Of a stretch of DNA of 64,000 nucleotides, positions 1 to 64,000 are shown piece by piece. The notes under the pieces were generated by a model, which saw only the letters and a program-made list of their open reading frames with translations, was not told the DNA's origin and made no database searches. The stretch is from assembly GCA_002839605.1 (NCBI GenBank), contig PGYK01000002.1, positions 1-64,000 on the forward strand, read 5' to 3'. The first letter of the stretch is position 1; each line of letters starts with the position of its first letter. Origin of the DNA: Methanomicrobiales archaeon HGW-Methanomicrobiales-3 (GTDB lineage Archaea > Halobacteriota > Methanomicrobia > Methanomicrobiales > Methanospirillaceae). A program made the position numbers and the translations under genes.

Positions 1-120
1 GCCCTGTTCATCGAGGTGAGATCCCATGGTGATAACAGCAACGGGGCTGTTTGCGTCACCCGAGTGGAAGTCTCCCTTGACGAGCGGCCAGCCGCTTGCC
101 GGTGATTTCTTGTCTGCCAT
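1..120 (-). CDS. mtrA: Tetrahydromethanopterin S-methyltransferase subunit A, N-terminal part (partial)
   Basis: Only the first 40 codons lie in the window. The ATG is at 118-120 and the frame is open to the left edge. The visible start [21 protein letters not shown] followed by [11 protein letters not shown] matches the conserved beginning of MtrA, the corrinoid-carrying subunit of the membrane-bound sodium-pumping methyl-H4MPT:coenzyme M methyltransferase. It follows mtrB by 1 bp in the order E-D-C-B-A. The cobalamin-binding core and the C-terminal anchor are outside the window. Confidence 0.93.
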
Positions 121-121
121 G

Positions 122-418
122 TTAAGCCACCGCCTTCATCAGCTGGAATGCAATGATGCCTGCAATGAACAGTCCAATGGCAAATCCATACCATAACGAG
201 GTGATGGAACCACCGATTGCAAGGCCGCTTTCCCGGTTGGGGAATGAAGCAAGCAGATTCCCCTGTCCTGAGAGCATGTTCACGAGATCGTCACTTACTG
301 CTTCCAGTACCGCAACCTTCTCGATGACGGGTGAGAGTGACTCACCGGCTGACGTGATAATGCCCACTACGGGGTCAGCAACAAGGCCGAATTCGGGGAG
401 TACCTGAATGTATGCCAT
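122..418 (-). CDS. mtrB: Tetrahydromethanopterin S-methyltransferase subunit B
   Basis: This 98-residue protein begins [19 protein letters not shown], the family start. A longer in-frame reading adds 19 residues that lie inside mtrC and was rejected. MtrB is a small subunit with a soluble N-terminal part and one C-terminal membrane helix, seen here as [20 protein letters not shown]. It belongs to the Na+-translocating methyltransferase that moves the methyl group from H4MPT to coenzyme M. It starts 1 bp after the mtrC stop, so translation is probably coupled. Confidence 0.95.
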
Positions 419-419
419 G

Positions 420-1268
420 TTATTGTCCCTCCACATCTGGAATTGGCTTTGAGTCAAGCCACGAGTGTGCGTCACGCTTGGACAGTGCCATATACTCCTT
501 GTAGGTGTATACCCATCCGATAATTGCGATGACCAGCGAGATGATTGCCGAGCCGGCGCTGATCAGTGCAAACGACATGATGGCTGCAACGATCATCGAG
601 AGGAATGCACACTCTGCGGTGAGCATGAGCATACGGTCCTGGGTCCAGCCGGGTCCGAGGCACGCGTTGAACGGGTGCTGGATAGCGATTGCACCGAGCA
701 GGAACGCGACAGCGATAAGACACCCGCCAATGAATGAGTTCTGGTGGGTTAAGAGCGTCATGCCGAACATGGTGACTGTTCCGGTGGTAAGGCCCTCAAA
801 GCCGAATGTGCCGGTGATGAGTGCTGCAAATCCCATGAGGGTAAGTGCACCAACAACTGCCATCTCGGTGAGTGCCTGGACCATTGCCGGAATCTTCATG
901 TTCAGGATGTTGTTTGAGACCCATCCGAGAACCAATCCGATAATGGCTGCAAGGATAAGCGCAACGACAGGTGCGAGCATACCAAACCGGGTCGCATACA
1001 GCATAGCGATCACACCCGATCCGAATGCGATCATACCTGCTGATGGAACTCCGGTACCGATACCGTAACTGCAGAGCACCTTGATGGTGTGGCTACCCCA
1101 GACGAGTGCCGCAACAACTGCAAGTCCTCCAAAGAACGAGAACATCTCGGTCTGGGTGACAACGTTGAGGTAGGTGAGGTAGATACACACGAGTGTGCTG
1201 ACAACGCCCGCGATCAGGATGGTATTGTGCGGGACGCCGCCTTCGATTACTTCTACTTTGACTGACAT
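420..1268 (-). CDS. mtrC: Tetrahydromethanopterin S-methyltransferase subunit C
   Basis: A 282-residue integral membrane protein of the Mtr complex, rich in hydrophobic helices. I chose the ATG at 1268 (MSVKVEVIEGG) because GAGGTG lies 7 nt upstream. The GTG three codons earlier has no such site. MtrC, MtrD and MtrE form the membrane core that couples methyl transfer to sodium export. It follows mtrD after 10 bp and precedes mtrB by 1 bp. The C-terminal tail (KRDAHSWLDSKPIPDVEG) is polar. Confidence 0.95.
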   Translation of the reverse strand: MSVKVEVIEGGVPHNTILIAGVVSTLVCIYLTYLNVVTQTEMFSFFGGLAVVAALVWGSHTIKVLCSYGIGTGVPSAGMIAFGSGVIAMLYATRFGMLAPVVALILAAIIGLVLGWVSNNILNMKIPAMVQALTEMAVVGALTLMGFAALITGTFGFEGLTTGTVTMFGMTLLTHQNSFIGGCLIAVAFLLGAIAIQHPFNACLGPGWTQDRMLMLTAECAFLSMIVAAIMSFALISAGSAIISLVIAIIGWVYTYKEYMALSKRDAHSWLDSKPIPDVEGQ

Positions 1269-1278
1269 CTTCAACACC

Positions 1279-2148
1279 TCAGATCGGCAGGGGCATCACG
1301 ATGAGAACCGCGACAAGCCCGCAGAGTGCTGATGCAACTGCGGATGCAACGATTGACCGTGGCCAGCGTTTGAATTTCGGGTCGTGGGGTCCTTCGATCG
1401 TTCCCGTGATGTTGTAGGCAGTAAGCACTGCATTCACGAGGAAGAGACCAACGGCGAACATACCTGCAGCGGAGACTGCAATGGGCATGACCTGTGCGGC
1501 GGTAACGTTCATCAGACCCGGGAGTGCATTCTCGTAGAGAACAAGCAGCTCGAAGTAGATGAGGGTACCTCCGGCACCACCAAGGGTACCGCCGATCACG
1601 CCGCCAACGAATGAGACGAATGGAAGTCCGTGACCTTCTGTTCCCTGGGACTTGTATTCCGCCTGGGAGTCACCGGTGATTGGGTCGTTTGCGACCTTAC
1701 CGGATGCCGGGGGAATGCCCATGCCGAAGACGTAGAGGAAGTTCACCATCATACAGGTGATTGCCATCATCAGTCCGCCACCGACGGCGCCTGCACAGAC
1801 AACGATGATAAGCTGCATCATCGGGTCCATGGTTGCAGGGAGCGTTTCTGCTGCCCATGCGCCTCCGAAGAGACCGGCAACACCGGCACCGGTTGCGAGC
1901 ATCGCAACACCGGTTGCAATACCGGGAGCCTGTCCCATTGCAGCGGGTGCACCGCCGACCGGAACGAAGTGGGTACCGAAACCGATGAGAACCCCGCCGA
2001 TGATGACGCCGATGAGTGCCATAAGACCGACACCCGGGGACATGACATAACAGATTCCCACGAGGATGAGCGTCAGGATGATGCCGACTGCCATTGCACC
2101 CGGATTCATTGCGCTGCCCGCTGCGGGCTTTGCTGCGACTGCACTCAT
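1279..2148 (-). CDS. mtrD: Tetrahydromethanopterin S-methyltransferase subunit D
   Basis: A 289-residue polytopic membrane subunit of Mtr. The start MSAVAAKPAAGSAMNPGAM at 2148 is preceded by GGAGGCAGAAGC, a strong ribosome site, and overlaps the mtrE stop by 4 bp (ATGA). A longer reading upstream lies in mtrE and has no support. Glycine-rich helices (GVIIGGVLIGFGTHFVP, GGVIGGTLGGAGGTLIYFE) are typical of MtrD. It acts in the cytoplasmic membrane as part of the sodium-pumping methyltransferase. Confidence 0.95.
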   Translation of the reverse strand: MSAVAAKPAAGSAMNPGAMAVGIILTLILVGICYVMSPGVGLMALIGVIIGGVLIGFGTHFVPVGGAPAAMGQAPGIATGVAMLATGAGVAGLFGGAWAAETLPATMDPMMQLIIVVCAGAVGGGLMMAITCMMVNFLYVFGMGIPPASGKVANDPITGDSQAEYKSQGTEGHGLPFVSFVGGVIGGTLGGAGGTLIYFELLVLYENALPGLMNVTAAQVMPIAVSAAGMFAVGLFLVNAVLTAYNITGTIEGPHDPKFKRWPRSIVASAVASALCGLVAVLIVMPLPI

Positions 2149-3041
2149 GCTTCTGCCTCCTTTGGTGCCGTGTACGGTCCGTAGGTCTTCCGTCCCCATA
2201 CCTCAATGTACCGGTCGATGACGGTGAAGATGAGGATCATGAGAACGCCGACAATGATTGCATACCACGGGTTGATTGCTTCAAATACCACGGTACGCCA
2301 GAGTTCGAGAAAAACAATCATACCGAAACAGATACCGGAAGCCGAGCCACCGATCTTTGCGGTAAACCAGCCATTGTCGATCGAGTTGCGCTCGCCGGCT
2401 TCGGCGTAGCGGACAATGTTACCGGATGCTGAGATCGGCACACCTGCACCGAACTTCTGGTTCTGGTACTGGCGTTCCTTGCCGTAGTACGGGTTGCCTG
2501 TCGCAGATCCTGCTGCACCGAGTGCAATACCCCAGATCAGACCGAGCAGCGGCAGCGGGAACGGGTGTCCCAGTGCTGTGTTGATCAGGTGACAGAGTGT
2601 TACAGTACAGAAAATTGCGATAAAGGCATGTGCCATGGTAACCGTTGTCATGGACTTTAAGATGTCCACAAAGACCGGCTGCCCGAACTTGGCAAGACTT
2701 GCGGTCCTGCCTACATAAGCGGTAGTTGCATAGACGCCCTGGACGAATGTTGCGAGAACAGCGCCGAGGACAATTGCAAGAACCGGGTTAATCTGCATAG
2801 CCATAAAAGCCCATGCCAGGCCTGCGCCCAGACAACACCAGAGACCGTATGCCGGGGGTTCACCGGCAACCGCCTTGTTGAAGATGCGGTGCAGGAATCC
2901 CATCTGCGGAGCGAGCTGAACCTGTGAGTTCGGGTCTCCCTGAGATCCGATGTTGGATTCAGTATCTTCCGCGGAACCGGCAACGGTGGCAAGAGCTCCT
3001 GCCAATGCAGTAATTCCAATGCCAAATACAATATGTTCCAT
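2145..3041 (-). CDS. mtrE: Tetrahydromethanopterin S-methyltransferase subunit E
   Basis: First gene of the mtr operon: 298 residues, starting MEHIVFGIGITALAGALATVAG, with ribosome site GGGAGGAGGCTA directly before the ATG. It is a polytopic membrane subunit, and a polar region around residues 25-50 (AEDTESNIGSQGDPNSQVQLAP) follows the first helix. The gene order E-D-C-B-A matches methanogens generally. The mtrFGH genes would lie beyond the left edge. Confidence 0.95.
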   Translation of the reverse strand: MEHIVFGIGITALAGALATVAGSAEDTESNIGSQGDPNSQVQLAPQMGFLHRIFNKAVAGEPPAYGLWCCLGAGLAWAFMAMQINPVLAIVLGAVLATFVQGVYATTAYVGRTASLAKFGQPVFVDILKSMTTVTMAHAFIAIFCTVTLCHLINTALGHPFPLPLLGLIWGIALGAAGSATGNPYYGKERQYQNQKFGAGVPISASGNIVRYAEAGERNSIDNGWFTAKIGGSASGICFGMIVFLELWRTVVFEAINPWYAIIVGVLMILIFTVIDRYIEVWGRKTYGPYTAPKEAEA

Positions 3042-3312
3042 TTAGCCTCCTCCCTGCGTGCGAATGCACGAGAGTATTCAAAATGCAATGCCACGCACAT
3101 CGAGCTTAAAACTCTTTGTGGTTAGTGTAATTTTAGCCACGTGGTCATTAAAAGGTTTCGAATTTGTTCCGGCGATAGAAGAGTATATTAAGCCCGAATT
3201 AAAAAACGGGCGAAAATCTGCGCTTTTCCTATCATCTGGATTTGCGTTAACGTAATTTTAGTTGTTTTGGGATCAATGGGAGTTGCGTTTCCAAAAGGAG
3301 CATCCGGCCGGA
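3042..3312 (-). promoter_or_regulatory. Promoter and 5' leader region of the mtr operon
   Basis: The 271-bp gap between mtrE and the convergent-side K+ channel gene holds no credible gene. On the minus strand the best TATA-like element is GCTTAATATACTC at about 3184-3196, which would give a long leader of roughly 120-130 nt. AT-rich elements near 3108 (GTTTTAAGC) and 3147 (CTTTTAATG) are alternatives, so the start site is not settled. The element TAATTTTAG occurs twice in the region (about 3128 and 3252). Confidence 0.5.
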
Positions 3313-4137
3313 TCAGGAAGGCCGGTCTTTCAGCTGCCGCTCGATACGGTCAAGCCTTTCCTGGAGCTGAACGTTCTGCCGAGTCTGTTCTTCCAGTGCA
3401 CCCTGGATAGCAGCAAGGCCGGCCCCCATTGTCCCCTCTTTTCCGCCGGGTCCGGTTCCTTCTTCCGGTGCAAGGAGTTTGTTTGCGATGAAACCGGCAA
3501 GAGTGCCAAAAAGGGCAACACCCATCGTCATGATCATGATCCCGACAATTCTTCCGCCGTTGGTGACGGGATAGTGGTCCCCGTACCCCACCGTGGCGAT
3601 GGTGACATATACCCACCACATGGCATCGGACGCTGAGTGGATGTTGGCATCCGGCGCACCCCGTTCTGCCATCAAAACCAGAAACGCCCCGCTCTCGATG
3701 ACGACCATGACGCAGAAGACGACAATGAAGAGCACGCTCTCTGCCCGGTGTTTTTTGAGCTGGCCAAGGATGTTCCGGGCGCCATACTTGTTGAGGAGCC
3801 GGTATGCCTTGAAGATCCGGAAGAGTCGCAGGATACGCAGCGCCGGGATACTGGCGAGGAGGTCAGCCCATCCCCAGTTGCTGATAAAGTAATAGCGTTT
3901 GGACGAGGCCGTTGAGAGCCGGTACAGGAAATCGCCCAGAAAGATGATGGTTAAGAAGAAGTTGATAACGACAAGGACATTGACGGCGTCCGGGTCAAGA
4001 CCCGGGATCCATGAGACGACAAGGTTTGCTACGGAAAGGAGGGAAACGAGCAGGATGAATATCTCGTAGCCGGGATCTTTTAATTCATAAAGATCGGTCT
4101 CTGGAGGTGAAGCTGGATCCGTCATGCCGCCGCTCAT
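3313..4137 (-). CDS. Voltage-gated-like potassium channel
   Basis: A 274-residue six-helix channel. An N-terminal four-helix sensor-like part contains an S4-type helix with spaced basic residues (RILRLFRIFKAYRLLNKYG). It is followed by S5, the pore loop with selectivity filter TVGYGD (in YVTIATVGYGDHYPVT) and S6. The last 40 residues are a predicted coiled coil (ALEEQTRQNVQLQERLDRIE) that may tetramerise the channel. It probably moves K+ across the cytoplasmic membrane. The second Met (4125) is an alternative start, and neither start has a clear ribosome site. It is separated from mtr and likely monocistronic. Confidence 0.85.
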   Translation of the reverse strand: MSGGMTDPASPPETDLYELKDPGYEIFILLVSLLSVANLVVSWIPGLDPDAVNVLVVINFFLTIIFLGDFLYRLSTASSKRYYFISNWGWADLLASIPALRILRLFRIFKAYRLLNKYGARNILGQLKKHRAESVLFIVVFCVMVVIESGAFLVLMAERGAPDANIHSASDAMWWVYVTIATVGYGDHYPVTNGGRIVGIMIMTMGVALFGTLAGFIANKLLAPEEGTGPGGKEGTMGAGLAAIQGALEEQTRQNVQLQERLDRIERQLKDRPS

Positions 4138-4338
4138 TGAGATGTATTCTTGTAGTGGTGGTAAAAAAAGACTGGGATTTGGATCGGGAAATGGCGCAGG
4201 AGCCGGATGCGGGCGGGTTCCCTTGGATAAAATCCCTTAAGATACCCTTATGAACTGACCTGTTCCACCGGATAATCATCAAATGGCAGGGAAGAGATTC
4301 CCGTTTGCCGTTGATAAAAAAAGAATCTGGTGACTGTC

Positions 4339-5055
4339 ATGGACTTTACAGAGATGCTCATTGATTCCTGGGACTATACAAAGAGCGGCATCATTGCAGA
4401 CACAACCCGCTGGATGCAACTTATCGTGGCAGTCCTCTGCCTCGGAATCCCGTTCAACGGCTATATCCTGCGGGTGTACCGCGGCACGACTCCTGCACCT
4501 GAGGTTGATGGCTGGGGCACACTCTTCACCGACGGGCTGAAAGTGATTGTAATAACGATCATCTACATTCTCCCTCTCCTGCTCATCCTCATCCTGATCC
4601 TCGGGCTGATGATCCTTACCTCCCCGGGAGAAAATATCGGCAATCCCGGGATCGCTGGCGGTTTTTTTGAATCACTTTTTACCCTCCTGTATTATCTCAT
4701 GGAGTTTGTCATTGCTGCCATCCTGCCGGTTGCGTACATCCGTTTTGCCCGCACCGGCCTCTTTATTGAAGCGTTCAACTTCGGCGCCATGTGGGAGACG
4801 ATCGGCAGGATCGGCTGGCTCAACTATGTCGTGGCAGTTGTCTTTATTGCCCTTCTTATCGGCATCCCCCTCACCATGGTGCTGTTTTTGTTCCTGTTCA
4901 TCCTTTTCTTCGCACTCGTCCTCTTCAACAGTAATATCGTGGTGGTTGCTGGTATCCTGGCATTTCTTGCCCTCCTGGCCCTTATTGTCATCCCGCTTGT
5001 CAGTGTCTTCCAGGCACGGTACCTGACCCTCGTGTATAATTTTTCAGGCGAGTAA
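4339..5055 (+). CDS. DUF4013 family integral membrane protein
   Basis: A 238-residue membrane protein with about six hydrophobic segments and the opening MDFTEMLIDSWDYTKSGI typical of archaeal DUF4013 proteins, whose function is unknown. The ATG at 4339 is preferred over the in-frame GTG at 4330 because GGTGA sits just upstream of the ATG and overlaps that GTG. The gene is followed by a long T-rich stretch (5056-5071) and then by the convergent glycosylase gene. Confidence 0.72.
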   Translation: MDFTEMLIDSWDYTKSGIIADTTRWMQLIVAVLCLGIPFNGYILRVYRGTTPAPEVDGWGTLFTDGLKVIVITIIYILPLLLILILILGLMILTSPGENIGNPGIAGGFFESLFTLLYYLMEFVIAAILPVAYIRFARTGLFIEAFNFGAMWETIGRIGWLNYVVAVVFIALLIGIPLTMVLFLFLFILFFALVLFNSNIVVVAGILAFLALLALIVIPLVSVFQARYLTLVYNFSGE

Positions 5056-5071
5056 TTTTTTTCTTTTTTTT
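5056..5071 (+). terminator. T-rich transcription terminator after the DUF4013 gene
   Basis: The stop codon is followed at once by TTTTTTTCTTTTTTTTC on the plus strand. Oligo-T tracts of this kind commonly end transcription in archaea. The next gene faces the other way, so a stop signal is expected here. Confidence 0.55.
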
Positions 5072-5121
5072 CACCACAGATCCAGCGTACGGGATCGGTG
5101 CCTTCTGGCCGTGATTCCCCG

Positions 5122-5724
5122 TTACCGGTGTGCGATCTCCCATAAATACAACGATGCCACGGACCCGTGCGGCGAATACCGTTTCCGGTACCGGTCGAAC
5201 GCCGCCCGGTCGATCGACTCCTTCCCATAGAGTTGCATCATGCCCCTCTGGATGGCGAGATCCCCCCAACTCACAACGTCCGGGCGTTCCATTGCAAAGA
5301 TGAGGAGCATCTCGGCTGTCCAAACCCCAACGCCCCGAAGGGCTGTGAGCTGCGATATGACATCCTCATCGGAGAGTTCATGGAGCCCACCAAGATCAAG
5401 ATCCCCGCCAGCCACTGCGGTTGCGATGCCTTTGATATATCCTGCCTTTCTCAATGATATGCCGCACTGCCGGATCTCTTCAGCGGTTGCAGCAGACAGT
5501 GTAACCGGAGTGATGATGCCGAACCGTTCCTCCATCCGGTTCCAGACGGTTTCGGCAGCCTTTGCTGAGATCTGCTGACCGGCCACGCTCGCGACAAGTG
5601 CGGTGAAGAGGTCGGGGGTGATCGTGCGTTCGATCATCCCAATATGATCGATGGCCGCCCCAAGTTTCCGATCACGCTTTTTCAGGTGTTCGATCTCTTT
5701 CGTGCCGTAACGGAATGCGGGCAT
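5122..5724 (-). CDS. AlkA-like DNA-3-methyladenine glycosylase (HhH-GPD family)
   Basis: A 200-residue base-excision repair glycosylase. It has the helix-hairpin-helix/GPD core: LVASVAGQQISAKAAETVW near residues 40-60, then LRGVGVWTAEMLLIFAM, then the catalytic aspartate in VVSWGDLAIQRGM. The start MPAFRYGTKEIEHLKKRD at 5724 has GGAAG upstream. A 52-residue in-frame extension carries no family sequence. It would remove alkylated purines. The N-terminal TBP-like domain of E. coli AlkA is absent, so it belongs to the short class. Confidence 0.8.
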   Translation of the reverse strand: MPAFRYGTKEIEHLKKRDRKLGAAIDHIGMIERTITPDLFTALVASVAGQQISAKAAETVWNRMEERFGIITPVTLSAATAEEIRQCGISLRKAGYIKGIATAVAGGDLDLGGLHELSDEDVISQLTALRGVGVWTAEMLLIFAMERPDVVSWGDLAIQRGMMQLYGKESIDRAAFDRYRKRYSPHGSVASLYLWEIAHR

Positions 5725-5913
5725 AATTCTTCCAATACCGTTACCACTGGGAAAAGATGCAGGTTTCGCTCCCAATTTATGAGAGAATGCGGTTTTTGGT
5801 TGGGCCAGGACCCTGGCAGTCAGGGTTGGTGAGGGGAATTTGTTTCTCACTCCCGTGACTGTCAGCGGATCATTTCCCAAATATTATGTCCCCTTCGGAT
5901 CCTGTATGTACCT

Positions 5914-6189
5914 ATGGAACGGATCACCGCCGTGGCAAAGGGGCGGGTACAGGGTGTCGGCTACCGGGCGTTTGTCGGGGAATGTGCCCGTGCAACCGGG
6001 GTGCACGGGTACGTGAAGAACCTGCCGGACGGGACCGTTGAGATTATTGCCGAGAGTTCGCCGGCATCGCTGGAGAATTTCCTCCGCCTGGCCTATGCCA
6101 GCAATGATCTCGTCATCAGGGTTGATGTGATTGACGTGAAACGCGGTCCGGCTACCGAAGAATATCCCGGGTTCCGTGTCGAGTGGTAA
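5914..6189 (+). CDS. acyP: Acylphosphatase
   Basis: A 91-residue protein of normal acylphosphatase length. It has both signature segments: GRVQGVGYRAFV with the catalytic arginine near residue 18, and GYVKNLPDGTVEII with the catalytic asparagine. It hydrolyses acyl phosphates in the cytoplasm. It stands alone about 110 bp before ruvC, and the intervening promoter suggests separate transcription. Confidence 0.92.
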   Translation: MERITAVAKGRVQGVGYRAFVGECARATGVHGYVKNLPDGTVEIIAESSPASLENFLRLAYASNDLVIRVDVIDVKRGPATEEYPGFRVEW

Positions 6190-6252
6190 CCGGATGTTGC
6201 CCCGTCCTCGTTCTTTGAAAAAATTTCACCTTCACCCCGCGCACCACCTCGC

Positions 6253-6262
6253 GTATAAAGGG
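6253..6262 (+). promoter_or_regulatory. TATA box of the ruvCAB operon
   Basis: GTATAAAGGGG lies about 36-45 bp upstream of the ruvC ATG. Transcription would start near 6284-6287, leaving a short leader that contains AGGAG (6281-6285). Confidence 0.55.
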
Positions 6263-6297
6263 GAGTGACCAATACCTGATCAGGAGCACCTCGCACC

Positions 6298-6768
6298 ATG
6301 ATTGTAATCGGCATCGATCCCGGTCTTGCCCGTGTTGGATATGGGGTTATTGAGGTTAAGGGCCACAATGCGGAACCCGTCTGTTATGGGTGTATTGAGT
6401 CCACAAAGGATCAGCCCGCAGCGGAGCGGCTGCTGCACATTTATACTGAACTTACCGCGCTCATCGCGAAATACGAGCCGGCCCATATCGCTGTTGAAAA
6501 ACTGTTTTTTTCCAAAAATATCACCTCCGCCATGGGTGTCAGTGAAGCCCGGGGGGTCATCCTTCTCCTCGCCGGACAGCAGAAAATTCCTGTCACGGAA
6601 TACACTCCGAACCAGGTCAAGCAGGCCATCACTGGATCGGGACGGGCCGACAAGCAGCAGATGCAGGAGATGATCCGGCGTCTGCTCCGGCTCGAAGCTG
6701 TCCCAAAACCCGATGATGCGGCCGATGCTTTATCGATTGCCTTATGTCATATCCACGTCCTGAGGTAG
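6298..6768 (+). CDS. ruvC: Crossover junction endodeoxyribonuclease RuvC
   Basis: A 156-residue Holliday junction resolvase of bacterial type. The acidic catalytic residues are visible: Asp in VIGIDPGLARVGYGVI near residue 7, Glu in AVEKLFFSKN near 67, and the C-terminal PDDAADALSIALCH pair. It works as a dimer with RuvA and RuvB, whose genes follow directly (4-bp spacing to each). Archaea normally use Hjc, so a full RuvABC set is notable. Codon use looks like the neighbours, so any transfer is old. Confidence 0.93.
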   Translation: MIVIGIDPGLARVGYGVIEVKGHNAEPVCYGCIESTKDQPAAERLLHIYTELTALIAKYEPAHIAVEKLFFSKNITSAMGVSEARGVILLLAGQQKIPVTEYTPNQVKQAITGSGRADKQQMQEMIRRLLRLEAVPKPDDAADALSIALCHIHVLR

Positions 6769-6772
6769 TACC

Positions 6773-7372
6773 ATGATCGCGCTCATTTCCGGTGAACCGG
6801 TCCTGACTGGCGACCGGTGGGTGATTATCGATGTCCACGGTGTCGGCTACCGGGTGCAGGTAACCCAGCCGGCCCTCCGGCAACTGGCCGGCACCCGCGG
6901 GACGGTAAAACTCCACACCCACATGGCAGTCCGCGAGGATGCCATCACCTTGTTCGGGTTCCTGCAGCAGAGCGAACTGGAGATGTTCCGGATCCTCATC
7001 AGCGTGACCGGTATCGGCCCCCAGATTGCCATGAACCTCCTTTCCCAGATCGGGATCGAGGAGTTCGCCATGGCCATCCTCAATGAGGACGAGAAAGCCT
7101 TAACGAGGATCTCGGGTATCGGGGCAAAGGGAGCCAAACGGATGATCCTTGAGCTCCGGGACAAGATGAAGAAGATCAGCGAGACCCTGCCCCGGGGTGA
7201 ATCAGGAGCGGGCAGTATGCCGGTCCACGATGCGGTAAGCGCCCTTGTCTCCCTCGGTTTTAGCGAAAATGAATCGCGCGATGCGGTGACAACTGCTGCC
7301 CGGACATCGGGCAGTTCCCCCACCGTACAGGTGCTCATCAGGGCAGCCCTTGTCCGTCTGAAGGAGCGGTGA
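6773..7372 (+). CDS. ruvA: Holliday junction branch migration protein RuvA
   Basis: A 199-residue protein with the three RuvA domains. The N-terminal OB fold covers residues 1-62 ([18 protein letters not shown]-type [10 protein letters not shown]). The double helix-hairpin-helix covers about 70-140 ([15 protein letters not shown] and [16 protein letters not shown]). The C-terminal UBA-like domain III ([19 protein letters not shown]) contacts RuvB. GAGGTAG precedes the ATG. It binds four-way junctions and loads RuvB. Confidence 0.94.
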
Positions 7373-7376
7373 CCCG

Positions 7377-8378
7377 ATGGACGAACGTATCATATCCCCA
7401 ACACCCCTCGCAGAAGAGGGTGACGATCTCACCATCCGGCCGGAACGGCTCGCAGACTTTATCGGGCAGGTGCAGGTCAAGGAGAGTTTATCAATTGCGA
7501 TTGAAGCTGCCCGGAAACGGGATGAGCCCATTGACCACATCCTCTTCTCCGGCCCGCCTGGCCTCGGGAAGACCACCCTTGCCCATATCATTGCCCGCGA
7601 ACTCGGCTCAACCATCCGCACAACAACCGGCCCGGTTCTTGAGAAACCCGGGGATATCGCCGCGCTCCTCACGCCGCTCCAGCGCGGGGATATCCTCTTC
7701 ATCGATGAGATCCACAGAATCAACCCTGTGGTTGAGGAGGTGCTCTACCCGGCGATGGAAGATCTCTTTATCGATGTGATGATCGGTGAAGGGCCAAGCG
7801 CCCGCTCCATCAAACTGAACCTTGAACACTTCACTCTCATCGGGGCCACCACAAAGCAGGGGCTTCTTGGCGCACCGTTCCGGGACCGGTTTGGCATTAT
7901 CTCCCGGCTCGACCTGTACGATCCCGCCGATCTTTCCCAAATCGTGACCCGGAGTGCCACAATTTTAAAGATCCCCATCACGCCCGATGGTGCTGAGGAG
8001 ATAGCAAAACGGAGCCGTGGAACCCCCCGGATTGTCAACCGTCTCTTGCGAAGGGTGCGGGATTATGCGATTGTTAAGGGGGACGGCACAATAACAAGGG
8101 AGATCACGGCAAGCGCCCTTGCCATGATGCAGATAGATGAACTGGGCCTTGACGAGCTGGACCGCCGTATTCTTGCCGTGGTTGCCAACGATTTCAACGG
8201 GGGCCCGGTCGGGGTGAAGACCATCGCCATCTCGGTTGGCGAGGAAGTGCGGACCATCGAGGACGTCTACGAACCCTTCCTCATCCAGATCGGGTTCCTC
8301 AAGCGTACCCCGCAGGGCCGGGAGGTCACTCCCGCGGCAAAGAAGCACCTCAACAACCCGCAAAAGACGCTGGTGTGA
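7377..8378 (+). CDS. ruvB: Holliday junction branch migration helicase RuvB
   Basis: A 333-residue AAA+ ATPase. It has Walker [13 protein letters not shown], Walker [10 protein letters not shown], sensor 1 GATTKQG, the arginine-finger region [20 protein letters not shown], and the C-terminal winged helix ending in [16 protein letters not shown]. It drives branch migration with RuvA. It starts 4 bp after the ruvA stop with GGTGA upstream and ends the operon, facing the convergent B12-binding gene 12 bp away. Confidence 0.95.
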
Positions 8379-8390
8379 GGCACGACACCT

Positions 8391-9458
8391 TCAGGTGATG
8401 AGCCGGTTGGCGGTAGTTACGGCCCCCTCCGGGCTCGCGGCAACGGCGTCTGCACCAACCTGTTTCCAGAGGTCCGGAATAATGGCAAACGGGGAACCGC
8501 CGACTATCACTTTCACCTGCGCTGTAGCCTCATCAGCACGGAGTGACCGGATCAGGTAACGGAGATCAGAGAGGTGGGTCGGCATGGTGATCGAGAGGAT
8601 GAGAAGATCAGCCTTCTGGTCCCTGAGCGCGGCAAGAATACTCCTTGCCGGGGTGTTGGCCCCGATATAATACACGTTCCACCCGTCAAGTTCGAAGAAG
8701 TCTCCAACCATCCTTAGCCCGACATCGTGGAGTTCCCCCCCGGCACAGGCAGCCACCACCGTCTTCTTCTTCCGTGTCATCCGGTTCGTTCCAATAATGT
8801 GGTTGTGCAGCTGCTCCATGATCCGACGGATTACGTCCGTGACGAAATGCTCCTGTGCAATCGTTACCTTGTTCTGCTGCCAGAGCCTGCCGGTTTCCAG
8901 AAGGACCGGCGAAAAGATACCGGAATAGATATCATGAAACGGGGTGCCGTCTGCAAGTTCCCGGTCGATGACCCCTCTTGCCTTGGCCACCTCCCCGTTG
9001 AGAATGAAGGAGAGGAATGCCTGGGCTTTAGGGGACAGGATCGTCCCGTCATCCGAAGCAGCGGGGGGATCTCCTGGTGCGGATTTCAAAGAAGAGACGG
9101 CTTTTTTGGCAAACGCCGCAGCGTCCTTCCGGTAATCTTCGGGAAGCCCTTCAGACACGATCTCTTTGAAAATCTTGAAAAACGTGACAGGAAAATCCGC
9201 CGGAAATGACTCCGCGATGAAGCGGGACTGCACCCAGCGGGCATGAGCGATGAGAAACGCCGGGATGCCGGTTGCCAGGGATTCCTCCAGGTTTGAGATG
9301 GAAGATATGAATTCTTCCCGTACCATACCCCGCTGCTCAAGGCTCAGATCAGTCCATATTTTTGGATAGTTCTCCTGGAACCTTTCCAGCATTCTGCCGG
9401 CGAAAAACTCCCGGTTAAAATGAACCGGGCGATAAAGAGTGGATCCGGTATCTGTCAT
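8391..9458 (-). CDS. Cobalamin-binding sensor-like protein with N-terminal helical domain
   Basis: 355 residues in three parts. The first (about 1-115) is an all-helical domain, possibly globin-like or RsbR-N-like. The second (about 130-215) is a B12-binding cap helical bundle. The third (about 220-350) is a Rossmann B12-binding domain with GELHDVGLRMVGDFFELDGW, the base-off DxHxxG motif with Glu for Asp, and IVGGSPF. The cap carries LWQQNKVTIAQEHF, which fits the W-x9-EH signature of CarH-type photosensory B12 domains. No methyltransferase or output domain is present. The ATG at 9458 has GGTGAT 7 nt upstream. It is monocistronic. A corrinoid methyl carrier is the main alternative. Confidence 0.78.
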   Translation of the reverse strand: MTDTGSTLYRPVHFNREFFAGRMLERFQENYPKIWTDLSLEQRGMVREEFISSISNLEESLATGIPAFLIAHARWVQSRFIAESFPADFPVTFFKIFKEIVSEGLPEDYRKDAAAFAKKAVSSLKSAPGDPPAASDDGTILSPKAQAFLSFILNGEVAKARGVIDRELADGTPFHDIYSGIFSPVLLETGRLWQQNKVTIAQEHFVTDVIRRIMEQLHNHIIGTNRMTRKKKTVVAACAGGELHDVGLRMVGDFFELDGWNVYYIGANTPARSILAALRDQKADLLILSITMPTHLSDLRYLIRSLRADEATAQVKVIVGGSPFAIIPDLWKQVGADAVAASPEGAVTTANRLIT

Positions 9459-9585
9459 GCACAATCACCTTAAGAGAGGAATCCTGTTTCAGGGTTATTA
9501 TTGTTGTTGGTGCAGGTCTAAAAAAAAACATTGATATCCTGTCTTTTTGCCGAATTATGTCCGATCCGTCTGGAAAAATGGTATA

Positions 9586-10740
9586 TTATCTCTCCACAAT
9601 TGCCCGCATCAGTGCTATCACGCCGGGCTTTCCCTTTTTTTGTGACTGCCTTCCAAAGCCGGTTTCTGGTGCCGGGTCATCATACATCTCCGTGTTCAGT
9701 CGTTCGTTGAGCTCATCAAAGATCCGCTTGTAGGCGGCGCAGTGAGGATCAACTCCATCAAGCGATCCGCCCGAGGGAGCAATGGCGTTGTACGGGCAAC
9801 CCCCACGGCAGTACCTGATGTGCGAACAGTCCTTACATGCCACATCCACATATTTGGAGAATGCCGTCATGCGCCGGGCAGGTTCTGAATCCATGAGTTC
9901 TTCCATTGTCGGCTTTGTGCGAACGTTTCCCATCACCCATTCCGGCATCCCGACAAAGCGGTAACAGGGATAGATACTCCCGTCAGGTCCGATAGCAAAC
10001 GTGTTGCCCATGCAGTTGACGAACGTACAGACCGATCCCCTCCGGGTAAAGACAGAGCGGCAGAGATCGTTGATGTTCATTACCTCAACCGATCCCATGT
10101 TTTCAAGCGCCTTGTCGAGAAGGTATACGAGCAACTCGCCGTATTCTTCTGGTTCGAGCGCCCATTCCTTCGGGTTCTCGGAACGGAGCGAGGGCAGGGC
10201 AGGGTGAAGTTTTAAAACAAATCCCTTCTCCTTGAAGAAGTTGAAGATCTCCTCCCGGTGCTTCACGGATTTGTTGGTAAACGTGCAGATGAACCGTACC
10301 GTGAGGCCGGCAGCTTTTGCAATCTCATACCCCTTCATGCACTTCTCATAATATCCCGAACCCCTCTGTGAATCGGTGATATCCTCCGGGCCATCAATGG
10401 AGGACCCGATTGGGATGTGATACTCTGCAAGGATAGAAGCGATCTCCGGTGTCATCCGCCAGAGATTTGTCTGCATCGCAAAGTCAGGAGTGAGTTCCTT
10501 AAGTCCGGTTGCCAGCATGGGGAGTGCCTGGCGGTAAAACCCGGGGCCGGCAAGGAGTGGTTCGCCGCCGTGGAACGTGAAGGTCGCACGATCGGACCGG
10601 AACCCTTTGAGCCACGATACAATCTCTTGCACCGTATCGATGGTCATGACCGGCGCTCCCTCTTCGGAACTCCAGCAGTACTTGCACCTGCCGGGACATC
10701 CGAGGGTGGGGATGATCATGATATGGAAGGGGTTCTTCAT
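9586..10740 (-). CDS. Radical SAM/SPASM peptide-modifying enzyme (anaerobic sulfatase-maturase-like)
   Basis: A 384-residue protein. The N-terminal radical SAM domain has the cluster motif CPGRCKYC at residues 15-22 and FTFHGGEPLL. The C-terminal SPASM-type region has Cys-rich segments (CTFVNCMGN, YPCYR, ACKDCSHIRYCRGGCPY, HCAAY) for auxiliary iron-sulfur clusters. Proteins of this class modify peptides or proteins. I saw no precursor peptide gene in the flanking gaps, so the substrate is unknown. The preceding membrane protein gene lies 58 bp upstream on the same strand and may be cotranscribed. Confidence 0.82.
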   Translation of the reverse strand: MKNPFHIMIIPTLGCPGRCKYCWSSEEGAPVMTIDTVQEIVSWLKGFRSDRATFTFHGGEPLLAGPGFYRQALPMLATGLKELTPDFAMQTNLWRMTPEIASILAEYHIPIGSSIDGPEDITDSQRGSGYYEKCMKGYEIAKAAGLTVRFICTFTNKSVKHREEIFNFFKEKGFVLKLHPALPSLRSENPKEWALEPEEYGELLVYLLDKALENMGSVEVMNINDLCRSVFTRRGSVCTFVNCMGNTFAIGPDGSIYPCYRFVGMPEWVMGNVRTKPTMEELMDSEPARRMTAFSKYVDVACKDCSHIRYCRGGCPYNAIAPSGGSLDGVDPHCAAYKRIFDELNERLNTEMYDDPAPETGFGRQSQKKGKPGVIALMRAIVER

Positions 10741-10798
10741 ACCGCAGATTTTCCTTCCGCCGGGTTAAAAGTGTTCGGATATTGGAATAAAAATGAAT

Positions 10799-11344
10799 TT
10801 ACTGGATCATGGCAGGCGCTGAGGAGAGATCTCCGGTGAATATGAACAGGAAGCCGGCAAGGATCATGGGCGAACTAAGAAAAATGATGGTAATGCCGGC
10901 CGTTACGGTAGCAAATGATTTTTTCAGGTTCCTTTGCAGGTGATAGGCGCCAAGACCTACGAGGCCAAACCCGATGCCCCCTGCGACAGCAGGGAGGAGG
11001 ACTGCGGGATCGAGGAAAAGGACCGTGAAATGGATGAGGGAGTTGAAGAGCGCGAACATGAATGTGTACAGGATCATCGGAATGAAGAAGCCGTCAGTGA
11101 TAGAGAGGTGCTGGAACCCCTCAAGCAGCACAAAGACGGGTACCATTATGGCAAAAAGGATTGCGGTCCCCTGCAGGAACCGGAAGAACAGGGTGACTTC
11201 AAACGCGTCAAGGATCAAAAACAGGAACCAGGCGATCAAAAGCGACTGGAGAAAGACCACCGCCACCATGATCACGTCCAGTTTTCCAAACGAGAGAACG
11301 TCCGGCATCACCGAACGGCTTCCATTATAATTTGTATCAGTCAA
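10799..11344 (-). CDS. Hypothetical integral membrane protein (five predicted helices)
   Basis: A 181-residue protein with about five hydrophobic segments separated by short loops, loosely resembling YIP1-type proteins. I do not recognise the family firmly. The start is a TTG at 11344 with a strong AGGTGGTGA site 8 nt upstream. The first ATG would be 12 codons later (MPDVLSFGK). It precedes the radical SAM gene on the same strand. Confidence 0.6.
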   Translation of the reverse strand: MTDTNYNGSRSVMPDVLSFGKLDVIMVAVVFLQSLLIAWFLFLILDAFEVTLFFRFLQGTAILFAIMVPVFVLLEGFQHLSITDGFFIPMILYTFMFALFNSLIHFTVLFLDPAVLLPAVAGGIGFGLVGLGAYHLQRNLKKSFATVTAGITIIFLSSPMILAGFLFIFTGDLSSAPAMIQ

Positions 11345-11627
11345 TAGAATTCACCACCTTCAGCTGGCAGGTGCCCGGCATTGAGGTAATGACCTGCCTT
11401 TTTCTGAGGAAAGGGTGGGTATGCCCGGTATATATTCCCGCGCATCAAAATCATCAAAAGGCAAATCTAAAGATTATTAAGCGCCCCTTAAAAAAAGCAC
11501 AATTTAAATACAATAACTCAAAAATATTTTTTTGCGGGCAAACGCGGATTTCTCCCTTTTCTCATTTGGCTGCGGCATATCTGATCCGGGTGCCGGACAA
11601 ATTCTCCTTTGAAAGTCCGGTCCCCGA
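11345..11627 (-). promoter_or_regulatory. Promoter region upstream of the membrane protein/radical SAM pair
   Basis: 283 bp without a credible gene. On the minus strand GGAATATATACCGGG at about 11428-11442 is a good TATA box, giving a leader of about 60 nt. An inverted repeat GGCAGGT...ACCTGCC (11366-11398) lies in the leader and could form a hairpin. The right part (11465-11540) is very AT-rich with A and T runs and probably also holds the transcript end of the mrp operon. Confidence 0.5.
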
Positions 11628-12485
11628 TCACTGCGTTTTTCCGATCTGGATCACCAGGTTCTCCATTACCGTTCTTACCGCGTTTGCGGTTAGTGACCCT
11701 GATGCATCATGGAGAAAAGGCCGTCCCTCGTCCCCGGCCCTGACCATGGCCGGATCCAGGGGGATCGCGCCAAGGAACGGCACGCCGAGATCCTCTGCGG
11801 CTTTCCTGCCACCCCCTTCACCGAACAGGCTGATGATATCGCCGCAGTGGGGGCAGGGCATACCGCTCATGTTTTCGATGACCCCGATAACCGGCAGATC
11901 CAGTTTCTCAATAAACTTTGCAGCCTTCATGGCATCCATGACCGCAACATCCTGCGGGGTGGTGACGATCACGGCGCCACGGACGTTCGGGGCCAGCTGG
12001 ATGATGCTCAAAGCCTCGTCCCCCGTGCCCGGAGGAAGGTCTACCACGAGAAAATCAAGCGCACCCCAGTTTACCTCGGTAAGGAACTGCTGTATTACCG
12101 CCATCTTCATCGGCCCGCGCCAGACGACCGGCGTGCTCGTGTCCGGCAGCAGGAACGCCATTGAAATGACCGAGAGGTTGCCGGTGACGTGGACGGGTTC
12201 AAGGGCTTTTTCCATGACGGCAGGCCTCTGGTCCTCGATACCCAGCATCTTTGGGATATTGGGTCCATGGATGTCAAGATCGAGGAGGCCGGTTTTCCTG
12301 CCGGTGTCGGCAAGGGCTGAGGCAAGATTCACGGAGACCGTGGATTTGCCAACTCCGCCTTTCCCGCTCAGTACGAGGATTACGTGTTTGACATCGATCT
12401 TTGCTTTCGGTGGCAGTCCTTTTGGAGCAGTGTGCGGCTGTGACGAAGCGGCGCCGCTTTTTTCTGGTGTGGTGTTTGTTGTCAT
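11628..12485 (-). CDS. mrp: Mrp/NBP35-family iron-sulfur cluster carrier ATPase
   Basis: A 285-residue deviant-Walker P-loop protein. LSGKGGVGKSTVSVNLASAL lies near residue 37, followed by the switch GLLDLDIHGPNIPKML, LVVDLPPGTGDE and the cluster-binding CPHC in MSGMPCPHCGDII. Such proteins hold and transfer [4Fe-4S] clusters as dimers in the cytoplasm. The N-terminal 30 residues are low-complexity and polar. It follows atwA by 21 bp on the same strand, so it may serve Mcr activation or metal-cluster delivery in this operon. Confidence 0.9.
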   Translation of the reverse strand: MTTNTTPEKSGAASSQPHTAPKGLPPKAKIDVKHVILVLSGKGGVGKSTVSVNLASALADTGRKTGLLDLDIHGPNIPKMLGIEDQRPAVMEKALEPVHVTGNLSVISMAFLLPDTSTPVVWRGPMKMAVIQQFLTEVNWGALDFLVVDLPPGTGDEALSIIQLAPNVRGAVIVTTPQDVAVMDAMKAAKFIEKLDLPVIGVIENMSGMPCPHCGDIISLFGEGGGRKAAEDLGVPFLGAIPLDPAMVRAGDEGRPFLHDASGSLTANAVRTVMENLVIQIGKTQ

Positions 12486-12506
12486 GCAGGATTCTTCCGT
12501 AAAGGG

Positions 12507-14102
12507 TTATTCTTTTTTATCGTCGTCAGTGACCTGTGCGAGGATATCTGCGGTCGGGCCAATATCGACGATCTTTCCTCCCCGCATCAGGGCAAGGCGG
12601 TCACAGATGTCCCGGACAAAGTCCATATCATGGGAAACAACAATGAACGTCTCGTCCATCTCATCGCGGGCATGCAGGATCGAATGTTTCACGTCCTGTT
12701 TGGTGATGGGATCCATGGTGCCGGTGGGCTCATCGAGGATTACCATGCGTGGTTCCCGGATTAGCACCTGTGCAAGGGCCACGCGGTGCCGTTCCCCATC
12801 TGAAAGTTCGCTTGGGAACCGGTCCAGGATTGCCCGTGCCTTCTCCTCAGTGAACCCGGCCATGTGGAGTGTCACGATTGCTTTTCTCATCGCGAGTTCT
12901 TTGGGGAACTCGAGTCCGATCGAGTCGGTCAGGTTGTCGAGCACGTTCCGGTGGGGGAAGAGGTCGTATTCCTGGTGCAGGAGGCCGATGTATTCCTTTG
13001 CCCTGCCCCGCTCGGTGATGCCGGGTTTCGTCATGTCCACCCAGTCGTCTCCGATGAGGATGTTCATCTCCCCGCTCGTGGGTTCGATGATGCCGGAGAT
13101 GATGCGGGAGAGGGTGGTCTTGCCGGCCCCGCTCTTGCCGATGATTCCGAAGATCTCCTTCTGCGCTACCTCAAATGAGACACTGTTGACGGCTTTGACC
13201 ACGCCACGGTCAACCGAGATGTACCGTTTGAATACATCCCGGGCCTGGAGGATTGTTCCGCCAATCTCCCCATGAGCGGACTCTTCCATCTCCTGGTAAT
13301 CCTTTGCAAATGACTTGATCACCTTCTTCGGTGCCCCAATGGCAGCGATCTCACCGTCAGCAAGCAGGATGGCCCGATTTGCCATGTCCTCGATTACCTG
13401 GGAAAAATGGGAGGTGACAACCATGCCCATCGTGTTCTTTGTTGCCGCTTCAAGGAGCATGGCATGAACAAGTTTTGCCGTTTCCGGGTCAAGTGTGCCG
13501 GTAGGCTCATCGGCAAAGAGCATGGCCGGGTTCTTGGCAAGCTGCCGGGCAAGCACGACCCGCTGTTTCTCTCCCCCTGATAGGTCCCGGGCGATATGCA
13601 TCATGCGGTGCGATAACCTGACCTGGTCGATCAGGTCCGCTGCACGATTGACCGCGTGTTCCTGCGGGTACCGGATATCATCGAGCGCGTGGAGCACGTT
13701 CTCGATCACCCGGTCGTCGCCGTAGAGGGCGAACGTCCGCTGGAACATGATCGCAGTCCTGTTCATGACCCGTGACCTCATACCGTTGGATTTGTCGTCC
13801 CAGAGATCGACATCGACCGCGACGAGATCTCCCCCGCACTCCGGGCATTTCTTTCCTGCCCGGCTCTGGACATCCATGTACTGGCAGTGGTTACAGGCTG
13901 CCATATGGTAGATGATGGAGCCTTTCGTTGGCGGGTTCTCGACGCCACGGAGGAGGTGCATAAGTACACTTTTCCCGGCACCGCAGCGCCCGATGACGCC
14001 GATGATCTCTCCTTCGGGTATCTCGAACGAGACGTTATTGAGGACTCTGGTATCGTCAAAGTCCATGCAGAGGTCGTTCACACTGATGAATGGTTTTGGC
14101 AT
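12507..14102 (-). CDS. atwA: Methyl-coenzyme M reductase activation component A2 (AtwA)
   Basis: A 531-residue double ABC ATPase. The first Walker A is [17 protein letters not shown] near residue 36, followed by a zinc-ribbon-like insert (CNHCQYM...CPECGG) diagnostic of component A2. The first signature is [13 protein letters not shown]. The second half has [17 protein letters not shown] and [14 protein letters not shown]. There are no membrane segments. AtwA uses ATP in reductive activation of Ni(I) in Mcr. The start overlaps the upstream 63-residue gene by 25 bp, so translation is likely coupled. It shares an operon with mrp. Confidence 0.94.
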
Positions 14103-14269
14103 GGTATCCCAGCTCCCGCAGGTTGGTTGGATTTCCGGTTGCTCCTGGTTTTTGATTCAGCCTCGAAGGGATGCAGCCTGCCCTCGTCATTGTACTGCGG
14201 GCAGGTCCCCCGTCCCCGCCCGATAATTCGTTCCCGCTTCAGCGGGCCTGTTCTCTCAAAATTCGGCAT
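14078..14269 (-). CDS. Small DUF5320-like protein at the head of the atwA operon
   Basis: A 63-residue protein starting MPNFERTGPLKRERIIGRGR and then GTCPQY. The opening matches the pattern MPxFxxTGPxGxGPxTGRGxGxC of small DUF5320 proteins often found near Mrp/NBP35 and DUF134 genes in anaerobes. GAGGTG lies 9 nt before the ATG. The C-terminal half is diverged and polar, with one more Cys. It overlaps the atwA start. Function is unknown; a role in metal or iron-sulfur handling is inferred only from the neighbours. Confidence 0.65.
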   Translation of the reverse strand: MPNFERTGPLKRERIIGRGRGTCPQYNDEGRLHPFEAESKTRSNRKSNQPAGAGIPCQNHSSV

Positions 14270-14300
14270 TACGACACCTCTGGATCTTCGCAGGGAATTA

Positions 14301-14318
14301 TTACGCATATGAGCATAA
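14301..14318 (-). promoter_or_regulatory. Candidate operator in the promoter of the atwA operon
   Basis: TTACGCATATGAGCATAA, with half-sites TTACGC and GCATAA around ATATGA. It lies just downstream of, and overlapping, the AT-rich TATA region of the minus strand (CCTTAAATCTTTATG, 14314-14328), 32 bp before the start codon of the small gene. A nearly identical element (16 of 18 positions) occurs at 15976-15993 in the same position relative to a TATA box. Repression by a shared regulator is inferred. Confidence 0.6.
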
Positions 14319-14445
14319 AGATTTAAGGATCAGGATCGTACTGGTATCGTGTGCGGAATGGGTGCCAGCGTGCATCTCCCGGTTGCTGGTATGGTACCGG
14401 CACGTTTGGGCATCCGGTCCGCAAAAAAAGGGGGGAGTGTTTCTC

Positions 14446-14820
14446 TCAGTTGTGGTCCGCAGCGTCCCGCGGGCATTTCGGGCACCGGCCTTCAGCCGCT
14501 TTTGTACATCCGGCCATCTCTATACCCTTGCCGTTAACGAGTGCATCGGCAATCTTGCGCCGGGCCTCGTGAAGATCCCGCCATGCGGTCTTCCGGGAGA
14601 CCCCGAGTTTCTCGGCAGCCTCTTCCTGCTCGAGCCCTTCGAGGTCGATAAGCCGGATCAACTCGATCTCCTCGGGCTGGAGTGAGATCCCCTGCCCGGT
14701 TTCCACCTGGCAGCATGGTTTGTAGCACCTCGACGCTGAGGTACCGGCAATAATTCGCGCGCGGCGAGGTCTTCCCCTCCGCGGGCATTCAATCATCTCC
14801 GGTTTTTCATCATCTGCCAT
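14446..14820 (-). CDS. DUF134 (UPF0251) helix-turn-helix protein
   Basis: A 124-residue protein. The N-terminal part CPRRGRPRRARII, followed by two Cys (CYKPCC) near residue 35, and the sigma-70 region 4-like HTH (EEIELIRLIDLEGLEQEEAA then KLGVSRKTAWRDL) are typical of DUF134. The C-terminal CPKCP adds a possible metal site. It is a predicted DNA-binding regulator, perhaps metal- or redox-sensing. GAGGAAAAGCC precedes the ATG. It follows the winged-helix-like gene by 46 bp and is a candidate for the factor that reads the two 18-bp elements. Confidence 0.8.
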   Translation of the reverse strand: MADDEKPEMIECPRRGRPRRARIIAGTSASRCYKPCCQVETGQGISLQPEEIELIRLIDLEGLEQEEAAEKLGVSRKTAWRDLHEARRKIADALVNGKGIEMAGCTKAAEGRCPKCPRDAADHN

Positions 14821-14866
14821 GGCTTTTCCTCACTAGATAGGTTGTTGCCGGAATAGTATAATTTGT

Positions 14867-15199
14867 TTACCGGGTCTGTTGCCGGCTGCCGGACATTGAC
14901 GGAGTAAGTGACAGGGTATCTTTTTTTCGGGCTTGTGGTCGCACCTGTACCAAATATTTCCTGATAATCCGGTACGGCGGGGAGGTGTCCTGGAATTTCT
15001 CTATCCGTACAACTTTGAAGCGGCAGGAGAAGAACGGCCCCTGGTAAATTTTCTGTAAAAAACCCGCAAAAGCCTGACCTGTCGAGATATCAAGACCGAA
15101 AAATTCACGCAGCTCCCGCACCGTAACCCAGCGTTCCTTTTCTTCCATGGTGTCCATAAACACTTCCAGCAGTTCGGGAACCTCCGAATGAAAGCTCAT
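14867..15199 (-). CDS. Small winged-helix-like protein of unknown function
   Basis: A 110-residue protein. Residues 20-60 (EKERWVTVRELREFFGLDIS) read like an HTH, followed by a strand-rich part (FKVVRIEKF, YRIIRKYLVQVRP) that could be the wing. The tail is polar. GAGGTGAG lies upstream of the ATG. I do not recognise the family. It sits between the CGGC-domain gene and the DUF134 gene on the same strand, with gaps of 36 and 46 bp, so these form one likely transcript. Confidence 0.55.
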   Translation of the reverse strand: MSFHSEVPELLEVFMDTMEEKERWVTVRELREFFGLDISTGQAFAGFLQKIYQGPFFSCRFKVVRIEKFQDTSPPYRIIRKYLVQVRPQARKKDTLSLTPSMSGSRQQTR

Positions 15200-15235
15200 G
15201 ACACACTCACCTCGAAAAACAAAAACAGGGTTTCC

Positions 15236-15682
15236 CTAATCATACGCAAGCCGGGTCTTCTCGTCCGCTAGTGTCGGGGCGAGCAATTCCTTCCACGCGT
15301 TCCCGTCCCAGGTTCCAAGATTTTTGTGGGTTGTATAATATTTCTGGGGAATCGGGTGTGTCCCGACAACAACATCCATCCCGTATTTTTCTCTGATAAA
15401 CCGGGTGAAATATGATATACGGGGGCATGGCGGATACCCGACAACAAGACCGGTGGCAAGGTGAATGACCTCTGCACCATTGTTCTTCATCTCCTGCGGC
15501 ACGTATTCGACATTTCCCCCGGGGCATCCGTTGCAGGTGGCAAACCCGACAAGTTCCACGTCTTTTCCTTTATATCGTTCAAACGCACCCTCACGGTTGC
15601 GCATGGCCCGGAGACACTTACCTCCGGCGCAGGTCCTGTACCGGTCACAGCTGACAATTCCGATCCTGACTGGTTCACCCAT
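15236..15682 (-). CDS. CGGC-domain protein
   Basis: A 148-residue protein starting MGEPVRIGIVSCDRYRTCAG, with AGGAGAG upstream. A 25-residue in-frame extension was rejected. Cys motifs are CDRYRTCAGGKC near residue 12, CNGCPGG near 48 and YPPCPRI near 83, the pattern of CGGC proteins, which are small putative metal-binding proteins of anaerobes. No catalytic role is established. It follows the Cys-rich 70-residue gene after 47 bp. Confidence 0.8.
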   Translation of the reverse strand: MGEPVRIGIVSCDRYRTCAGGKCLRAMRNREGAFERYKGKDVELVGFATCNGCPGGNVEYVPQEMKNNGAEVIHLATGLVVGYPPCPRISYFTRFIREKYGMDVVVGTHPIPQKYYTTHKNLGTWDGNAWKELLAPTLADEKTRLAYD

Positions 15683-15729
15683 AGTAAGCTCTCCTGTACT
15701 GAACACTCCGCTGAAGAAAAATGAGGTTA

Positions 15730-15942
15730 TTAATGGCACCGGGGGCCGTGGCCGCAACGCTTGCGTGCAGCTTCTCCGGCCGTGCCGGATCCGCAGCAGC
15801 AGGAATCCCCAAATTTCAGGTCGGACGTGCAGGTATCCCGGTGGCTGGGGGATCCCGGGATTTCCTCGTGCTGTTCACCGCAGGCACAGGTGTGCATCGT
15901 GGTGGTTTTTTTGGTTGTGCTGGATTGTGTATCTTCTGGCAT
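15730..15942 (-). CDS. Small Cys- and His-rich protein, putative metal binder
   Basis: A 70-residue hydrophilic protein with nine cysteines (HTCACGE, DTCTSD, SCCCGSG, KRCGHGPRCH) and several histidines. No family is recognised. The ATG has GGTGA 5 nt upstream, a leader of about 30 nt and a TATA box, so it is a real gene and not a chance frame. It heads the CGGC/winged-helix/DUF134 transcript. The composition suggests a metal or cluster chaperone, or a sink. Confidence 0.65.
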   Translation of the reverse strand: MPEDTQSSTTKKTTTMHTCACGEQHEEIPGSPSHRDTCTSDLKFGDSCCCGSGTAGEAARKRCGHGPRCH

Positions 15943-15954
15943 TTGTTCACCAAC

Positions 15955-15971
15955 CGTACGGTGACCGTACG
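15955..15971. promoter_or_regulatory. Perfect 17-bp dyad between two divergent genes
   Basis: CGTACGGTGACCGTACG is a perfect inverted repeat: 8-bp arms around one base. On the minus strand it falls between the predicted transcription start and the ribosome site of the Cys-rich gene. On the plus strand it lies upstream of the TATA region of the metallo-hydrolase. It could be an operator or an RNA hairpin. Confidence 0.6.
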
Positions 15972-15975
15972 ATAA

Positions 15976-15993
15976 TTACTCATATGCGCATAA
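15976..15993 (-). promoter_or_regulatory. Second copy of the candidate operator, divergent promoter
   Basis: TTACTCATATGCGCATAA differs from the element at 14301-14318 at only two of 18 positions. On the minus strand it directly follows a TATA-like GGTTTAAATGATTTATG, as in the atwA operon. It may serve both the Cys-rich gene (minus) and the metallo-hydrolase gene (plus). Confidence 0.6.
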
Positions 15994-16021
15994 ATCATTT
16001 AAACCATTGCAACCTGACAGC

Positions 16022-16951
16022 ATGAGTACGATGATCCCGGCAATTCCTGCAGAACAGAACGTTAAAGCGTCACCTCAACATTCGCAGAGATATTCGTCTA
16101 TGAAATGCCAGCTCTCCCTTGTTGTCCTTATCGATAATACCGCTGGTACTGACCGGGATCTCGGTGGTGAGGCCGGGCTCTCGTTTTTCATTGAAACCGG
16201 GGGGAAGAAGATCCTCTTCGATACCGGCCTGTCCGGACTGTTCCTTTCTCATGCAGAGAAGCTGGGAATCAGCCTCCGGGATCTGGACTTCCTCGTTTTT
16301 TCCCATGGCCATAATGATCATACCGGGGGGCTTGCCACGCTCGCCCGGCATTTCAGCGAAACTGCTCCTGACGGGAGAAAAATGCATGTGCCGGAAATCA
16401 TTACTCACCCCCGCAGTTTCTGGCTAAAAGAGAAGGAGGGGAAGAAGAACGGTTCGGCAGTGAGCGAGAAGGAAGTACGGAAGATCTTCCCGGTTAACCT
16501 GTCAGAAAAACCTGTCTGGATCACGGATGACCTGGTCTTCCTTGGGGAGATCCCCCGGAGGTTCGCCTTCGAGGGGGGAGATTTGGAAAACCGAACGATA
16601 CAGCATCCTGACGGGAAAATTGAACCGGATTACCTGCTCGATGACACGGCGCTCGCGTTCCGCTCTGATACCGGGCTCGTCATCATAACGGGTTGTTCGC
16701 ACGCGGGGATCTGCAACATCACGGAGTATGCGAGGGAGGTCTGCGGCGAGGCACATGTACGGGACATCATCGGCGGGCTCCACCTCATCCGGCCAGGACC
16801 AAAACGGCTTCAGAAGACGGGCAAGTACCTCAACCGCCTTCACCTCGATTCCCTGCATGCATGCCACTGCACCTCGCTTCCGGCAAAAACTGCGCTCGCG
16901 GACTATTGTTCCCTGGGGGAAGTCCGCGTCGGGACGAATCTGGTGTGGTAG
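16022..16951 (+). CDS. Metallo-beta-lactamase-fold hydrolase (pterin/RFAP-type family)
   Basis: A 309-residue MBL-fold protein. The metal-binding motif HxHxDH is SHGHNDHTGG near residue 95. Further ligands are His in VIITGCSHAGICN and HACHC near the C terminus. It resembles archaeal proteins annotated as 7,8-dihydropterin-methyl-aminobenzene phosphate synthase-like hydrolases. The substrate is unproven. No ribosome site precedes the ATG at 16022. With a TATA-like CATAAATC about 27 bp upstream, a leaderless start is likely. A shorter start at 16100 (MKCQLSLVVLIDN) would fit the usual domain start. Confidence 0.78.
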   Translation: MSTMIPAIPAEQNVKASPQHSQRYSSMKCQLSLVVLIDNTAGTDRDLGGEAGLSFFIETGGKKILFDTGLSGLFLSHAEKLGISLRDLDFLVFSHGHNDHTGGLATLARHFSETAPDGRKMHVPEIITHPRSFWLKEKEGKKNGSAVSEKEVRKIFPVNLSEKPVWITDDLVFLGEIPRRFAFEGGDLENRTIQHPDGKIEPDYLLDDTALAFRSDTGLVIITGCSHAGICNITEYAREVCGEAHVRDIIGGLHLIRPGPKRLQKTGKYLNRLHLDSLHACHCTSLPAKTALADYCSLGEVRVGTNLVW

Positions 16952-16973
16952 GGGGGAAAAGGGGGATATCGGG

Positions 16974-17780
16974 TTACCGGCAGGCACCGTGTTTTCTTAC
17001 CAGCACTCCCGCATACGCTGCCGCACTTACGAGGATGATGGTTGCACCGGAGGGGATGTTCAGGAACGCAGACAAAAAGATGCCCGTGGTGGTGAAGGCA
17101 ATCCCGAGAAGGACTGCATACAGCATCATGGTTCTCACCCGGCCCGTGCATTCCCGGCTGATGGCGGCCGGGAGTGTCAGGAGAGCAATGACCAGGATGA
17201 TCCCGACAACCTGGATGAGCATCACGACCGTTAAGGCGATGAGAACCAGTAAGATGAGCAGGAGACGCTCCACGGGGAGGTTGATCACGGTGGCGTACTC
17301 CTCATCGAACGTGACCGCAACAAGGTCATTGAACAGGACTCCCACTGTGAGGACAATGATGGCGACCAGCACCAGCATGAGCAGCAGGTCGCTCTGCGGC
17401 ACCAGCAGGATATTGCCGAACAGGTACCCGAACAGGTCGGGAGCAAAACCGGGGGTTATGTAGATGAAGAGGATCCCGATTGCCATGCCGGTTGCCCAGA
17501 TGGCACCGATGAGAGTGTCCATGTGCTGCTCTGCCCGGTGCTCAAGTTCGCCCATGGTCAGCGCCGCACCGACCGTGAACCCGAGAGCCCCGAGCAGGGG
17601 TTCAATCCCGAGGAAATAGCCTAGACCGATACCCCCGAATGCTGCGTGGGAGATGCCCCCGCTGACGGCAACCATGCGACGGATAACGACAAAGGTTCCG
17701 ATGATGCCGCAGGCAATACTCGCAAGGATCCCGGCAAGCACCGCATTCTGGAAGAACGTGTAGGAGAGAAGCGAGAGCAT
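16974..17780 (-). CDS. znuB: Zinc/manganese ABC transporter permease (ZnuB-like)
   Basis: A 268-residue integral membrane protein with about eight helices, of the ABC-3 family for divalent metals. It starts MLSLLSYTFFQNAVLAGILA, and GGAGGAGTAACC stands before the ATG. A 24-residue in-frame extension inside znuC was rejected. FVVIRRMVAVSGGISHAAFGG is the conserved cytoplasmic loop. It begins 2 bp after the znuC stop and ends the metal-uptake operon. Zn2+ is the likeliest cargo, with Mn2+ possible. Confidence 0.9.
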   Translation of the reverse strand: MLSLLSYTFFQNAVLAGILASIACGIIGTFVVIRRMVAVSGGISHAAFGGIGLGYFLGIEPLLGALGFTVGAALTMGELEHRAEQHMDTLIGAIWATGMAIGILFIYITPGFAPDLFGYLFGNILLVPQSDLLLMLVLVAIIVLTVGVLFNDLVAVTFDEEYATVINLPVERLLLILLVLIALTVVMLIQVVGIILVIALLTLPAAISRECTGRVRTMMLYAVLLGIAFTTTGIFLSAFLNIPSGATIILVSAAAYAGVLVRKHGACR

Positions 17781-17782
17781 GG

Positions 17783-18553
17783 TTACTCCTCCTTTGCGTG
17801 CTCGCGGAGGACCCGGTGGGGATGACCGTGGGCGATGATGTCGACCGGGCACTGGTAGGCACCCTGGATCATGTCCTCGGTGAGTTCCCGTGAGTCGTGG
17901 GTGAAGAGGCGCCGGTTAAGGCAGGCCACCTTGGTGACATGGGAGACGATAACCCCGATGTCGTGGGTGACCATCACGATGGTCATGGAGCGGGCGAGGT
18001 TTTTGAGGATGTCGTAGAACTGGGTTTCGGTGGGGGCATCGACAAAGACCGTCGGTTCGTCGAGAAGGAGCACCTGCGGGTCGCCAACCAGGGCCCGGGC
18101 TATCACCGCCCGCTGTTGTTCGCCGCCCGAGAGGTCCCGGATGGGCCGGTCAGCGAGATGAGCAATTCCCATGGTTGCAAGTGCCTTATCGGCAAGCACA
18201 GTATCGGCCGCAGTGAACTTTTTGATAATCCCCGTCTTTCTTCCGAGCAGACCGGAGAGGATCATCTGCCGGACGCTGATGGGGTAATGAAAATCGAAGG
18301 TGCGCAGCTGGGGGACGTATCCCAGGAGGTGCCGTTTTTCCTGCGGAAGTCCGCCGAGAATGCGGACGGTGCCGCGGTCCGGGGGAATGAGCCCGAGGAT
18401 GACTTTTATGAGAGTTGTTTTCCCGCCCCCGTTGGGGCCGATGATGGCAAAAACATCGCCCGCAAAGACGCGAAGATTTACCGCTTCAAGGATCTCCTCG
18501 CCGTTTCGTTTGAGCCAGAGGTCAGCAACCTCAATGACCGGCACTTCTGCCAT
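17783..18553 (-). CDS. znuC: Zinc/manganese ABC transporter ATPase (ZnuC-like)
   Basis: A 256-residue ABC ATPase. It has Walker A AIIGPNGGGKTTLIK near residue 36, Q-loop YVPQLRTFDFHYPISV, signature RDLSGGEQQRAVIARAL, Walker B VLLLDEPTVFVDAP and the H-loop His in MVTHDIGVI. It powers metal import through the adjacent permease. It is adjacent to znuA with no gap and is cotranscribed with znuA and znuB. Confidence 0.93.
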   Translation of the reverse strand: MAEVPVIEVADLWLKRNGEEILEAVNLRVFAGDVFAIIGPNGGGKTTLIKVILGLIPPDRGTVRILGGLPQEKRHLLGYVPQLRTFDFHYPISVRQMILSGLLGRKTGIIKKFTAADTVLADKALATMGIAHLADRPIRDLSGGEQQRAVIARALVGDPQVLLLDEPTVFVDAPTETQFYDILKNLARSMTIVMVTHDIGVIVSHVTKVACLNRRLFTHDSRELTEDMIQGAYQCPVDIIAHGHPHRVLREHAKEE

Positions 18554-19528
18554 TTACTCTCCTCCTTTTGTGAACGCCTGTGCAACTTTTTTAAGATTGC
18601 CCAGGTAATCTTCTTCGAGCCCGCTCACCAGAACCAGAGTACCTCCGATCTCCTCTGCGATCACGGTTGCGCTCTTTGTGCTTGATTCCGGGGACGCAAA
18701 TATCACGGTTATATTCTCATTTTTTGCCTTCAGGATGAGGTTTTCGATTCCTGCGGGTGACGGTTCCTTTCCGTCGGTCTCGATAGGAATCTGGACGAGC
18801 CCGTAATCCTTTGCAAAGTATGACCATGCCGGGTGGTAGACCATGAAAGTGTGGACCTCCCGGCTGGCAATATCCTCGGAAATCTCTGTGTCGAGTGCAT
18901 CAAGTTCCTTCTGGTACGCATCGGCATTTGCCCGGTACTCATCTGCGTGAATGGGATCTGCCCTGGTAAGGCCACGGCAGGTGTTCTCGACCATGATCCG
19001 GGCGTTCTTTGGCGAGAGCCAGATATGGGGATCGGTCCCCTCCCCCTCATCGGAATTATCGGAATGATCCGCCGGGGTTGCAGTCTCCTCGTGGTCATGG
19101 CCGCCCGCGATACGCTGGATTCCCTCGGAACTGTCAACGATGGTCATGCGGGGGTTCACTCCTGAAAGTTTGTGAATCCATGCCCGCTCGAAGTCGATGC
19201 CCGATCCTACTTTAATGTAAACCGACGCCCTGCTGATATCCTCCAACTGCTTCGCCGTGGGTTCGTGAGTGTGGGGGCTTGCGCCCGGGGGAACGAGAAC
19301 GATGACGTGGACATGCTCGCCGGCGATACGCTCTACGAACTGTTTCTGGGGCAGGATCGTGACGGCAACGGTGAGTAGTGCGGTTTCGTTGTCGGGTGCT
19401 ACCGCTCTGCTCTCACGATCCATACATCCGGCTGCAATGAGCAGGACCATGATCCCTGCAATGGCACAGAGCGATCCAATCGCCTGGATCCGCCCGCCCG
19501 CTTTTTCCCGATCCTGATCTTTTTGCAT
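18554..19528 (-). CDS. znuA: Zinc/manganese-binding lipoprotein (ZnuA-like)
   Basis: A 324-residue cluster-9 solute-binding protein. The N-terminal signal sequence ends in a lipobox-like segment (IMVLLIAAGCMDRES, Cys near 35). Metal ligands are expected at PHTHEPTAKQ, a His/acidic loop (GGHDHEETATPADHSDNSDE, typical of zinc binding), DPHIWLSP and VYHPAWSYFAKDYGL. AGGAG precedes the ATG. It is anchored outside the membrane and delivers metal to ZnuBC. The operator at 19545-19561 overlaps its promoter. Confidence 0.92.
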   Translation of the reverse strand: MQKDQDREKAGGRIQAIGSLCAIAGIMVLLIAAGCMDRESRAVAPDNETALLTVAVTILPQKQFVERIAGEHVHVIVLVPPGASPHTHEPTAKQLEDISRASVYIKVGSGIDFERAWIHKLSGVNPRMTIVDSSEGIQRIAGGHDHEETATPADHSDNSDEGEGTDPHIWLSPKNARIMVENTCRGLTRADPIHADEYRANADAYQKELDALDTEISEDIASREVHTFMVYHPAWSYFAKDYGLVQIPIETDGKEPSPAGIENLILKAKNENITVIFASPESSTKSATVIAEEIGGTLVLVSGLEEDYLGNLKKVAQAFTKGGE

Positions 19529-19544
19529 TATGCGCTCCTAAATT

Positions 19545-19561
19545 TTTGGCATGTCCCCAAA
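19545..19561 (-). promoter_or_regulatory. Candidate metalloregulator operator of znuABC
   Basis: TTTGGCATGTCCCCAAA has inverted arms TTTGG-N7-CCAAA. It lies directly downstream of the minus-strand TATA-like GTTAAAATTT (19558-19567) and 17 bp before the znuA ATG. The same arms and spacing occur at 20055-20071 in front of the regulator gene. Confidence 0.65.
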
Positions 19562-19563
19562 TT

Positions 19564-20022
19564 TTAACCCCGTTTTTTGGACCCCGGCGTTCCCTGCTCC
19601 TGTTCAAGACAGTCATCGTCATGGGTGATCTCGCCGCAGACGCCCTGCCGGGGATGCCCCATGAAATGACAGATCCGGTCAACCGCCTTTTTTGTAACCT
19701 GGCTCTCGAACCGGGAAGCCTCGCTGCAGGCCTCCTCCGATGAAAGCCCGTTCCGGACGAGCATGAGGCTGAGGATGCGGTGACGTTTAATTAAGAATGC
19801 AGCGTGCCGTTCTCCGGTCTTTGTCAGGCAGACCCCGTGGTACGGGATATGACGGATATATCCTGCCGCAGCAAGTTCGGCAAGAGTTTTGGTGATGGTC
19901 GAGGGATCAACGCCAAACGCCGATGCAATCGTTGTTGTCCTGACGGTTCCTTTGGTCTCAAAGATGAATTTGATATATTCTACTTTCCGGCTGGAGAGGG
20001 CAAGGCCGCACTCAGGCTCCAT
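19564..20022 (-). CDS. DtxR-family metal-dependent transcriptional regulator
   Basis: 152 residues. The N-terminal winged helix (LSSRKVEYIKFIFETKGTVR followed by TTTIASAFGVDPSTITKTLA) is followed by a dimerisation/metal region with ligand-like residues (ERHAAFLIKRHRIL, EEACSEASRFE, CHFMGHPRQGVCGEITHDDDC). No SH3 domain is present. I chose MEPECGLALSS at 20022. It lies about 25 bp after the TATA box CTTTATTC, which suits a leaderless transcript. The 27-residue extension has no support. It sits directly upstream of znuABC, which it probably represses with metal, and likely represses itself. Confidence 0.82.
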   Translation of the reverse strand: MEPECGLALSSRKVEYIKFIFETKGTVRTTTIASAFGVDPSTITKTLAELAAAGYIRHIPYHGVCLTKTGERHAAFLIKRHRILSLMLVRNGLSSEEACSEASRFESQVTKKAVDRICHFMGHPRQGVCGEITHDDDCLEQEQGTPGSKKRG

Positions 20023-20054
20023 GCCAATGTGTATGTATGGCGTCCAGAATAAAG

Positions 20055-20071
20055 TTTGGTGTCTCCCCAAA
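20055..20071 (-). promoter_or_regulatory. Candidate autoregulatory operator of the DtxR-like gene
   Basis: TTTGGTGTCTCCCCAAA has the same TTTGG-N7-CCAAA arms as the znuA operator and shares the TCCCCAAA half. It abuts the upstream side of the minus-strand TATA box CTTTATTC (20046-20053), where it could block TFB/TBP. Confidence 0.62.
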
Positions 20072-20119
20072 GATTGCCGGATCGAAAACCATGCGGTCCC
20101 CAAGGATTGTCACACCCAC

Positions 20120-21079
20120 TCATCTCATCTCCATCGCATCAGGGTTCTTGAAGAGATAAAAAACTCCCCGTGTCCCTCTCTGCGAGGTTATCTCACCTGC
20201 CCTTTCGAGTGTTCCGAGGATCTTTGCCACTTCTCCGCCGCTCAGGCCGGTGGTGTGGACCAGGTCTTCTACGGTTGATGACCTCCGTGACAGGGTCGCG
20301 CGTATCAGGTCTGTGGCTTCCGTTGCCGCCAGTGTTGCCGGTGAAACAGGATGGTTACGCCCGACAATCTCGATCCCTGTCTCCCCGAGCGCCTTGCGGA
20401 CCCGGTCCAGTTCCGTATCTGTTGCTGCTGCAACCCAGGGCTCTGCCGCCGGCCGGTCAAGGCTGTTGAGCTGGATGAGATCCGGATCGATCCTTTGGAT
20501 CGCCTCTTTGAGCCCTTCCAGTTCCGGATCGGTGGTATTTATTCCGGGGATGACGAACACTTCGAGCCAGAGTGCGCCGGAATACTGCTTACGGAACTGC
20601 ACCATCCCCTCGATGATGGTATCGATCCTGAACGATGGGTGGGGACGGTGGATCTGCTCGAAGGCAGGCTGGAATGCCGACGTAAGAGTAGGTATTACCC
20701 GATCGGCGGATAGGAGTTCAGCGCGGACATCCGCGTCGGGTAACAAACTCCCGTTGGTGAGGACGCTTACGGTATATCCGGGATACTTGCGTTTTACCCA
20801 CGCGATGATCTCTCCGATTGAAAGGGAGAGCGTGGGTTCCCCGGAACCGGCAAACGTAACCGAGTCGAGATGCGGCCGTGATGCGAGCACGGGTTCGAGT
20901 TCGGCAATCACCTCTTCCGGAGGGAAGAACTCCTTCCGAATCACGGTTGTGAAGGGTTCCGGCCCGCACTCGCAATAGGCGCAATTGAACGAGCAGGTCT
21001 TGTACGGGACGAGATCTATTCCCAGCGAAAGGCCGAGACGACGGGAGAGGACCGGCCCGAAGATATGTTTTGGTGCCAT
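20120..21079 (-). CDS. Radical SAM protein with C-terminal winged helix
   Basis: A 319-residue protein. The cluster motif CSFNCAYCECG lies near residue 29 (CxxxCxxC), followed by VTFAGSGEPTL and VLTNGSLLPDADVRAEL. The last 60 residues (SRRSSTVEDLVHTTGLSGGE then VAKILGTLERAGEI) form a predicted winged helix. This architecture is common in archaeal COG0731-like radical SAM proteins of unknown substrate. It is upstream of the DtxR gene on the same strand, but 97 bp away with a promoter between them. Confidence 0.8.
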   Translation of the reverse strand: MAPKHIFGPVLSRRLGLSLGIDLVPYKTCSFNCAYCECGPEPFTTVIRKEFFPPEEVIAELEPVLASRPHLDSVTFAGSGEPTLSLSIGEIIAWVKRKYPGYTVSVLTNGSLLPDADVRAELLSADRVIPTLTSAFQPAFEQIHRPHPSFRIDTIIEGMVQFRKQYSGALWLEVFVIPGINTTDPELEGLKEAIQRIDPDLIQLNSLDRPAAEPWVAAATDTELDRVRKALGETGIEIVGRNHPVSPATLAATEATDLIRATLSRRSSTVEDLVHTTGLSGGEVAKILGTLERAGEITSQRGTRGVFYLFKNPDAMEMR

Positions 21080-21280
21080 CAGCGGTACCCGGCAGTTCTG
21101 AAGCGTAAAATCATTGAACCGTACCTTTTCACTCCGGATGCATGGCAGCTATAAAGGATCTCCTGTTTGGGAGCGCGGGTCATTCTGGATGATGATTTTG
21201 TTTTTGTGCCCGGAAGGGATCATGGTATTGCCTTTCAGCACGACGGTTTTATCATCTTCCGGTAAGACTGTTGATCTGTC

Positions 21281-21763
21281 ATGGCCACAAAGGAAATCTT
21301 CCATGGTGTACCGGGCATCCTGCGCCCGTTTAAGGAATTTGTCGAATCACAGGGACTCAAAAAAGGCGACCAGATCGTGTACTACGGTGTTCCGGGCACC
21401 TGCATGCCGTTTGTCGAACTGCTTGGCTTTGCCCTCCGCTCGCTTGAGCTTGAGCAGGTTTTTGTTCCTTTCGTTGACGAGAGCAGGGCAAAAATGCTCA
21501 GTCACGTAGAAAATGTCGGAATGCAGGCAGGTGTCGCTGCGGTTGCCCTGAATCCCCGGGCAATTGTCATCATGGGGGGGCTCTCCATGCCCAATGTGCC
21601 GGTGAAAGCAGAGCAGGTGAAGGCGGTTATGGAGAAACATGCCGGTGCAGCAACCATTGGTGTCTGCTTTATGCATATGTTCGAAAAAGCGGGGTGGCTG
21701 GATTCCCTGTCCTTCAATTGCCTGATCGATGCGATCATCGATCCGGTGGAAGTGACAAAATAA
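21281..21763 (+). CDS. DUF2124 family protein
   Basis: A 160-residue soluble protein starting MATKEIFHGVPGILRPFKEF. It fits archaeal DUF2124, a methanogen-enriched family of unknown function. The fold looks Rossmann-like, with alternating hydrophobic strands (DQIVYYGVPGTC, EQVFVPFVDES, AIVIMGGLSMPNV) and a conserved-looking CFMHMFEKAGW near the end. No ribosome site is visible. It stands alone upstream of a palindrome-rich spacer. Confidence 0.72.
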   Translation: MATKEIFHGVPGILRPFKEFVESQGLKKGDQIVYYGVPGTCMPFVELLGFALRSLELEQVFVPFVDESRAKMLSHVENVGMQAGVAAVALNPRAIVIMGGLSMPNVPVKAEQVKAVMEKHAGAATIGVCFMHMFEKAGWLDSLSFNCLIDAIIDPVEVTK

Positions 21764-21824
21764 AAAATCTCCGGATCGGTTGAGTGCCGGGGAGCACAAA
21801 TTACCATCAACATGTGATTCTTTT

Positions 21825-22190
21825 TTTATATCGCGATCACGATCGCGATCGAAAATGTGATCCGGATCAATCGGATCCCGATTTTTGTTTTTCAATCGAT
21901 CTGCGATCAATGCAAAAAAATTGGATCGCGATTTTAATTTTCAAATCGGATCGCGATTGAAAATTTATGTCTGCAATCAGGTCTTCGTTGTGAATGACAT
22001 GTCTGCGCTGTTGCAGATCAGCTTAACCTTTTGCAATCGACCTGCGATTTTTACAAAAAAATCGGATCCCGATTTTAAAATTATAATCGACTTTCGACTT
22101 TCATTTTTTAATCGCACCCATGATCGCGATCAAAAACCTGTCCGGGACCAACCGGATCGCGATTGAAAATCTTAATCGCTGATCGTTTTT
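21825..22190. repeat. Degenerate palindrome array of GATCGCGAT/GGATCCGAT type
   Basis: About 360 bp of A/T tracts alternating with short palindromic cores such as CGCGATCACGATCGCGATCG, ATCGGATCGCGATT, ATCGGATCCCGATT, ATGATCGCGATC and GGATCGCGATTG. Units are irregular, roughly 25-60 bp apart and imperfect. It holds no credible gene, since the frames through it only translate the repeat. A second array with the same cores occurs at 52660-53045. There are no spacers or uniform repeats as in CRISPR. Confidence 0.7.
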
Positions 22191-22249
22191 TGTAATTTTT
22201 GAAAAAACATGTTCCCGGTTCAACAGCGTTGCCGGTCGATATCGGGAAA

Positions 22250-22275
22250 CTACAAAAAAGAAAAAAATTTTGGTT
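22250..22275 (-). terminator. T-rich terminator of the mcr operon
   Basis: On the minus strand the mcrA stop is followed within about 15 nt by AAAATTTTTTTCTTTTTTG, a strong archaeal-type oligo-T termination signal. The palindrome array begins further downstream. Confidence 0.55.
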
Positions 22276-22287
22276 GGGGATTCGTGC

Positions 22288-23976
22288 TTACCTTGCGGGG
22301 ATGATCAGTGAGCGCTCGCCAGCGGGCATGAACTCACGGATTGCACCACGTGCAAACTCACGGCGGGGTTCGGAGAAGTCGAACTTGAGCGACGGGTCTG
22401 CGAAACAGATCTTAATGAGCGGGGACAGGGTCCAGGCGTCCTGGCGTCCATAGTGGGCGGCAGCTGCAATTGCTGCGTATTCTCCCTGGTGTCCGACGTT
22501 CATTGCGTAGTTGGGGTAGTTTGGTCCACGGAGCTCGCCGATACAGCCTTCGTCGGGCCTGATCGACATTGAGTTGGATGAACCGCACTGGTCCTGCAGG
22601 TCGTAGCCGAAGAAGCCGAGACGTGACCAGCCTTCCTTGTGGGCGAGCATGGACATGTACCAGCCGTTTAAGCCAGCGTTCGAGTTTGCCGTTGCGAGCG
22701 AACAGGAGATACCTGATGCTGCTGCAAGGACGGATGCACGCTGGGATCCGCCGAAGTGGCTCTCGAGGGTGGTCGGGAACTGTTCGTACTGTTCCATACC
22801 GTAGAGGGTGACCTCGGTTGCGATGTCGCTGACAACTTCCTGGGTCTTCTTTGCCTTGCCGAGACCGCCGTGCTTGGACTTGATGTAGTCAAGACCATAG
22901 TAGCAGTAGTCATCGAGGATGTTGTCGGTGTATGCAGCGGTTGCATACTGGGTGAATCCGACACCGCCGGACATGTAAGATCCGAGCCAGATCTGGTCGA
23001 AGAGCATGGCGCCTGCACCGACGACTTCAAGGGTTGCCTTGACGGGGTCGTTGGGGTACTTGCGGTCTGCCTGGACCATGTCGGCGAAGTGTCCGAACTT
23101 GATGCCACCTGGCTCGTTCGGACCACGTGCACGGCGTGCGGGCAGGATGTCTGCCATCTGGATTACACCGGCGTGCTTTGCTGCGAATGCGAGGTCAGCG
23201 ACTGCTGCTTCGCCTGCGCACATGTGGTAGGCACCGATGAAGGACATACCGATCTGCATTGCAGACCACCGGGAGGTGGTTCCACCGTCGCAGGTCCTGC
23301 TGACGGTTGTCGGGATGTGGACTGCCTGGAACATCGACTTGCCGACTGCTGCCTTGAGTGCTGCTGCGCTCTTTGCGGGGAACAGCTTGTCGAGGTTTAA
23401 GAGGAACTGGGGCTCGATGTCGTCTGCGACTTCATCGTCACCAGTGAAGATCTTGACGTAACAGTCGTCAACGAGGGACGGGTGGGTCTCGACCATGTGT
23501 TCCTGGACGACTGCGCCGCCAGGCATTGCGTGGTTGAGCACGTGGAGGTACTCGTTGATGGTCTCAGGGGTGACTTCCTTGCCGAGACGCTTCTGGAGGG
23601 TGTTGTGGGCGAGGTCAAGACCTACGATGATGGTCCTGCGGATGTCGTCCCACATCTGCTGCATGGCAGCGTTGTTGACGAAGTGGAGGTCGTCGCCCTC
23701 TACAAAGACGTTGGTGCCGGAAACTTCGTAGGTCATCAGCTGGCGCTGACCGAGCGGGATACCACCGAGGTGGCAGCGCTTGGGGTCATAGCCGGAGATA
23801 CCGCGGTCCATCTCGACCTTCTTACCGGCCTTCATGAACTCGACTTTGCGCGGGGACTGCTCAAGACCTTCGCGGCCAAACACGGTGTGGGTTGCCGAGG
23901 GGTCTTCTGCAAACTTCTCCTTCATTGCCTTCAGGAAGAGCTTCTGGGTCCTTTCGATTTTTGCTGCTTTTGCCAT
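22288..23976 (-). CDS. mcrA: Methyl-coenzyme M reductase subunit alpha
   Basis: 562 residues, of normal length. McrA carries the F430-binding active site of the enzyme that releases methane from methyl-CoM and coenzyme B. Visible family segments include the [10 protein letters not shown] region where the methylarginine normally lies, [21 protein letters not shown] followed by [10 protein letters not shown], and [20 protein letters not shown]. It is the last gene of mcrBDCGA, 6 bp after mcrG, with a strong terminator following. It acts in the cytoplasm as an (alpha-beta-gamma)2 hexamer. Confidence 0.98.
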
Positions 23977-23982
23977 GTCTTA

Positions 23983-24747
23983 TCACTCCTTGGGCATGAA
24001 GCCGTATTTTACACGGAGTCCGTGGATGCGCTGGATGTATTCGACTGCTTCTGCGTCATCACGGTAGGCAGATCCCACCAGTGAGTGGTAGATCGTGGTG
24101 TTTGCCTTGAGCCACTTGTTGTCCATCGGCTTGCCGACCTTGACTTCTGAGTCGAGGGGCTCTCCGATCTGGTTCTTGACGTACTTGACAACGCCGGCCT
24201 TCTTGTCGAGGACACAGCGCTGGAGCATGTCGAACATCATACCGTTCTCATCGAGACGGAGGGAGTGACCGTGCACGGTTGCACCACGGACACCGCAGAG
24301 TGCGGGGTCGAAGAGCTCGGTGTTGACGAGGTCCTTTGCGTATTTTTCAAGGTCTCTCTCACGGCACTCGATGATCTGACGGCCGGACAGGGTACCGGGG
24401 TCGATACCACGGAAGCGGTATGCCTCGAGGTAGGACCTGAGGTACGGCTGGCAGGGTGCATTGTACATTGAGTCTGCGAACTGGATGTAGCGGACGCGGT
24501 CGCCGGCCTTTGCGCCGTCGGTCGGGGTGACCATCTTGCGGATCGGGCAGGCGGGCTCCTGCTGCTCAGCGAGCGGGGGGTGTGCACTCTTGTAGGCTGA
24601 GCCGGGTGCACGGTGTCCCATGATCAGGACAATGTCCTTGTCGGTGACATCGCGAAGCTTGGTGAGCTTGTGTGCCGGGTCCATCTGCTTGCGCCGGTTT
24701 GCGGCGACAACTGATGAGCCTGCACAATACTGGGGTTTGTATGCCAT
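23983..24747 (-). CDS. mcrG: Methyl-coenzyme M reductase subunit gamma
   Basis: A 254-residue gamma subunit. It starts MAYKPQYCAGSSVVAANRRK and has the conserved LTKLRDVTDKDIVLIMGHRA and AGDRVRYIQFADSMYNAPCQ segments that contribute to the coenzyme channel. It lies 6 bp before mcrA and 7 bp after mcrC in the operon, with matching highly biased codon use. Confidence 0.98.
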   Translation of the reverse strand: MAYKPQYCAGSSVVAANRRKQMDPAHKLTKLRDVTDKDIVLIMGHRAPGSAYKSAHPPLAEQQEPACPIRKMVTPTDGAKAGDRVRYIQFADSMYNAPCQPYLRSYLEAYRFRGIDPGTLSGRQIIECRERDLEKYAKDLVNTELFDPALCGVRGATVHGHSLRLDENGMMFDMLQRCVLDKKAGVVKYVKNQIGEPLDSEVKVGKPMDNKWLKANTTIYHSLVGSAYRDDAEAVEYIQRIHGLRVKYGFMPKE

Positions 24748-24754
24748 TGTTTTA

Positions 24755-25390
24755 TCACTCCAATGTTTTCTTCTGTTTCACAATTTTCATTACGGATGAA
24801 ATGACTTCTGCCAATTTTTCGCGCGTGGGGGTCTGACCCCGGGTAACGCCACTCACAATGGACATGACCGTACCTTTCGTACGGATCCTGTCTTCAGGCG
24901 GCATTACAACCGATGTCTTCACTCCCTCCTTTGCGAGATCCTCATAATCGACCGGGGACTGGGAAACCACGATTGCCTTCACATCACAAGCCTGAAGGAT
25001 AAAACGGACCTTGTGCACCACGTGGGAACGTACATTCCCGTGGTGGAGGATGGCAACCTTGTGTTTCTCAATCTGCACGATCTCCTTCGGAGTAAGCCCA
25101 AAATAAGCGCCGAGGACGCCGCCCGCAATTTTGGGGGCATCCGGCGGTACGCCACTTCCGGCATTCAGTACCAGCGTGCTGATACTGTATTCAACGCCCT
25201 GTTGCCTGAGGCCTGAGGTGATATCGCACACCGGTTTGGTCACGTGGCGGCGTCCGGGAGACATCCCGACCACTATGACATCCGGGTACCGGCATTCGGA
25301 GATGGTGCCCCTCTGGGCAAGACCGCCTCCTTTACCCATGCCCATCGCCTCGCGGCAGTCAACAACCTGGGTTACTCGTCCTATCGGCAT
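24755..25390 (-). CDS. mcrC: Methyl-coenzyme M reductase operon protein C
   Basis: A 211-residue McrC protein, not a subunit of the mature enzyme. It is known as part of the ATP-dependent Mcr activation complex together with AtwA and methanogenesis marker proteins. Typical parts are GRVTQVVDCREAMGMGKGGG, VIVVGMSPGRRHVTKPVCDI and VKTSVVMPPEDRIR. Cysteines at CREAMG, CRYPD, CDI and CDVK are candidates for cluster binding. It sits between mcrD and mcrG. Confidence 0.95.
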   Translation of the reverse strand: MPIGRVTQVVDCREAMGMGKGGGLAQRGTISECRYPDVIVVGMSPGRRHVTKPVCDITSGLRQQGVEYSISTLVLNAGSGVPPDAPKIAGGVLGAYFGLTPKEIVQIEKHKVAILHHGNVRSHVVHKVRFILQACDVKAIVVSQSPVDYEDLAKEGVKTSVVMPPEDRIRTKGTVMSIVSGVTRGQTPTREKLAEVISSVMKIVKQKKTLE

Positions 25391-25394
25391 GATC

Positions 25395-25865
25395 TTATCG
25401 TATTCCCTGGAGGATTATCGGCTTGGACTTGCTGCTTGGATCAGCAAGACCGAGCATTGCCTTGTCCGCATTAGGGCCGTACTTGCAGTAATCCACAAGT
25501 GACGGTTCGGTCTTCATGAACTTACCTTCCTTGATGCGGAAGGAGAAATCGGTAAAAACCGGTTCGATCGCGGCTTTCAGTGCGGGGATGACGTCCTTGT
25601 TCTCGATTTCGAGAAGGACTGTACCTACATGAACCTGAAGTGGTATCTCCTGGTCACCGACATGGATGGTTTTCCTCATGGGATGAGGGTTCGCCTGTCC
25701 TCGTGCCGGGCCGTAGGGGACGGTTGCCGGGAGGCGCTGGCCGTTCAGGACCATACGCCGTACTCCGGCAACACTCACAATCTTGTTCAGGAGTTTTTCA
25801 GTGGTCTCTGGATTCATGAGACGCTCTGAGTCTATCCTGCACTGGGGGAACGTGGCTTCTGTCAT
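25395..25865 (-). CDS. mcrD: Methyl-coenzyme M reductase operon protein D
   Basis: 156 residues from MTEATFPQCRIDSERLMNPE. AAGGATACGA precedes this ATG, and the 49-residue in-frame extension upstream lies in mcrB and was rejected. McrD binds apo-Mcr and is thought to help assembly or F430 insertion. The segment RMVLNGQRLPATVPYGPARG is typical. It starts 16 bp after the mcrB stop. Confidence 0.95.
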   Translation of the reverse strand: MTEATFPQCRIDSERLMNPETTEKLLNKIVSVAGVRRMVLNGQRLPATVPYGPARGQANPHPMRKTIHVGDQEIPLQVHVGTVLLEIENKDVIPALKAAIEPVFTDFSFRIKEGKFMKTEPSLVDYCKYGPNADKAMLGLADPSSKSKPIILQGIR

Positions 25866-25881
25866 TCGTATCCTTGAGGGT

Positions 25882-27195
25882 TTAGATACCCTTTGCAATT
25901 GCCTGGATCGGCTTCTTGAACGCGTCAATCTGGCCGAAGGTGTCCTGGTAGATCTTCGAGGTGTGTTCGGGTCCGAACATCTGGGTACCTGCATCGAGTG
26001 CACAGGCTGCAACGATACAGGGCATACCTACACCGGCTGCGTGCCTGGTAACGACGTGGTTACCGTTGAAGACACCGGGACCGCCGCCACCGTAGATTGA
26101 GTGGCTGAAGAACGAGAAACCGACTGCGACACCCATTGCGCGACCGAAGTCTGCGCCGGGGAGGCCGGTCTCGTGCTCGAGCAGGTCGTTGAAGTAGAGC
26201 AGGGTTGCTGAGACTGCCTGGGCGAAACGTCCGGCACCACAGTTGACCATGGTTGCTGCAAGGGTTCCTGCAGATGCGTAGGCGTTCCAGAGCATGGGGT
26301 CCTTGGTCTCGTAGGAGATGAAGCCGCTCTTGCCCTTCTTGCCTGCCTTGATGACCTTGTCCTCAATGGCCTTTTCGACGAGGCTCTGCACAACAGTACC
26401 GATGGTACCGGTCTTGCCGTTCTTCTTGACGAGTTCGTAGACGATGTTGTTTGCGTTGAGTCCCTGGTATGCGTAGAGAAGGAGCTGGGCGCGCTCGAAC
26501 GGGCCGATTGCGTTACCCATCTCGAACATACCTGCCTGCTCGAAGGTTGCTGAAAGTGCTGCACCCTGGACTGCATTCCGGTGGGTCATCATGACCGCGT
26601 GGTTTGCGGGGATGTTACGGAGTGCGTAGCCGAGACCTTCGTTGAACTGGGGGATGGACAGAATCGAGACGACGTTGCCGCCCTGCATGTCCATGGTCTG
26701 CGGGTAGGTACCCCAGACTGCTGCCTTGACGTAGGAACCATCGAACATGTCAACCTTGTACTGGTCAACCAGTGCATAGGTGACTGCTGCTGCAACGTTA
26801 GTTGCTGCAACATCGTAGGTTGCTGCCGCGTTCATACGGGCAGTCGGGATCTCGACAAGGATCATCTTGCCGCCGCCGACCTTGGTGATCTTGGTGTTGT
26901 CACCGGCTTCGACCTGGACCATGTCCTTGATCTTGGCTGCGAGTGCATCTGAGTCCTTGACACAGCTGCAGTTCATGCTGCGGCCGAGGATCTGGTTTGA
27001 CTTGCCGCCGACCTTTCCGGTCTTGAGTGCGTCCTCAATGCCGGCGAAGTTGACTGCAACCGTCCTCTTGGTGAGGTCGATAACATTCAGTGCGCCCTTG
27101 TTAACAACCGGGCTGATCTTGTCAATGGTGACATTGCTCTTTAAGAGCTTACCCTCATCGTCGTAGAGGTCGATTGAATCTTTGTATTTTGCCAT
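25882..27195 (-). CDS. mcrB: Methyl-coenzyme M reductase subunit beta
   Basis: A 437-residue beta subunit and first gene of the mcr operon. It starts MAKYKDSIDLYDDEGKLLKS with GGAGGAATTCAA upstream. A longer in-frame reading into the leader was rejected. Conserved parts include DLTKRTVAVNFAGIEDALKT, the NAVQGAALSATFEQAGMFEM helix and the C-terminal YGGGGPGVFNGNHVVTRHA, near the coenzyme B binding end of the channel. Confidence 0.98.
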   Translation of the reverse strand: MAKYKDSIDLYDDEGKLLKSNVTIDKISPVVNKGALNVIDLTKRTVAVNFAGIEDALKTGKVGGKSNQILGRSMNCSCVKDSDALAAKIKDMVQVEAGDNTKITKVGGGKMILVEIPTARMNAAATYDVAATNVAAAVTYALVDQYKVDMFDGSYVKAAVWGTYPQTMDMQGGNVVSILSIPQFNEGLGYALRNIPANHAVMMTHRNAVQGAALSATFEQAGMFEMGNAIGPFERAQLLLYAYQGLNANNIVYELVKKNGKTGTIGTVVQSLVEKAIEDKVIKAGKKGKSGFISYETKDPMLWNAYASAGTLAATMVNCGAGRFAQAVSATLLYFNDLLEHETGLPGADFGRAMGVAVGFSFFSHSIYGGGGPGVFNGNHVVTRHAAGVGMPCIVAACALDAGTQMFGPEHTSKIYQDTFGQIDAFKKPIQAIAKGI

Positions 27196-27355
27196 TTGAA
27201 TTCCTCCAAATTGTAGTTTAACCGCGGTACAATACTGTCGCTGAACGAGAGCGTGTACTCTTGAAGCACACGAGTAATGAGTGAAAGTCGCTATTGCACG
27301 TCCCCTAAGATGGGACATTCAATAATTCCCAATTTCGCCATATAAGTATTCCTAT
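27196..27355 (-). promoter_or_regulatory. mcr operon promoter and 5' leader
   Basis: The minus strand has a good TATA box CTTATATGG at 27339-27347, placing transcription start near 27315-27320 and leaving a leader of about 120 nt before mcrB. The leader begins with a small hairpin GTCCC-ATCTTA-GGGGAC (about 27298-27315) and ends with GGAGG. Long leaders are usual for mcr. Confidence 0.65.
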
Positions 27356-27679
27356 TTTATCTCGAAAACAAGTTCTATAATTTTATTGCAATAATAGGAA
27401 AAATTGAAGCAATGTTCAAATACTACATAAATATCAAGTTTCATTGTTTTACGCAGTATTACGAAAATAAAAACAGATCATACGAAATTGTATTGTTACC
27501 CGCAGTTCGTTAGATTTTCCTGCGCGCTCTCTATAAAAAATGTAAGGTTGAGGAGCATGTTCCGGGTGCAGGAATACACCGGGTGTTCTCCTCCTCCAGG
27601 AACTGATTTGCAGTGCTTCGTCTGGTGCGATTATCGTCGTCGAATAAAATTTTTTACCATGGAGATAAAATCTCCATGC
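27356..27679. other. AT-rich spacer between the hdr and mcr operons
   Basis: About 320 bp, strongly AT-rich between 27360 and 27500 and less so beyond. Two AT-rich TATA-like places occur on the minus strand, but I see no credible coding frame, tRNA or repeat. It probably holds the end of the hdr-mvhD transcript and upstream elements of the mcr promoter. Confidence 0.5.
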
Positions 27680-28141
27680 TCACTTTTTCTGGAACTCGGC
27701 GAGGGGGCTTGGTCCGAGTTCACGGACCATGTTGACCACATCGGTCACGACAGCGCCCCACTTTGCGCCTTCGGATGCCGATACGAAGGTCATCCTGAAG
27801 CGGCGGTCGTCAAGACCGATACTCTTCATTAAGCGCTTGACCATGAACATCCGCTTTGCTGCCTTGTAGTTGCCTTCAAGGTAGTGGCAGTCACCAAAGT
27901 GACAGCCGGAGACAAGCACGCCATCGGCGCCGTCAGCGAATGCTTTCAGGACGAAGAGCGAGTCGATACGTCCCGTGCACATGACACGGACAATCCGGAT
28001 GTCGGGCGGGTACTGGATACGACCGCCGCCGGCAAGGTCCGCACCTGCATAGGAACACCAGTTGCAGACGATGCCCTGGATCTTTGGCTGCCAGATGCCG
28101 GGTCCCCTTTCGGGAATTGCGAAGTTACCTGGTGCAGACAT
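27680..28141 (-). CDS. mvhD: F420-non-reducing hydrogenase/heterodisulfide reductase iron-sulfur subunit D
   Basis: A 153-residue MvhD-family protein with a [2Fe-2S]-type cysteine set: CNWCSYAGADLAGGG, MCTGRID and CHFGDCHYLEGN. MvhD passes electrons from a hydrogenase or formate dehydrogenase to HdrA for flavin-based bifurcation. No mvhA/mvhG genes are in the window. Its ATG overlaps the hdrA stop by one base, so HdrA and MvhD are tightly coupled. Confidence 0.93.
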   Translation of the reverse strand: MSAPGNFAIPERGPGIWQPKIQGIVCNWCSYAGADLAGGGRIQYPPDIRIVRVMCTGRIDSLFVLKAFADGADGVLVSGCHFGDCHYLEGNYKAAKRMFMVKRLMKSIGLDDRRFRMTFVSASEGAKWGAVVTDVVNMVRELGPSPLAEFQKK

Positions 28142-30318
28142 TACTGCTCACCTCCAAGGAGGAACGCATCAATCTGAGCCACGATCTGGGGTGTGGTGAA
28201 GTGGTTCATCCAGATAGCACCGCCGGGGCAGAAGCCTCCGCAGGTACCGCAGCCTTTACATTTGGCTTCGGTGACCTGCATGACTGTCCGCCCGTCTTTC
28301 TCAACAAGCGAGAGTGCACTGTAGGGGCAGAGGTTGACGCACATGCCGCAGCCTGCGCACTTCTCCTCAATACAGGATGCGAAGTAGGGTTCGAGTTCGA
28401 CCTCTCCCTTATGGATAGGGATACTTGCTGCAGATGCTGCGCCTTCTGCCGATGCAACGGTGTCAGGGATATCCTTGGGGCCCTGGCAGACGCCGGCAAG
28501 GAAGACTCCTGCTGTGGTGGTTCCGCACGGGTTCAGCTTCGGGTGGGCTTCAAGGAGCCATCCGTCCATGGAACAGGAGACCCCGAAGAGCTTGCGGGTC
28601 CGGTTGGTGTCAGCCGAGGGCTGGACTGCGGATGCGAGCACGACCATGTCGACTTCCATGTCGATCGGGCGGTCGAGGAGAGTATCATCAGTCATGACGT
28701 GAAGGTTCTTGGTTGCCTTGTCCTCCATGATGTTTGCAACACGGCCGCGGATGAACTTCGCGCCCTCGTCCTGGATACGGTAATAGAACTCTTCGTACAT
28801 CTTGCCGAAAGACCGGATATCCATGTAGAAGAGGTAGGGAACGCATCCCGGGATCTTCTCGATGATCTGGTGGGCGTGTTTTAACGAGTACATACAACAG
28901 AACCGGCTGCAGTAGGGCTTGCCGGTCCCGGTGTTGTCACGGGATCCTGCACAGAGCACAAAGGCTACCCGCTTGGGGGTCTGGCCATCGCTCGGGCGCA
29001 CAAGGTGGCCACCGGTTGGCCCGGATGCACAGATAAGCCGCTCGAACTCGAGGCTGGTGATAACGTTCTCGAACCGCTTGTATCCCCATTCTTCTTTCTT
29101 CTCGATGGGGAAGATATCGTAGCCGGTTGCGAGGATGACCGTTCCAACCTTGACCTTGATGAACTCGTCCTTGGACTCGAGGTCGATTGCCCGCTTCTCG
29201 GGACCGCAGGCGGTGACACAGATACCGCACTTGACACAGGAGTCGAAGTCGATGGTGTAGATCAGGGGAACGACCTGCGGGTGGTTGATATAGATGGCCT
29301 TCCGGGGTTTCATGCCCACTTCGAACATGTTGGGCTTGACAACCGGGCAGGCCGTTTCACAGTCCCCACAGCCGTTGCAGCCGCCGCCGACAATACCTTT
29401 TGCTTCTGCTTCCTTGGGGGTCATCACACCGCGGGCTTTCTTGCGGATGGTGACATCGAAGTTACCGATGTACCCTTCGACTTCGTGAACCTCGGAGTAG
29501 GTGTAGAGCTCAATGTTTTCGTCCCTGCCGACATCCACCATCTTCGGTGTTAAAATACACTGCGAACAGTCGAGGGTCGGGAAGGTCTTGTCGAGCTGGG
29601 ACATGCGTCCGCCAATGCTTGTGTCTGCTTCGATGAGGTAGGTCTTGATTCCTGCTGCTGCAAGGTCAAGGGATGCCTGCATGCCGGCAACACCTGCACC
29701 AACGACCATGGCTGCCTTCTCGACCGGCACTGACTTTGGATAGAGATCCTGAAGGAGTGCGGCCTTTGCTACGGCAATCTTGATGGCATCTATTGCCTTA
29801 TCCGTTGATCCAACGCGGTCATGCATGTGCACCCACGAGTTCTGGTCGCGGATGTTTGCCATCTCGAACCGGAACGGGTTCAGGCCGCCATCCTTGGTGG
29901 CCGCTCTGAAGGTCGGCTCGTGGAGACGCGGGGTGCAGGCTGCGACGACAACACCGGTCAGTTTGTGGTCCTTGATTGCCTTGTGAATGACCGTCTGCCC
30001 GGGCATCGAACACATGTACTTGTAGTTGTCAACATAGGCTACGTGCGGGATGCTCTTTGATGATTCCTGCACGGCGTCGATATCCATTGACCCGGCGATG
30101 TTGGTACCGCAGTGGCAAATGAACACGCCAATGCGTGCATCTCCCTGCTGGGTTGTGCTGCTGACAGCTGCCGGTGCAGCTGCGGGTTTTGCCGGGGCTG
30201 CCTTGGGCGTTGCTGCCGGTACCTGCTTCTTGACTTCCTGTTTCACGGGAGCTACCTTCTTTGAGTCCTCTTTCTTGGACGGGGTTTTCTTGGTGGTTGC
30301 TTTCTTCTTTTCTGCCAT
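28141..30318 (-). CDS. hdrA: CoB-CoM heterodisulfide reductase subunit A with Lys/Ala/Pro-rich N-terminal extension
   Basis: A 725-residue flavin and iron-sulfur protein that carries out electron bifurcation. GVFICHCGTNIAGSMDID appears only at about residue 63. The preceding 60 residues are a Lys/Ala/Pro/Thr-rich extension. Next come the FAD-binding VVGAGVAGMQASLDLAAAG, clusters CNGCGDCETACP and CVKCGICVTACGP, and two C-terminal ferredoxin motifs (CAGCGMCVNLCP, CKGCGTCGGFCP). The start MAEKKKATTKK at 30318 has GAGGTGG upstream. The cytoplasmic complex reduces CoM-S-S-CoB and ferredoxin. Confidence 0.96.
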   Translation of the reverse strand: MAEKKKATTKKTPSKKEDSKKVAPVKQEVKKQVPAATPKAAPAKPAAAPAAVSSTTQQGDARIGVFICHCGTNIAGSMDIDAVQESSKSIPHVAYVDNYKYMCSMPGQTVIHKAIKDHKLTGVVVAACTPRLHEPTFRAATKDGGLNPFRFEMANIRDQNSWVHMHDRVGSTDKAIDAIKIAVAKAALLQDLYPKSVPVEKAAMVVGAGVAGMQASLDLAAAGIKTYLIEADTSIGGRMSQLDKTFPTLDCSQCILTPKMVDVGRDENIELYTYSEVHEVEGYIGNFDVTIRKKARGVMTPKEAEAKGIVGGGCNGCGDCETACPVVKPNMFEVGMKPRKAIYINHPQVVPLIYTIDFDSCVKCGICVTACGPEKRAIDLESKDEFIKVKVGTVILATGYDIFPIEKKEEWGYKRFENVITSLEFERLICASGPTGGHLVRPSDGQTPKRVAFVLCAGSRDNTGTGKPYCSRFCCMYSLKHAHQIIEKIPGCVPYLFYMDIRSFGKMYEEFYYRIQDEGAKFIRGRVANIMEDKATKNLHVMTDDTLLDRPIDMEVDMVVLASAVQPSADTNRTRKLFGVSCSMDGWLLEAHPKLNPCGTTTAGVFLAGVCQGPKDIPDTVASAEGAASAASIPIHKGEVELEPYFASCIEEKCAGCGMCVNLCPYSALSLVEKDGRTVMQVTEAKCKGCGTCGGFCPGGAIWMNHFTTPQIVAQIDAFLLGGEQ

Positions 30319-30328
30319 CTTTACCACC

Positions 30329-31252
30329 TCACAGTACCTTCTGCAGGAACGGCTCACAGCTGATCCCGTGGAGATCAAGCCCGAGGTCCTGCGGACTCAT
30401 TCCCTGTGCCAGACCAAGGAGTTCAGCAAAGTGAAGAACCGGAAGGTTGTACGTTACGCCAAACTTCTCCTGGATCTCAATCTGGCCGCGGTCAAACTGG
30501 AGCTGACAGAACGGACAGATGTCGGTGAGTGCGTCCACCTTCTCTTCCTTAAGGTTGATCAGCTTCTCGTTTGTTATGTCAAGCGCGTGGACGATATCGT
30601 ACCCGCGGACACCGCCACCGGCACCGCAGCACTGCATCTTGTTGCGGTACTCGACCGGAGTTGCGCCAAGGGCTGCAACAAGTTCTTCCATCCAGGTCGG
30701 GCACTCGGTGTTGAGCATGACTTCCTTCTCAAACTCACGGTCTTTGTGGGGCTTGACCAGGTGGCAGCCATAGTGAACGGCAATGCGTGCACCGGTCAGC
30801 GGGTTGGTGACACTGTCGCGGATCTTGTCAACGCCAATGAACTTGTCATTGTACAGGAGCTCTGCGGTGTGGTAGACATTGATAGTACCCTTGTACTCCA
30901 TGTCAACTTCCTTGAGCACTTCGTTGACTGCATCGCGGAGATCCTTGTTGTGCTTGAGTTTGTGGTTGACTTCCCAGATCGACTTGTAGCAACCATTGCA
31001 GACAAGAGCGATATCCATCTTCATCTGTTCTGCAAGAACGAGGTTTCTCGCTGCCATTGCATAGAAGACGTTGAGGTCGATCGAACCGAATGCACCGGGT
31101 GCGGGGCAGCAGCTGGCTCCCTTTAAGGGGACGAGCTCAACGCCGAGTTTCTTCATCGCCTTGATGGAGGCGGATTCGACACCGGGGTATCGGTTGGGGG
31201 CAATGCATCCAAGATAGAATGCGAACTTGTGGTTTGCGCCTGCTTCTGACAT
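30329..31252 (-). CDS. hdrB: CoB-CoM heterodisulfide reductase subunit B
   Basis: A 307-residue catalytic subunit with two CCG domains: CCPAPGAFG with CNGCYKS, and CCGAGGGVRGYD with CPFCQLQFDRG. These hold the two unusual [4Fe-4S] clusters that cleave the heterodisulfide. It starts MSEAGANHKFAFYLGCIAPN. It lies 3 bp after hdrC and 10 bp before hdrA. Confidence 0.97.
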   Translation of the reverse strand: MSEAGANHKFAFYLGCIAPNRYPGVESASIKAMKKLGVELVPLKGASCCPAPGAFGSIDLNVFYAMAARNLVLAEQMKMDIALVCNGCYKSIWEVNHKLKHNKDLRDAVNEVLKEVDMEYKGTINVYHTAELLYNDKFIGVDKIRDSVTNPLTGARIAVHYGCHLVKPHKDREFEKEVMLNTECPTWMEELVAALGATPVEYRNKMQCCGAGGGVRGYDIVHALDITNEKLINLKEEKVDALTDICPFCQLQFDRGQIEIQEKFGVTYNLPVLHFAELLGLAQGMSPQDLGLDLHGISCEPFLQKVL

Positions 31253-31255
31253 TGT

Positions 31256-31837
31256 TTAGCCCTCCCTTTCCTTGATGATCCGGTCTGCATTGGCCTTGAG
31301 CTGGTAGTGGTCAAGGATCTTCCTGATACCGGGCATGTATTCTGGGTATGAGTGGGTGGTCGGCGGGTCACGGGGCAGACCGATCTTTTCACGGGCTGCA
31401 CGGTTGACGTCGTTGTTGGGTACGCCGTGTCCTGATGCATAGATTGCCGTAACGGTCTTTAAGAAGTTGACCGGTACGATATCCCTCTTAAATGCGAGGT
31501 TCCGCATCGACATGATGACGTCGGTCGGGATGATGTCACGCGGGCACCGGTCTGCACAGCTGTAACAGGTAGTGCAGAGCCACAGGTCAGGGTCGGTGAG
31601 CGCTTCGTTCTCAAGCCCGAGGACTGCTCTCCGCATGAACTTGCGGATGCGGTAGGAGCTGCGTGGTGCTGACGGACAGGAGCCGGTGCAGGTACCACAC
31701 TGGTAACACATGTGGGCGATGGTGCGTGAGATTGCTTTCACGTTCTTGGTGAACTCAGGGTTTGAGTCCTCACCGTAAAATCGCTGGTCATGGAGTTTTT
31801 TCTCCAGCGCTTCTGGGTATCCTTTTGTTCGTGCCAT
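31256..31837 (-). CDS. hdrC: CoB-CoM heterodisulfide reductase subunit C
   Basis: A 193-residue iron-sulfur subunit with two [4Fe-4S] motifs (CYQCGTCTGSCP near residue 40 and CTTCYSCADRCP near 85) linking HdrA to HdrB. The ATG at 31837 is taken as the start. A GTG at 31846 overlaps the polyferredoxin stop (GTGA), has GGAG at good spacing and is equally possible. It is the second gene of the polyferredoxin-hdrCBA-mvhD operon. Confidence 0.95.
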   Translation of the reverse strand: MARTKGYPEALEKKLHDQRFYGEDSNPEFTKNVKAISRTIAHMCYQCGTCTGSCPSAPRSSYRIRKFMRRAVLGLENEALTDPDLWLCTTCYSCADRCPRDIIPTDVIMSMRNLAFKRDIVPVNFLKTVTAIYASGHGVPNNDVNRAAREKIGLPRDPPTTHSYPEYMPGIRKILDHYQLKANADRIIKEREG

Positions 31838-31842
31838 GATGC

Positions 31843-33018
31843 TCACGCCTTCTCCATCTGTTTAATATTGACCTGGCCGGTGATCTCCTCTTTCACCTTG
31901 GATGTCCGGGTGGTGCAGAGTTTTGCCTTGATCTTCTTGAACAGGTCGGTCTCGGTCCCCTTCATGCGGACATCGGTCCTTGTCAGGACAATAATGTCTT
32001 CACCGGGGCAGGCATTGACACAGGCTCCGCAGAGGATACAGTAATCCTTGTTGACTGCAATGGTTGCCTCTCTGCTGTCGAGTTTCATGTCCGCTGCAGC
32101 CATCGGTGTCGGCAGGTAAATCGCGTTTGCCGGGCAGATGTCTGCGCAGGTCGAGCAGCCGCCGGGGCATTTCTCGGCGTGGAACTCAATGTCACCTTCA
32201 AAGATCTTCTCAACGGTGATTGCCTCAGTCGGGCAGTTCACTGCACACCATCTGCAGGTGCAGCAGTTGTCCTGGATAATGCTGACCTTCCCATCGATCT
32301 TGTCGGAGATGATCTCACGTTCGACAGTGATGCACTCTTCGGGACATGCTTCAACGCATACCTTGCAGGCATCACACTTGGTTTCATCCCAGATGACGTC
32401 GCCCTCGACTTTGCCGGTCTCGGCAGAGAAGGCCTTGTGCTTCACGACAATTGCAGGGCAGAGTGCACCGCAGAGGCCGCACAGGGAGCATTTCTCCTTG
32501 TCGACAGTAAAAGTAGTCTTGGTCTTCATTGCAGCCGCTTTTGGCTTTGCACCAGCGACTGGTCCCTTGTAGGTTCCTTCGTATGCGGGGACATTACGGT
32601 CAATGGCGTCACGCGGGCAGACCTCTTCACAGATGGTGCACTTGACGCATTTCTCGTCATCGATCTCCGCTTTCATATCATATTGCGGGAACCCTTCCTT
32701 CTCGAGGATCGGGAGTCTCTCCTGTCCATCCACCTTCAATGTCAGTGCATTGAACGGGCACATGATGACGCAGACGCCACAATAGGAGCACTTGGTCTCA
32801 TCGACATCGATTGGGGCTGCGTAATTAATTGCACCGCGCCTCGATGCTCCGACAAGCCCGAGAACAATTGCCTCCTCAGGGCAGGCGTCAACACAGATAC
32901 CGCATCCTGTGCAGGTCTCTGAATTGAGTATCAGGTTGTTAACGTTCTGGAGGAGTCTCTGCTCCATCACAACGTTAACCCCATCTTTCTTCTTGGAAAA
33001 CTTTGGAAACAATGCCAT
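31843..33018 (-). CDS. Polyferredoxin with about eight [4Fe-4S] motifs (FwdF/FmdF-like)
   Basis: 391 residues. Eight CxxCxxCxxxCP-type motifs occur along the chain: CTGCGICVDACP, CSYCGVCVIMCP, CVKCTICEEVCP, CSLCGLCGALCP, CDACKVCVEACP, CCTCRWCAVNCP, CPGGCSTCADICP (first spacing longer) and CILCGACVNACP. Length and cluster number match FwdF/FmdF of formylmethanofuran dehydrogenase rather than the 12-cluster MvhB. It heads the hdr operon, which suggests it carries electrons between Hdr and CO2 reduction. GTGAGGG precedes the ATG. Confidence 0.88.
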   Translation of the reverse strand: MALFPKFSKKKDGVNVVMEQRLLQNVNNLILNSETCTGCGICVDACPEEAIVLGLVGASRRGAINYAAPIDVDETKCSYCGVCVIMCPFNALTLKVDGQERLPILEKEGFPQYDMKAEIDDEKCVKCTICEEVCPRDAIDRNVPAYEGTYKGPVAGAKPKAAAMKTKTTFTVDKEKCSLCGLCGALCPAIVVKHKAFSAETGKVEGDVIWDETKCDACKVCVEACPEECITVEREIISDKIDGKVSIIQDNCCTCRWCAVNCPTEAITVEKIFEGDIEFHAEKCPGGCSTCADICPANAIYLPTPMAAADMKLDSREATIAVNKDYCILCGACVNACPGEDIIVLTRTDVRMKGTETDLFKKIKAKLCTTRTSKVKEEITGQVNIKQMEKA

Positions 33019-33477
33019 GAATTAACCCTCACGCTGTTTCTTATTGCATATATCGCCACGGTTGCTGAATTTTCGGAAATTCCGTTTGAGTTATTCCGGA
33101 ATTTCCGGTTTCAACAGGGCTATGCAACCACACAATTATTACAGCCAGTATAACGCTTTTTATGTGCACTGCAAATGCCATCTTTTCACTTTTCACGCAC
33201 CAGCTATAGATCGATTATCAAAAATCGACTAACAAAAAGTGGTTGAAGAATGTAGATAAATGTTCTGAAATTTATCGGGAAAAAAGGGACAGAATATTCG
33301 CGTTTCTTTTAATTTAGTTTATATAGTTTTTAAATAAGTCAATTAGGTTAAGTTTACTTTTTCCCATAATTTTCATGCGCTCCGGAATACCTTAATCCGG
33401 TTTTTTTTAAGCTGGAATCAATTAGAAAATTTATTCAATCCTAATCATGGTACCTTTGTAGTACCGGAGGTTATTTC
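33019..33477. promoter_or_regulatory. Divergent promoter region between the hdr operon and ftr
   Basis: 459 bp without a credible gene, very AT-rich from 33230 to 33440. On the minus strand CATAAAAAGC at about 33155-33165 is a TATA candidate for the polyferredoxin-hdr transcript (leader about 110 nt). On the plus strand TTTATATAG at about 33318-33326 is the best TATA for ftr, giving a leader of about 130 nt that ends with GGAGG. Confidence 0.5.
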
Positions 33478-34362
33478 ATGGAAATCAACGGCGTTACCAT
33501 AGACGACACGTACGCAGAGGCATTCCCCACCTGGGTCTGCCGGATCATCATCACTGCGATCAACAAGGAATGGGCAAAGAAAGCAGCTACCGAGGCAACC
33601 GGATTTGCCACATCAGCTATCGGCTGCCCCTGCGAAGCAGGAATTGAGCGGGAGATCCCGGCCAGCGAGACCCCTGACGGGAGGCCCGGCGTCTCAATCC
33701 TGATCTGTGCCAGCAAAAAGAAACTCAAAGAGCAGGTTGTCGAGCGCCTTGCCGAGTGCGTCCTGACTGCCCCGACCACGGCAGTCTTCAACGGCATCAC
33801 CGATGCCGAAGAGAAGATCCCGGTCAAGCTCCACTTCTTCGGTGACGGCTACGAGTACCAGAAGGAAGTCGGTGGCCGCAAGTGCTGGGTCATACCGATC
33901 ATGAATGGCGAGTATGTTGGCGAAGAAGAGTTCGGCATCGTCAAGGGTGTTGCCGGAGGGAACTTCTTTATCATGGGCGAGAACCAGATGGCCGCTCTGA
34001 CCGGTGCCGAGAAGGCAGTCGCAGCAATCGATGCCGTTCCGGGCGTAATCACCAGTTTCCCCGGTGGCGTTGTCGCCAGCGGCTCCAAGGTTGGCAGTCT
34101 GAAGTACAAGTTTATGCCCGCCTCAACAAACGAGAAGTACTGTCCGACTCTCCGGGAAAAAGTCCCCGACACCAAGATTCCTGCAGGTGTCACGACCGTA
34201 TATGAGATCGTTATTGATGGTGTGGACGAGAAGTCGGTTGCTGCGGCAATGGCAGCCGGCATCAAGGCTGCGGTCACGGTTCCCGGTGTAAAGTTCATCT
34301 CTGCCGGAAACTTTGGCGGCACCCTTGGACCCTACAAGATCGAGCTTCACAAGGTCCTCTGA
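33478..34362 (+). CDS. ftr: Formylmethanofuran:tetrahydromethanopterin formyltransferase
   Basis: A 294-residue enzyme for the second step of CO2 reduction to methane. It transfers formyl from formylmethanofuran to H4MPT in the cytoplasm. It starts [20 protein letters not shown] with GGAGGTTATTTC upstream. Conserved parts include [20 protein letters not shown] and [15 protein letters not shown]. The length is normal. The gene stands alone with its own promoter and a following T-rich terminator, and it precedes the aks-containing operon. Confidence 0.97.
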
Positions 34363-34380
34363 TCTTTTTTTCATTTTTTC
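34363..34380 (+). terminator. T-rich terminator after ftr
   Basis: ATCTTTTTTTCATTTTTTC directly follows the ftr stop on the plus strand. Two T runs suggest transcript termination before the promoter at 34397. Confidence 0.55.
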
Positions 34381-34396
34381 TGGAACGTATCGATCT

Positions 34397-34446
34397 CTAT
34401 AAATAGGGTTATTGCCGATAAATTTGTTAACGAAAATTTCGGCGAT
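34397..34446 (+). promoter_or_regulatory. Promoter and large inverted repeat before the coenzyme B-associated operon
   Basis: TATA box CTATAAATAG at 34397-34406 should start transcription near 34428-34430, about 20 nt before the first ATG. An imperfect inverted repeat spans the start site (34411-34446). The left arm is ATTGCCGA plus AAATTT and the right arm is AAATTT plus TCGGCGAT. GGCGATAAC just before the ATG may serve as the ribosome site. Confidence 0.6.
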
Positions 34447-34449
34447 AAC

Positions 34450-35406
34450 ATGATTACGCTTACACCCGACGATGTGAAAAAGCGATTCGGCCCGCTTTTC
34501 TCACAGAAATTTCTGGTGATGGTAGACGAACAGAGTGGACGGGCAGAGATTCTTGAGCAGTGCCGGGCTCGCGGTCCCATAGAATGGGATGCCATGAACC
34601 GCCGCAGGGCCGGTGGTGCTGTTGCCGGGTGTTCGGTTGAAGGAACGTCCATGGTGATCGATGCAAAGCTCGGCACCTTTCCGGTCAATTTTGGTGCAGC
34701 GGCCGGGGATATCGGCGGTCAGGCTCTGGAATCCGTTGAAGTTGTCGGGGATGAAGTGATCACCACCTGGGCCGGTATCGCCGGTGCAGGTGTCGGCGTT
34801 GCAGCATGTCTTCCTCAGGCGCCCGGTGTGATTCGGGCAGAATACCCGTGTGAGGAGGATCTTAAGATCGGGGGGGCACGCACCAACCATGTCCGGATTA
34901 TCTCTCCCAAGTATGAGAAGATCTGCATTGGTATCGATGATACCGACACCAAGGTGGAAGGCGCGACATGGGTGATGGCGCTGAAGTGTGCGGGAGCCTG
35001 CACTATTCCGGGAGTGGAATTCCTGAACATGCGCCTGGTCCAGCTCAATCCTGCTGTACCTGATAAAACCACGAACTGCGTGGGTTCGGCACTGAACTTT
35101 GCGGTCCGACCTGACAGGGTATCAGAACTGCTTGACTTTATCCGGGCATTTGTCGGGAAGAATACCTTCTCAAAAGACACCGGGATTGCCTATCACCGGG
35201 GTATCGGGTTCCCCCATGACTCACCGGCATTTGCTGCGGTGAAGACGGAGATCCTGACCGTTGAGCAGGCAGAGGCAGCGGCAAAGGATCTTGGTATCAC
35301 TTACATCGATACCAACGGACGGAAGGGTCGGATCGGTGCACTGGGTGCGGTGCTCTGGGGTAACCGGGGTATCGAGGCGGCAGGACTTTATGGAGAGCAT
35401 CTCTGA
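34450..35406 (+). CDS. Methanogenesis marker 11-type protein, first of a tandem pair
   Basis: A 318-residue soluble protein with the same layout as the next gene product. A strand-rich N-terminal domain ends in GIAGAGVGVAACLPQAPGVIR, followed by a core with CIGIDDTDTKVEGATWVMAL near residue 160 and KTTNCVGSALNFAV near 215. The IDDTDT motif recalls the ferredoxin-like NTP-handling domain of TiaS. It belongs to, or next to, the methanogen-only Mmp11 family, whose function is unknown. It is the first gene of an operon leading into the aks genes. Confidence 0.7.
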   Translation: MITLTPDDVKKRFGPLFSQKFLVMVDEQSGRAEILEQCRARGPIEWDAMNRRRAGGAVAGCSVEGTSMVIDAKLGTFPVNFGAAAGDIGGQALESVEVVGDEVITTWAGIAGAGVGVAACLPQAPGVIRAEYPCEEDLKIGGARTNHVRIISPKYEKICIGIDDTDTKVEGATWVMALKCAGACTIPGVEFLNMRLVQLNPAVPDKTTNCVGSALNFAVRPDRVSELLDFIRAFVGKNTFSKDTGIAYHRGIGFPHDSPAFAAVKTEILTVEQAEAAAKDLGITYIDTNGRKGRIGALGAVLWGNRGIEAAGLYGEHL

Positions 35407-36286
35407 CCCGTATATAATTCACTACCCGCGGATCACCGCTGTTGCCGATGCGTCGGGACGCCATGTTGAGCTCATCGAGTTCTTTGACTGCATCGGGGGT
35501 GCCATGTGGTCGAAATGCCATTACGCACAAAGCCCGATCGTGGAAGATGTCCGCTGCCTGGGCACCACAATGCGATACTCCCTGAAGGTTGGGGCGGTGG
35601 ACCTTGCCCTTGAAGGCTCCCGGTTCCCGGCAGGGATATCTGCCTGCACTCTTGACGAATCGGAGATCGCGGTCAGTTATCTTGGCATGGGGGGCGGGGG
35701 CGTTGGTGCAGCAGCCTGTCGTTCAGATGCAGCGGGTGTCCTAAGAAGCAGGAGTGATCCGGCCGGCGGGGGAAAAGTGGCCGGAGCAACGATCTGGCTA
35801 CCCCGGATGCAGCGGGTTCTCATCGGGGTCGATGACACCGATACACCGGAGGAGGGTGCGACATGGACGCTTGTTCATAACATTGCAAAAGCCGTTGCAG
35901 ATGAACGGTCGGTGTACCTGTCGCACACCATCGTCCAGCTCTTTCCGGTCCCCTACCGCACCAAAAACTGTGTCGGGCTGGTAGCGGAATTTGCAACAAA
36001 CGATCCTGATGGTCTCGTTGCCCGGTTTCATACCCTGCTGGAGAAATACACCCTCTCGAAAAAGACCGGTATGGCCGTATATACCGGTTTCACTCCTTCA
36101 GAAGAACTGCTTGCCTATGGCAGGAAGGTCAAGCGGGGTGAGGTGGATGCCGGCCTGCTGGATACTATCCGGGATCCCGATCTCCGGATTATCATGAACG
36201 GGCGGGGCATTGTCGGGGCGGTTGCTGCCATCCCCTTTACCACGAGGTACGAGGAGGCGCTGGAACTATGCAGTGGAAAGAACTGA
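35390..36286 (+). CDS. mmp11: Methanogenesis marker protein 11
   Basis: 298 residues starting MESISDPYIIHYPRITAVAD. The ATG overlaps the previous gene by 17 bp, and a longer in-frame reading was rejected. Features are FDCIGGAMWSKCHYAQSPI, GMGGGGVGAAACRSDAAGVL, VLIGVDDTDTPEEGATWTLV near residue 145, and RTKNCVGLVAEFA. It is a paralogue of the preceding protein. Mmp11 is restricted to methanogens and has no assigned reaction. The overlap and the downstream aks genes suggest a cofactor-synthesis role. Confidence 0.78.
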   Translation: MESISDPYIIHYPRITAVADASGRHVELIEFFDCIGGAMWSKCHYAQSPIVEDVRCLGTTMRYSLKVGAVDLALEGSRFPAGISACTLDESEIAVSYLGMGGGGVGAAACRSDAAGVLRSRSDPAGGGKVAGATIWLPRMQRVLIGVDDTDTPEEGATWTLVHNIAKAVADERSVYLSHTIVQLFPVPYRTKNCVGLVAEFATNDPDGLVARFHTLLEKYTLSKKTGMAVYTGFTPSEELLAYGRKVKRGEVDAGLLDTIRDPDLRIIMNGRGIVGAVAAIPFTTRYEEALELCSGKN

Positions 36287-37236
36287 AAAGCCGGCTGCTG
36301 GAAGCCGGTTCCGTTAACCTTGTCGGGGAACCGGCAGAGCAGTACATTGCCGGATCTGCGGCAGGACCCGGGGCCGGAAGTGAAGGAGCCGTCTTCTTTG
36401 CAATGGGGGGTCACCGCGTCAGGCTGGCGCTCGATCCTTTCAGCCCTATTGAGATTACCCACCGGGGCACTGGTGTTGCTGACCTCTATTTTGAGGATAA
36501 CCTTATCTCCGGCAGGCTGCTTGAGCCCGGTTTCCATTGCCCCGACCAGGCATTCATCACGGTAACGGGCAGCTGCATCTTCCACTGCCGGTACTGTCCG
36601 GTACCCACTCTTGGAGGAAGGCGAAAATCCATTGAAGAGATCATGCAGATGGTCGAGTCCGTGCGCCACCGCATCCACGCGATCTCAATAACGAGCGGGG
36701 TTCTCGAAAGTATCGGGGAGGAAGAAGCCTATGTCCTCGAAGTCGTGAAGCATCTTGGGTTCTTTGGTCTGCCTATCGGAGTATCCATCTACCCCACGGA
36801 AAAGACCCCGGAACTCTTAAAGGATGTGGGTGTAGCCGAAGTGAAGTTCAACCTCGAAGCCGCAACCCCCGAAATCTTTGCAAAGATGTGCGCGGGGCTG
36901 GACTACGACCTGATCTGGCAGGTGCTTGACCGCTCGGTTGAGCTCTTCGGAAAGAACCGGGTCTTCTCCAACGTAATTATCGGTCTTGGGGAGACCGATG
37001 CCGAGCTGGAAGCCTGCATCCGGAAACTTACCTCCCGCTGGGTTATCCCAGTTCTCCGTCCCCTCAACCCGGTTGCGGAACTTGCCAGCTTCTCCCGTCC
37101 TTCTGCAGAACGGCTGGAAAGGATCCTTGAGATCCACAGCGAGGCACTTGAAGATGCGGGACTGGATCCCCTTCTGGCACAAACTATGTGTACGAACTGT
37201 ACCGGCTGCGATCTGGTGCCCGGGAGAGACGAATGA
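36268..37236 (+). CDS. Radical SAM protein with C-terminal CxxCxxC, in the coenzyme B operon
   Basis: A 322-residue protein. After an 85-residue N-terminal part comes the radical SAM motif CIFHCRYCPVP near residue 97, then AISITSGVLESIGEEEAYVL, GVSIYPTEKTPELL and VIIGLGETDAELEAC. The C terminus ends in MCTNCTGCDLVPGRDE, a CxxCxxC that could hold an auxiliary cluster. It overlaps mmp11 by 19 bp and the TPP enzyme gene by 4 bp. The reaction is unknown. The context points to cofactor synthesis. Confidence 0.75.
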   Translation: MQWKELKSRLLEAGSVNLVGEPAEQYIAGSAAGPGAGSEGAVFFAMGGHRVRLALDPFSPIEITHRGTGVADLYFEDNLISGRLLEPGFHCPDQAFITVTGSCIFHCRYCPVPTLGGRRKSIEEIMQMVESVRHRIHAISITSGVLESIGEEEAYVLEVVKHLGFFGLPIGVSIYPTEKTPELLKDVGVAEVKFNLEAATPEIFAKMCAGLDYDLIWQVLDRSVELFGKNRVFSNVIIGLGETDAELEACIRKLTSRWVIPVLRPLNPVAELASFSRPSAERLERILEIHSEALEDAGLDPLLAQTMCTNCTGCDLVPGRDE

Positions 37237-38504
37237 AGGGAGTTGAGGCCATTGCCGATGCGCTGCAGCGGTATACGGACACTCAGTACACCGTCCCCGG
37301 GTTTCCGGTTACCGATCTGGGAGCTCTCTGCAATGCCGAACTGGTGATTAACGAGAAGACCGCCCTTGAATATGCCCTCGGGGATTCCCTTATGGGAAAA
37401 CGTGCTGCGGTTATCATCAAGAATGTCGGCGTCAATGCCTGTGCGGACCCGCTCCTGCAGGCAACCGCACAGGGACTTATCGGTGGCGTGGTGCTGGTAA
37501 CGGGAGATGATCCGGACGCACTGGGGTCCCAGACTGCACAGGACTCCCGGTATTACGGGGAAATTGCAGAGTTGCCGGTTATTGAGCCGGACGCGTCCAC
37601 GATCTATGCCGGTATTGAGGCGGCACTGGAAGCATCCGAGCAGTTCTCCCGGGTGGCCATGTTCCGGTTCACGCCCCCCGTGCTGGACGCGGACACCAAA
37701 GAGATTCCCGTGCCACGGAAAAACGGGAAAGGCCGGCTCTCGGACCGGACATATACCATGAACGGGCGGGTTACCGCAGCAGAAAACCTTTACCGCACCA
37801 TGTTTGACTGGTCCTCGGCCTCCCCCCTGAACCGATGGGACGGCGAACCCGCCGGGGCCGGTCCCGCAGCCGGCAGGACCCGGGTTGTGATCGCGAACCC
37901 CCCTCCTGAACAGATTGCGGGTATGCATGATATCCGGGAATACGGGCGCCCCTATCTCCGCGATCACCGGGGAATGTCGCCTCCGATGCCGGGGGAGCAT
38001 CCCCAGTCCATGGAGGACCGCGGATTCTACCGGACCTTCTGTCGTAACTGCCCGTTCATCCCGATGATGAATGTCCTGAAAAAACGGGGGATGGCCATGA
38101 TCTGCGATGCGGGTTGCTCTGTTCTCGGGATGAACCATCCCTACGATCTGGGGGTGGCAAGTTATGGGATGGGAGCAAGTATCGCGGTTGCTGCACGGAG
38201 CACAAAAATTGCCCTGATCGGTGACTATGCGCTCCTTCATTCGGGCCTGAATGCCCTCATTGATGTGTACGAGAAGCGTCTCCCGCTTCTCTGCATCGTG
38301 ATGAAGAATGACTGCACGGCAATGACCGGAAAGCAGCCCGCTTATGATCCTCTCCCCTACCTGCGGTGGGCAGAGCCGGTGGTCTGCCGTGCCGATGATG
38401 AAGCGACACTGGAACGCGAGCTCGTGGTAACGGACAGACCCCGGACTCTTGTGGTAACCGGAACCTGTCCGGAGGGAAGTGCCCATGAAACCGTTGCATA
38501 TTGA
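37233..38504 (+). CDS. TPP-dependent enzyme related to IorA, without the ferredoxin domain
   Basis: 423 residues against about 600 for indolepyruvate oxidoreductase alpha. The N-terminal pyrimidine-binding domain is clear (INEKTALEYALGDSLMGKRA, with Glu that should activate TPP, then VGVNACADPLLQATAQGLIG). The C-terminal PP domain has CDAGCSVLG, MGASIAVAA, IGDYALLHSG and DCTAMTGKQPAY. The middle domain and C-terminal ferredoxin motifs of IorA are missing, and no gamma/IorB gene is nearby. A non-oxidative 2-oxoacid decarboxylase fits better; 2-oxosuberate is the suggested substrate from the aks neighbours. The start ATG overlaps the preceding stop (ATGA). Confidence 0.75.
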   Translation: MKGVEAIADALQRYTDTQYTVPGFPVTDLGALCNAELVINEKTALEYALGDSLMGKRAAVIIKNVGVNACADPLLQATAQGLIGGVVLVTGDDPDALGSQTAQDSRYYGEIAELPVIEPDASTIYAGIEAALEASEQFSRVAMFRFTPPVLDADTKEIPVPRKNGKGRLSDRTYTMNGRVTAAENLYRTMFDWSSASPLNRWDGEPAGAGPAAGRTRVVIANPPPEQIAGMHDIREYGRPYLRDHRGMSPPMPGEHPQSMEDRGFYRTFCRNCPFIPMMNVLKKRGMAMICDAGCSVLGMNHPYDLGVASYGMGASIAVAARSTKIALIGDYALLHSGLNALIDVYEKRLPLLCIVMKNDCTAMTGKQPAYDPLPYLRWAEPVVCRADDEATLERELVVTDRPRTLVVTGTCPEGSAHETVAY

Positions 38505-39612
38505 GATCTGTGATGTGACCCTGCGGGACGGGGAGCAGACTCCCGGCGTCTCGTTCTCGTGCCAGGAAAAAGTGGATATCGCGACAAAGCTTGATGAGAT
38601 TGGCATTGAGGTCATCGAAGCCGGGTTCCCGGCTGTATCGGCAAACGAGAAGCAATGCGTAAAAACCATAGTTAATCTTGGCCTTGACGCCCGGATCTGC
38701 GGGTTCTCACGGGCCCGCGAGGCAGATATCCAGGCTGCCATTGACTGCGATGTCGATATGGTGAGTATCTTCATCCCGACATCAGAACTCCATGTCCGTC
38801 TCAAGTTTAAAAAACCCCGTGAGCAGGTACTCGAAGATTCCCTCAAAATGATCGATTATGCCCGGGACCACGGTGTGCAGGTCAGGTTTGCCGCTGAGGA
38901 TGCATCCCGTACTGACATGGCGTTCCTCAGGGAAGTGTATCGCAGGGCAGTAGATCATGGGGCGGTTCTTGTCTCCTTTGCCGACACGGTGGGCTGCCTC
39001 ATACCATCCGAGATGCAGCGGATCATGACGGAACTTGTCGCCTCAATCGACCGTCCGCTCTGTGCCCATTGCCACAATGATATGGGCTGTGCGGTGGCCA
39101 ACACCCTTACTGCCGCAGAAGCCGGAGCTTTCCAGCTCCACACCACGGTCAACGGCATCGGCGAGCGGGCAGGAAATGCCTCGCTGGATGAACTCCTTGT
39201 CACTCTCCGGATGAAGAAGGGAATTGACCGGTATGACCTTTCGCACCTCAAAGAACTCTCGCAGATGGTGGAGAAGTATTCCGGCATCACCCTGCCCCGG
39301 AACAAACCTGTAACGGGCGAACTTGCATTCTCCCATGAGAGCGGCATCCATATCGCTGCAATTCTCGAAGATCCGGCAGCATACGAATATTTCACTCCTG
39401 AAATGGTGGGGGGCGAACGGCACTTCATGCTCGGCAAGCACACCGGGAAAAAGGCTCTCGAACACGTGATTGCTTCCATTGGCTGCGAGCTCTCGGAGAA
39501 ACAGATCTGCCGGGTGCTCGATATGGTCAAGGACCACAGCGAGCATAAGTGCAATGTCACACCGGAAGTGCTCCGGAAACTGATAAAAAAGGCAAAGGAG
39601 ACACAATCATGA
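38485..39612 (+). CDS. aksA: Homocitrate synthase family enzyme AksA
   Basis: A 375-residue DRE-TIM metallolyase. CDVTLRDGEQTPGVSFS lies near the N terminus, the metal ligands are HCHNDMGCAVANTL, and TTVNGIGERAGNASLDELL follows. The short C terminus lacks the LeuA regulatory domain. It condenses acetyl-CoA with 2-oxoglutarate and longer 2-oxodiacids in coenzyme B synthesis. The ATG at 38485 follows GGAGGGAAG and lies inside the end of the TPP gene. NifV or citramalate synthase are alternatives, but aksDEF follow directly. Confidence 0.88.
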   Translation: MKPLHIEICDVTLRDGEQTPGVSFSCQEKVDIATKLDEIGIEVIEAGFPAVSANEKQCVKTIVNLGLDARICGFSRAREADIQAAIDCDVDMVSIFIPTSELHVRLKFKKPREQVLEDSLKMIDYARDHGVQVRFAAEDASRTDMAFLREVYRRAVDHGAVLVSFADTVGCLIPSEMQRIMTELVASIDRPLCAHCHNDMGCAVANTLTAAEAGAFQLHTTVNGIGERAGNASLDELLVTLRMKKGIDRYDLSHLKELSQMVEKYSGITLPRNKPVTGELAFSHESGIHIAAILEDPAAYEYFTPEMVGGERHFMLGKHTGKKALEHVIASIGCELSEKQICRVLDMVKDHSEHKCNVTPEVLRKLIKKAKETQS

Positions 39613-40820
39613 GTACCTTATCTGAACGGATCCTCGGGGCCTTTGCAGGAGAGTATGTTGATCACACGGTGGACCGGGCCTATGCCTGTGACGGCACCGG
39701 TATGCTGACCCTTGAGACCTGGAAGCGGATGGGGGCTGCCCGGCTTGCGGATGCCTCCCGCCTGCATGTCTTCTTCGATCATATCGTCCCCGCAAACAAC
39801 AGTACAACTGCAACGCTCCAGCACGAACTCCGGGAATTTGTCCATGCCTCCTCCATGGGCCTTTCCGATATCGGCGGGGGCATCTGCCACCAGGTCATGA
39901 GCGAAGGTATCGTTCTTCCCGGCGAGGTTGTCGTGGGGGCGGACTCCCACAGCTGCACGCCGGGGGCGTTTGGTGCGTTCTCGACCGGTGTCGGAGCAAC
40001 GGACATGGCCGCGATCTGGCTGACCGGTGAGACCTGGTTCCGCGTTCCAGAATCCATTGCGATCCACCTCACGGGATCGCTTTGCGGGGCAGCAGAGGCA
40101 AAGGACCTTGCCCTCTCGTATGTGAACCGGCTCGGGATGGATGGCGGCACCTACTGCGCGCTGGAGTTTGTCGGGGATGGGGCAAAGACTCTCCAGATGG
40201 ATGAGCGCCTGACGCTCTGCAATATGGCTGTAGAGACCGGGGCAAAGACCGGTATGTTCTATGCGGACGACATCACCGTCCGGTACCTGGCTGCAAAGGG
40301 CCATACGGTCAGTGTGCAGGTGCCGGAATCCTGTACCTATATCCGCGATCTTGAGATTGATCTTGCGGATATCGTCCCGGTAATTGCTGTTCCGCACCGG
40401 GTTGATACGATAAAACCGGTGCAGGACCTGGCCGGTCTCCCGCTCGACCAGGTATTTGTCGGTACGTGCACGAACGGGCGGTATTCGGATCTTTTCCGTT
40501 TTGCACAGATCGTGAAGGGAAAAAAGGTAGCTGTCCGGACAATTATTGTCCCGGCCTCCCGGCAGGTTCTTGCCGAAGCGATACGGGATGGCATCCTTGC
40601 AGACCTTGTCGATGCGGGGTGTACCATCGGAACCCCAGGGTGCGGCCCCTGCCTCGGAGCACACATGGGCGTACTGGGCGAGGGGGAAGTCTGCCTCTCC
40701 ACGGCAAACCGGAACTTCCGGAACCGGATGGGTGTTGGCGGCGAGATCTATCTCTCTTCTGTGGCAACCGCTGCCGCGAGCGCTCTCACGGGCGAGATCA
40801 CAGAACCGGAGGTGGCCTGA
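39609..40820 (+). CDS. aksD: Homoaconitase large subunit (AksD/LeuC family)
   Basis: A 403-residue aconitase-family [4Fe-4S] dehydratase starting MSTLSERILGAFAGEYVDHT. Cluster ligands are the Cys in VGTCTNGRYSDL near residue 280 and CGPCLGAHMG near 345. GADSHSCTPGAFGAFSTGVG binds substrate. With AksE it isomerises homocitrate and its longer homologues. The ATG overlaps the aksA stop by 4 bp. LeuC of leucine synthesis is nearly the same in sequence, so the assignment rests on the operon. Confidence 0.87.
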   Translation: MSTLSERILGAFAGEYVDHTVDRAYACDGTGMLTLETWKRMGAARLADASRLHVFFDHIVPANNSTTATLQHELREFVHASSMGLSDIGGGICHQVMSEGIVLPGEVVVGADSHSCTPGAFGAFSTGVGATDMAAIWLTGETWFRVPESIAIHLTGSLCGAAEAKDLALSYVNRLGMDGGTYCALEFVGDGAKTLQMDERLTLCNMAVETGAKTGMFYADDITVRYLAAKGHTVSVQVPESCTYIRDLEIDLADIVPVIAVPHRVDTIKPVQDLAGLPLDQVFVGTCTNGRYSDLFRFAQIVKGKKVAVRTIIVPASRQVLAEAIRDGILADLVDAGCTIGTPGCGPCLGAHMGVLGEGEVCLSTANRNFRNRMGVGGEIYLSSVATAAASALTGEITEPEVA

Positions 40821-41290
40821 TGCAGGGCAGCGGTCATGCGGTTTGTCTTGGGGCAGATATCGATACCGACCTCGTTATCGCCGGGCGTTACCTGCGGACA
40901 AAGGATCACAGCCTCTGGGTTGCCCACGTCTTTGAGGATCTCGACACATCCATTGCACCACGGCTCAAAGGGGCCGTAATCGTTGCCGGAAAGAACTTTG
41001 GCTGCGGCTCCTCCCGTGAGCAGGCAGCCATCGCGCTCCACGAAGCCGGGGTTGTTGCCGTTATCGCACCCGGCTTTGCCCGGATCTTCTTCCGGAATGC
41101 CATCAATATCGGGCTTCCGGTCATCGAATGCGGGATCACCTGCGCCGAAAACCAGGATGTGCACTACGATCTCGCTCTCGGATACGTTGAGGCGGGGAGC
41201 AAAAAGTACCCGGTTCGTCCCCTCTCCCCCCGGATGCAGGAGATCCTCGCGAGCGGAGGTCTCGTGAATTACTGGAAGGCACACCTATGA
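40820..41290 (+). CDS. aksE: Homoaconitase small subunit (AksE/LeuD family)
   Basis: A 156-residue swivel domain. CLGADIDTDLVIAGRYLRT near the start, AGKNFGCGSSREQAAIALHE with the substrate-contacting loop near residue 60, and IAPGFARIFFRNAINIGLPV are typical of archaeal LeuD/AksE. The flexible loop before KGAVIV (HVFEDLDTSIAPRL) lies where specificity for isopropylmalate or homocitrate is set. The ATG shares its A with the aksD stop. Confidence 0.87.
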   Translation: MQGSGHAVCLGADIDTDLVIAGRYLRTKDHSLWVAHVFEDLDTSIAPRLKGAVIVAGKNFGCGSSREQAAIALHEAGVVAVIAPGFARIFFRNAINIGLPVIECGITCAENQDVHYDLALGYVEAGSKKYPVRPLSPRMQEILASGGLVNYWKAHL

Positions 41291-42090
41291 TCTTTCCCGA
41301 ACACTGCAAGCATGTGGGGCACGCGTCCACCCGGCCCTGCCATGATACGGTCTATTTCTTAAGCCGGTATCTCCTGCGGGACACCCCCGACGGGGGCTGT
41401 GAGGTGCTGGAGGTCACCCTTGATCCGAACGGGAAGGGTATGATGCGCACGCTCATGAGTTCCCGGGTCATCGCATCAGGAAAGGAGGTATACCGCTACC
41501 CGGAGAAGGTGAACCTCCATAACCGCACCCGTCTGGTTGAACTTGCCCGTGATACGGGATACCGGTGTACGATCTTCACCGGGCTTGATGAGCACCAGAC
41601 CTTTGTACTCGACCCGGACCTGTCTGTGTTTTTAAAAATTCATGTCTATGATGTCAGCCCGCCCCGCCCCGGTCTCTCGTCCTGTATCCGCGAGCTCGAA
41701 GCCGCTGGAATGTTTGGGGATCTGTCAGTACAATTCTGCCATCACGTACGGGATCTTACGGCAATTCATGCGGATGTCTTCCCGTGCCGGGCGGCCGGGT
41801 TTGAAAGGACCCTTGATGCCGATTCCATGCATGGAGGCGAGCAGGTAGCCGGGTGCCTGACCGGGTCCCAGTTTTTTACCGAATGTTACGGGAAGGATTT
41901 CCAGCTCATCAATATCTGCCCGCTCGAATCCGTCACGGAAGAGCCGTTCATCGCCCGCTGTTGCCGTTCGGAGCGGGAAGGCATCCCTGCATGGAATGGT
42001 CGTACCGGTGCCGTGGTGCACTGGGGGGCAGACCCGGTGAAGATTTATGCGGCTGTCCGGGATCTCGTGACCCGCTGGAGAGCGAAATGA
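41287..42090 (+). CDS. DUF7714-like protein of unknown function between aksE and aksF
   Basis: A 267-residue soluble protein starting MIFPEHCKHVGHASTRPCHD. It overlaps aksE and aksF by 4 bp at each end, so expression is locked to coenzyme B synthesis. Cys and His are frequent (CKHVGH, CHD, FCHH, MHGGEQVAGC, ECYGKD, ICPLES, RCCRSE), which suggests metal binding or catalysis. I recognise no enzymatic domain. It is a good candidate for an unassigned step in making 7-mercaptoheptanoylthreonine phosphate. Confidence 0.65.
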   Translation: MIFPEHCKHVGHASTRPCHDTVYFLSRYLLRDTPDGGCEVLEVTLDPNGKGMMRTLMSSRVIASGKEVYRYPEKVNLHNRTRLVELARDTGYRCTIFTGLDEHQTFVLDPDLSVFLKIHVYDVSPPRPGLSSCIRELEAAGMFGDLSVQFCHHVRDLTAIHADVFPCRAAGFERTLDADSMHGGEQVAGCLTGSQFFTECYGKDFQLINICPLESVTEEPFIARCCRSEREGIPAWNGRTGAVVHWGADPVKIYAAVRDLVTRWRAK

Positions 42091-43055
42091 CACGGATAGC
42101 GGTCGTGGAAGGGGACGGGATCGGGCATGAAGTGATCCCGGTTGCACGGGATGTTCTTGCCCTGCTGCACCCCGAATATGAGTTCTTCCCTGTGGATGTC
42201 GGGTACAGCAGGTGGGAAGCGACCGGCTGTCCCTGTGCCGACCAGGACATTGCGGCGCTAAAATCGGCCGATGCGATCCTTTTTGGCGCGATCACCACGC
42301 CCCCCATGAAGGATTACCAGAGCGTGGTACTCCGGATCCGCAAGTCCCTTGACCTGTATGCAAACCTGCGCCCGATACGCGGTGACGGTTTTGACATCAT
42401 GATCGTGCGGGAGAATACTGAAGGGCTCTATTCCGGTATCGAGGAATCTTCCCCCGACCGGGCCACAACGCTCCGTGTCGTAAGCCGCAAGGGGACCGGG
42501 CGGATTGCCCGGATGGCGATCCGTCTGGCAAAAGAGCGGGACGGGCTTTTGACAATCGGTCACAAGGCAAACGTCATCAAGTCCGATGTCTTCTTCCGGG
42601 ATATCTGCCGGACTGAAGCGGAAGCTGCGGGGATCGCCTGGAATGATAAGTTCATCGATGCTCTTTCACTTGACCTCCTCCAGCACCCGGGTAATTACCA
42701 TGTTGTGGTGACGACCAACATGTTCGGGGACATCTTGTCCGACGTTGCAGCGTACCTTGTCGGCGGTCTCGGCCTGGTGCCCAGTGCCAACATCGGGGAT
42801 GAGTATGCACTGTTTGAACCGGTGCACGGGAGCGCCCCGGATATTGCCGGACAAAATACTGCAAATCCCATTGCCGCAGTACGGAGTGCAGCGATGCTCC
42901 TTGAATATCTCGGCGACGATCTGGGGGCAGCAAGGATTGAGGCTGCCATTCGAAGCCTCGTTACCCGTGGCATCTGTACACGGGATCTCTGTGGATCGTA
43001 CGGGACACGCGAATTTGGCGATGCTTTATTAACAGAACTTGCCAAAACACCGTGA
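42087..43055 (+). CDS. aksF: Homoisocitrate dehydrogenase (AksF, isocitrate/isopropylmalate dehydrogenase family)
   Basis: A 322-residue NAD(P)-dependent beta-decarboxylating dehydrogenase starting [20 protein letters not shown]. Catalytic and metal residues are in [54 protein letters not shown] and [14 protein letters not shown] 78-residue upstream extension was rejected. It oxidises and decarboxylates homoisocitrate to 2-oxoadipate and longer homologues. The ATG overlaps the preceding stop. LeuB is the alternative by sequence. Confidence 0.88.
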
Positions 43056-43060
43056 GAAGT

Positions 43061-43384
43061 ATGTATGCAAAATCCAATGAGTTCGGCTACCAGCCGGTTG
43101 CTCCGGGGATCCGGCGCAAGACCCTCGTCTATGGCGAGAAGACGCTGATGACCGAGTTTATCTTACAAGGGGGTTCGGTTCTTGCCCATCACCGCCATCC
43201 TGAGGAGCAGACCGGTTATCTCGTATCCGGCCACATGATCCTCACGATTGGTGACGATATCCATGAAATCCGCCCGGGCGACAGCTGGGTGATTCCGGGA
43301 AATGTCGAGCACCATGCAAAGATCCTCTCAGATTCCGTTGCGCTTGAAGTTTTCAGCCCGCGACGGGATGATTATCTGCCATAA
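43061..43384 (+). CDS. Small cupin protein
   Basis: A 107-residue single cupin. Motif 1 is [20 protein letters not shown], with His and Glu metal ligands, and motif 2 is [20 protein letters not shown]. The start is either this ATG, with GTGAG upstream, or the GTG at 43052 that overlaps the aksF stop. It is the probable last gene of the operon. Whether it is an isomerase, oxygen-independent enzyme or sensor cannot be told. Confidence 0.82.
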
Positions 43385-43488
43385 AAGGTACTGAACCGGG
43401 CTTTGTTTCCCCTGGGCCCGGTTCTGTTGGGGCTGCCGCACCCCGGTTTTTTCTCAACCGTGCCGGGGTGATGTGAACGGGGCTGGTT

Positions 43489-43863
43489 TTAGCTGATATA
43501 CTGCCTGAGTTTTTTCACCAGCTCCAGCCTGTGCTTTGCCTCTTCTTTCTTCTCCTGTTCAATATAATCCATAATTTTTGCAATGGGTTTTGAGAGCGTG
43601 TAGATCTTCACGGGGCGGCCCTTGCTCATCGCCTTGCTCTCCCGGTTCTTGAGCCAGTCGCGCTCGTACATGTAGTTCATGGCGATACTGACTTCAGGCT
43701 GGCGAAGATCGGTGCCACGCTCGATATCCCGGGATGTTGCCTCTTCGGTATTTGCAAGGTATACCAGCACCTTGGCAACGGTCCTGCGCATCCCAATCTC
43801 GATTAAGAGATTCACAAACTCCTCTTCACGCTCGGTAAAGTATGTCACACTTTGCGTTCTCAT
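43489..43863 (-). CDS. Archaeal TrmB/ArsR-like winged-helix regulator
   Basis: 124 residues starting MRTQSVTYFTEREEEFVNLL. A winged helix spans residues 15-90 (MRRTVAKVLVYLANTEEATS, RDIERGTDLRQPEVSIAMNY, KGRPVKIYTLSK), followed by a basic dimerising helix (EQEKKEEAKHRLELVKKLRQ). It resembles small methanogen-specific regulators. A TATA-like GTAATATTTAACAC lies upstream. It diverges from the large kinase gene, with two inverted repeats between them. Confidence 0.75.
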   Translation of the reverse strand: MRTQSVTYFTEREEEFVNLLIEIGMRRTVAKVLVYLANTEEATSRDIERGTDLRQPEVSIAMNYMYERDWLKNRESKAMSKGRPVKIYTLSKPIAKIMDYIEQEKKEEAKHRLELVKKLRQYIS

Positions 43864-43956
43864 GGTTCACATCCGTATATGTGTTAAATATTACTTCTAC
43901 TATTGAAAGCTGCTGGTCCACTGTCCGAAAAATACATTGCGGGCTATGTAAATCCG

Positions 43957-44052
43957 AAACCTTTTAGGTTTTTCATCGCCCGGGTGCAAACCCTTCCGGT
44001 TTCATGCGTTTTTGAGAGTTAAGAGCAATTCCCCCTCCGCAATTTTATATAG
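43957..44052 (+). promoter_or_regulatory. Paired inverted repeats and promoter before the large kinase gene
   Basis: Two similar dyads, AAACCTTTTAGGTTT (43957-43971) and AAACCCTTCCGGTTT (43988-44002), start 31 bp apart and are each followed by TTCAT or TCAT. The TATA box TTTTATATAGG lies at about 44042-44052, 42 bp before the kinase ATG. The dyads are placed to act as operators, perhaps for the adjacent winged-helix regulator. Confidence 0.55.
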
Positions 44053-44094
44053 GATAACCATAGCATCAGGATATTACAGGATTGGAACGCCCCG

Positions 44095-47000
44095 ATGGTC
44101 TCTGTGCTCTACGTGGATGATGAACGCGATCTTCTCGAAATCTGCAAGATCTTTTTAGAGCAATCGCCGGAATTCAGCGTAAAAACCGCGGCATCGGGTG
44201 AGGAAGCACTCGAGTTGCTCTCAACCCATCCATTCGATGCGATAATTTCAGATTACCAGATGCCGGGAATGGACGGTATCGCGTTGTTGAAAACCGTCCG
44301 CACGCAGTACGGGGATATCCCGTTTATTCTCTTCACCGGGCGGGGCCGGGAAGAGATCGTGATCGAGGCAATCAACAACGGTGCCGACTTTTATCTCCAG
44401 AAAGGCGGCGATGTCAAAGCCCAGTTTGCCGAACTTGCCCACAAGATCCGGCAGGCCACCGCCCGGAGGCAGGCTGAGATCTCGCTTATCGAATCCGAGA
44501 AACGTCTTGCCGAAATCATCGACTTCCTTCCCGATGCAACCTTTGCCATTAACCGTGACGGCATCATCATTGCATGGAACCGGGCAATCGAAGAGATGAC
44601 CGGGCTTTCCGCGGAAGCGATGCTCGGCAAAGGGGATCACGAGTATGCTCTCCCGTTCTATGGTAAGCGCAGGCCGATCCTCATCGACCTGATCTTCTCT
44701 CCTGAACGTGAAGTGGAACCCTATTACTCCAACATTTTGAGAGCAGGGGCCACGATCACTGCCGAGACCAATCTTCCGCACCCGCGGGGGAACCAGATAA
44801 CGGTCCTTGCCAAGGCAGGTCCGCTGTACAACCGGCAGGGTGAACTGGCAGGAGCGATCGAGGCTATCCGCGACATTACCGAACGCAAGAAAGCCGATGA
44901 TGAACTCCGTGCCGCCTACGAGCAGATCACGGCTTCTGAAGAGGAGCTCCGCGAACAGTACGATGCCCTGAGCATTACTGAGCAGCAGGTACGGGATAAT
45001 GCATCCCGGCTTGAATATATGCTCGGCTTCTTTGAGCGGGCAAATACCCACGAGAAGGATCTTCTGAATTATGCTGTCGAGGGGGCCGGCATCGTAACGG
45101 GCAGCCCGCTCGGCTATCTTGCATTCCTCAACGAAGACGAGTCCGAACTGGCCATGTATGCATGGTCCCGGTCAGCGATGACCGAATGTTCCCTCCGTGA
45201 GAAACCCGTTGTCTATAAAACAGCAGAGACCGGTCTCTGGGGGGAGGCGGTCCGGCAGAGGCGTCCTGTTATCACGAATGATTATGCTGCTCCAAATCCC
45301 CAAAAAAAGGGGTATCCTGTTGGTCATCCCGTCATCGTACGGCACATGAATATCCCGGTCATCGATAACGGGCGCATTGTCCTGGTTGCGGGAGTGGCAA
45401 ACAAACCCCATGATTACACGGACGATGATGTCAGCCAGTTATCGCTTCTCATGCAGGGACTCTGGCAGGTTATCCGGCAGAAAAAAACCCAGAATGATCT
45501 TCTGGAGAGCGAGGAAAAGTACCGTACAATAATTGAAAACATCCAGGATGTCTATTACCGCAGCGATACGGAAGGTAACCTGATCATGGCAAGCCCGAGC
45601 ATCCTCCCGCTTCTCGGGTATGAGTCGCTCGATGAGCTTCTCGGGAAGAATATCGGCAGGGACGTCTGGGCATTTCCTGAGCGCCGGCAGGCGTTCCTGG
45701 ACATCATACAAAGAGAAGGGGAAGTGAAAGATTTTGAGGTATCCCTTCGTCGCAGGGATGGAGATCTTGTCCTCGTCTCTACCAGCAGTCACTTTTACAC
45801 CAATAACGATGGAGAGCCGGGTGGTGTTGAAGGAATTTTCCATGATATCACCGCGATCCGGAAAGCCGATCAGCAGATACAGCTCCTTGCCGGGCTCATG
45901 GAACTCTCCCCGGCATCAATCACGGTTCATTCGGATGATGGCAGGTTCCTGTATGCAAACCAGCGGACATTCGAGCTCCACGGGTATACGCGGGATGAGT
46001 TCCTGGCGCTCAACCTCCACGAGCTGGATGTACCGTCAAGCGAGGAACATATCCGTGAGCGGATCGATACGCTCAGACGGACCGGCGAGGCGTCTTTTGA
46101 CGTAGAGCATTATAAAAAAGACGGATCCCGGATCCCGCTTCACGTGGCAATCCGTCTTATCCGCTGGGATTCCCATGATGCAATCCTGAGTGTTGCAACC
46201 GATCTTTCCGAGCGGAAAAAAGCCGGGCAGGCCCTCCGTGATATGGAACGGCTGTACCGGATTATCGTTAACAACAGCCATGATATCATCTACACACTCA
46301 GGCCGGATGGCACCCTTACGTTCATCTCCCCGAGCTGGACTGCCGGTCTCGGCCATGAACCCGGAGAGGTCCTGGGGAAAAGTTTCCGAATATTTGTTCA
46401 CGCGGATGATATCCCTTCCTGTGAGGATTTTCTGGCACGGACACTCTCCTCCTGCAAGGTCCAGCCGGCCATTGAATTACGGGTAATCCATAAAGATGCA
46501 ACAATCCGCTGGTACCGGACAACCCTGATGCCGGTCATTGATGACCATGGTGCAATCACTACGCTTGTTGGCAATGCCCTCGACTTTACCGACTACCGGC
46601 TTGCTGAAGAAGCACTCCGAACAAGCGAGGCACAGTATCGCAGTGTCATTGAGAACATCCAGGACGCGCTAATCCGGTCTGACAAAAAAGGAAATCTCAT
46701 CATGGCAAGCCCCTCCACCGCAATCCTGTTCGGGTATGATGAACCCGAAGAGATACTGGGAAGGCCGATTAATTCCTTTTACCAGCACCCGGAGATCCGG
46801 CCCGGTTTGATCGAGAAGATGGAGAGGGAGAAGGAACTCGTTGACCAGACAATTGAGTTCCGGAGAAAGGACGGTTCCACGTTCCAGGGCTCGGTTAATG
46901 CACATTTTGTTTACAATGCCGAGGGGGAGCCGGATGGAGTTGAATGCTCGATTCATGATGTTACGGGATATCTGGCAATGGAACAGGCGATCCGGGAAGC

Positions 47001-47640
47001 AAACCGGAAACTCAGCCTCTTAAACAGCATCACCCGGCACGATGTTGTCAACCAGCTGACGATCCTGCAGGGCTTTGCCCAGATTGCCTCCCTGAAGAAA
47101 GGGGATCCGGTTATTGAAGATTACATGAAAAAGATCCTTGCTGCTGCTGACACCATCAGCCGCCAGATCGAGTTCACCCGGACCTACCAGGACCTGGGCG
47201 TGCAGGCCCCCACGTGGATTCCGGTTGAGACGGTCATCGATCACGTGACAAGCCAGGTACCGATCCGGTTCTCCAAGACCTGTGCCGGCATCGAGATCTT
47301 CTCTGATCCGATGCTGGAGCGGGTCTTTTACAACCTTGTTGACAATGCGGGCCGGCACGGGGGAAGAGTGACGGAGATCACCGTCCGCTGCGAGCGTGAG
47401 CCGGATGGCCTTCTGCTCATTGTTGAAGATAACGGGATCGGCATCCCTCTCGCGGAGAAAGAGAAGATCTTTATCCGCGGGTATGGGAAAAATACAGGAC
47501 TTGGTCTCTTTCTGGCACGGGAGATCCTCTCGATTACCGGCATACGTATCAGGGAGTCCGGTATCGAGGGCCGGGGAGCTCGTTTTGAGATGCTCGTGCC
47601 AAAGAACGCGTTCCGCATCACTGATGCAAAAGACCGGTGA
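44095..47640 (+). CDS. Hybrid multi-PAS/GAF histidine kinase with N-terminal receiver
   Basis: 1181 residues, soluble. The receiver domain covers 1-120 (acidic D8-D9, phospho-acceptor D53, K103). After it come a PAS domain about 130-260, a coiled coil 262-300, a GAF domain about 305-460 and four more PAS domains (about 475-590, 598-715, 720-850, 855-970). The kinase core has phospho-acceptor His982 in SITRHDVVNQL, and the HATPase has LVDNAGRHGG, EDNGIGIP and NTGLGLFLAREIL. The combination suggests a cytoplasmic sensor that itself receives phosphate. Its input is unknown. Confidence 0.9.
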   Translation: MVSVLYVDDERDLLEICKIFLEQSPEFSVKTAASGEEALELLSTHPFDAIISDYQMPGMDGIALLKTVRTQYGDIPFILFTGRGREEIVIEAINNGADFYLQKGGDVKAQFAELAHKIRQATARRQAEISLIESEKRLAEIIDFLPDATFAINRDGIIIAWNRAIEEMTGLSAEAMLGKGDHEYALPFYGKRRPILIDLIFSPEREVEPYYSNILRAGATITAETNLPHPRGNQITVLAKAGPLYNRQGELAGAIEAIRDITERKKADDELRAAYEQITASEEELREQYDALSITEQQVRDNASRLEYMLGFFERANTHEKDLLNYAVEGAGIVTGSPLGYLAFLNEDESELAMYAWSRSAMTECSLREKPVVYKTAETGLWGEAVRQRRPVITNDYAAPNPQKKGYPVGHPVIVRHMNIPVIDNGRIVLVAGVANKPHDYTDDDVSQLSLLMQGLWQVIRQKKTQNDLLESEEKYRTIIENIQDVYYRSDTEGNLIMASPSILPLLGYESLDELLGKNIGRDVWAFPERRQAFLDIIQREGEVKDFEVSLRRRDGDLVLVSTSSHFYTNNDGEPGGVEGIFHDITAIRKADQQIQLLAGLMELSPASITVHSDDGRFLYANQRTFELHGYTRDEFLALNLHELDVPSSEEHIRERIDTLRRTGEASFDVEHYKKDGSRIPLHVAIRLIRWDSHDAILSVATDLSERKKAGQALRDMERLYRIIVNNSHDIIYTLRPDGTLTFISPSWTAGLGHEPGEVLGKSFRIFVHADDIPSCEDFLARTLSSCKVQPAIELRVIHKDATIRWYRTTLMPVIDDHGAITTLVGNALDFTDYRLAEEALRTSEAQYRSVIENIQDALIRSDKKGNLIMASPSTAILFGYDEPEEILGRPINSFYQHPEIRPGLIEKMEREKELVDQTIEFRRKDGSTFQGSVNAHFVYNAEGEPDGVECSIHDVTGYLAMEQAIREANRKLSLLNSITRHDVVNQLTILQGFAQIASLKKGDPVIEDYMKKILAAADTISRQIEFTRTYQDLGVQAPTWIPVETVIDHVTSQVPIRFSKTCAGIEIFSDPMLERVFYNLVDNAGRHGGRVTEITVRCEREPDGLLLIVEDNGIGIPLAEKEKIFIRGYGKNTGLGLFLAREILSITGIRIRESGIEGRGARFEMLVPKNAFRITDAKDR

Positions 47641-47642
47641 AA

Positions 47643-47662
47643 CCCCCCTTTATGGAGGGGGA
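47643..47662 (+). terminator. GC-rich hairpin after the kinase gene
   Basis: CCCCCCTTTATGGAGGGGG immediately follows the stop codon, with arms CCCCC and GGGGG. No clear T tract follows, so it may be a processing or stabilising hairpin rather than a terminator. Confidence 0.4.
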
Positions 47663-47793
47663 GTAATGCTGCTGACTGGTACTCTGCACTCCTGCCCATC
47701 CGGATCATACCCGTTGGGTGCGATGATAAACCTTGAAATATGAATAACAGGCATTCACTGTCATACAGTCAGTGTTCAACTGGGGGAGATGTC

Positions 47794-48942
47794 ATGAGCA
47801 GTGCTTTTACCGACCTGAGGAAGTTTGTTGCCCCGGAGTTCGTCATCGGGGCGGATGCCCGGCTGCTTGCCGGACGGTACGCGAAGAACTTTGGCGCCGA
47901 GCAGGTCTTCATCGCAACCGGGCCAAAGATCATCAGCGCCGGGTGGGTGAAAGACGTAACAGAACACCTTGATGCCGAAGGGATCGGGCACACACTCTTT
48001 TCCGCAATCAACCCCAATCCCCGGGATTATGAGGTGATGGAGGGTGCACGGGTGTACGAGGAGTCCGGATGCGATGCGATCCTTGCAATCGGCGGCGGCA
48101 GCCCGATTGACTGTGCCAAGGGGATCGGGATCGTGGTCTCCAATAAGAAACCGGTCCTTGAATTTGAAGGGGTGGACAATGTTGTTGTCCCCCCGCCCCC
48201 GATGATCTGTATCCCGACAACGGCCGGCACCGGCGCTGATGTGTCGCAGTTCGCCATCATCAACGATACCACAAGAAAGGTGAAGATTGCCATCATCAGC
48301 AAGATGATCGTACCAGATATCGCGCTCGTTGATCCGGTACCCTTAACCACGCTCTCCCCCGAGCTTACGGCTCACACCGGCATGGACGCCATCACCCACA
48401 GCGTGGAGGCCTATGTCTCGAATGCCAGTTCACCGGTGACCGATATCCAGGCGCTGGAATCCATCCGGCTGATGAAAGGTCACCTGCTTGCAGCGTACCG
48501 CGACCCGGGGTCGGTTGAAGAACGGTACCAGACAATGCTCGGGAGCCTCCTTGCCGGGCTCGCCTTCTCGAATGCAAGCCTCGGTGCGGTCCATGCGCTG
48601 GCTCACAGCCTTGGGGGATACTCCGACCTCCCGCACGGAGAGTGCAACGCGCTCCTGCTGGAGCATGTCATTGATTTCAATTACGACGCCTGCCCGGAAC
48701 GCTATGCTGCCGTTGGCGCAGCACTGGGTGTGGCCCCGCAGGAAGGAAAGCAGGGGGTAATTCTTGCCATACGCACCCTCCGCGAGGCGCTGGGCATCAC
48801 GACCCGGCTTTCGGAACTGGGTGTATCAAAGGCAGATTTGCATGAACTTGCAGGAAAAGCGATCTATGATCCCTGCCTTGCAACCAACCCGAAGAAGACC
48901 ACGGTAGCGGATCTTGAGACCATCTATGAACGAGCATTCTGA
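47794..48942 (+). CDS. Iron-containing (type III) alcohol dehydrogenase
   Basis: 382 residues starting MSSAFTDLRKFVAPEFVIGA, with GGGGGAGAT upstream. It has the NAD-binding AILAIGGGSPIDCAKGIGI and IPTTAGTGADVSQFAII. Metal ligands are expected in DAITHSVEAYVS, GAVHALAHSLGGYSDLPHGE and CNALLLEH. It would interconvert an alcohol and aldehyde with NAD(P)H. Its stop overlaps the next kinase gene by 17 bp, an unusual pairing of a dehydrogenase with a sensor. Confidence 0.88.
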   Translation: MSSAFTDLRKFVAPEFVIGADARLLAGRYAKNFGAEQVFIATGPKIISAGWVKDVTEHLDAEGIGHTLFSAINPNPRDYEVMEGARVYEESGCDAILAIGGGSPIDCAKGIGIVVSNKKPVLEFEGVDNVVVPPPPMICIPTTAGTGADVSQFAIINDTTRKVKIAIISKMIVPDIALVDPVPLTTLSPELTAHTGMDAITHSVEAYVSNASSPVTDIQALESIRLMKGHLLAAYRDPGSVEERYQTMLGSLLAGLAFSNASLGAVHALAHSLGGYSDLPHGECNALLLEHVIDFNYDACPERYAAVGAALGVAPQEGKQGVILAIRTLREALGITTRLSELGVSKADLHELAGKAIYDPCLATNPKKTTVADLETIYERAF

Positions 48943-50932
48943 CGACACTCCTGACTGGGAATCCCAGCGGAACCGGATCATCGGTCTTGGCGAGACTTCT
49001 ATCCGCAAGAGTTACTACCCCGAGCTCCAGCAGCGCATTCATGAACTGGAGAAGAAGAACCAGGAGCTCCGGGCAGCATATGAAGAGATGACGGCAACCG
49101 ATGAGGAGCTGCGCCACCAGATTGAGGAGATCGCAAAAAAGGAGCAGGAACTCCGGGCGAGCCAACAACGGTTCCATTCTCTCTATGCCAACATGATAGA
49201 CGGTGCTGCCATTCACGAACTGAAGATTGACCAAAACGGCATCCCGGAGGATTACATCATCACCGAGATTAATCCCGCGTTCGAGAAACACCTGGGCATC
49301 TCACGGGAACGGGCTGTCGGGAAAACGAGCCGGGAAGTGTATGGCGTAGAAAGCCCCCCCTTCCTTGCGACCTATGCACGGGTTGTCCAAACCGGCAAGC
49401 CGGAAGTCTTTGAAACCTACTTCCCTCCCCTTGGTAAGTATTTCCAGATCGCTGTCTATTGTCCGGCCACGGGAACCTTTGCAACGATCTTTGAAGATAT
49501 CACGGAGCGGAAACTCGCAGAAGAGACGCTGCGTGAAAGCGAGGAGTTCCTCTCAGGCATTGTTGAGAATATCCCGCTGATGATCTTTGTCAAGGATGCC
49601 AAAGATCTCCGTTTTGTCCGGTTCAACCGGGCTGGTGAGGAACTTCTCGGGTACTCCCGCGAGGAACTCCTTGGGAAGAATGATTATGATTTTTTCCCAA
49701 AGGATCAGGCGGATTTCTTTTCAGAAAAAGACCGGGCGGTCCTTACAGGGAAGGTCCGTATCGATATTCCCGAAGAACCGATCGTGACCCGTATTCTTGG
49801 TGAGCGGACCCTGCATACCCGGAAGATCCCGGTTCTTGACAGCAATGGCGAACCCCGTTTCCTGCTGGGAATTTCTGAAGATATCACGGAACAGAAAGAA
49901 GCTGAAGCGAGTCTCCGCGACAGCGAGGAGCGGTACCGGAGCCTGGTCGATATTACGGATACCGGGTACCTGGTGCTGGACAACCGGGGTCTCGTGATCG
50001 ATGCCAATGAGGTGTACCTGCGGCTCATCGGGAGGGCATCGCTTGCCGAAATTCTCGGCCACCCGGTCACTGAATGGACTGCCACTCACGATAGTGAGCG
50101 CAATGCCCGCGAGGTGGAAAAATGCTTAAAGACCGGGCATGTCCGCGGCCTTGAAGTGGATTACCTGAGGCCCGACGGGAGCCTTCAGCCCGTTGAGATC
50201 AATGCCACCGTGTTTCATGCGGCAGGCGGCGATATTGTCCTCACGCTCTGCCGCGATATCTCGGACCGCAAGCGGACGAACACCGCTCTGCAGCAGGCAC
50301 GGAACAAGCTGGCACTCCTCAATGCGGTCACGTTCCAGGATATCCAGACCGCGGCCTTTTCGCTTGCTGCCTACCAGGAGCTGGTGAAAGCCGCTGTGAC
50401 AGACCAGAAAGCCCGGTCCTATATCGAAAAGCAGGAAGTGTTCTTAAAAAAGATGGTCGATACCCTGGACTTTGCCAAGAATTACCAGGAGATGGGGATT
50501 CACCCGCCCCGCTGGCAGAATGTCCGGCAGGTCTTCCTGTTCGCTATCTCGCATCTGGATTTTCTGCACATGAAACAGAACTTACATCTCGCAAATCTCG
50601 AGATCTTTGCCGATCCGCTCTTTGAAAAGGCCCTTTTCAATATCATGCAGAATGTGCTCGAACACGGGGCCCGGGCAACGGAAGTGACGCTTCACTTTGT
50701 CAAACATCCCGAGAGCCTCGTGCTGATTATCGAGGATAATGGTGTCGGGATCCCGCCAGAAGAGAAGAACATGATCTTTGATCGCGGCTACGGGAAAGGA
50801 TCGGGTCTCGGTCTCTTCCTGGTCCGGGAGGTTCTCTCGATCACCGGCATGAGTATCCGGGAGGCTGGTAGTGGCGGGCAGGGGACGCGGTTTGAGATCA
50901 CGGTGCCAAAAGGGGGATTCAGGAACCCGTAA
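48926..50932 (+). CDS. PAS-domain sensor protein with histidine kinase ATPase but no phospho-acceptor His
   Basis: 668 residues. The coiled coil (about 35-85) is followed by three PAS domains (about 85-200, 205-330, 335-455), an H-box-like region and an HATPase (about 555-665). The region aligned with SITRHDVVNQL of the 44095-47640 kinase reads AVTFQDIQTAAF. Gln471 replaces the His. The ATP site is intact (NIMQNVLEHG, EDNGVGIPPEEK, GSGLGLFLVREVL). The two proteins share a similar C-terminal half, so this one is a diverged paralogue. Confidence 0.87.
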   Translation: MNEHSDDTPDWESQRNRIIGLGETSIRKSYYPELQQRIHELEKKNQELRAAYEEMTATDEELRHQIEEIAKKEQELRASQQRFHSLYANMIDGAAIHELKIDQNGIPEDYIITEINPAFEKHLGISRERAVGKTSREVYGVESPPFLATYARVVQTGKPEVFETYFPPLGKYFQIAVYCPATGTFATIFEDITERKLAEETLRESEEFLSGIVENIPLMIFVKDAKDLRFVRFNRAGEELLGYSREELLGKNDYDFFPKDQADFFSEKDRAVLTGKVRIDIPEEPIVTRILGERTLHTRKIPVLDSNGEPRFLLGISEDITEQKEAEASLRDSEERYRSLVDITDTGYLVLDNRGLVIDANEVYLRLIGRASLAEILGHPVTEWTATHDSERNAREVEKCLKTGHVRGLEVDYLRPDGSLQPVEINATVFHAAGGDIVLTLCRDISDRKRTNTALQQARNKLALLNAVTFQDIQTAAFSLAAYQELVKAAVTDQKARSYIEKQEVFLKKMVDTLDFAKNYQEMGIHPPRWQNVRQVFLFAISHLDFLHMKQNLHLANLEIFADPLFEKALFNIMQNVLEHGARATEVTLHFVKHPESLVLIIEDNGVGIPPEEKNMIFDRGYGKGSGLGLFLVREVLSITGMSIREAGSGGQGTRFEITVPKGGFRNP

Positions 50933-50984
50933 ACCCCGCGGATCGCAAACAGGATATTATACCCCCGGCGAGTTACTTTTAGGT

Positions 50985-52109
50985 ATGAAACATTCGCTTC
51001 CGGGTTGCAGCCGGTATCTCCCTGCGGTTGTTCTCCTGCTGCTGCTCATCCCCTGCGCCTCTGCCTTTACAGTCTCGCCGGTCACTATCACCCCCTCGGG
51101 GGTTCTGAACCCGAATGATCCGGTCGAAGTCTCCTGCACGGTGTATGCGGCATCCGGTGTTGCATTCCCGTCCTATGATGATCTCCAGTTTGTCACAGAA
51201 CTCGACGACCCGGTCTGGTATTACACGGTCGTGGTCAATGGCGTGGAGAATGTCCGGCCTTCTGAACGGGGAAAGATCTTAACCATCAGCGGGTTTGAAC
51301 TCAACTACCTGAACAAAGACGAAGTCATTGTTAAGATGGTCTTGAAAGCTCATGTCCCGGCCACCGCGGCACCCGGGGCCAACAAGATGATGATGAAGAT
51401 CCAGGAGCTGGATGCGCGGAGCAATGTCCTTCCCTACTCGGTTGTTCAGGTGGATCACCTGATCGGCCTGCCAACCCCGACTCCTACCCCGGCATATGGC
51501 AGTATTGCGGTCACCTCCGATCCCTCCGGGGCGGGTGTGTACCTTGACAATGCCATCAAGGGCATAACCCCGGTCACGCTTGATAATGTCCAAAACGGGC
51601 AGCATACGGTTCTCCTGCGGCACGAAGGGTACCAGGATTTTTCAAGCCAGGTCACGGTCATGGGCGATCTCCAGTACATCAGTACCGTGCTTAACCGGCA
51701 TGCTGTGACAACGGTGACAACCAGTTCTGCGGGATCCACAACCACAACGGCACCCGGGACGACAGCAACGGCAACGCCATGGTCACCGCAACCTACTGCC
51801 ATCCCGACAACCGGGATCCTTTCCATCACCACCGCCCCTTCCGGGGCCCTCGTGTATATTGATGACCAGATGAAAGGAATAACCCCGGCAGTGATTCCTG
51901 GGTTATCCCCGGGCAGCCACAAAGTCCTCCTGATCCTGGACGGGTACGAGGATTTTAAAACAACAATCGAGATAACCCCCGGGACCACGTCAGAATTTGT
52001 GACCGGGCTCTCCCAGCGGAAGACATTGCCCGGGTTTAGCATTGTTGTGGCACTTCTGGCAATCGGGCTGACAGCCGGGCTGCTGCACCGGCGGATACGG
52101 AAGGAATAA
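50985..52109 (+). CDS. Secreted PEGA-domain protein with PGF-type C-terminal anchor
   Basis: 374 residues starting MKHSLPGCSRYLPAVVLLLL. A signal peptide (about 1-28) is followed by an Ig-like N-terminal part. Next come two PEGA repeats (SIAVTSDPSGAGVYLDN...GYQDF and LSITTAPSGALVYIDDQ...GYEDF) separated by a Thr/Ser/Pro linker. The tail LPGFSIVVALLAIGLTAGLL followed by RRIRK resembles a PGF-CTERM archaeosortase signal. It is probably exposed on the cell surface. TATA-like ATATTATAC lies about 30 bp upstream. Confidence 0.8.
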   Translation: MKHSLPGCSRYLPAVVLLLLLIPCASAFTVSPVTITPSGVLNPNDPVEVSCTVYAASGVAFPSYDDLQFVTELDDPVWYYTVVVNGVENVRPSERGKILTISGFELNYLNKDEVIVKMVLKAHVPATAAPGANKMMMKIQELDARSNVLPYSVVQVDHLIGLPTPTPTPAYGSIAVTSDPSGAGVYLDNAIKGITPVTLDNVQNGQHTVLLRHEGYQDFSSQVTVMGDLQYISTVLNRHAVTTVTTSSAGSTTTTAPGTTATATPWSPQPTAIPTTGILSITTAPSGALVYIDDQMKGITPAVIPGLSPGSHKVLLILDGYEDFKTTIEITPGTTSEFVTGLSQRKTLPGFSIVVALLAIGLTAGLLHRRIRKE

Positions 52110-52296
52110 TCCCCAACCCCCCTCATGCTTTTACCCGGTATCCGGTTTTTCCGGCACGGTATGCGCTGAAAATATTTCGCTATGGTGATGGTCTGAAAAA
52201 ACCTTCGTGTGGCACTCTTCAGGAAGGATCTTCTTTGCCATCCCGGTGCTTTATATTGCCACAACACCGACCTCATATCCGAAACTGCGTGGTATC

Positions 52297-52599
52297 ATGA
52301 CAGAAAAAACAGGACATTTCGAGAAAGGCGTCTGGGTGGAAGAACCCGCAGTACCGGAAAAGAATCCTGAAACGAAGATCGATCCAATCGATCTTCGTCT
52401 CGCTGCGGCAACGCGCCAGGTTCTCACTGCTTTAGACGATCTTGCTACGGCAACGCATGACCTGGTGACCACGGAAGAAGGAAAAAAACATATCGAAAAG
52501 ACCGTGAAAGACACAACAACCCAGGTCCAGAAGTCCTTTGATGAGATTCTCGCCCGGGCGAAAGTCGGGATGGACAAAGTGGTCGAGCCGAAAAAATAA
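52297..52599 (+). CDS. Small MTEK-GHFEKGVWVE family protein
   Basis: A 100-residue protein starting MTEKTGHFEKGVWVEEP. The first 17 residues are nearly identical to those of the protein at 53247-54089, and the rest aligns too (IDLRLAAATRQVLTALDDLA, ATHDLVTTEEGKKHIEKTVK, QVQKSFDEILARAKVGMDK). It is hydrophilic, helical and without membrane segments. No function is known. The motif looks like a conserved tag or binding site. An upstream in-frame extension contains no family sequence. Confidence 0.7.
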   Translation: MTEKTGHFEKGVWVEEPAVPEKNPETKIDPIDLRLAAATRQVLTALDDLATATHDLVTTEEGKKHIEKTVKDTTTQVQKSFDEILARAKVGMDKVVEPKK

Positions 52600-52659
52600 G
52601 TGCAGTGATCCATCACCCCTCCCCAGGTATTCTTTTTCTGGTGATTTTTTCATAAAAAA

Positions 52660-53045
52660 ACCGGGATCCGGTTTTTCAATGAAAACCGGTTCGCGATTTT
52701 TCCGGATTGATTGTTGATCGCGATCATGATCGCGATTGGATCTGTAAAATCGCGATCCGATAACGAAATGAAAAACGCTGATCGATTTTACGATCAAAAT
52801 CGCGTATCGAATTCCACAAAAAAATCGGGATCCGATTTTACGTTCCGTCAGTAATCGCGGTCAAAAAAGCGTTTTCCAATCGCTGCCCGATTTTGATCTG
52901 AAAATCGCTGATCGATTTTGCGATCAAGATCGCGATCCGATTCTGAAATGAAAATCGGTTCGCGATTATTTTGGATTTGTTTTTGATCGCGATCATGATC
53001 GCGATTGCAGTTTCAAAATCGGGATCCGGTTGCACATGATCCTGG
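52660..53045. repeat. Second GATCGCGAT/GGATCCGAT palindrome array
   Basis: About 385 bp between the two paralogous genes, made of A/T tracts and palindromic cores: GATCGCGATCATGATCGCGA twice (about 52716 and 52985), ATCGGGATCCGATTTT, ATCGCGATCCGAT, GCTGATCGATTTTGCGATC and TCGGTTCGCGATT. The units are imperfect and irregular. The cores match those at 21825-22190. It has no coding potential and no CRISPR-like spacing. Confidence 0.7.
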
Positions 53046-53246
53046 TTTGAAAACAATCCTCTTCCGGCTGCGGTGAGAAAATCCGGCAGGCAGGGGGAGA
53101 TAAACAGATTTGGATGAACCGCAGATGACGTGATGTTCCGGTGGTAAAAAGGTCAAATCCCCCGCTACGGTGCCTGGAACATATTCCATGTCAGTATTTT
53201 AATTATAAGAAAGAACGATCTCAATAATCAGGAATGCGTGATATCC

Positions 53247-54089
53247 ATGACCGAAAAACCAGGACACTTTGAGAAAGGAGTCTGGGTTGAGGACCTTCCT
53301 CCCCAGGTGACCCCCCAGCCAGACACAGATGCCATTGACCGGCGGCTTTCCGATGTTTCGAAGACGGTCAAATCATCGATCGACACGGTGATGACCGCCA
53401 CCCACAATCTCGTGGCCACCCCTGAAGGGAAACAGTACATTGAAACAACCATAAAAGAAGCACAGAAGCAGGTTCAGCACTCCTTCGATGCGCTTCTCAC
53501 CCGGGCAAAATCGGAACTGGATAAAACAAAGGCCGAGATTGAGAGAACCCGGGCGGAGCTGGATAAAAAAGTGGCCGAACTGGATAAATCTGCACTCGAA
53601 CCGGGAAAAATCAGGGCCGAACTGGACAGAAAAGTAGCCGAACTGAATGAAAAAGTGACTGCGCTGAATCGTGAAAAAACCAAACCCGAAAAGGCCGTTA
53701 CACCTCCGGCCAAATCCCCCTCAGCCTCAATAAAAACCAAATCCCAATCCGCAAAAGCAAAAACAACCAGGGCAAAAACCAAAACTCCCCCGGCTAAACC
53801 CAAAGCACAACCGGCAAAAACCAAATCAGCACCTGCAACGAAGACAACTCCTGCGAAGACAAAGGAGCCGGTAAAAGCGAAAACCCCCGAGGCTAAACCC
53901 AAAGCGCAACCGGTAAAAACCAAAACAGCACCCGCAAAGAAGACAACTCCTGCGAAGACAAAGGAGCCGGCAAAAGCGAAAAAGGCACCGGCCAAAGCAA
54001 AGGCCGCTTTGGCGAAATCAAAAACTCCGGCCGTTACAACTCCCAAAACAAAACCCAAAGCCAAACCCGGAAAAAAAGGGAAACGATAA
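53247..54089 (+). CDS. Histone H1-like Lys/Ala/Pro-rich protein with conserved N-terminal domain
   Basis: 280 residues. Residues 1-90 (MTEKPGHFEKGVWVEDL, RRLSDVSKTVKSSIDTVMTA, VQHSFDALLTRAKSEL) are the same family as the 100-residue neighbour. Residues 90-145 are a coiled coil of ELDK/AELD heptads. The last 135 residues are Lys/Ala/Pro/Thr repeats of the AKTKTPPAKPKAQPAK type, with two long near-identical copies around TTPAKTKEPVKAKTP and TTPAKTKEPAKAK. Such tails bind DNA or RNA without specificity, as in H1 or AlgP. GTGAT precedes the ATG. Confidence 0.78.
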   Translation: MTEKPGHFEKGVWVEDLPPQVTPQPDTDAIDRRLSDVSKTVKSSIDTVMTATHNLVATPEGKQYIETTIKEAQKQVQHSFDALLTRAKSELDKTKAEIERTRAELDKKVAELDKSALEPGKIRAELDRKVAELNEKVTALNREKTKPEKAVTPPAKSPSASIKTKSQSAKAKTTRAKTKTPPAKPKAQPAKTKSAPATKTTPAKTKEPVKAKTPEAKPKAQPVKTKTAPAKKTTPAKTKEPAKAKKAPAKAKAALAKSKTPAVTTPKTKPKAKPGKKGKR

Positions 54090-54090
54090 C

Positions 54091-54111
54091 ACCCCCTCTT
54101 TTTGCGGGGGA
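54091..54111 (+). terminator. Hairpin with internal T run after the H1-like gene
   Basis: CACCCCCTCTTTTTGCGGGGG directly follows the stop, with arms CCCCC and GGGGG around a T-rich loop. It is likely a transcript end or 3'-stabilising element, similar in type to the hairpin at 47643. Confidence 0.45.
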
Positions 54112-54166
54112 CATGCTGACCCGCACAAGGTACTGAACAACCCTGTTTTTTTACAAACTCTGCTGC

Positions 54167-54532
54167 TTACTCCCGTATCATTGTCAGCGTCATCCTGAAC
54201 CGCTGTTTTGCCTGAACAGCGTGAGGGATGTTCGCGGGCAGGATTATCATCCCGCCGGTTTTTACCGTTTGGGGCACGCCTGCAATCGACACTTCAGCTT
54301 CCCCGTCCGTCACATTCAGGATGGCATCGAACGGCGCAGAGTGCTCGGAGAGTCCTTCCCCTGCATCGAATGCAAACAGGGTGATGGTGCCGGTCTTTTT
54401 GAAGACGATCATCCGGCTTGCCACCGTCCCGTCCTGGTACTGGACGAGATCGTTCACCGTCAACACTTTCCCGATAAGTTCTTCGCGCTTCCTGTCAGCA
54501 GCAGATTTTTCTTCTGTTCCTGTATCTGTCAT
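54167..54532 (-). CDS. Cupin-domain protein
   Basis: A 121-residue protein with a single cupin fold. Motif 1 is around GEGLSEHSAPFDAILNVTDG and motif 2 is KTGGMIILPANIPHAVQAKQ, giving His/Glu-like metal ligands. It resembles small cupins annotated as ethanolamine- or stress-linked sensors in anaerobes. The function is unknown. The polar N terminus (MTDTGTEEKSAADRKREEL) is acidic and basic. It ends facing the H1-like gene and starts 81 bp from the transporter gene stop. Confidence 0.8.
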   Translation of the reverse strand: MTDTGTEEKSAADRKREELIGKVLTVNDLVQYQDGTVASRMIVFKKTGTITLFAFDAGEGLSEHSAPFDAILNVTDGEAEVSIAGVPQTVKTGGMIILPANIPHAVQAKQRFRMTLTMIRE

Positions 54533-54613
54533 AGGTTCCCTGTGTGATGAGTACGTGCGAAGGGGATAATATGCATATCCCTGTTCCGGGCCCCCTCTCC
54601 GTGTGGGGCGGTA

Positions 54614-55795
54614 TCAGAGTACAAGGGCCAGCCATGCCCAGTAAATCCCAAGCTGAATAATTGTCAGCGGCACCCCGGCCCGGGCAAATTCAAGGAACGT
54701 GAGGGTCTCGCCCTCCTTCTCCGCATTCTGGATGATGATGACATTGCTTGCCGCCCCGAGGATTGTCAGGTTGCCGGCTACCGTGCTGCCGGCTGCAAGG
54801 GCAGTGAGCTGTGCAGTTGTACCCCCGGCCTGCATAATGAGGGGTAAAAAGAGGGCAACGAACGGTACGTTCGAGATAAACTGGCTGACAATGACCGCAA
54901 GGCAGAGGATGGCCGGGACGGCTGTTACGCTGCCGGTGTCAATCAATGACTGGAAGAACCCGGAGTCCCAGACGCTCTGCATGAGGACAAACATGGCAGC
55001 AAAGAAGACGAGTGTCGGCCAGTCGATTGCGCGGAGCAGGTCAAACCTCTCTTTTGCAAGGAGGATCACGGGGGCAGCAGCGCAGAGTGCAATCAGCGGG
55101 AGCGAGAGGGAGATCTCCGTTCCGGTCAGGGATGCGAGGATCTTTCCTGCTGAGAGGATGAGGATGATCGCAAGCGAACATTTCGCTAATGTGGCGAGAT
55201 GGTTGTCAAAGGAGGGTGCCGGATCGACGGTTATTGTCGTGACAGCAGAGAATTCCCTGCCATAGAAAAAGCGCAGTACCAGGAAGGCTGCGCAGAGGCT
55301 GATGATGGTGGGGATGAACAGGTAAACCCCGAACGTGACAAACGGTGAAGACATCCCTGCGTCCACAGCCACGAGCAGGTTCTGGGGGTTTCCAATCGGG
55401 CTCATCACGCTGCCGGTTGTTATCGCAAACGCGAGCGCGAGGAGGAGGAGTTTTGGCTGGATGTGGTGCCGGGCGGCAAGCCCGAGCACCAGGGGCGTTC
55501 CGATGATGGCAATGGTATCATTCATCAGCAGCGCCGAGAGGAATCCCCCGCAAAAGAGGAGGGCAATGACCACCTGCTGACCGTTTTTACACCGGGAGAA
55601 AAACCGGTTGGCAATGACTGCAAGGTACCCGCTCCTGACCAGCGCTTCTCCGACAACAAACATGCCAAAGAGGAAGATCATCACGTCCAGATTGATTGCC
55701 CGGAGAGCAGCTGACGGCGTGATCTGGCCGGTCACCAGGACCGCCAGTGCTCCCCCGAGCATGATCTGCCAGATCCTGAGCCGGAACCTGCCCAC
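54614..55795 (-). CDS. SLC13/ArsB-NhaD superfamily transporter with unresolved N terminus
   Basis: 393 residues and about ten helices, with the superfamily motifs DVMIFLFGMFVVGEALVRSG, MNDTIAIIGTPLVLGLAAR, TTGSVMSPIGNPQNLLV and VSQFISNVPFVALFLPL. It is an anion, organic acid or Na+/H+ carrier in the membrane. The first usable start is GTG 55795. However, the frame upstream to 55862 reads QPAIIILAAVFLLIAIRQ, the first helix that family members normally have. No ATG, GTG or TTG precedes that part before the in-frame stop at 55865-55867. The gene may use a rare start or carry a 5' lesion. Confidence 0.75.
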   Translation of the reverse strand: MGRFRLRIWQIMLGGALAVLVTGQITPSAALRAINLDVMIFLFGMFVVGEALVRSGYLAVIANRFFSRCKNGQQVVIALLFCGGFLSALLMNDTIAIIGTPLVLGLAARHHIQPKLLLLALAFAITTGSVMSPIGNPQNLLVAVDAGMSSPFVTFGVYLFIPTIISLCAAFLVLRFFYGREFSAVTTITVDPAPSFDNHLATLAKCSLAIILILSAGKILASLTGTEISLSLPLIALCAAAPVILLAKERFDLLRAIDWPTLVFFAAMFVLMQSVWDSGFFQSLIDTGSVTAVPAILCLAVIVSQFISNVPFVALFLPLIMQAGGTTAQLTALAAGSTVAGNLTILGAASNVIIIQNAEKEGETLTFLEFARAGVPLTIIQLGIYWAWLALVL

Positions 55796-55957
55796 CTGGC
55801 GGATTGCGATGAGCAGGAAAACGGCGGCGAGTATGATGATTGCGGGTTGCGTACAAGAGTGGTACTATGTAGCGGGAGATGAGTTTTGGGGTACCCGTCC
55901 GCGTTCCCGGTATACGCTGCCAGAAATGGTCTGGACCCAAAGTCTAAAAAAACCGGA

Positions 55958-56638
55958 TTATTGGTTATTGACAACCCAGTGCAGGAGAATCCCGCGTTCC
56001 ATCTGTTTTGCTTCAAGAAGGGTAAGCCGGGAAAAATCCTCCTCTCTTGTGAACCCGGGTCCGTCGGCAAGGGTCGGAGCATCCCTGCCCCCGATAATGA
56101 TGTTGCCGATGAAGGTATAGATCTCGTCAACGAGACCGGCAGCCAGGAGGCCGGCGATGATGGTGCCCCCGCCCTCCACCATCACACGCTGGATGCCCAT
56201 GGTGCCGAGTTCTTCCATCAGTAGTGCGAGATCCACCTCCCCCTCACCGGCAACAATCACGGTAGCGTGTTCTTTCAGGTTTTCAACCCGTTGTGAATCA
56301 GCCCGGGCTGAAACCGCAACAATCCGCTTCCCCTCACCCTTATGGAGGATAGAAGCATCCGATGGGATGCGGGCAGTACTGTCGATCACGATCCGGACCG
56401 GGTGCTCGTTCTCTCCCCGGTCCCGCCGCAACTTACGGCACTCGTCAGCCTTGACGGTCAATGATGGATCGTCGGCAAGTACCGTGCCGATGCCGACCAT
56501 CACCGCATCGCAGCCGGCCTTGAGCCGGTCAACCCGGGCAAAATCAGATTGCCCTGAGATCTTAACCTGCCGACGCTCGCGGGTTGAGAGCTTACCATCT
56601 GCGCTCATGGCAACATTGACCACAACATACGGTCGCAT
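55958..56638 (-). CDS. 2,5-diamino-6-ribosylamino-4(3H)-pyrimidinone 5'-phosphate reductase
   Basis: A 226-residue archaeal RibD-C-type reductase starting MRPYVVVNVAMSADGKLSTR. It has DAVMVGIGTVLADDPSLTVK, RIVIDSTARIPSDASIL and RVMVEGGGTIIAGLLAAGLV, which form the NADPH and substrate sites. It reduces the ribosylaminopyrimidine to the ribitylamino form on the path to riboflavin and, in methanogens, to the Fo chromophore of F420. The deaminase domain of bacterial RibD is absent, as is normal in archaea. Confidence 0.9.
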   Translation of the reverse strand: MRPYVVVNVAMSADGKLSTRERRQVKISGQSDFARVDRLKAGCDAVMVGIGTVLADDPSLTVKADECRKLRRDRGENEHPVRIVIDSTARIPSDASILHKGEGKRIVAVSARADSQRVENLKEHATVIVAGEGEVDLALLMEELGTMGIQRVMVEGGGTIIAGLLAAGLVDEIYTFIGNIIIGGRDAPTLADGPGFTREEDFSRLTLLEAKQMERGILLHWVVNNQ

Positions 56639-56745
56639 AGCGGTACCGTGTTAGATCCGGATGATTATGAACCCACTGATTTTATTGGTATGGGGTCAAT
56701 CCGAGGGCATCTTAAAATAACAGGAACGCCAATGGCGAAGATAGT

Positions 56746-58536
56746 ATGGGTGAACGGGTCTTCCCGTTCGGAGGGCATTCGTTCTCCGAAACGGATCTGG
56801 TGCGGGGTTTTGTCATCTTCTCCCTGACGATCTGCTGTATCCTGATATCCGCCCTCGCCTTCTCGCGCCAGATCCCCTACATCAACTACCAGCTCTTCTT
56901 TATTCCCATCGTCTATGCCGCGTATTTTTATCCCAAACGGGGGATCTATGTTGCGGCAATCTCCGGGGTCGTGTACCAGGGAATCGGGTATTTTTACAGT
57001 TACCCGAATCCCGCGGCCATGCTCGGTGTAACCGCAGAAGCGCTCCTCTTTGTCATCACGGCAATCATCATTGCTTATTTCATCGAGAGAATCCGGAGCG
57101 GCGAAGCCCGGTACCGCACGGTTTTTGAGCACTCGCAGCTGGGAATTATTCTCTTTAACCGCGAAGGTTTCGCAATCCGGCAGACCAATGAGAAGTTCGC
57201 CGCCATGTTGAACTACTCAACGCAGGAGATTCTTGCCTCCACATTTTTGGATCTTTTCTTCATCGAACGGGAGAAAGAGCGTTTTCTTGAACGGATTGAC
57301 AAGAACCGGGAGACCGCAGATTTCGAGACCCGGTTTGCTTCCGCCGGAGGAGCTGCCTGCTGGGTGAACCTCTCATGGTGCATGATTGACGAGCACACGG
57401 TCAGTTGTACCGCAGTCAACATCAATGCCCGAAAGCTTGCCGAGAAACTCAATAATGACAACATGATGAAGTACCGGCAGCTGACCGAGAACTCCCCGAC
57501 CAGCATCCTCATCGTGCAGAACGGGATCATCCTGTATGCAAATCCCACCTTTGCAGAATTCTCCGGGTATCCTCCAGCCGAAGTGATCGGCAGGGAACTG
57601 GTCCGGTTCCTTGACCCCCGTGACCTGCACGTATTCTCCGAGTTTGTACAGCAATGGACGATCAAAAAACCCTTAGCCGCCCATGCCGAGTTCCGGTTTG
57701 TGAACAAAGATGAAGGTATCCGGGTTGCCGTCCTCTTTACCAACCCAATCGTCCATGCCAACAAACCGGCAACCATGATAAACCTCATGGATATCTCTGA
57801 AAAGCTCAGGCTTGAAGAGAAGATCCACCAGGACAACGAGCGGCGACGGGGGATCATTATCACCGTTGCACACGAGCTCCGCACTCCTCTCCAGCCCATC
57901 CTCGGGTACCTCAACCTGCTCATCTCTGACCCGGAGGGATTCGGGATTGTGGATGAGACAAAAAAGATCCTCGAACGCTGCCTGCTCAGCGTGGACCGGG
58001 AGCGGCAGATCATCAACCAGATGCTGGAACTCTCCGTCCTCGAAAGCGGAAAACTTCATTTGAGCCTGTCAGAATTCCCGCTTGAAGCGCTCGTTCAGAC
58101 CGTGCTCGATACCAGCGGGTATCACTCCAAGGCGGAAGTCAGCGTAACGATGCCGGAAGGTATTGTGATCATGGCTGACCGCGACCGGCTCTATAATGTT
58201 GTTGATTCGCTCCTCTCCAATGCGATTAACTACTCCAAGCCCCCGCGGAAGATCGAGATTAGCTACCGCATGGATACCGATGACGGATTCCATCACATCG
58301 CGTTCAGTGACAACGGGATTGGAATCCCTCCCGAGTCCATCGGCACCATCTTCGAACCGTTCCAGCTGGCCGATGCAGCAAAACTGTCCCGGAAGTATGA
58401 CCGTATCGGGCTCTCCCTCTCGATTGCCAGGAAAGTGGTGCAGATGCATGGCGGGGATATCACGGTCAGGAGTGTTGTCAACACCGGGAGCACGTTCACC
58501 ATCCACCTGCCAAAGGAGGTAACCGTTGATGCATAA
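56746..58536 (+). CDS. Membrane-bound PAS histidine kinase
   Basis: 596 residues. About four N-terminal helices (20-115) are followed by PAS about 120-235 and PAS about 240-350. HisKA has His376 in VAHELRTPLQPILGYLNL, and HATPase_c follows (SLLSNAINYSKP, DNGIGIPPESIG, RIGLSLSIARKVV). It is a complete orthodox kinase. TATA-like TTAAAATAAC about 28 bp upstream suggests a nearly leaderless mRNA. The response regulator gene overlaps its 3' end, so the two form a two-component pair. Confidence 0.92.
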   Translation: MGERVFPFGGHSFSETDLVRGFVIFSLTICCILISALAFSRQIPYINYQLFFIPIVYAAYFYPKRGIYVAAISGVVYQGIGYFYSYPNPAAMLGVTAEALLFVITAIIIAYFIERIRSGEARYRTVFEHSQLGIILFNREGFAIRQTNEKFAAMLNYSTQEILASTFLDLFFIEREKERFLERIDKNRETADFETRFASAGGAACWVNLSWCMIDEHTVSCTAVNINARKLAEKLNNDNMMKYRQLTENSPTSILIVQNGIILYANPTFAEFSGYPPAEVIGRELVRFLDPRDLHVFSEFVQQWTIKKPLAAHAEFRFVNKDEGIRVAVLFTNPIVHANKPATMINLMDISEKLRLEEKIHQDNERRRGIIITVAHELRTPLQPILGYLNLLISDPEGFGIVDETKKILERCLLSVDRERQIINQMLELSVLESGKLHLSLSEFPLEALVQTVLDTSGYHSKAEVSVTMPEGIVIMADRDRLYNVVDSLLSNAINYSKPPRKIEISYRMDTDDGFHHIAFSDNGIGIPPESIGTIFEPFQLADAAKLSRKYDRIGLSLSIARKVVQMHGGDITVRSVVNTGSTFTIHLPKEVTVDA

Positions 58537-58891
58537 GATCATGCTTGTGGAGGATGACCTGCAGATCCTGGAGATGATGGAGATCCTCCTCCAGAAGATC
58601 GGGTATGAACCGGTCCTTGTTCCCAATGTACTGGATGCGCTGGATCTGGTCAGGACCAATCCTCCGGATCTCGTGCTTCTCGATATCATGATGACTCCCA
58701 TCAACGGGTGGGAGTTTTTAGAGAAAGTGCGGGAGGAGTACCGTATCCACAATCTTCCCATCCTCCTCTTCACCGCATCGCCGGATGTTGCTGAGAAGGC
58801 AGCGATGCTCCGCGATCCCCACCTTGGCATTCTCCAGAAACCCGTCTCGCTCCCGGAACTCAAAGCCGGGCTTGAACGGTTCTTAAAATAA
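58529..58891 (+). CDS. Single-domain response regulator
   Basis: 120 residues, receiver only. D9-D10 is in MLVEDDLQI, phospho-acceptor Asp52 is in LVLLDIMMTP, Thr is in LLFTASPD, and Lys is in GILQKPVSLPEL. There is no output domain, so it must act by protein contact or as a phosphate relay. AAAGGAGGTAACC lies inside the end of the kinase gene and the ATG overlaps it by 8 bp. The kinase at 56746-58536 is the obvious partner. Confidence 0.93.
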   Translation: MHKIMLVEDDLQILEMMEILLQKIGYEPVLVPNVLDALDLVRTNPPDLVLLDIMMTPINGWEFLEKVREEYRIHNLPILLFTASPDVAEKAAMLRDPHLGILQKPVSLPELKAGLERFLK

Positions 58892-58894
58892 AGG

Positions 58895-60178
58895 TTATTC
58901 GTCCTCGATAACCGCGTGAGTCAGGAAAACGTCGCCTTCTCCGTGCATCCGCGGGTAGCCTGCAAGGGGAATAAATCCCGACAGGAACGTGTGGTGGGGG
59001 CGGCTGATATAATGAGCATTGTTTTTTTCCGGTGCCCGAATGGTTTTTTCATAGATTGGCGGACCGGCAGATACCTGCCCGGCTGCCGTGTGCTTCTCAC
59101 CGACCCGGAAAAAGAGCTGTTTGTACTTCAGGAGCAACCCGTAATTGGCAGATCCCGATGCCTTCATGATCTTTTCGAGACGGCGGAGTGGAAACGTGCG
59201 GAGGCAGATGGCTGCAATTCCGGTATCGGAGCGGTACACGTAGATGTCGGAGAGCCCGTACTCCTCCTGGAGCCGGATGAGTTCAGCCTCAATCCTTTCC
59301 CGGTTCCGCCGCAGGGGATAGACAAATACCGGGATCTGGCGATCGATTCCGGGCACAGCATTCAGAAGAAAGGTGGCAAATGTTACCGGAGAAAGAGGCT
59401 TTGACCTTACCCCGAGTCGGTGACAAAGCCAGGATATGATACGGTAGCCTCGAAGAGAGCTGTCATCTCCCGTTTCCGGGATCTGTGGGGTACCAACATT
59501 GACGATGGGAATATATTTAAGAATTTCCCGGATTGGCTCTTCCAGCTGCTCTTTCGTCAGTACCGTGCAGAGGTAGCCGGTCTTTGAATTGATGGTTCCC
59601 GGTACCCGGATGATTCGCCGGGTGTCGGGGGTTATCCTTGGATCTACAGAAATCCCTTCTGCCAATACCTTTGCGAGGATCTCTTTTCGTTTCGCCTTTG
59701 CAGAGTCCTCGCGGACAAATGGATCGAACGAATCGTACCGTCCGGTGTCGGAGCAGACAACATGAAATCCCTTGCTTCCGGAAAATGCGATATATTTCAC
59801 CGGCAGGGCTTCACGGTGGCAGAATGCCACGAGCCGGATCGTATCCCGGCGGGCAGCTTCGAGGTTTTCATACGAGAACGGCGAACGGTCAATGTCAAAG
59901 ACGATATCGGACGAGAGAAAGATGTTATCGGAAAGTGGTGTTCCTTCCCGCCGCCCGAGGTTCTCGGGTGCAAGCCAGCAGCTCGTGGAGTAATAGACAT
60001 CCGTTGGCCGGTAGCGGACGAGCCACTTTTGCAGGGTTGCCGGGTTACGGATCCGGTCCGGGATCTTGAAGAATGTCCCGCGGGGGAGCAGGATCCGAAA
60101 ATGGCGGTGGGAACAATCCGAAACCGGTGCGAGATCGGGAGGGTGGTGCTGGTAAAAGGAGCGGATGGGATCGGTCAT
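58895..60178 (-). CDS. Archaeo-eukaryotic primase (AEP)-like protein
   Basis: 427 residues. The AEP motifs are visible: hhhDhD as IVFDIDRSPF (D95, D97), sGSKGFH at 133-139, and the basic motif in TPDTRRIIRVPGTINSKTGY near 185-202. This suggests nucleotide polymerisation or priming. It does not look like the replicative PriS opening, so it may be a second, PrimPol- or LigD-Pol-like enzyme. The C-terminal 190 residues are unassigned. It starts 6 bp after a small hypothetical gene, with which it may share a transcript. Confidence 0.72.
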   Translation of the reverse strand: MTDPIRSFYQHHPPDLAPVSDCSHRHFRILLPRGTFFKIPDRIRNPATLQKWLVRYRPTDVYYSTSCWLAPENLGRREGTPLSDNIFLSSDIVFDIDRSPFSYENLEAARRDTIRLVAFCHREALPVKYIAFSGSKGFHVVCSDTGRYDSFDPFVREDSAKAKRKEILAKVLAEGISVDPRITPDTRRIIRVPGTINSKTGYLCTVLTKEQLEEPIREILKYIPIVNVGTPQIPETGDDSSLRGYRIISWLCHRLGVRSKPLSPVTFATFLLNAVPGIDRQIPVFVYPLRRNRERIEAELIRLQEEYGLSDIYVYRSDTGIAAICLRTFPLRRLEKIMKASGSANYGLLLKYKQLFFRVGEKHTAAGQVSAGPPIYEKTIRAPEKNNAHYISRPHHTFLSGFIPLAGYPRMHGEGDVFLTHAVIEDE

Positions 60179-60184
60179 ATCCCG

Positions 60185-60553
60185 TTATTTTAAGAGTTGT
60201 TCGTAATTCTGGCTCTTGAGGTAATCGAGAAACCCTTTCTTTGTCTTTGCCGAGAGCCCGCTTGTTGCTTCTGCAGCAATGAGTTCAAGTTCAAGGTTCC
60301 TCTCGCTGGTGCCGGAAACGGTGGAGATCTTTCCTTTGCACCGCACTTTCATCCATGCAGCAATCCGGGAATATCCCGGGTGAGGCGTACGGGTGGATGG
60401 CGGGGTTTTGTTGACCTCTTGTGAGATGTCGTTTCCTGCCCTGGTGATCCCATTCCCGATATCCTTGAAACTTTTATCAAGATTTGCCTTCTTCACTTCT
60501 GCTTCAACCTTCTTCATCGCTTTGTCGATCTCATCAAAGATTCCCAACACCAT
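60185..60553 (-). CDS. Small hypothetical protein upstream of the AEP gene
   Basis: 122 residues. The N-terminal amphipathic helix MVLGIFDEIDKAMKKVEAEV continues into VKKANLDKSFKDIG. A strand-rich middle part has YSRIAAWMKVRCKGKISTVS and NLELELIAAE. The C-terminal helix is AKTKKGFLDYLKSQNYEQLL. No family is recognised. AGGGGTG stands close to the start, and exact codon choice among ATG 60553, GTG 60550 and TTG 60547 is unclear. It ends 6 bp before the AEP gene. Confidence 0.6.
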   Translation of the reverse strand: MVLGIFDEIDKAMKKVEAEVKKANLDKSFKDIGNGITRAGNDISQEVNKTPPSTRTPHPGYSRIAAWMKVRCKGKISTVSGTSERNLELELIAAEATSGLSAKTKKGFLDYLKSQNYEQLLK

Positions 60554-60714
60554 CACCCCTGAAAATGTCCTGAACAGGATATTCGTTTTCAGGATAAAAA
60601 CATTCTTTCATGTTCCGGCCCCTGCTGCACTCCTGTCTCCCTTCACCGCAGGACAGCATCTTTAATACTGTACTATGCTAACCTTTAGCACGACTACTTT
60701 GCCGTGGTGTGCCG

Positions 60715-61443
60715 ATGCTGGATGTTTTGGCTGTAAGTAAACAGATAGGCGGACTGAGGGCAGTCAATGAGGTCAACCTCTCGCTTGGAGAGAATGAGAT
60801 CGTGGGACTTGTCGGCCCAAACGGGGCAGGAAAGACCACGCTCCTCAACATGATCTCCGGCATCAGCGTTCCTTCTTCCGGCCGCATCCTGTTCTGCGGG
60901 GATGACATAACCGGTCTTCCGGCAAACCGGATCTGCCGGAAAGGGATTGCCAAGACATTCCAGATCGCCGAGTCGTTCCCGGGCCTTTCTGCCATGGAAT
61001 GTGTCATGATCGGCGCCCTGTTTGGAAACCACCATGCCCCCGGCATGGCACAGGCCCGGGTTGAATCTGCCGCTGTGCTTGATTTTGTCGGTTTGCAGGA
61101 GGACAAACGGGAGGTACCGATAAAGAACCTCAATGTTGTGGAACTCAAACGCGTGCAGCTTGGCCGGGCACTGGCGTCCCGGCCAAAACTCCTCCTGCTT
61201 GACGAGCTCACAACCGGGCTCAATCCAAAAGAGAGCCGGGAGGCGGTCGATCTTATCAAAAAGATCCGTGATCGCGGGGTTTCAATCCTGATAATCGAGC
61301 ACGTGATGAGTGTCATCATGGGGGTATCGAACCGCATTGTTGTTCTGGATCACGGCGAGAAGATCGCTGACGGGAATCCGCATTCGGTCATCAACAACCA
61401 GCAGGTGATCGATACCTATCTTGGGGACCTGCACGCGTTTTAA
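60715..61443 (+). CDS. livG: Branched-chain amino acid-type ABC transporter ATPase (LivG-like)
   Basis: A 242-residue ABC ATPase. Walker A is GLVGPNGAGKTTLLNMI near residue 36 and Walker B is LLLLDELTTGLNP. The signature region reads KNLNVVELKRVQLGRALA, lacking LSGGQ, as in a divergent LivG subgroup. GGTG lies just before the ATG; an in-frame GTG at 60709 is an alternative. It is followed by livF after 24 bp. The permease genes lie 330 bp beyond livF on the other strand. Confidence 0.88.
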   Translation: MLDVLAVSKQIGGLRAVNEVNLSLGENEIVGLVGPNGAGKTTLLNMISGISVPSSGRILFCGDDITGLPANRICRKGIAKTFQIAESFPGLSAMECVMIGALFGNHHAPGMAQARVESAAVLDFVGLQEDKREVPIKNLNVVELKRVQLGRALASRPKLLLLDELTTGLNPKESREAVDLIKKIRDRGVSILIIEHVMSVIMGVSNRIVVLDHGEKIADGNPHSVINNQQVIDTYLGDLHAF

Positions 61444-61467
61444 AAAAAAACCGGAGTTGTCGAATCA

Positions 61468-62163
61468 ATGCTTTCCGTATCCCACCTTGATGTCTTCCAT
61501 GCAAACCTGCAGGTTGTCTGGGACCTGAGTTTTTCGGTTGGCAAAGGCGAACTCGTGACCCTGATTGGGCCCAACGGAGCCGGCAAGACAACCACGGTCG
61601 AGACACTTGTGGGCCTCAACCGGAATGCCCGGGGCACGATAACGTTCTGCGGCGAGGACATTCTCGGGGTCCCTCCCTACCGGTTATTCCAGAAAGGTCT
61701 TGCGCTTGTTCCGGAAAAACGGGAGATCTTCCCGAAGATGCCCGTAGTGGAGAACCTTCTTTTAGGGGCCACAGATCCTTCCGCGACCGATAAAAACCTT
61801 GAGCATATCTACCATCTCTTCCCCATCCTGCAGGAACGCGAGCAGCAGATGGCAGGGACACTCTCGGGGGGCGAACAGCAGATGCTGGCCATTGGCCGGG
61901 CACTGATGTCAAACCCAAAACTCCTCATTCTTGATGAGCCCTCGACCGGCCTCTCCCCCCTGCTGGTCGGGCAGGTCTTCCGGTCCCTGGAACAACTGGG
62001 CCGGGAGGGAATGACCGTCCTGCTGTTAGAGCAGAACGTCCGGCACGCCCTTGCCATGTGCCATCGTGGGTATGTTCTTGAGAACGGCCGTATCGTAAAA
62101 GAAGGCAAGGCCAAAGAACTCCTGCATGATCCGGAGATCCAGAAGGCGTACCTCGGGTTCTGA
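61468..62163 (+). CDS. livF: Branched-chain amino acid-type ABC transporter ATPase (LivF-like)
   Basis: A 231-residue ABC ATPase starting MLSVSHLDVFHANLQVVWDL. It has Walker A TLIGPNGAGKTTTVETL, signature GTLSGGEQQMLAIGRALMS, Walker B LLILDEPSTGLSP and the LivF-typical FPKMPVVENLLLGA. It pairs with LivG to energise the LivH/LivM permease. Amino acids, urea or short amides are possible cargo. Confidence 0.9.
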   Translation: MLSVSHLDVFHANLQVVWDLSFSVGKGELVTLIGPNGAGKTTTVETLVGLNRNARGTITFCGEDILGVPPYRLFQKGLALVPEKREIFPKMPVVENLLLGATDPSATDKNLEHIYHLFPILQEREQQMAGTLSGGEQQMLAIGRALMSNPKLLILDEPSTGLSPLLVGQVFRSLEQLGREGMTVLLLEQNVRHALAMCHRGYVLENGRIVKEGKAKELLHDPEIQKAYLGF

Positions 62164-62493
62164 TCCGGGATGGCTTTTTCAATTCAGGTGGTTATCAGGG
62201 TTGCCGGGAGATTTTAAAAAAAATTTTCGTAAAGCAACCCTCTGAAACGGGAACTGGCTTCTGAAAACGGGGGCCCGGTGACAGGAGAATGTGAGCTGCT
62301 GCCCCCAGATTCTCCTCACGGGAGTCTCAATTTCCGGTTCACCCCAATCGGAATTTTTCATTGGAAAAAGGAATACGCTGGCACCAGAACCCGCGAATTA
62401 CTTCGGTGCAGGGCGAAGTTTGCCCGGTATTGATACAGAGAATGCATTGATCTCTTTTATTTTATGGAGAATACCTACCTCCACGATTGTCCG
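62164..62493. other. Spacer between convergent livF and livM genes
   Basis: 330 bp. An A-rich stretch (GATTTTAAAAAAAATTTTCG, 62211-62230) probably ends the livGF transcript. I see no credible gene, tRNA or repeat in the remainder. Confidence 0.5.
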
Positions 62494-63480
62494 CTATCTC
62501 CGGCCGGCTTCCGGGGGTGATGCGTCGTTGCGTCCTTCCCACCACTCCTTTAACCGATCCGGGAGGCTGACGAGCCCTTTTGGCAGGAAGATGATGACAA
62601 GGATCAGGAGTATCCCGACAATGACGTACCGGGCAAAGGTGATGCCGGCCATCTTCAGGCCATCCCAGATGATGGTTAAGGCGATGGTGCCGACAATGGG
62701 GCCGGCAAGTGTCCCGAGGCCGCCGAAGATAACATACGTGACCGGCCAGAACGAGAGATCCACGCTGTAGATCTCGGGGGTGATGTACCCGATATGATGG
62801 ATCTGGAGTGCCCCGGCGACACCGGCAATATAGGCGCTCATGCCAAACGCGGCCAGCCGGTACCGCACCGGGTCAATGCCCGATGCACGGGCTTCGAGTT
62901 CGTTCTCGCGGATTGCCGAGAACGCCAGTCCAAGACGGGAGCGCATGATGTACCAGATCACGATGATAGTTGCAATCGTGATGAGCAGGATCGAGTAGTA
63001 TTCGATGAACTGGTACCCGGGGATTGACGGGCTTAAAAGCCGCGGGGAAGATATGCCGTCCCAGCCCCCGGTCATGGGTGCAAGGATGCTGACGGTCAGG
63101 GTCTGGACGATGATGGCAAAGCCGAACGTGACCATTGCTAAGAACCACTCTTTCAGCCGGACGCAGGTCAGGCCGATCAGGATCCCGATGAGTGCAGCTA
63201 CTCCTGCTCCGAAAAATATGGTGATATACGGGGTGATCCCGCTCGCGGTTGCAATGAGGGTCGAGGCATACGCCCCAATGCCGAAGAATGCGGCATGCCC
63301 GAGCGATCCCTGGCCGGAATACGCGAGCAGGTTCCATGCCGAAGCAAAGATGATGCAGATGAGCATGAGTGAGAGGAGGTTGAGGAGGTACAGGTTGTCA
63401 GACAAAAACGGGGCAACGATTGCAACTGCCACGGTGAGGATGGTGATGATCTTTGTCCCCTGGTCGCGTGTAATGTTCAT
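62494..63480 (-). CDS. livM: Branched-chain amino acid-type ABC transporter permease (LivM-like)
   Basis: A 328-residue integral membrane protein with about ten helices. The LivM markers YSGQGSLGHAAFFGIGAYAS and SRLGLAFSAIRENELEARAS with GIDPVRYRL (the coupling loop) are present, and the end KGLVSLPDRLKEWWEGRN is polar. It starts 6 bp after the livH stop. It is transcribed toward livF. Confidence 0.92.
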   Translation of the reverse strand: MNITRDQGTKIITILTVAVAIVAPFLSDNLYLLNLLSLMLICIIFASAWNLLAYSGQGSLGHAAFFGIGAYASTLIATASGITPYITIFFGAGVAALIGILIGLTCVRLKEWFLAMVTFGFAIIVQTLTVSILAPMTGGWDGISSPRLLSPSIPGYQFIEYYSILLITIATIIVIWYIMRSRLGLAFSAIRENELEARASGIDPVRYRLAAFGMSAYIAGVAGALQIHHIGYITPEIYSVDLSFWPVTYVIFGGLGTLAGPIVGTIALTIIWDGLKMAGITFARYVIVGILLILVIIFLPKGLVSLPDRLKEWWEGRNDASPPEAGRR

Positions 63481-63486
63481 GGATGG

Positions 63487-64000
63487 TTACTCCCCGGATT
63501 CCCCGAACAGTCCCGTGGGCCGGAAGACAAGGACGACAATTAAGATGATGAACGAGATTGCATCTTTCCAGACCCCCCCGAGGAAATATGCAGCCGCGTT
63601 CTCCGCTATGCCGTAAAGCAGGCCGCCGATGATGGCACCGGGGATGCTGCCAAGCCCGCCAAGGATGATGATGGCAAACGCCTTCACGGCCGGGATCGAT
63701 CCCATGTACGGGTTGAAGACCTGCCCGCTGACTACCCAGAGTGTACCGGCAGCCGCTGCAAGAGCACAACCGATCCCAAAACTCAGAACATCCATCCGTT
63801 CGACATTGATGCCCACGAGCATCGCGCCCTTCCGGTTCTGGCTGGTTGCCCGCATCTCGCGCCCGATCCGGGTCTTCTGGAGGAAGAGGAACAGTAAAGC
63901 AAGGATTGCCGCTGTCAGGACCATGATGATGATATAGTCAAGCGGCAGGTTGAGCGGGCCAAACGGGACTGCGATTCCCTCGTACGGGCTCTTGACGCTC
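63487..64000 (-). CDS. livH: Branched-chain amino acid-type ABC transporter permease (LivH-like), 5' end outside window
   Basis: At least 170 residues are visible, and the frame is open to the right edge through VKSPYEGIAVPFGPLNLPLD. The LivH coupling loop is RIGREMRATSQNRKGAMLVG followed by INVERMDVLSFGIGCALAAA, and the pore segment is KAFAIIILGGLGSIPGAIIG. It forms the channel with LivM. The substrate-binding gene is not in the window and may lie upstream, beyond the right edge. Confidence 0.9.
   Translation of the reverse strand, partial: SVKSPYEGIAVPFGPLNLPLDYIIIMVLTAAILALLFLFLQKTRIGREMRATSQNRKGAMLVGINVERMDVLSFGIGCALAAAAGTLWVVSGQVFNPYMGSIPAVKAFAIIILGGLGSIPGAIIGGLLYGIAENAAAYFLGGVWKDAISFIILIVVLVFRPTGLFGESGE

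Follow-up and report, generated by a model that had tools for sequence, protein, structure and literature searches.

What use a methanogen might have for a protein that ends in a long lysine-rich tail, like that of the linker histone H1, is the question raised by P0001, a 280-amino acid protein encoded in the stretch of DNA analysed here (64,000 nucleotides, hereafter the window). A sequence-only reading of this locus had proposed a nucleoid or RNA-binding protein, modulated by a short paralogue encoded just upstream. Our analysis adds that the N-terminal end of the protein recurs on unrelated viral proteins.

Architecture of P0001

P0001 is encoded in a genome of 2.59 Mb (G000) whose genus is shared with a genome matching Methanoregula sp. 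UBA154, and the coordinates and start of its reading frame were verified. The GTGAT element ahead of the start is complementary to the 3' end of archaeal 16S rRNA, and the V-I-S/T reading (VIS/VIT) seen upstream of many orthologues is this same element. The parts of the gene are as follows:

53238..53242, plus strand: Shine-Dalgarno-like GTGAT, with a 4-nt spacer to the P0001 ATG; also present before many orthologues
53247..54089, plus strand: whole coding sequence of the tail-bearing P0001; tailed orthologues at L005 in G046 (236 aa) and L011 in G036 (312 aa)
53247..53306, plus strand: N-terminal tag, residues 1-20, with invariant residues; core GHFEKGVWVED, a predicted beta-hairpin (residues 6-15); also found on unrelated viral proteins
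53328..53528, plus strand: amphipathic two-helix hairpin, residues ~28-57 and ~59-94 (AlphaFold, helical periodicity)
53529..53678, plus strand: coiled-coil extension, residues ~95-144, with xELDKKxAELDK repeats
53688..54086, plus strand: disordered Lys/Ala/Thr/Pro-rich tail, residues 148-280 (composition, AlphaFold)
53771..53883, plus strand: tail repeat copy 1, 113 nt, 89% identical to copy 2
53870..53982, plus strand: tail repeat copy 2, 113 nt, at a 99-nt offset from copy 1

AlphaFold was run on the family alignments, both for full P0001 and for the domain alone, and because the pTM was low (0.26-0.33) only secondary structure was taken from the models. In P0001 these predict two strands (residues 6-9 and 12-15) paired as a beta-hairpin and three helices (27-57, 59-116 and 119-144), while the remainder is disordered, with a pLDDT of about 46-61 and no secondary structure in the tail. 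In the family alignment the helices of the domain are amphipathic, their helical periodicity being significant, which fits the expectation for a pairing helical hairpin, and the two-helix hairpin is likely the oligomerisation unit of the protein. What had been read as a single 90-residue domain is conserved as claimed, but it really consists of an N-terminal hairpin of ~15 residues, a variable linker and the two-helix hairpin. The coiled coil that had been read after it agrees with the helices predicted to residue 144 and with the xELDKKxAELDK repeats, and this extension is confined to the tail-bearing clade. A 196-aa reading frame lying antisense to the tail (53474-54064, minus strand) is an artefact of the K/A/T/P codon composition.

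A protein family confined to Methanomicrobiales

Using a profile built from 53 members, the domain was detected in 151 of the 232 genomes of the order (104 of the 135 good ones), so that the N-terminal motif, which the sequence-only reading had suggested looking for in other Methanomicrobiales, is indeed widespread. Within the taxonomic family it is present in 69 of 108 genomes (66 with a single-sequence query), and in a phylum-wide sample of 393 genomes all 63 matches fell within the same order. As judged from these sequence searches, the domain of P0001 is an unnamed, Methanomicrobiales-only family of small proteins, the typical member of which is ~100 aa long, single copy and tail-less. P0001 and its short relative P0002 both match the family profile (A1) at E ~1e-36, and P0001 has the features of the family, namely the N-terminal GHFxxGxWV hairpin and the two-helix hairpin with its TxEG turn. 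Four residues are invariant (G6, G11, W13 and G61) and six are near-invariant (F8, V14, R33, L55, T58 and E60). G6, F8, G11 and W13 lie within the N-terminal hairpin, whereas G61 lies at the helix turn, which is conserved as L55-x-x-T58-x-E60-G61.

The domain matches no family over cut-off in Pfam and NCBIfam, and searches of the PDB by sequence and by fold returned only de novo or chance helical matches. Across these three resources P0001 has no detectable homology to granule-protein or DNA-binding families. These searches gave no link between the N-terminal domain and DNA, and all but three members of the family are tail-less. No conserved operon partner of the family gene was found, its neighbours being conserved at the genus level only. 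A protein of ~95 aa with a YCTICGGIPPD motif, for which there is no Pfam match, adjoins the family gene in seven loci (L003:5434-5880, L054, L055, L056, L060, L064 and L068); these represent six genomes, since L003 and L056 are apparently the same contig.

Origin of the lysine-rich tail

The tail of 133 residues contains 39 Lys, 28 Ala, 21 Thr and 21 Pro (29, 21, 16 and 16%, respectively) and carries a net charge of +37, against +36 for P0001 as a whole. No other 133-residue stretch in the 150 open frames of that length in the window is as basic. Its motifs are PAK, AKxK and TK-rich segments, and KPAA repeats are absent. The two near-identical internal copies noticed earlier are confirmed, and their 89% identity over 113 nt at an offset of 99 nt indicates a tandem duplication (99 nt) within the tail.

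Coil and tail together were found in three genomes only (G000, G046 and G036), that is, in 3 of the 69 domain-bearing genomes of the taxonomic family, so the tail described for P0001 has counterparts in two further genomes. The three tailed proteins form one clade in the family tree (support 98/83). Their nearest relative, the UBA154 protein, has no tail, and the coil already starts in its C-terminus, ELDKTKAELDKKVKR. On the sequences compared, the tail was gained once, in one branch of the genus. The net charge after residue 150 is +37, +27 and +34 in the three diverged orthologues, and their tails are not alike in the details of their sequence. Retention of charge and composition while the sequences differ is as expected of a selected disordered region.

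Segments of similar composition occur elsewhere. An HdrA-like protein of the window (28141-30378, with Fer4 and FAD domains) has an N-terminal extension of ~60 residues rich in Lys, Ala, Pro and Thr. The small terminase subunit of a virus found in the genus (L159), a DNA-packaging protein by family, has a K/A/P-rich N-terminus. As HdrA is a metabolic enzyme, composition alone is no evidence of a chromatin function.

The short relative P0002 and the intergenic repeat

Two further features lie upstream of P0001:

52297..52599, plus strand: P0002, tail-less family member, 100 aa, pI 5.6; its orthologue in G066 lies directly before the repeat
52620..53060, no strand assigned: multicopy, palindrome-rich intergenic repeat between P0002 and P0001 (genome matches)

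P0002 is the short tail-less paralogue described earlier, and is 52% identical to P0001 over 94 aa. The two proteins fall in different clades of the family tree. The left flank (44036-53195), P0002 included, is 87-88% identical to G066, whereas the right flank (53200-58880) shows synteny to the loci of G046, G036 and UBA154. A recent tandem duplication as the source of the pair is ruled out by tree and synteny, and the pair is not conserved either, being found only in G000 and perhaps also in G066, whose contig stops just before the position of P0001. Because the pair is not conserved, the idea that P0002 is a dedicated modulator of P0001 is weakened, and we consider it unlikely.

The intergenic repeat includes the palindromes AAAATCGSGATCCGATTTT and GATCGCGATCATGATCGCGATC. 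It has 22 matches in G000 and up to 37 in relatives, with copies of up to ~380 bp at 70-84% identity, and it is missing from many genomes of the genus. Nothing in Rfam scored over the gathering score for this repeat, and it is not required for the protein model of P0001.

The N-terminal tag recurs on unrelated viral proteins

Conservation in the family is highest in the predicted beta-hairpin at its N-terminus, with the consensus GHFExGxWV. The host tag peptide is MTEKPGHFEKGVWVEDLP and an example from a virus is MSGHFEKGVWVEDPP. When a profile of the first 18-19 residues was run across the phylum, it retrieved mainly family members within the order, together with extra proteins in two genomes of the same taxonomic family. 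These two tagged non-family proteins sit in Methanoregulaceae proviruses. In G070 the tagged protein is 95 aa long, the provirus status being based on a terminase identified by PHROGs, and in G084 the tag VAGHFENGVWIEDPP is located on a Mu-F-like head morphogenesis protein. At L159 (G070:C1:401000-420000), the provirus of this Methanoregula-like archaeon has genes for terminase subunits and for a protein resembling a sliding clamp, and two of its reading frames bear the tag.

Scanning viral contigs for GHF(E/D)xGxWV, with the start codon left out of the pattern, yielded 11 stretches, compared with 0 matches for a scrambled motif of the same composition. In 7 of the 11 the match begins one or two codons past the ATG of a small protein, and one virus has a second tagged protein in which the tag is placed further in. 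The other four stretches (L164, L166, L170 and L174) were discarded because the match is antisense to one viral gene. After further scans with the ATG in the pattern, convincing tags were counted on 15 contigs in all; matches at L200/L204/L218, L211, L213, L222, L228 and L229 were judged spurious. The bodies of the tagged proteins from the 15 viral contigs fall into at least 10 unrelated groups by blastp. One contig (IMGVR_UViG_3300027419_000024, L235:9006-10459) has four successive small tagged reading frames with otherwise different bodies, each preceded by a Shine-Dalgarno-like sequence, and the variants of the tag are MGHFKNGKYI, MIGKFEKGRWV, MTGKFVKGKWV and MGHFKKGKWI. Hosts of the tagged viral contigs are known only for the two proviruses.

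Between host and viral genes the codons of the tag vary freely at synonymous sites, which indicates that selection acts on the peptide and rules out an RNA-level element at this position. A tblastn search of named phage records with the tag gave no match, the query being too short to exclude its presence. The tag is missing from Methanoculleus virus Blf4, a cultured virus and the one sequenced Methanoculleus virus examined. Two different Blf4 proteins (L236:16069 and L236:19186) have the N-terminus MMHLQWHGAN in common, with only synonymous differences there; here, too, a virus of the order has re-used a start peptide. Among the papers searched, we found no mention of the GHFExGxWV motif in a relevant context.

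The presence of the same N-terminus on unrelated viral proteins, some from viruses infecting these archaea, suggests a shared docking tag. It is possible, though we put the chance at somewhat below even, that GHFExGxW(V/I) serves Methanomicrobiales, and head-tailed viruses as well, as a portable N-terminal docking tag recognised by a conserved partner in the host. The host would place the tag on the order-wide helical family, to which one branch would have added an H1-like tail that bridges the partner to nucleic acid or polyphosphate, and the viruses would tag many unrelated small proteins and a Mu-F-like head protein in order to reach, or compete for, the same partner.

Comparison with known tailed proteins

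PhaF of Pseudomonas (PF05597, TIGR01837) has been described as combining an amphipathic helix with a leucine zipper and with a tail that a model places around DNA; it has a short companion, PhaI (PMC3574117). P0001 resembles PhaF in its amphipathic helical N-terminal part, predicted coiled-coil oligomerisation and Lys/Ala/Pro tail, and P0002 parallels PhaI as a shorter relative that lacks a tail and is encoded by the same genome (PMC3574117). However, the description of PhaF includes no N-terminal hairpin tag, and phasin membership of P0001 was rejected, as it scored 13.1 against 28.8 bits for PF05597 and 14.3 against 94.7 for TIGR01837, and no PHA synthase was found. Class III PHA synthase (TIGR01836) was over cut-off in 0 of the 108 genomes, a count to be read with the fact that the control set also gave none and that other classes are possible. 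Across 53 family members the phasin profile matched only four at E<=0.05.

AlgP of P. aeruginosa has a helical N-terminus of 124 aa followed by a KPAA tail, a net charge of +55, and has been reported to bind DNA and to space polyphosphate granules (PMC9239181). P0001 is similar to it in having a helical N-terminus of ~120 aa, a long disordered K/P/A tail and a strongly positive charge (+36 against +55). The KPAA repeats are present only in AlgP, and the likeness is one of layout. P0001 thus has the helical N-terminus and K/A/P tail of the AlgP/PhaF-type layout, with oligomerisation at the level of prediction only. Given the same order of parts and no detectable homology, P0001 may work like these proteins, and we do not claim membership of their families.

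Eukaryotic linker histone H1 has a comparable basic, disordered, Lys/Ala/Pro-rich C-terminal tail, but its winged-helix globular domain is not present in P0001, for which no such Pfam match was obtained up to E = 1 and a hairpin with helices is predicted instead. Mycobacterial HupB and tailed archaeal histones resemble P0001 in that one lineage has acquired a disordered basic tail (PMC10919886). However, P0001 lacks an HU or histone fold (Pfam including PF00808). Homology of P0001 to histones, MC1 or H1 was rejected, as no match was found.

A possible tether and its alternatives

We propose a combined model in which P0001 is an oligomeric tether or adaptor, a reading to which we give about an even chance while leaving the ligand open. 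Helices and coil would make the protein oligomeric, and the hairpin tag, which is also carried by viral proteins, would dock a hypothetical conserved host partner. The polycationic tail would be a polyanion binder with no preference for sequence; nucleic acid is its most likely ligand and polyphosphate a possible one. P0001 would in this way hold the partner of the tag on the nucleoid (or on RNA or polyphosphate), as PhaF and AlgP tether granules. In favour of this model are the architecture with its disordered tail, the restriction of the family to one order, the single tailed clade, the tags on viral proteins, the layout of PhaF and AlgP, the polyphosphate genes of G000 (PPK1, Ppx and CHAD) and the K/A/P-rich segment of a viral terminase; against it stand the lack of homology to DNA-binding or granule families, the extension on HdrA, the rarity of the tail and the independence of the domain from PPK1. 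Of the earlier nucleoid or RNA-binding proposal, the tail survives as a plausible non-specific polyanion binder in an AlgP/PhaF-like layout, but we found no tie between the N-terminal domain and DNA.

A plain nucleoid-compacting protein of the H1, HupB or AlgP kind, in which the tail neutralises and condenses DNA and the domain only oligomerises, would account for the composition and charge of the tail. Lysine-rich tails are reported to be easily gained by archaeal and bacterial nucleoid proteins (PMC10919886), and MC1 is missing from G000 and from all 39 genomes of the genus searched. However, G000 has two histones, encoded away from P0001, and conservation in the family peaks at the tag it shares with viral proteins and not at anything linked with DNA; tail-less members are moreover the rule. 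We regard this reading as unlikely. That the tail is a low-complexity expansion of the coiled-coil C-terminus, acting as a solubility element or spacer with no nucleic-acid role, would agree with the internal tandem duplication, the divergence of its sequence across the three genomes and the similar extension on HdrA, but the preservation of composition and positive charge in the three orthologues speaks against it, and we consider it improbable.

Polyphosphate offers a further possibility, in which P0001 is an archaeal counterpart of AlgP, of the same layout, with a tail that binds to both polyphosphate and DNA and sets the spacing of granules. In Methanospirillum, which belongs to the same order, polyphosphate bodies have been reported (PMC4704411), and G000 has one PPK1, which is clustered with a CHAD protein (with an HD-like C-terminal part) and Ppx/GppA as a polyphosphate module (L127, G000:C3). 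In UBA154 and G036, genes for a Pst transporter and a PhoU-like protein are located at a distance of a few kb from the orthologue; however, they do not form one operon with it, and none were found beside P0001 in the window. PPK1 is present in each of the three tail genomes, but this is the case for 95 of the 108 overall. Co-occurrence of PPK1 with the domain was rejected, the domain being present in 61 of 95 genomes with PPK1 and in 8 of 13 without (Fisher p = 1, 108 genomes). We consider this reading, too, to be unlikely.

Implications

Linker histones have been reported not to be found in archaea (PMC6136690). One archaeal lineage seems to have independently built a design of helical domain, coil and Lys/Ala/Pro tail that is known from bacterial granule tethers, here on an order-specific domain. 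More unusual is that the conserved N-terminus of this domain is common to otherwise unrelated viral proteins. The portable tag surprises more than the tail does; it is new here and was no part of the original finding. Should it serve for docking, it would point to a conserved host factor exploited by viruses, which could be found by pull-down with an 18-residue peptide, and it would give a handle on the function of unannotated small viral proteins.
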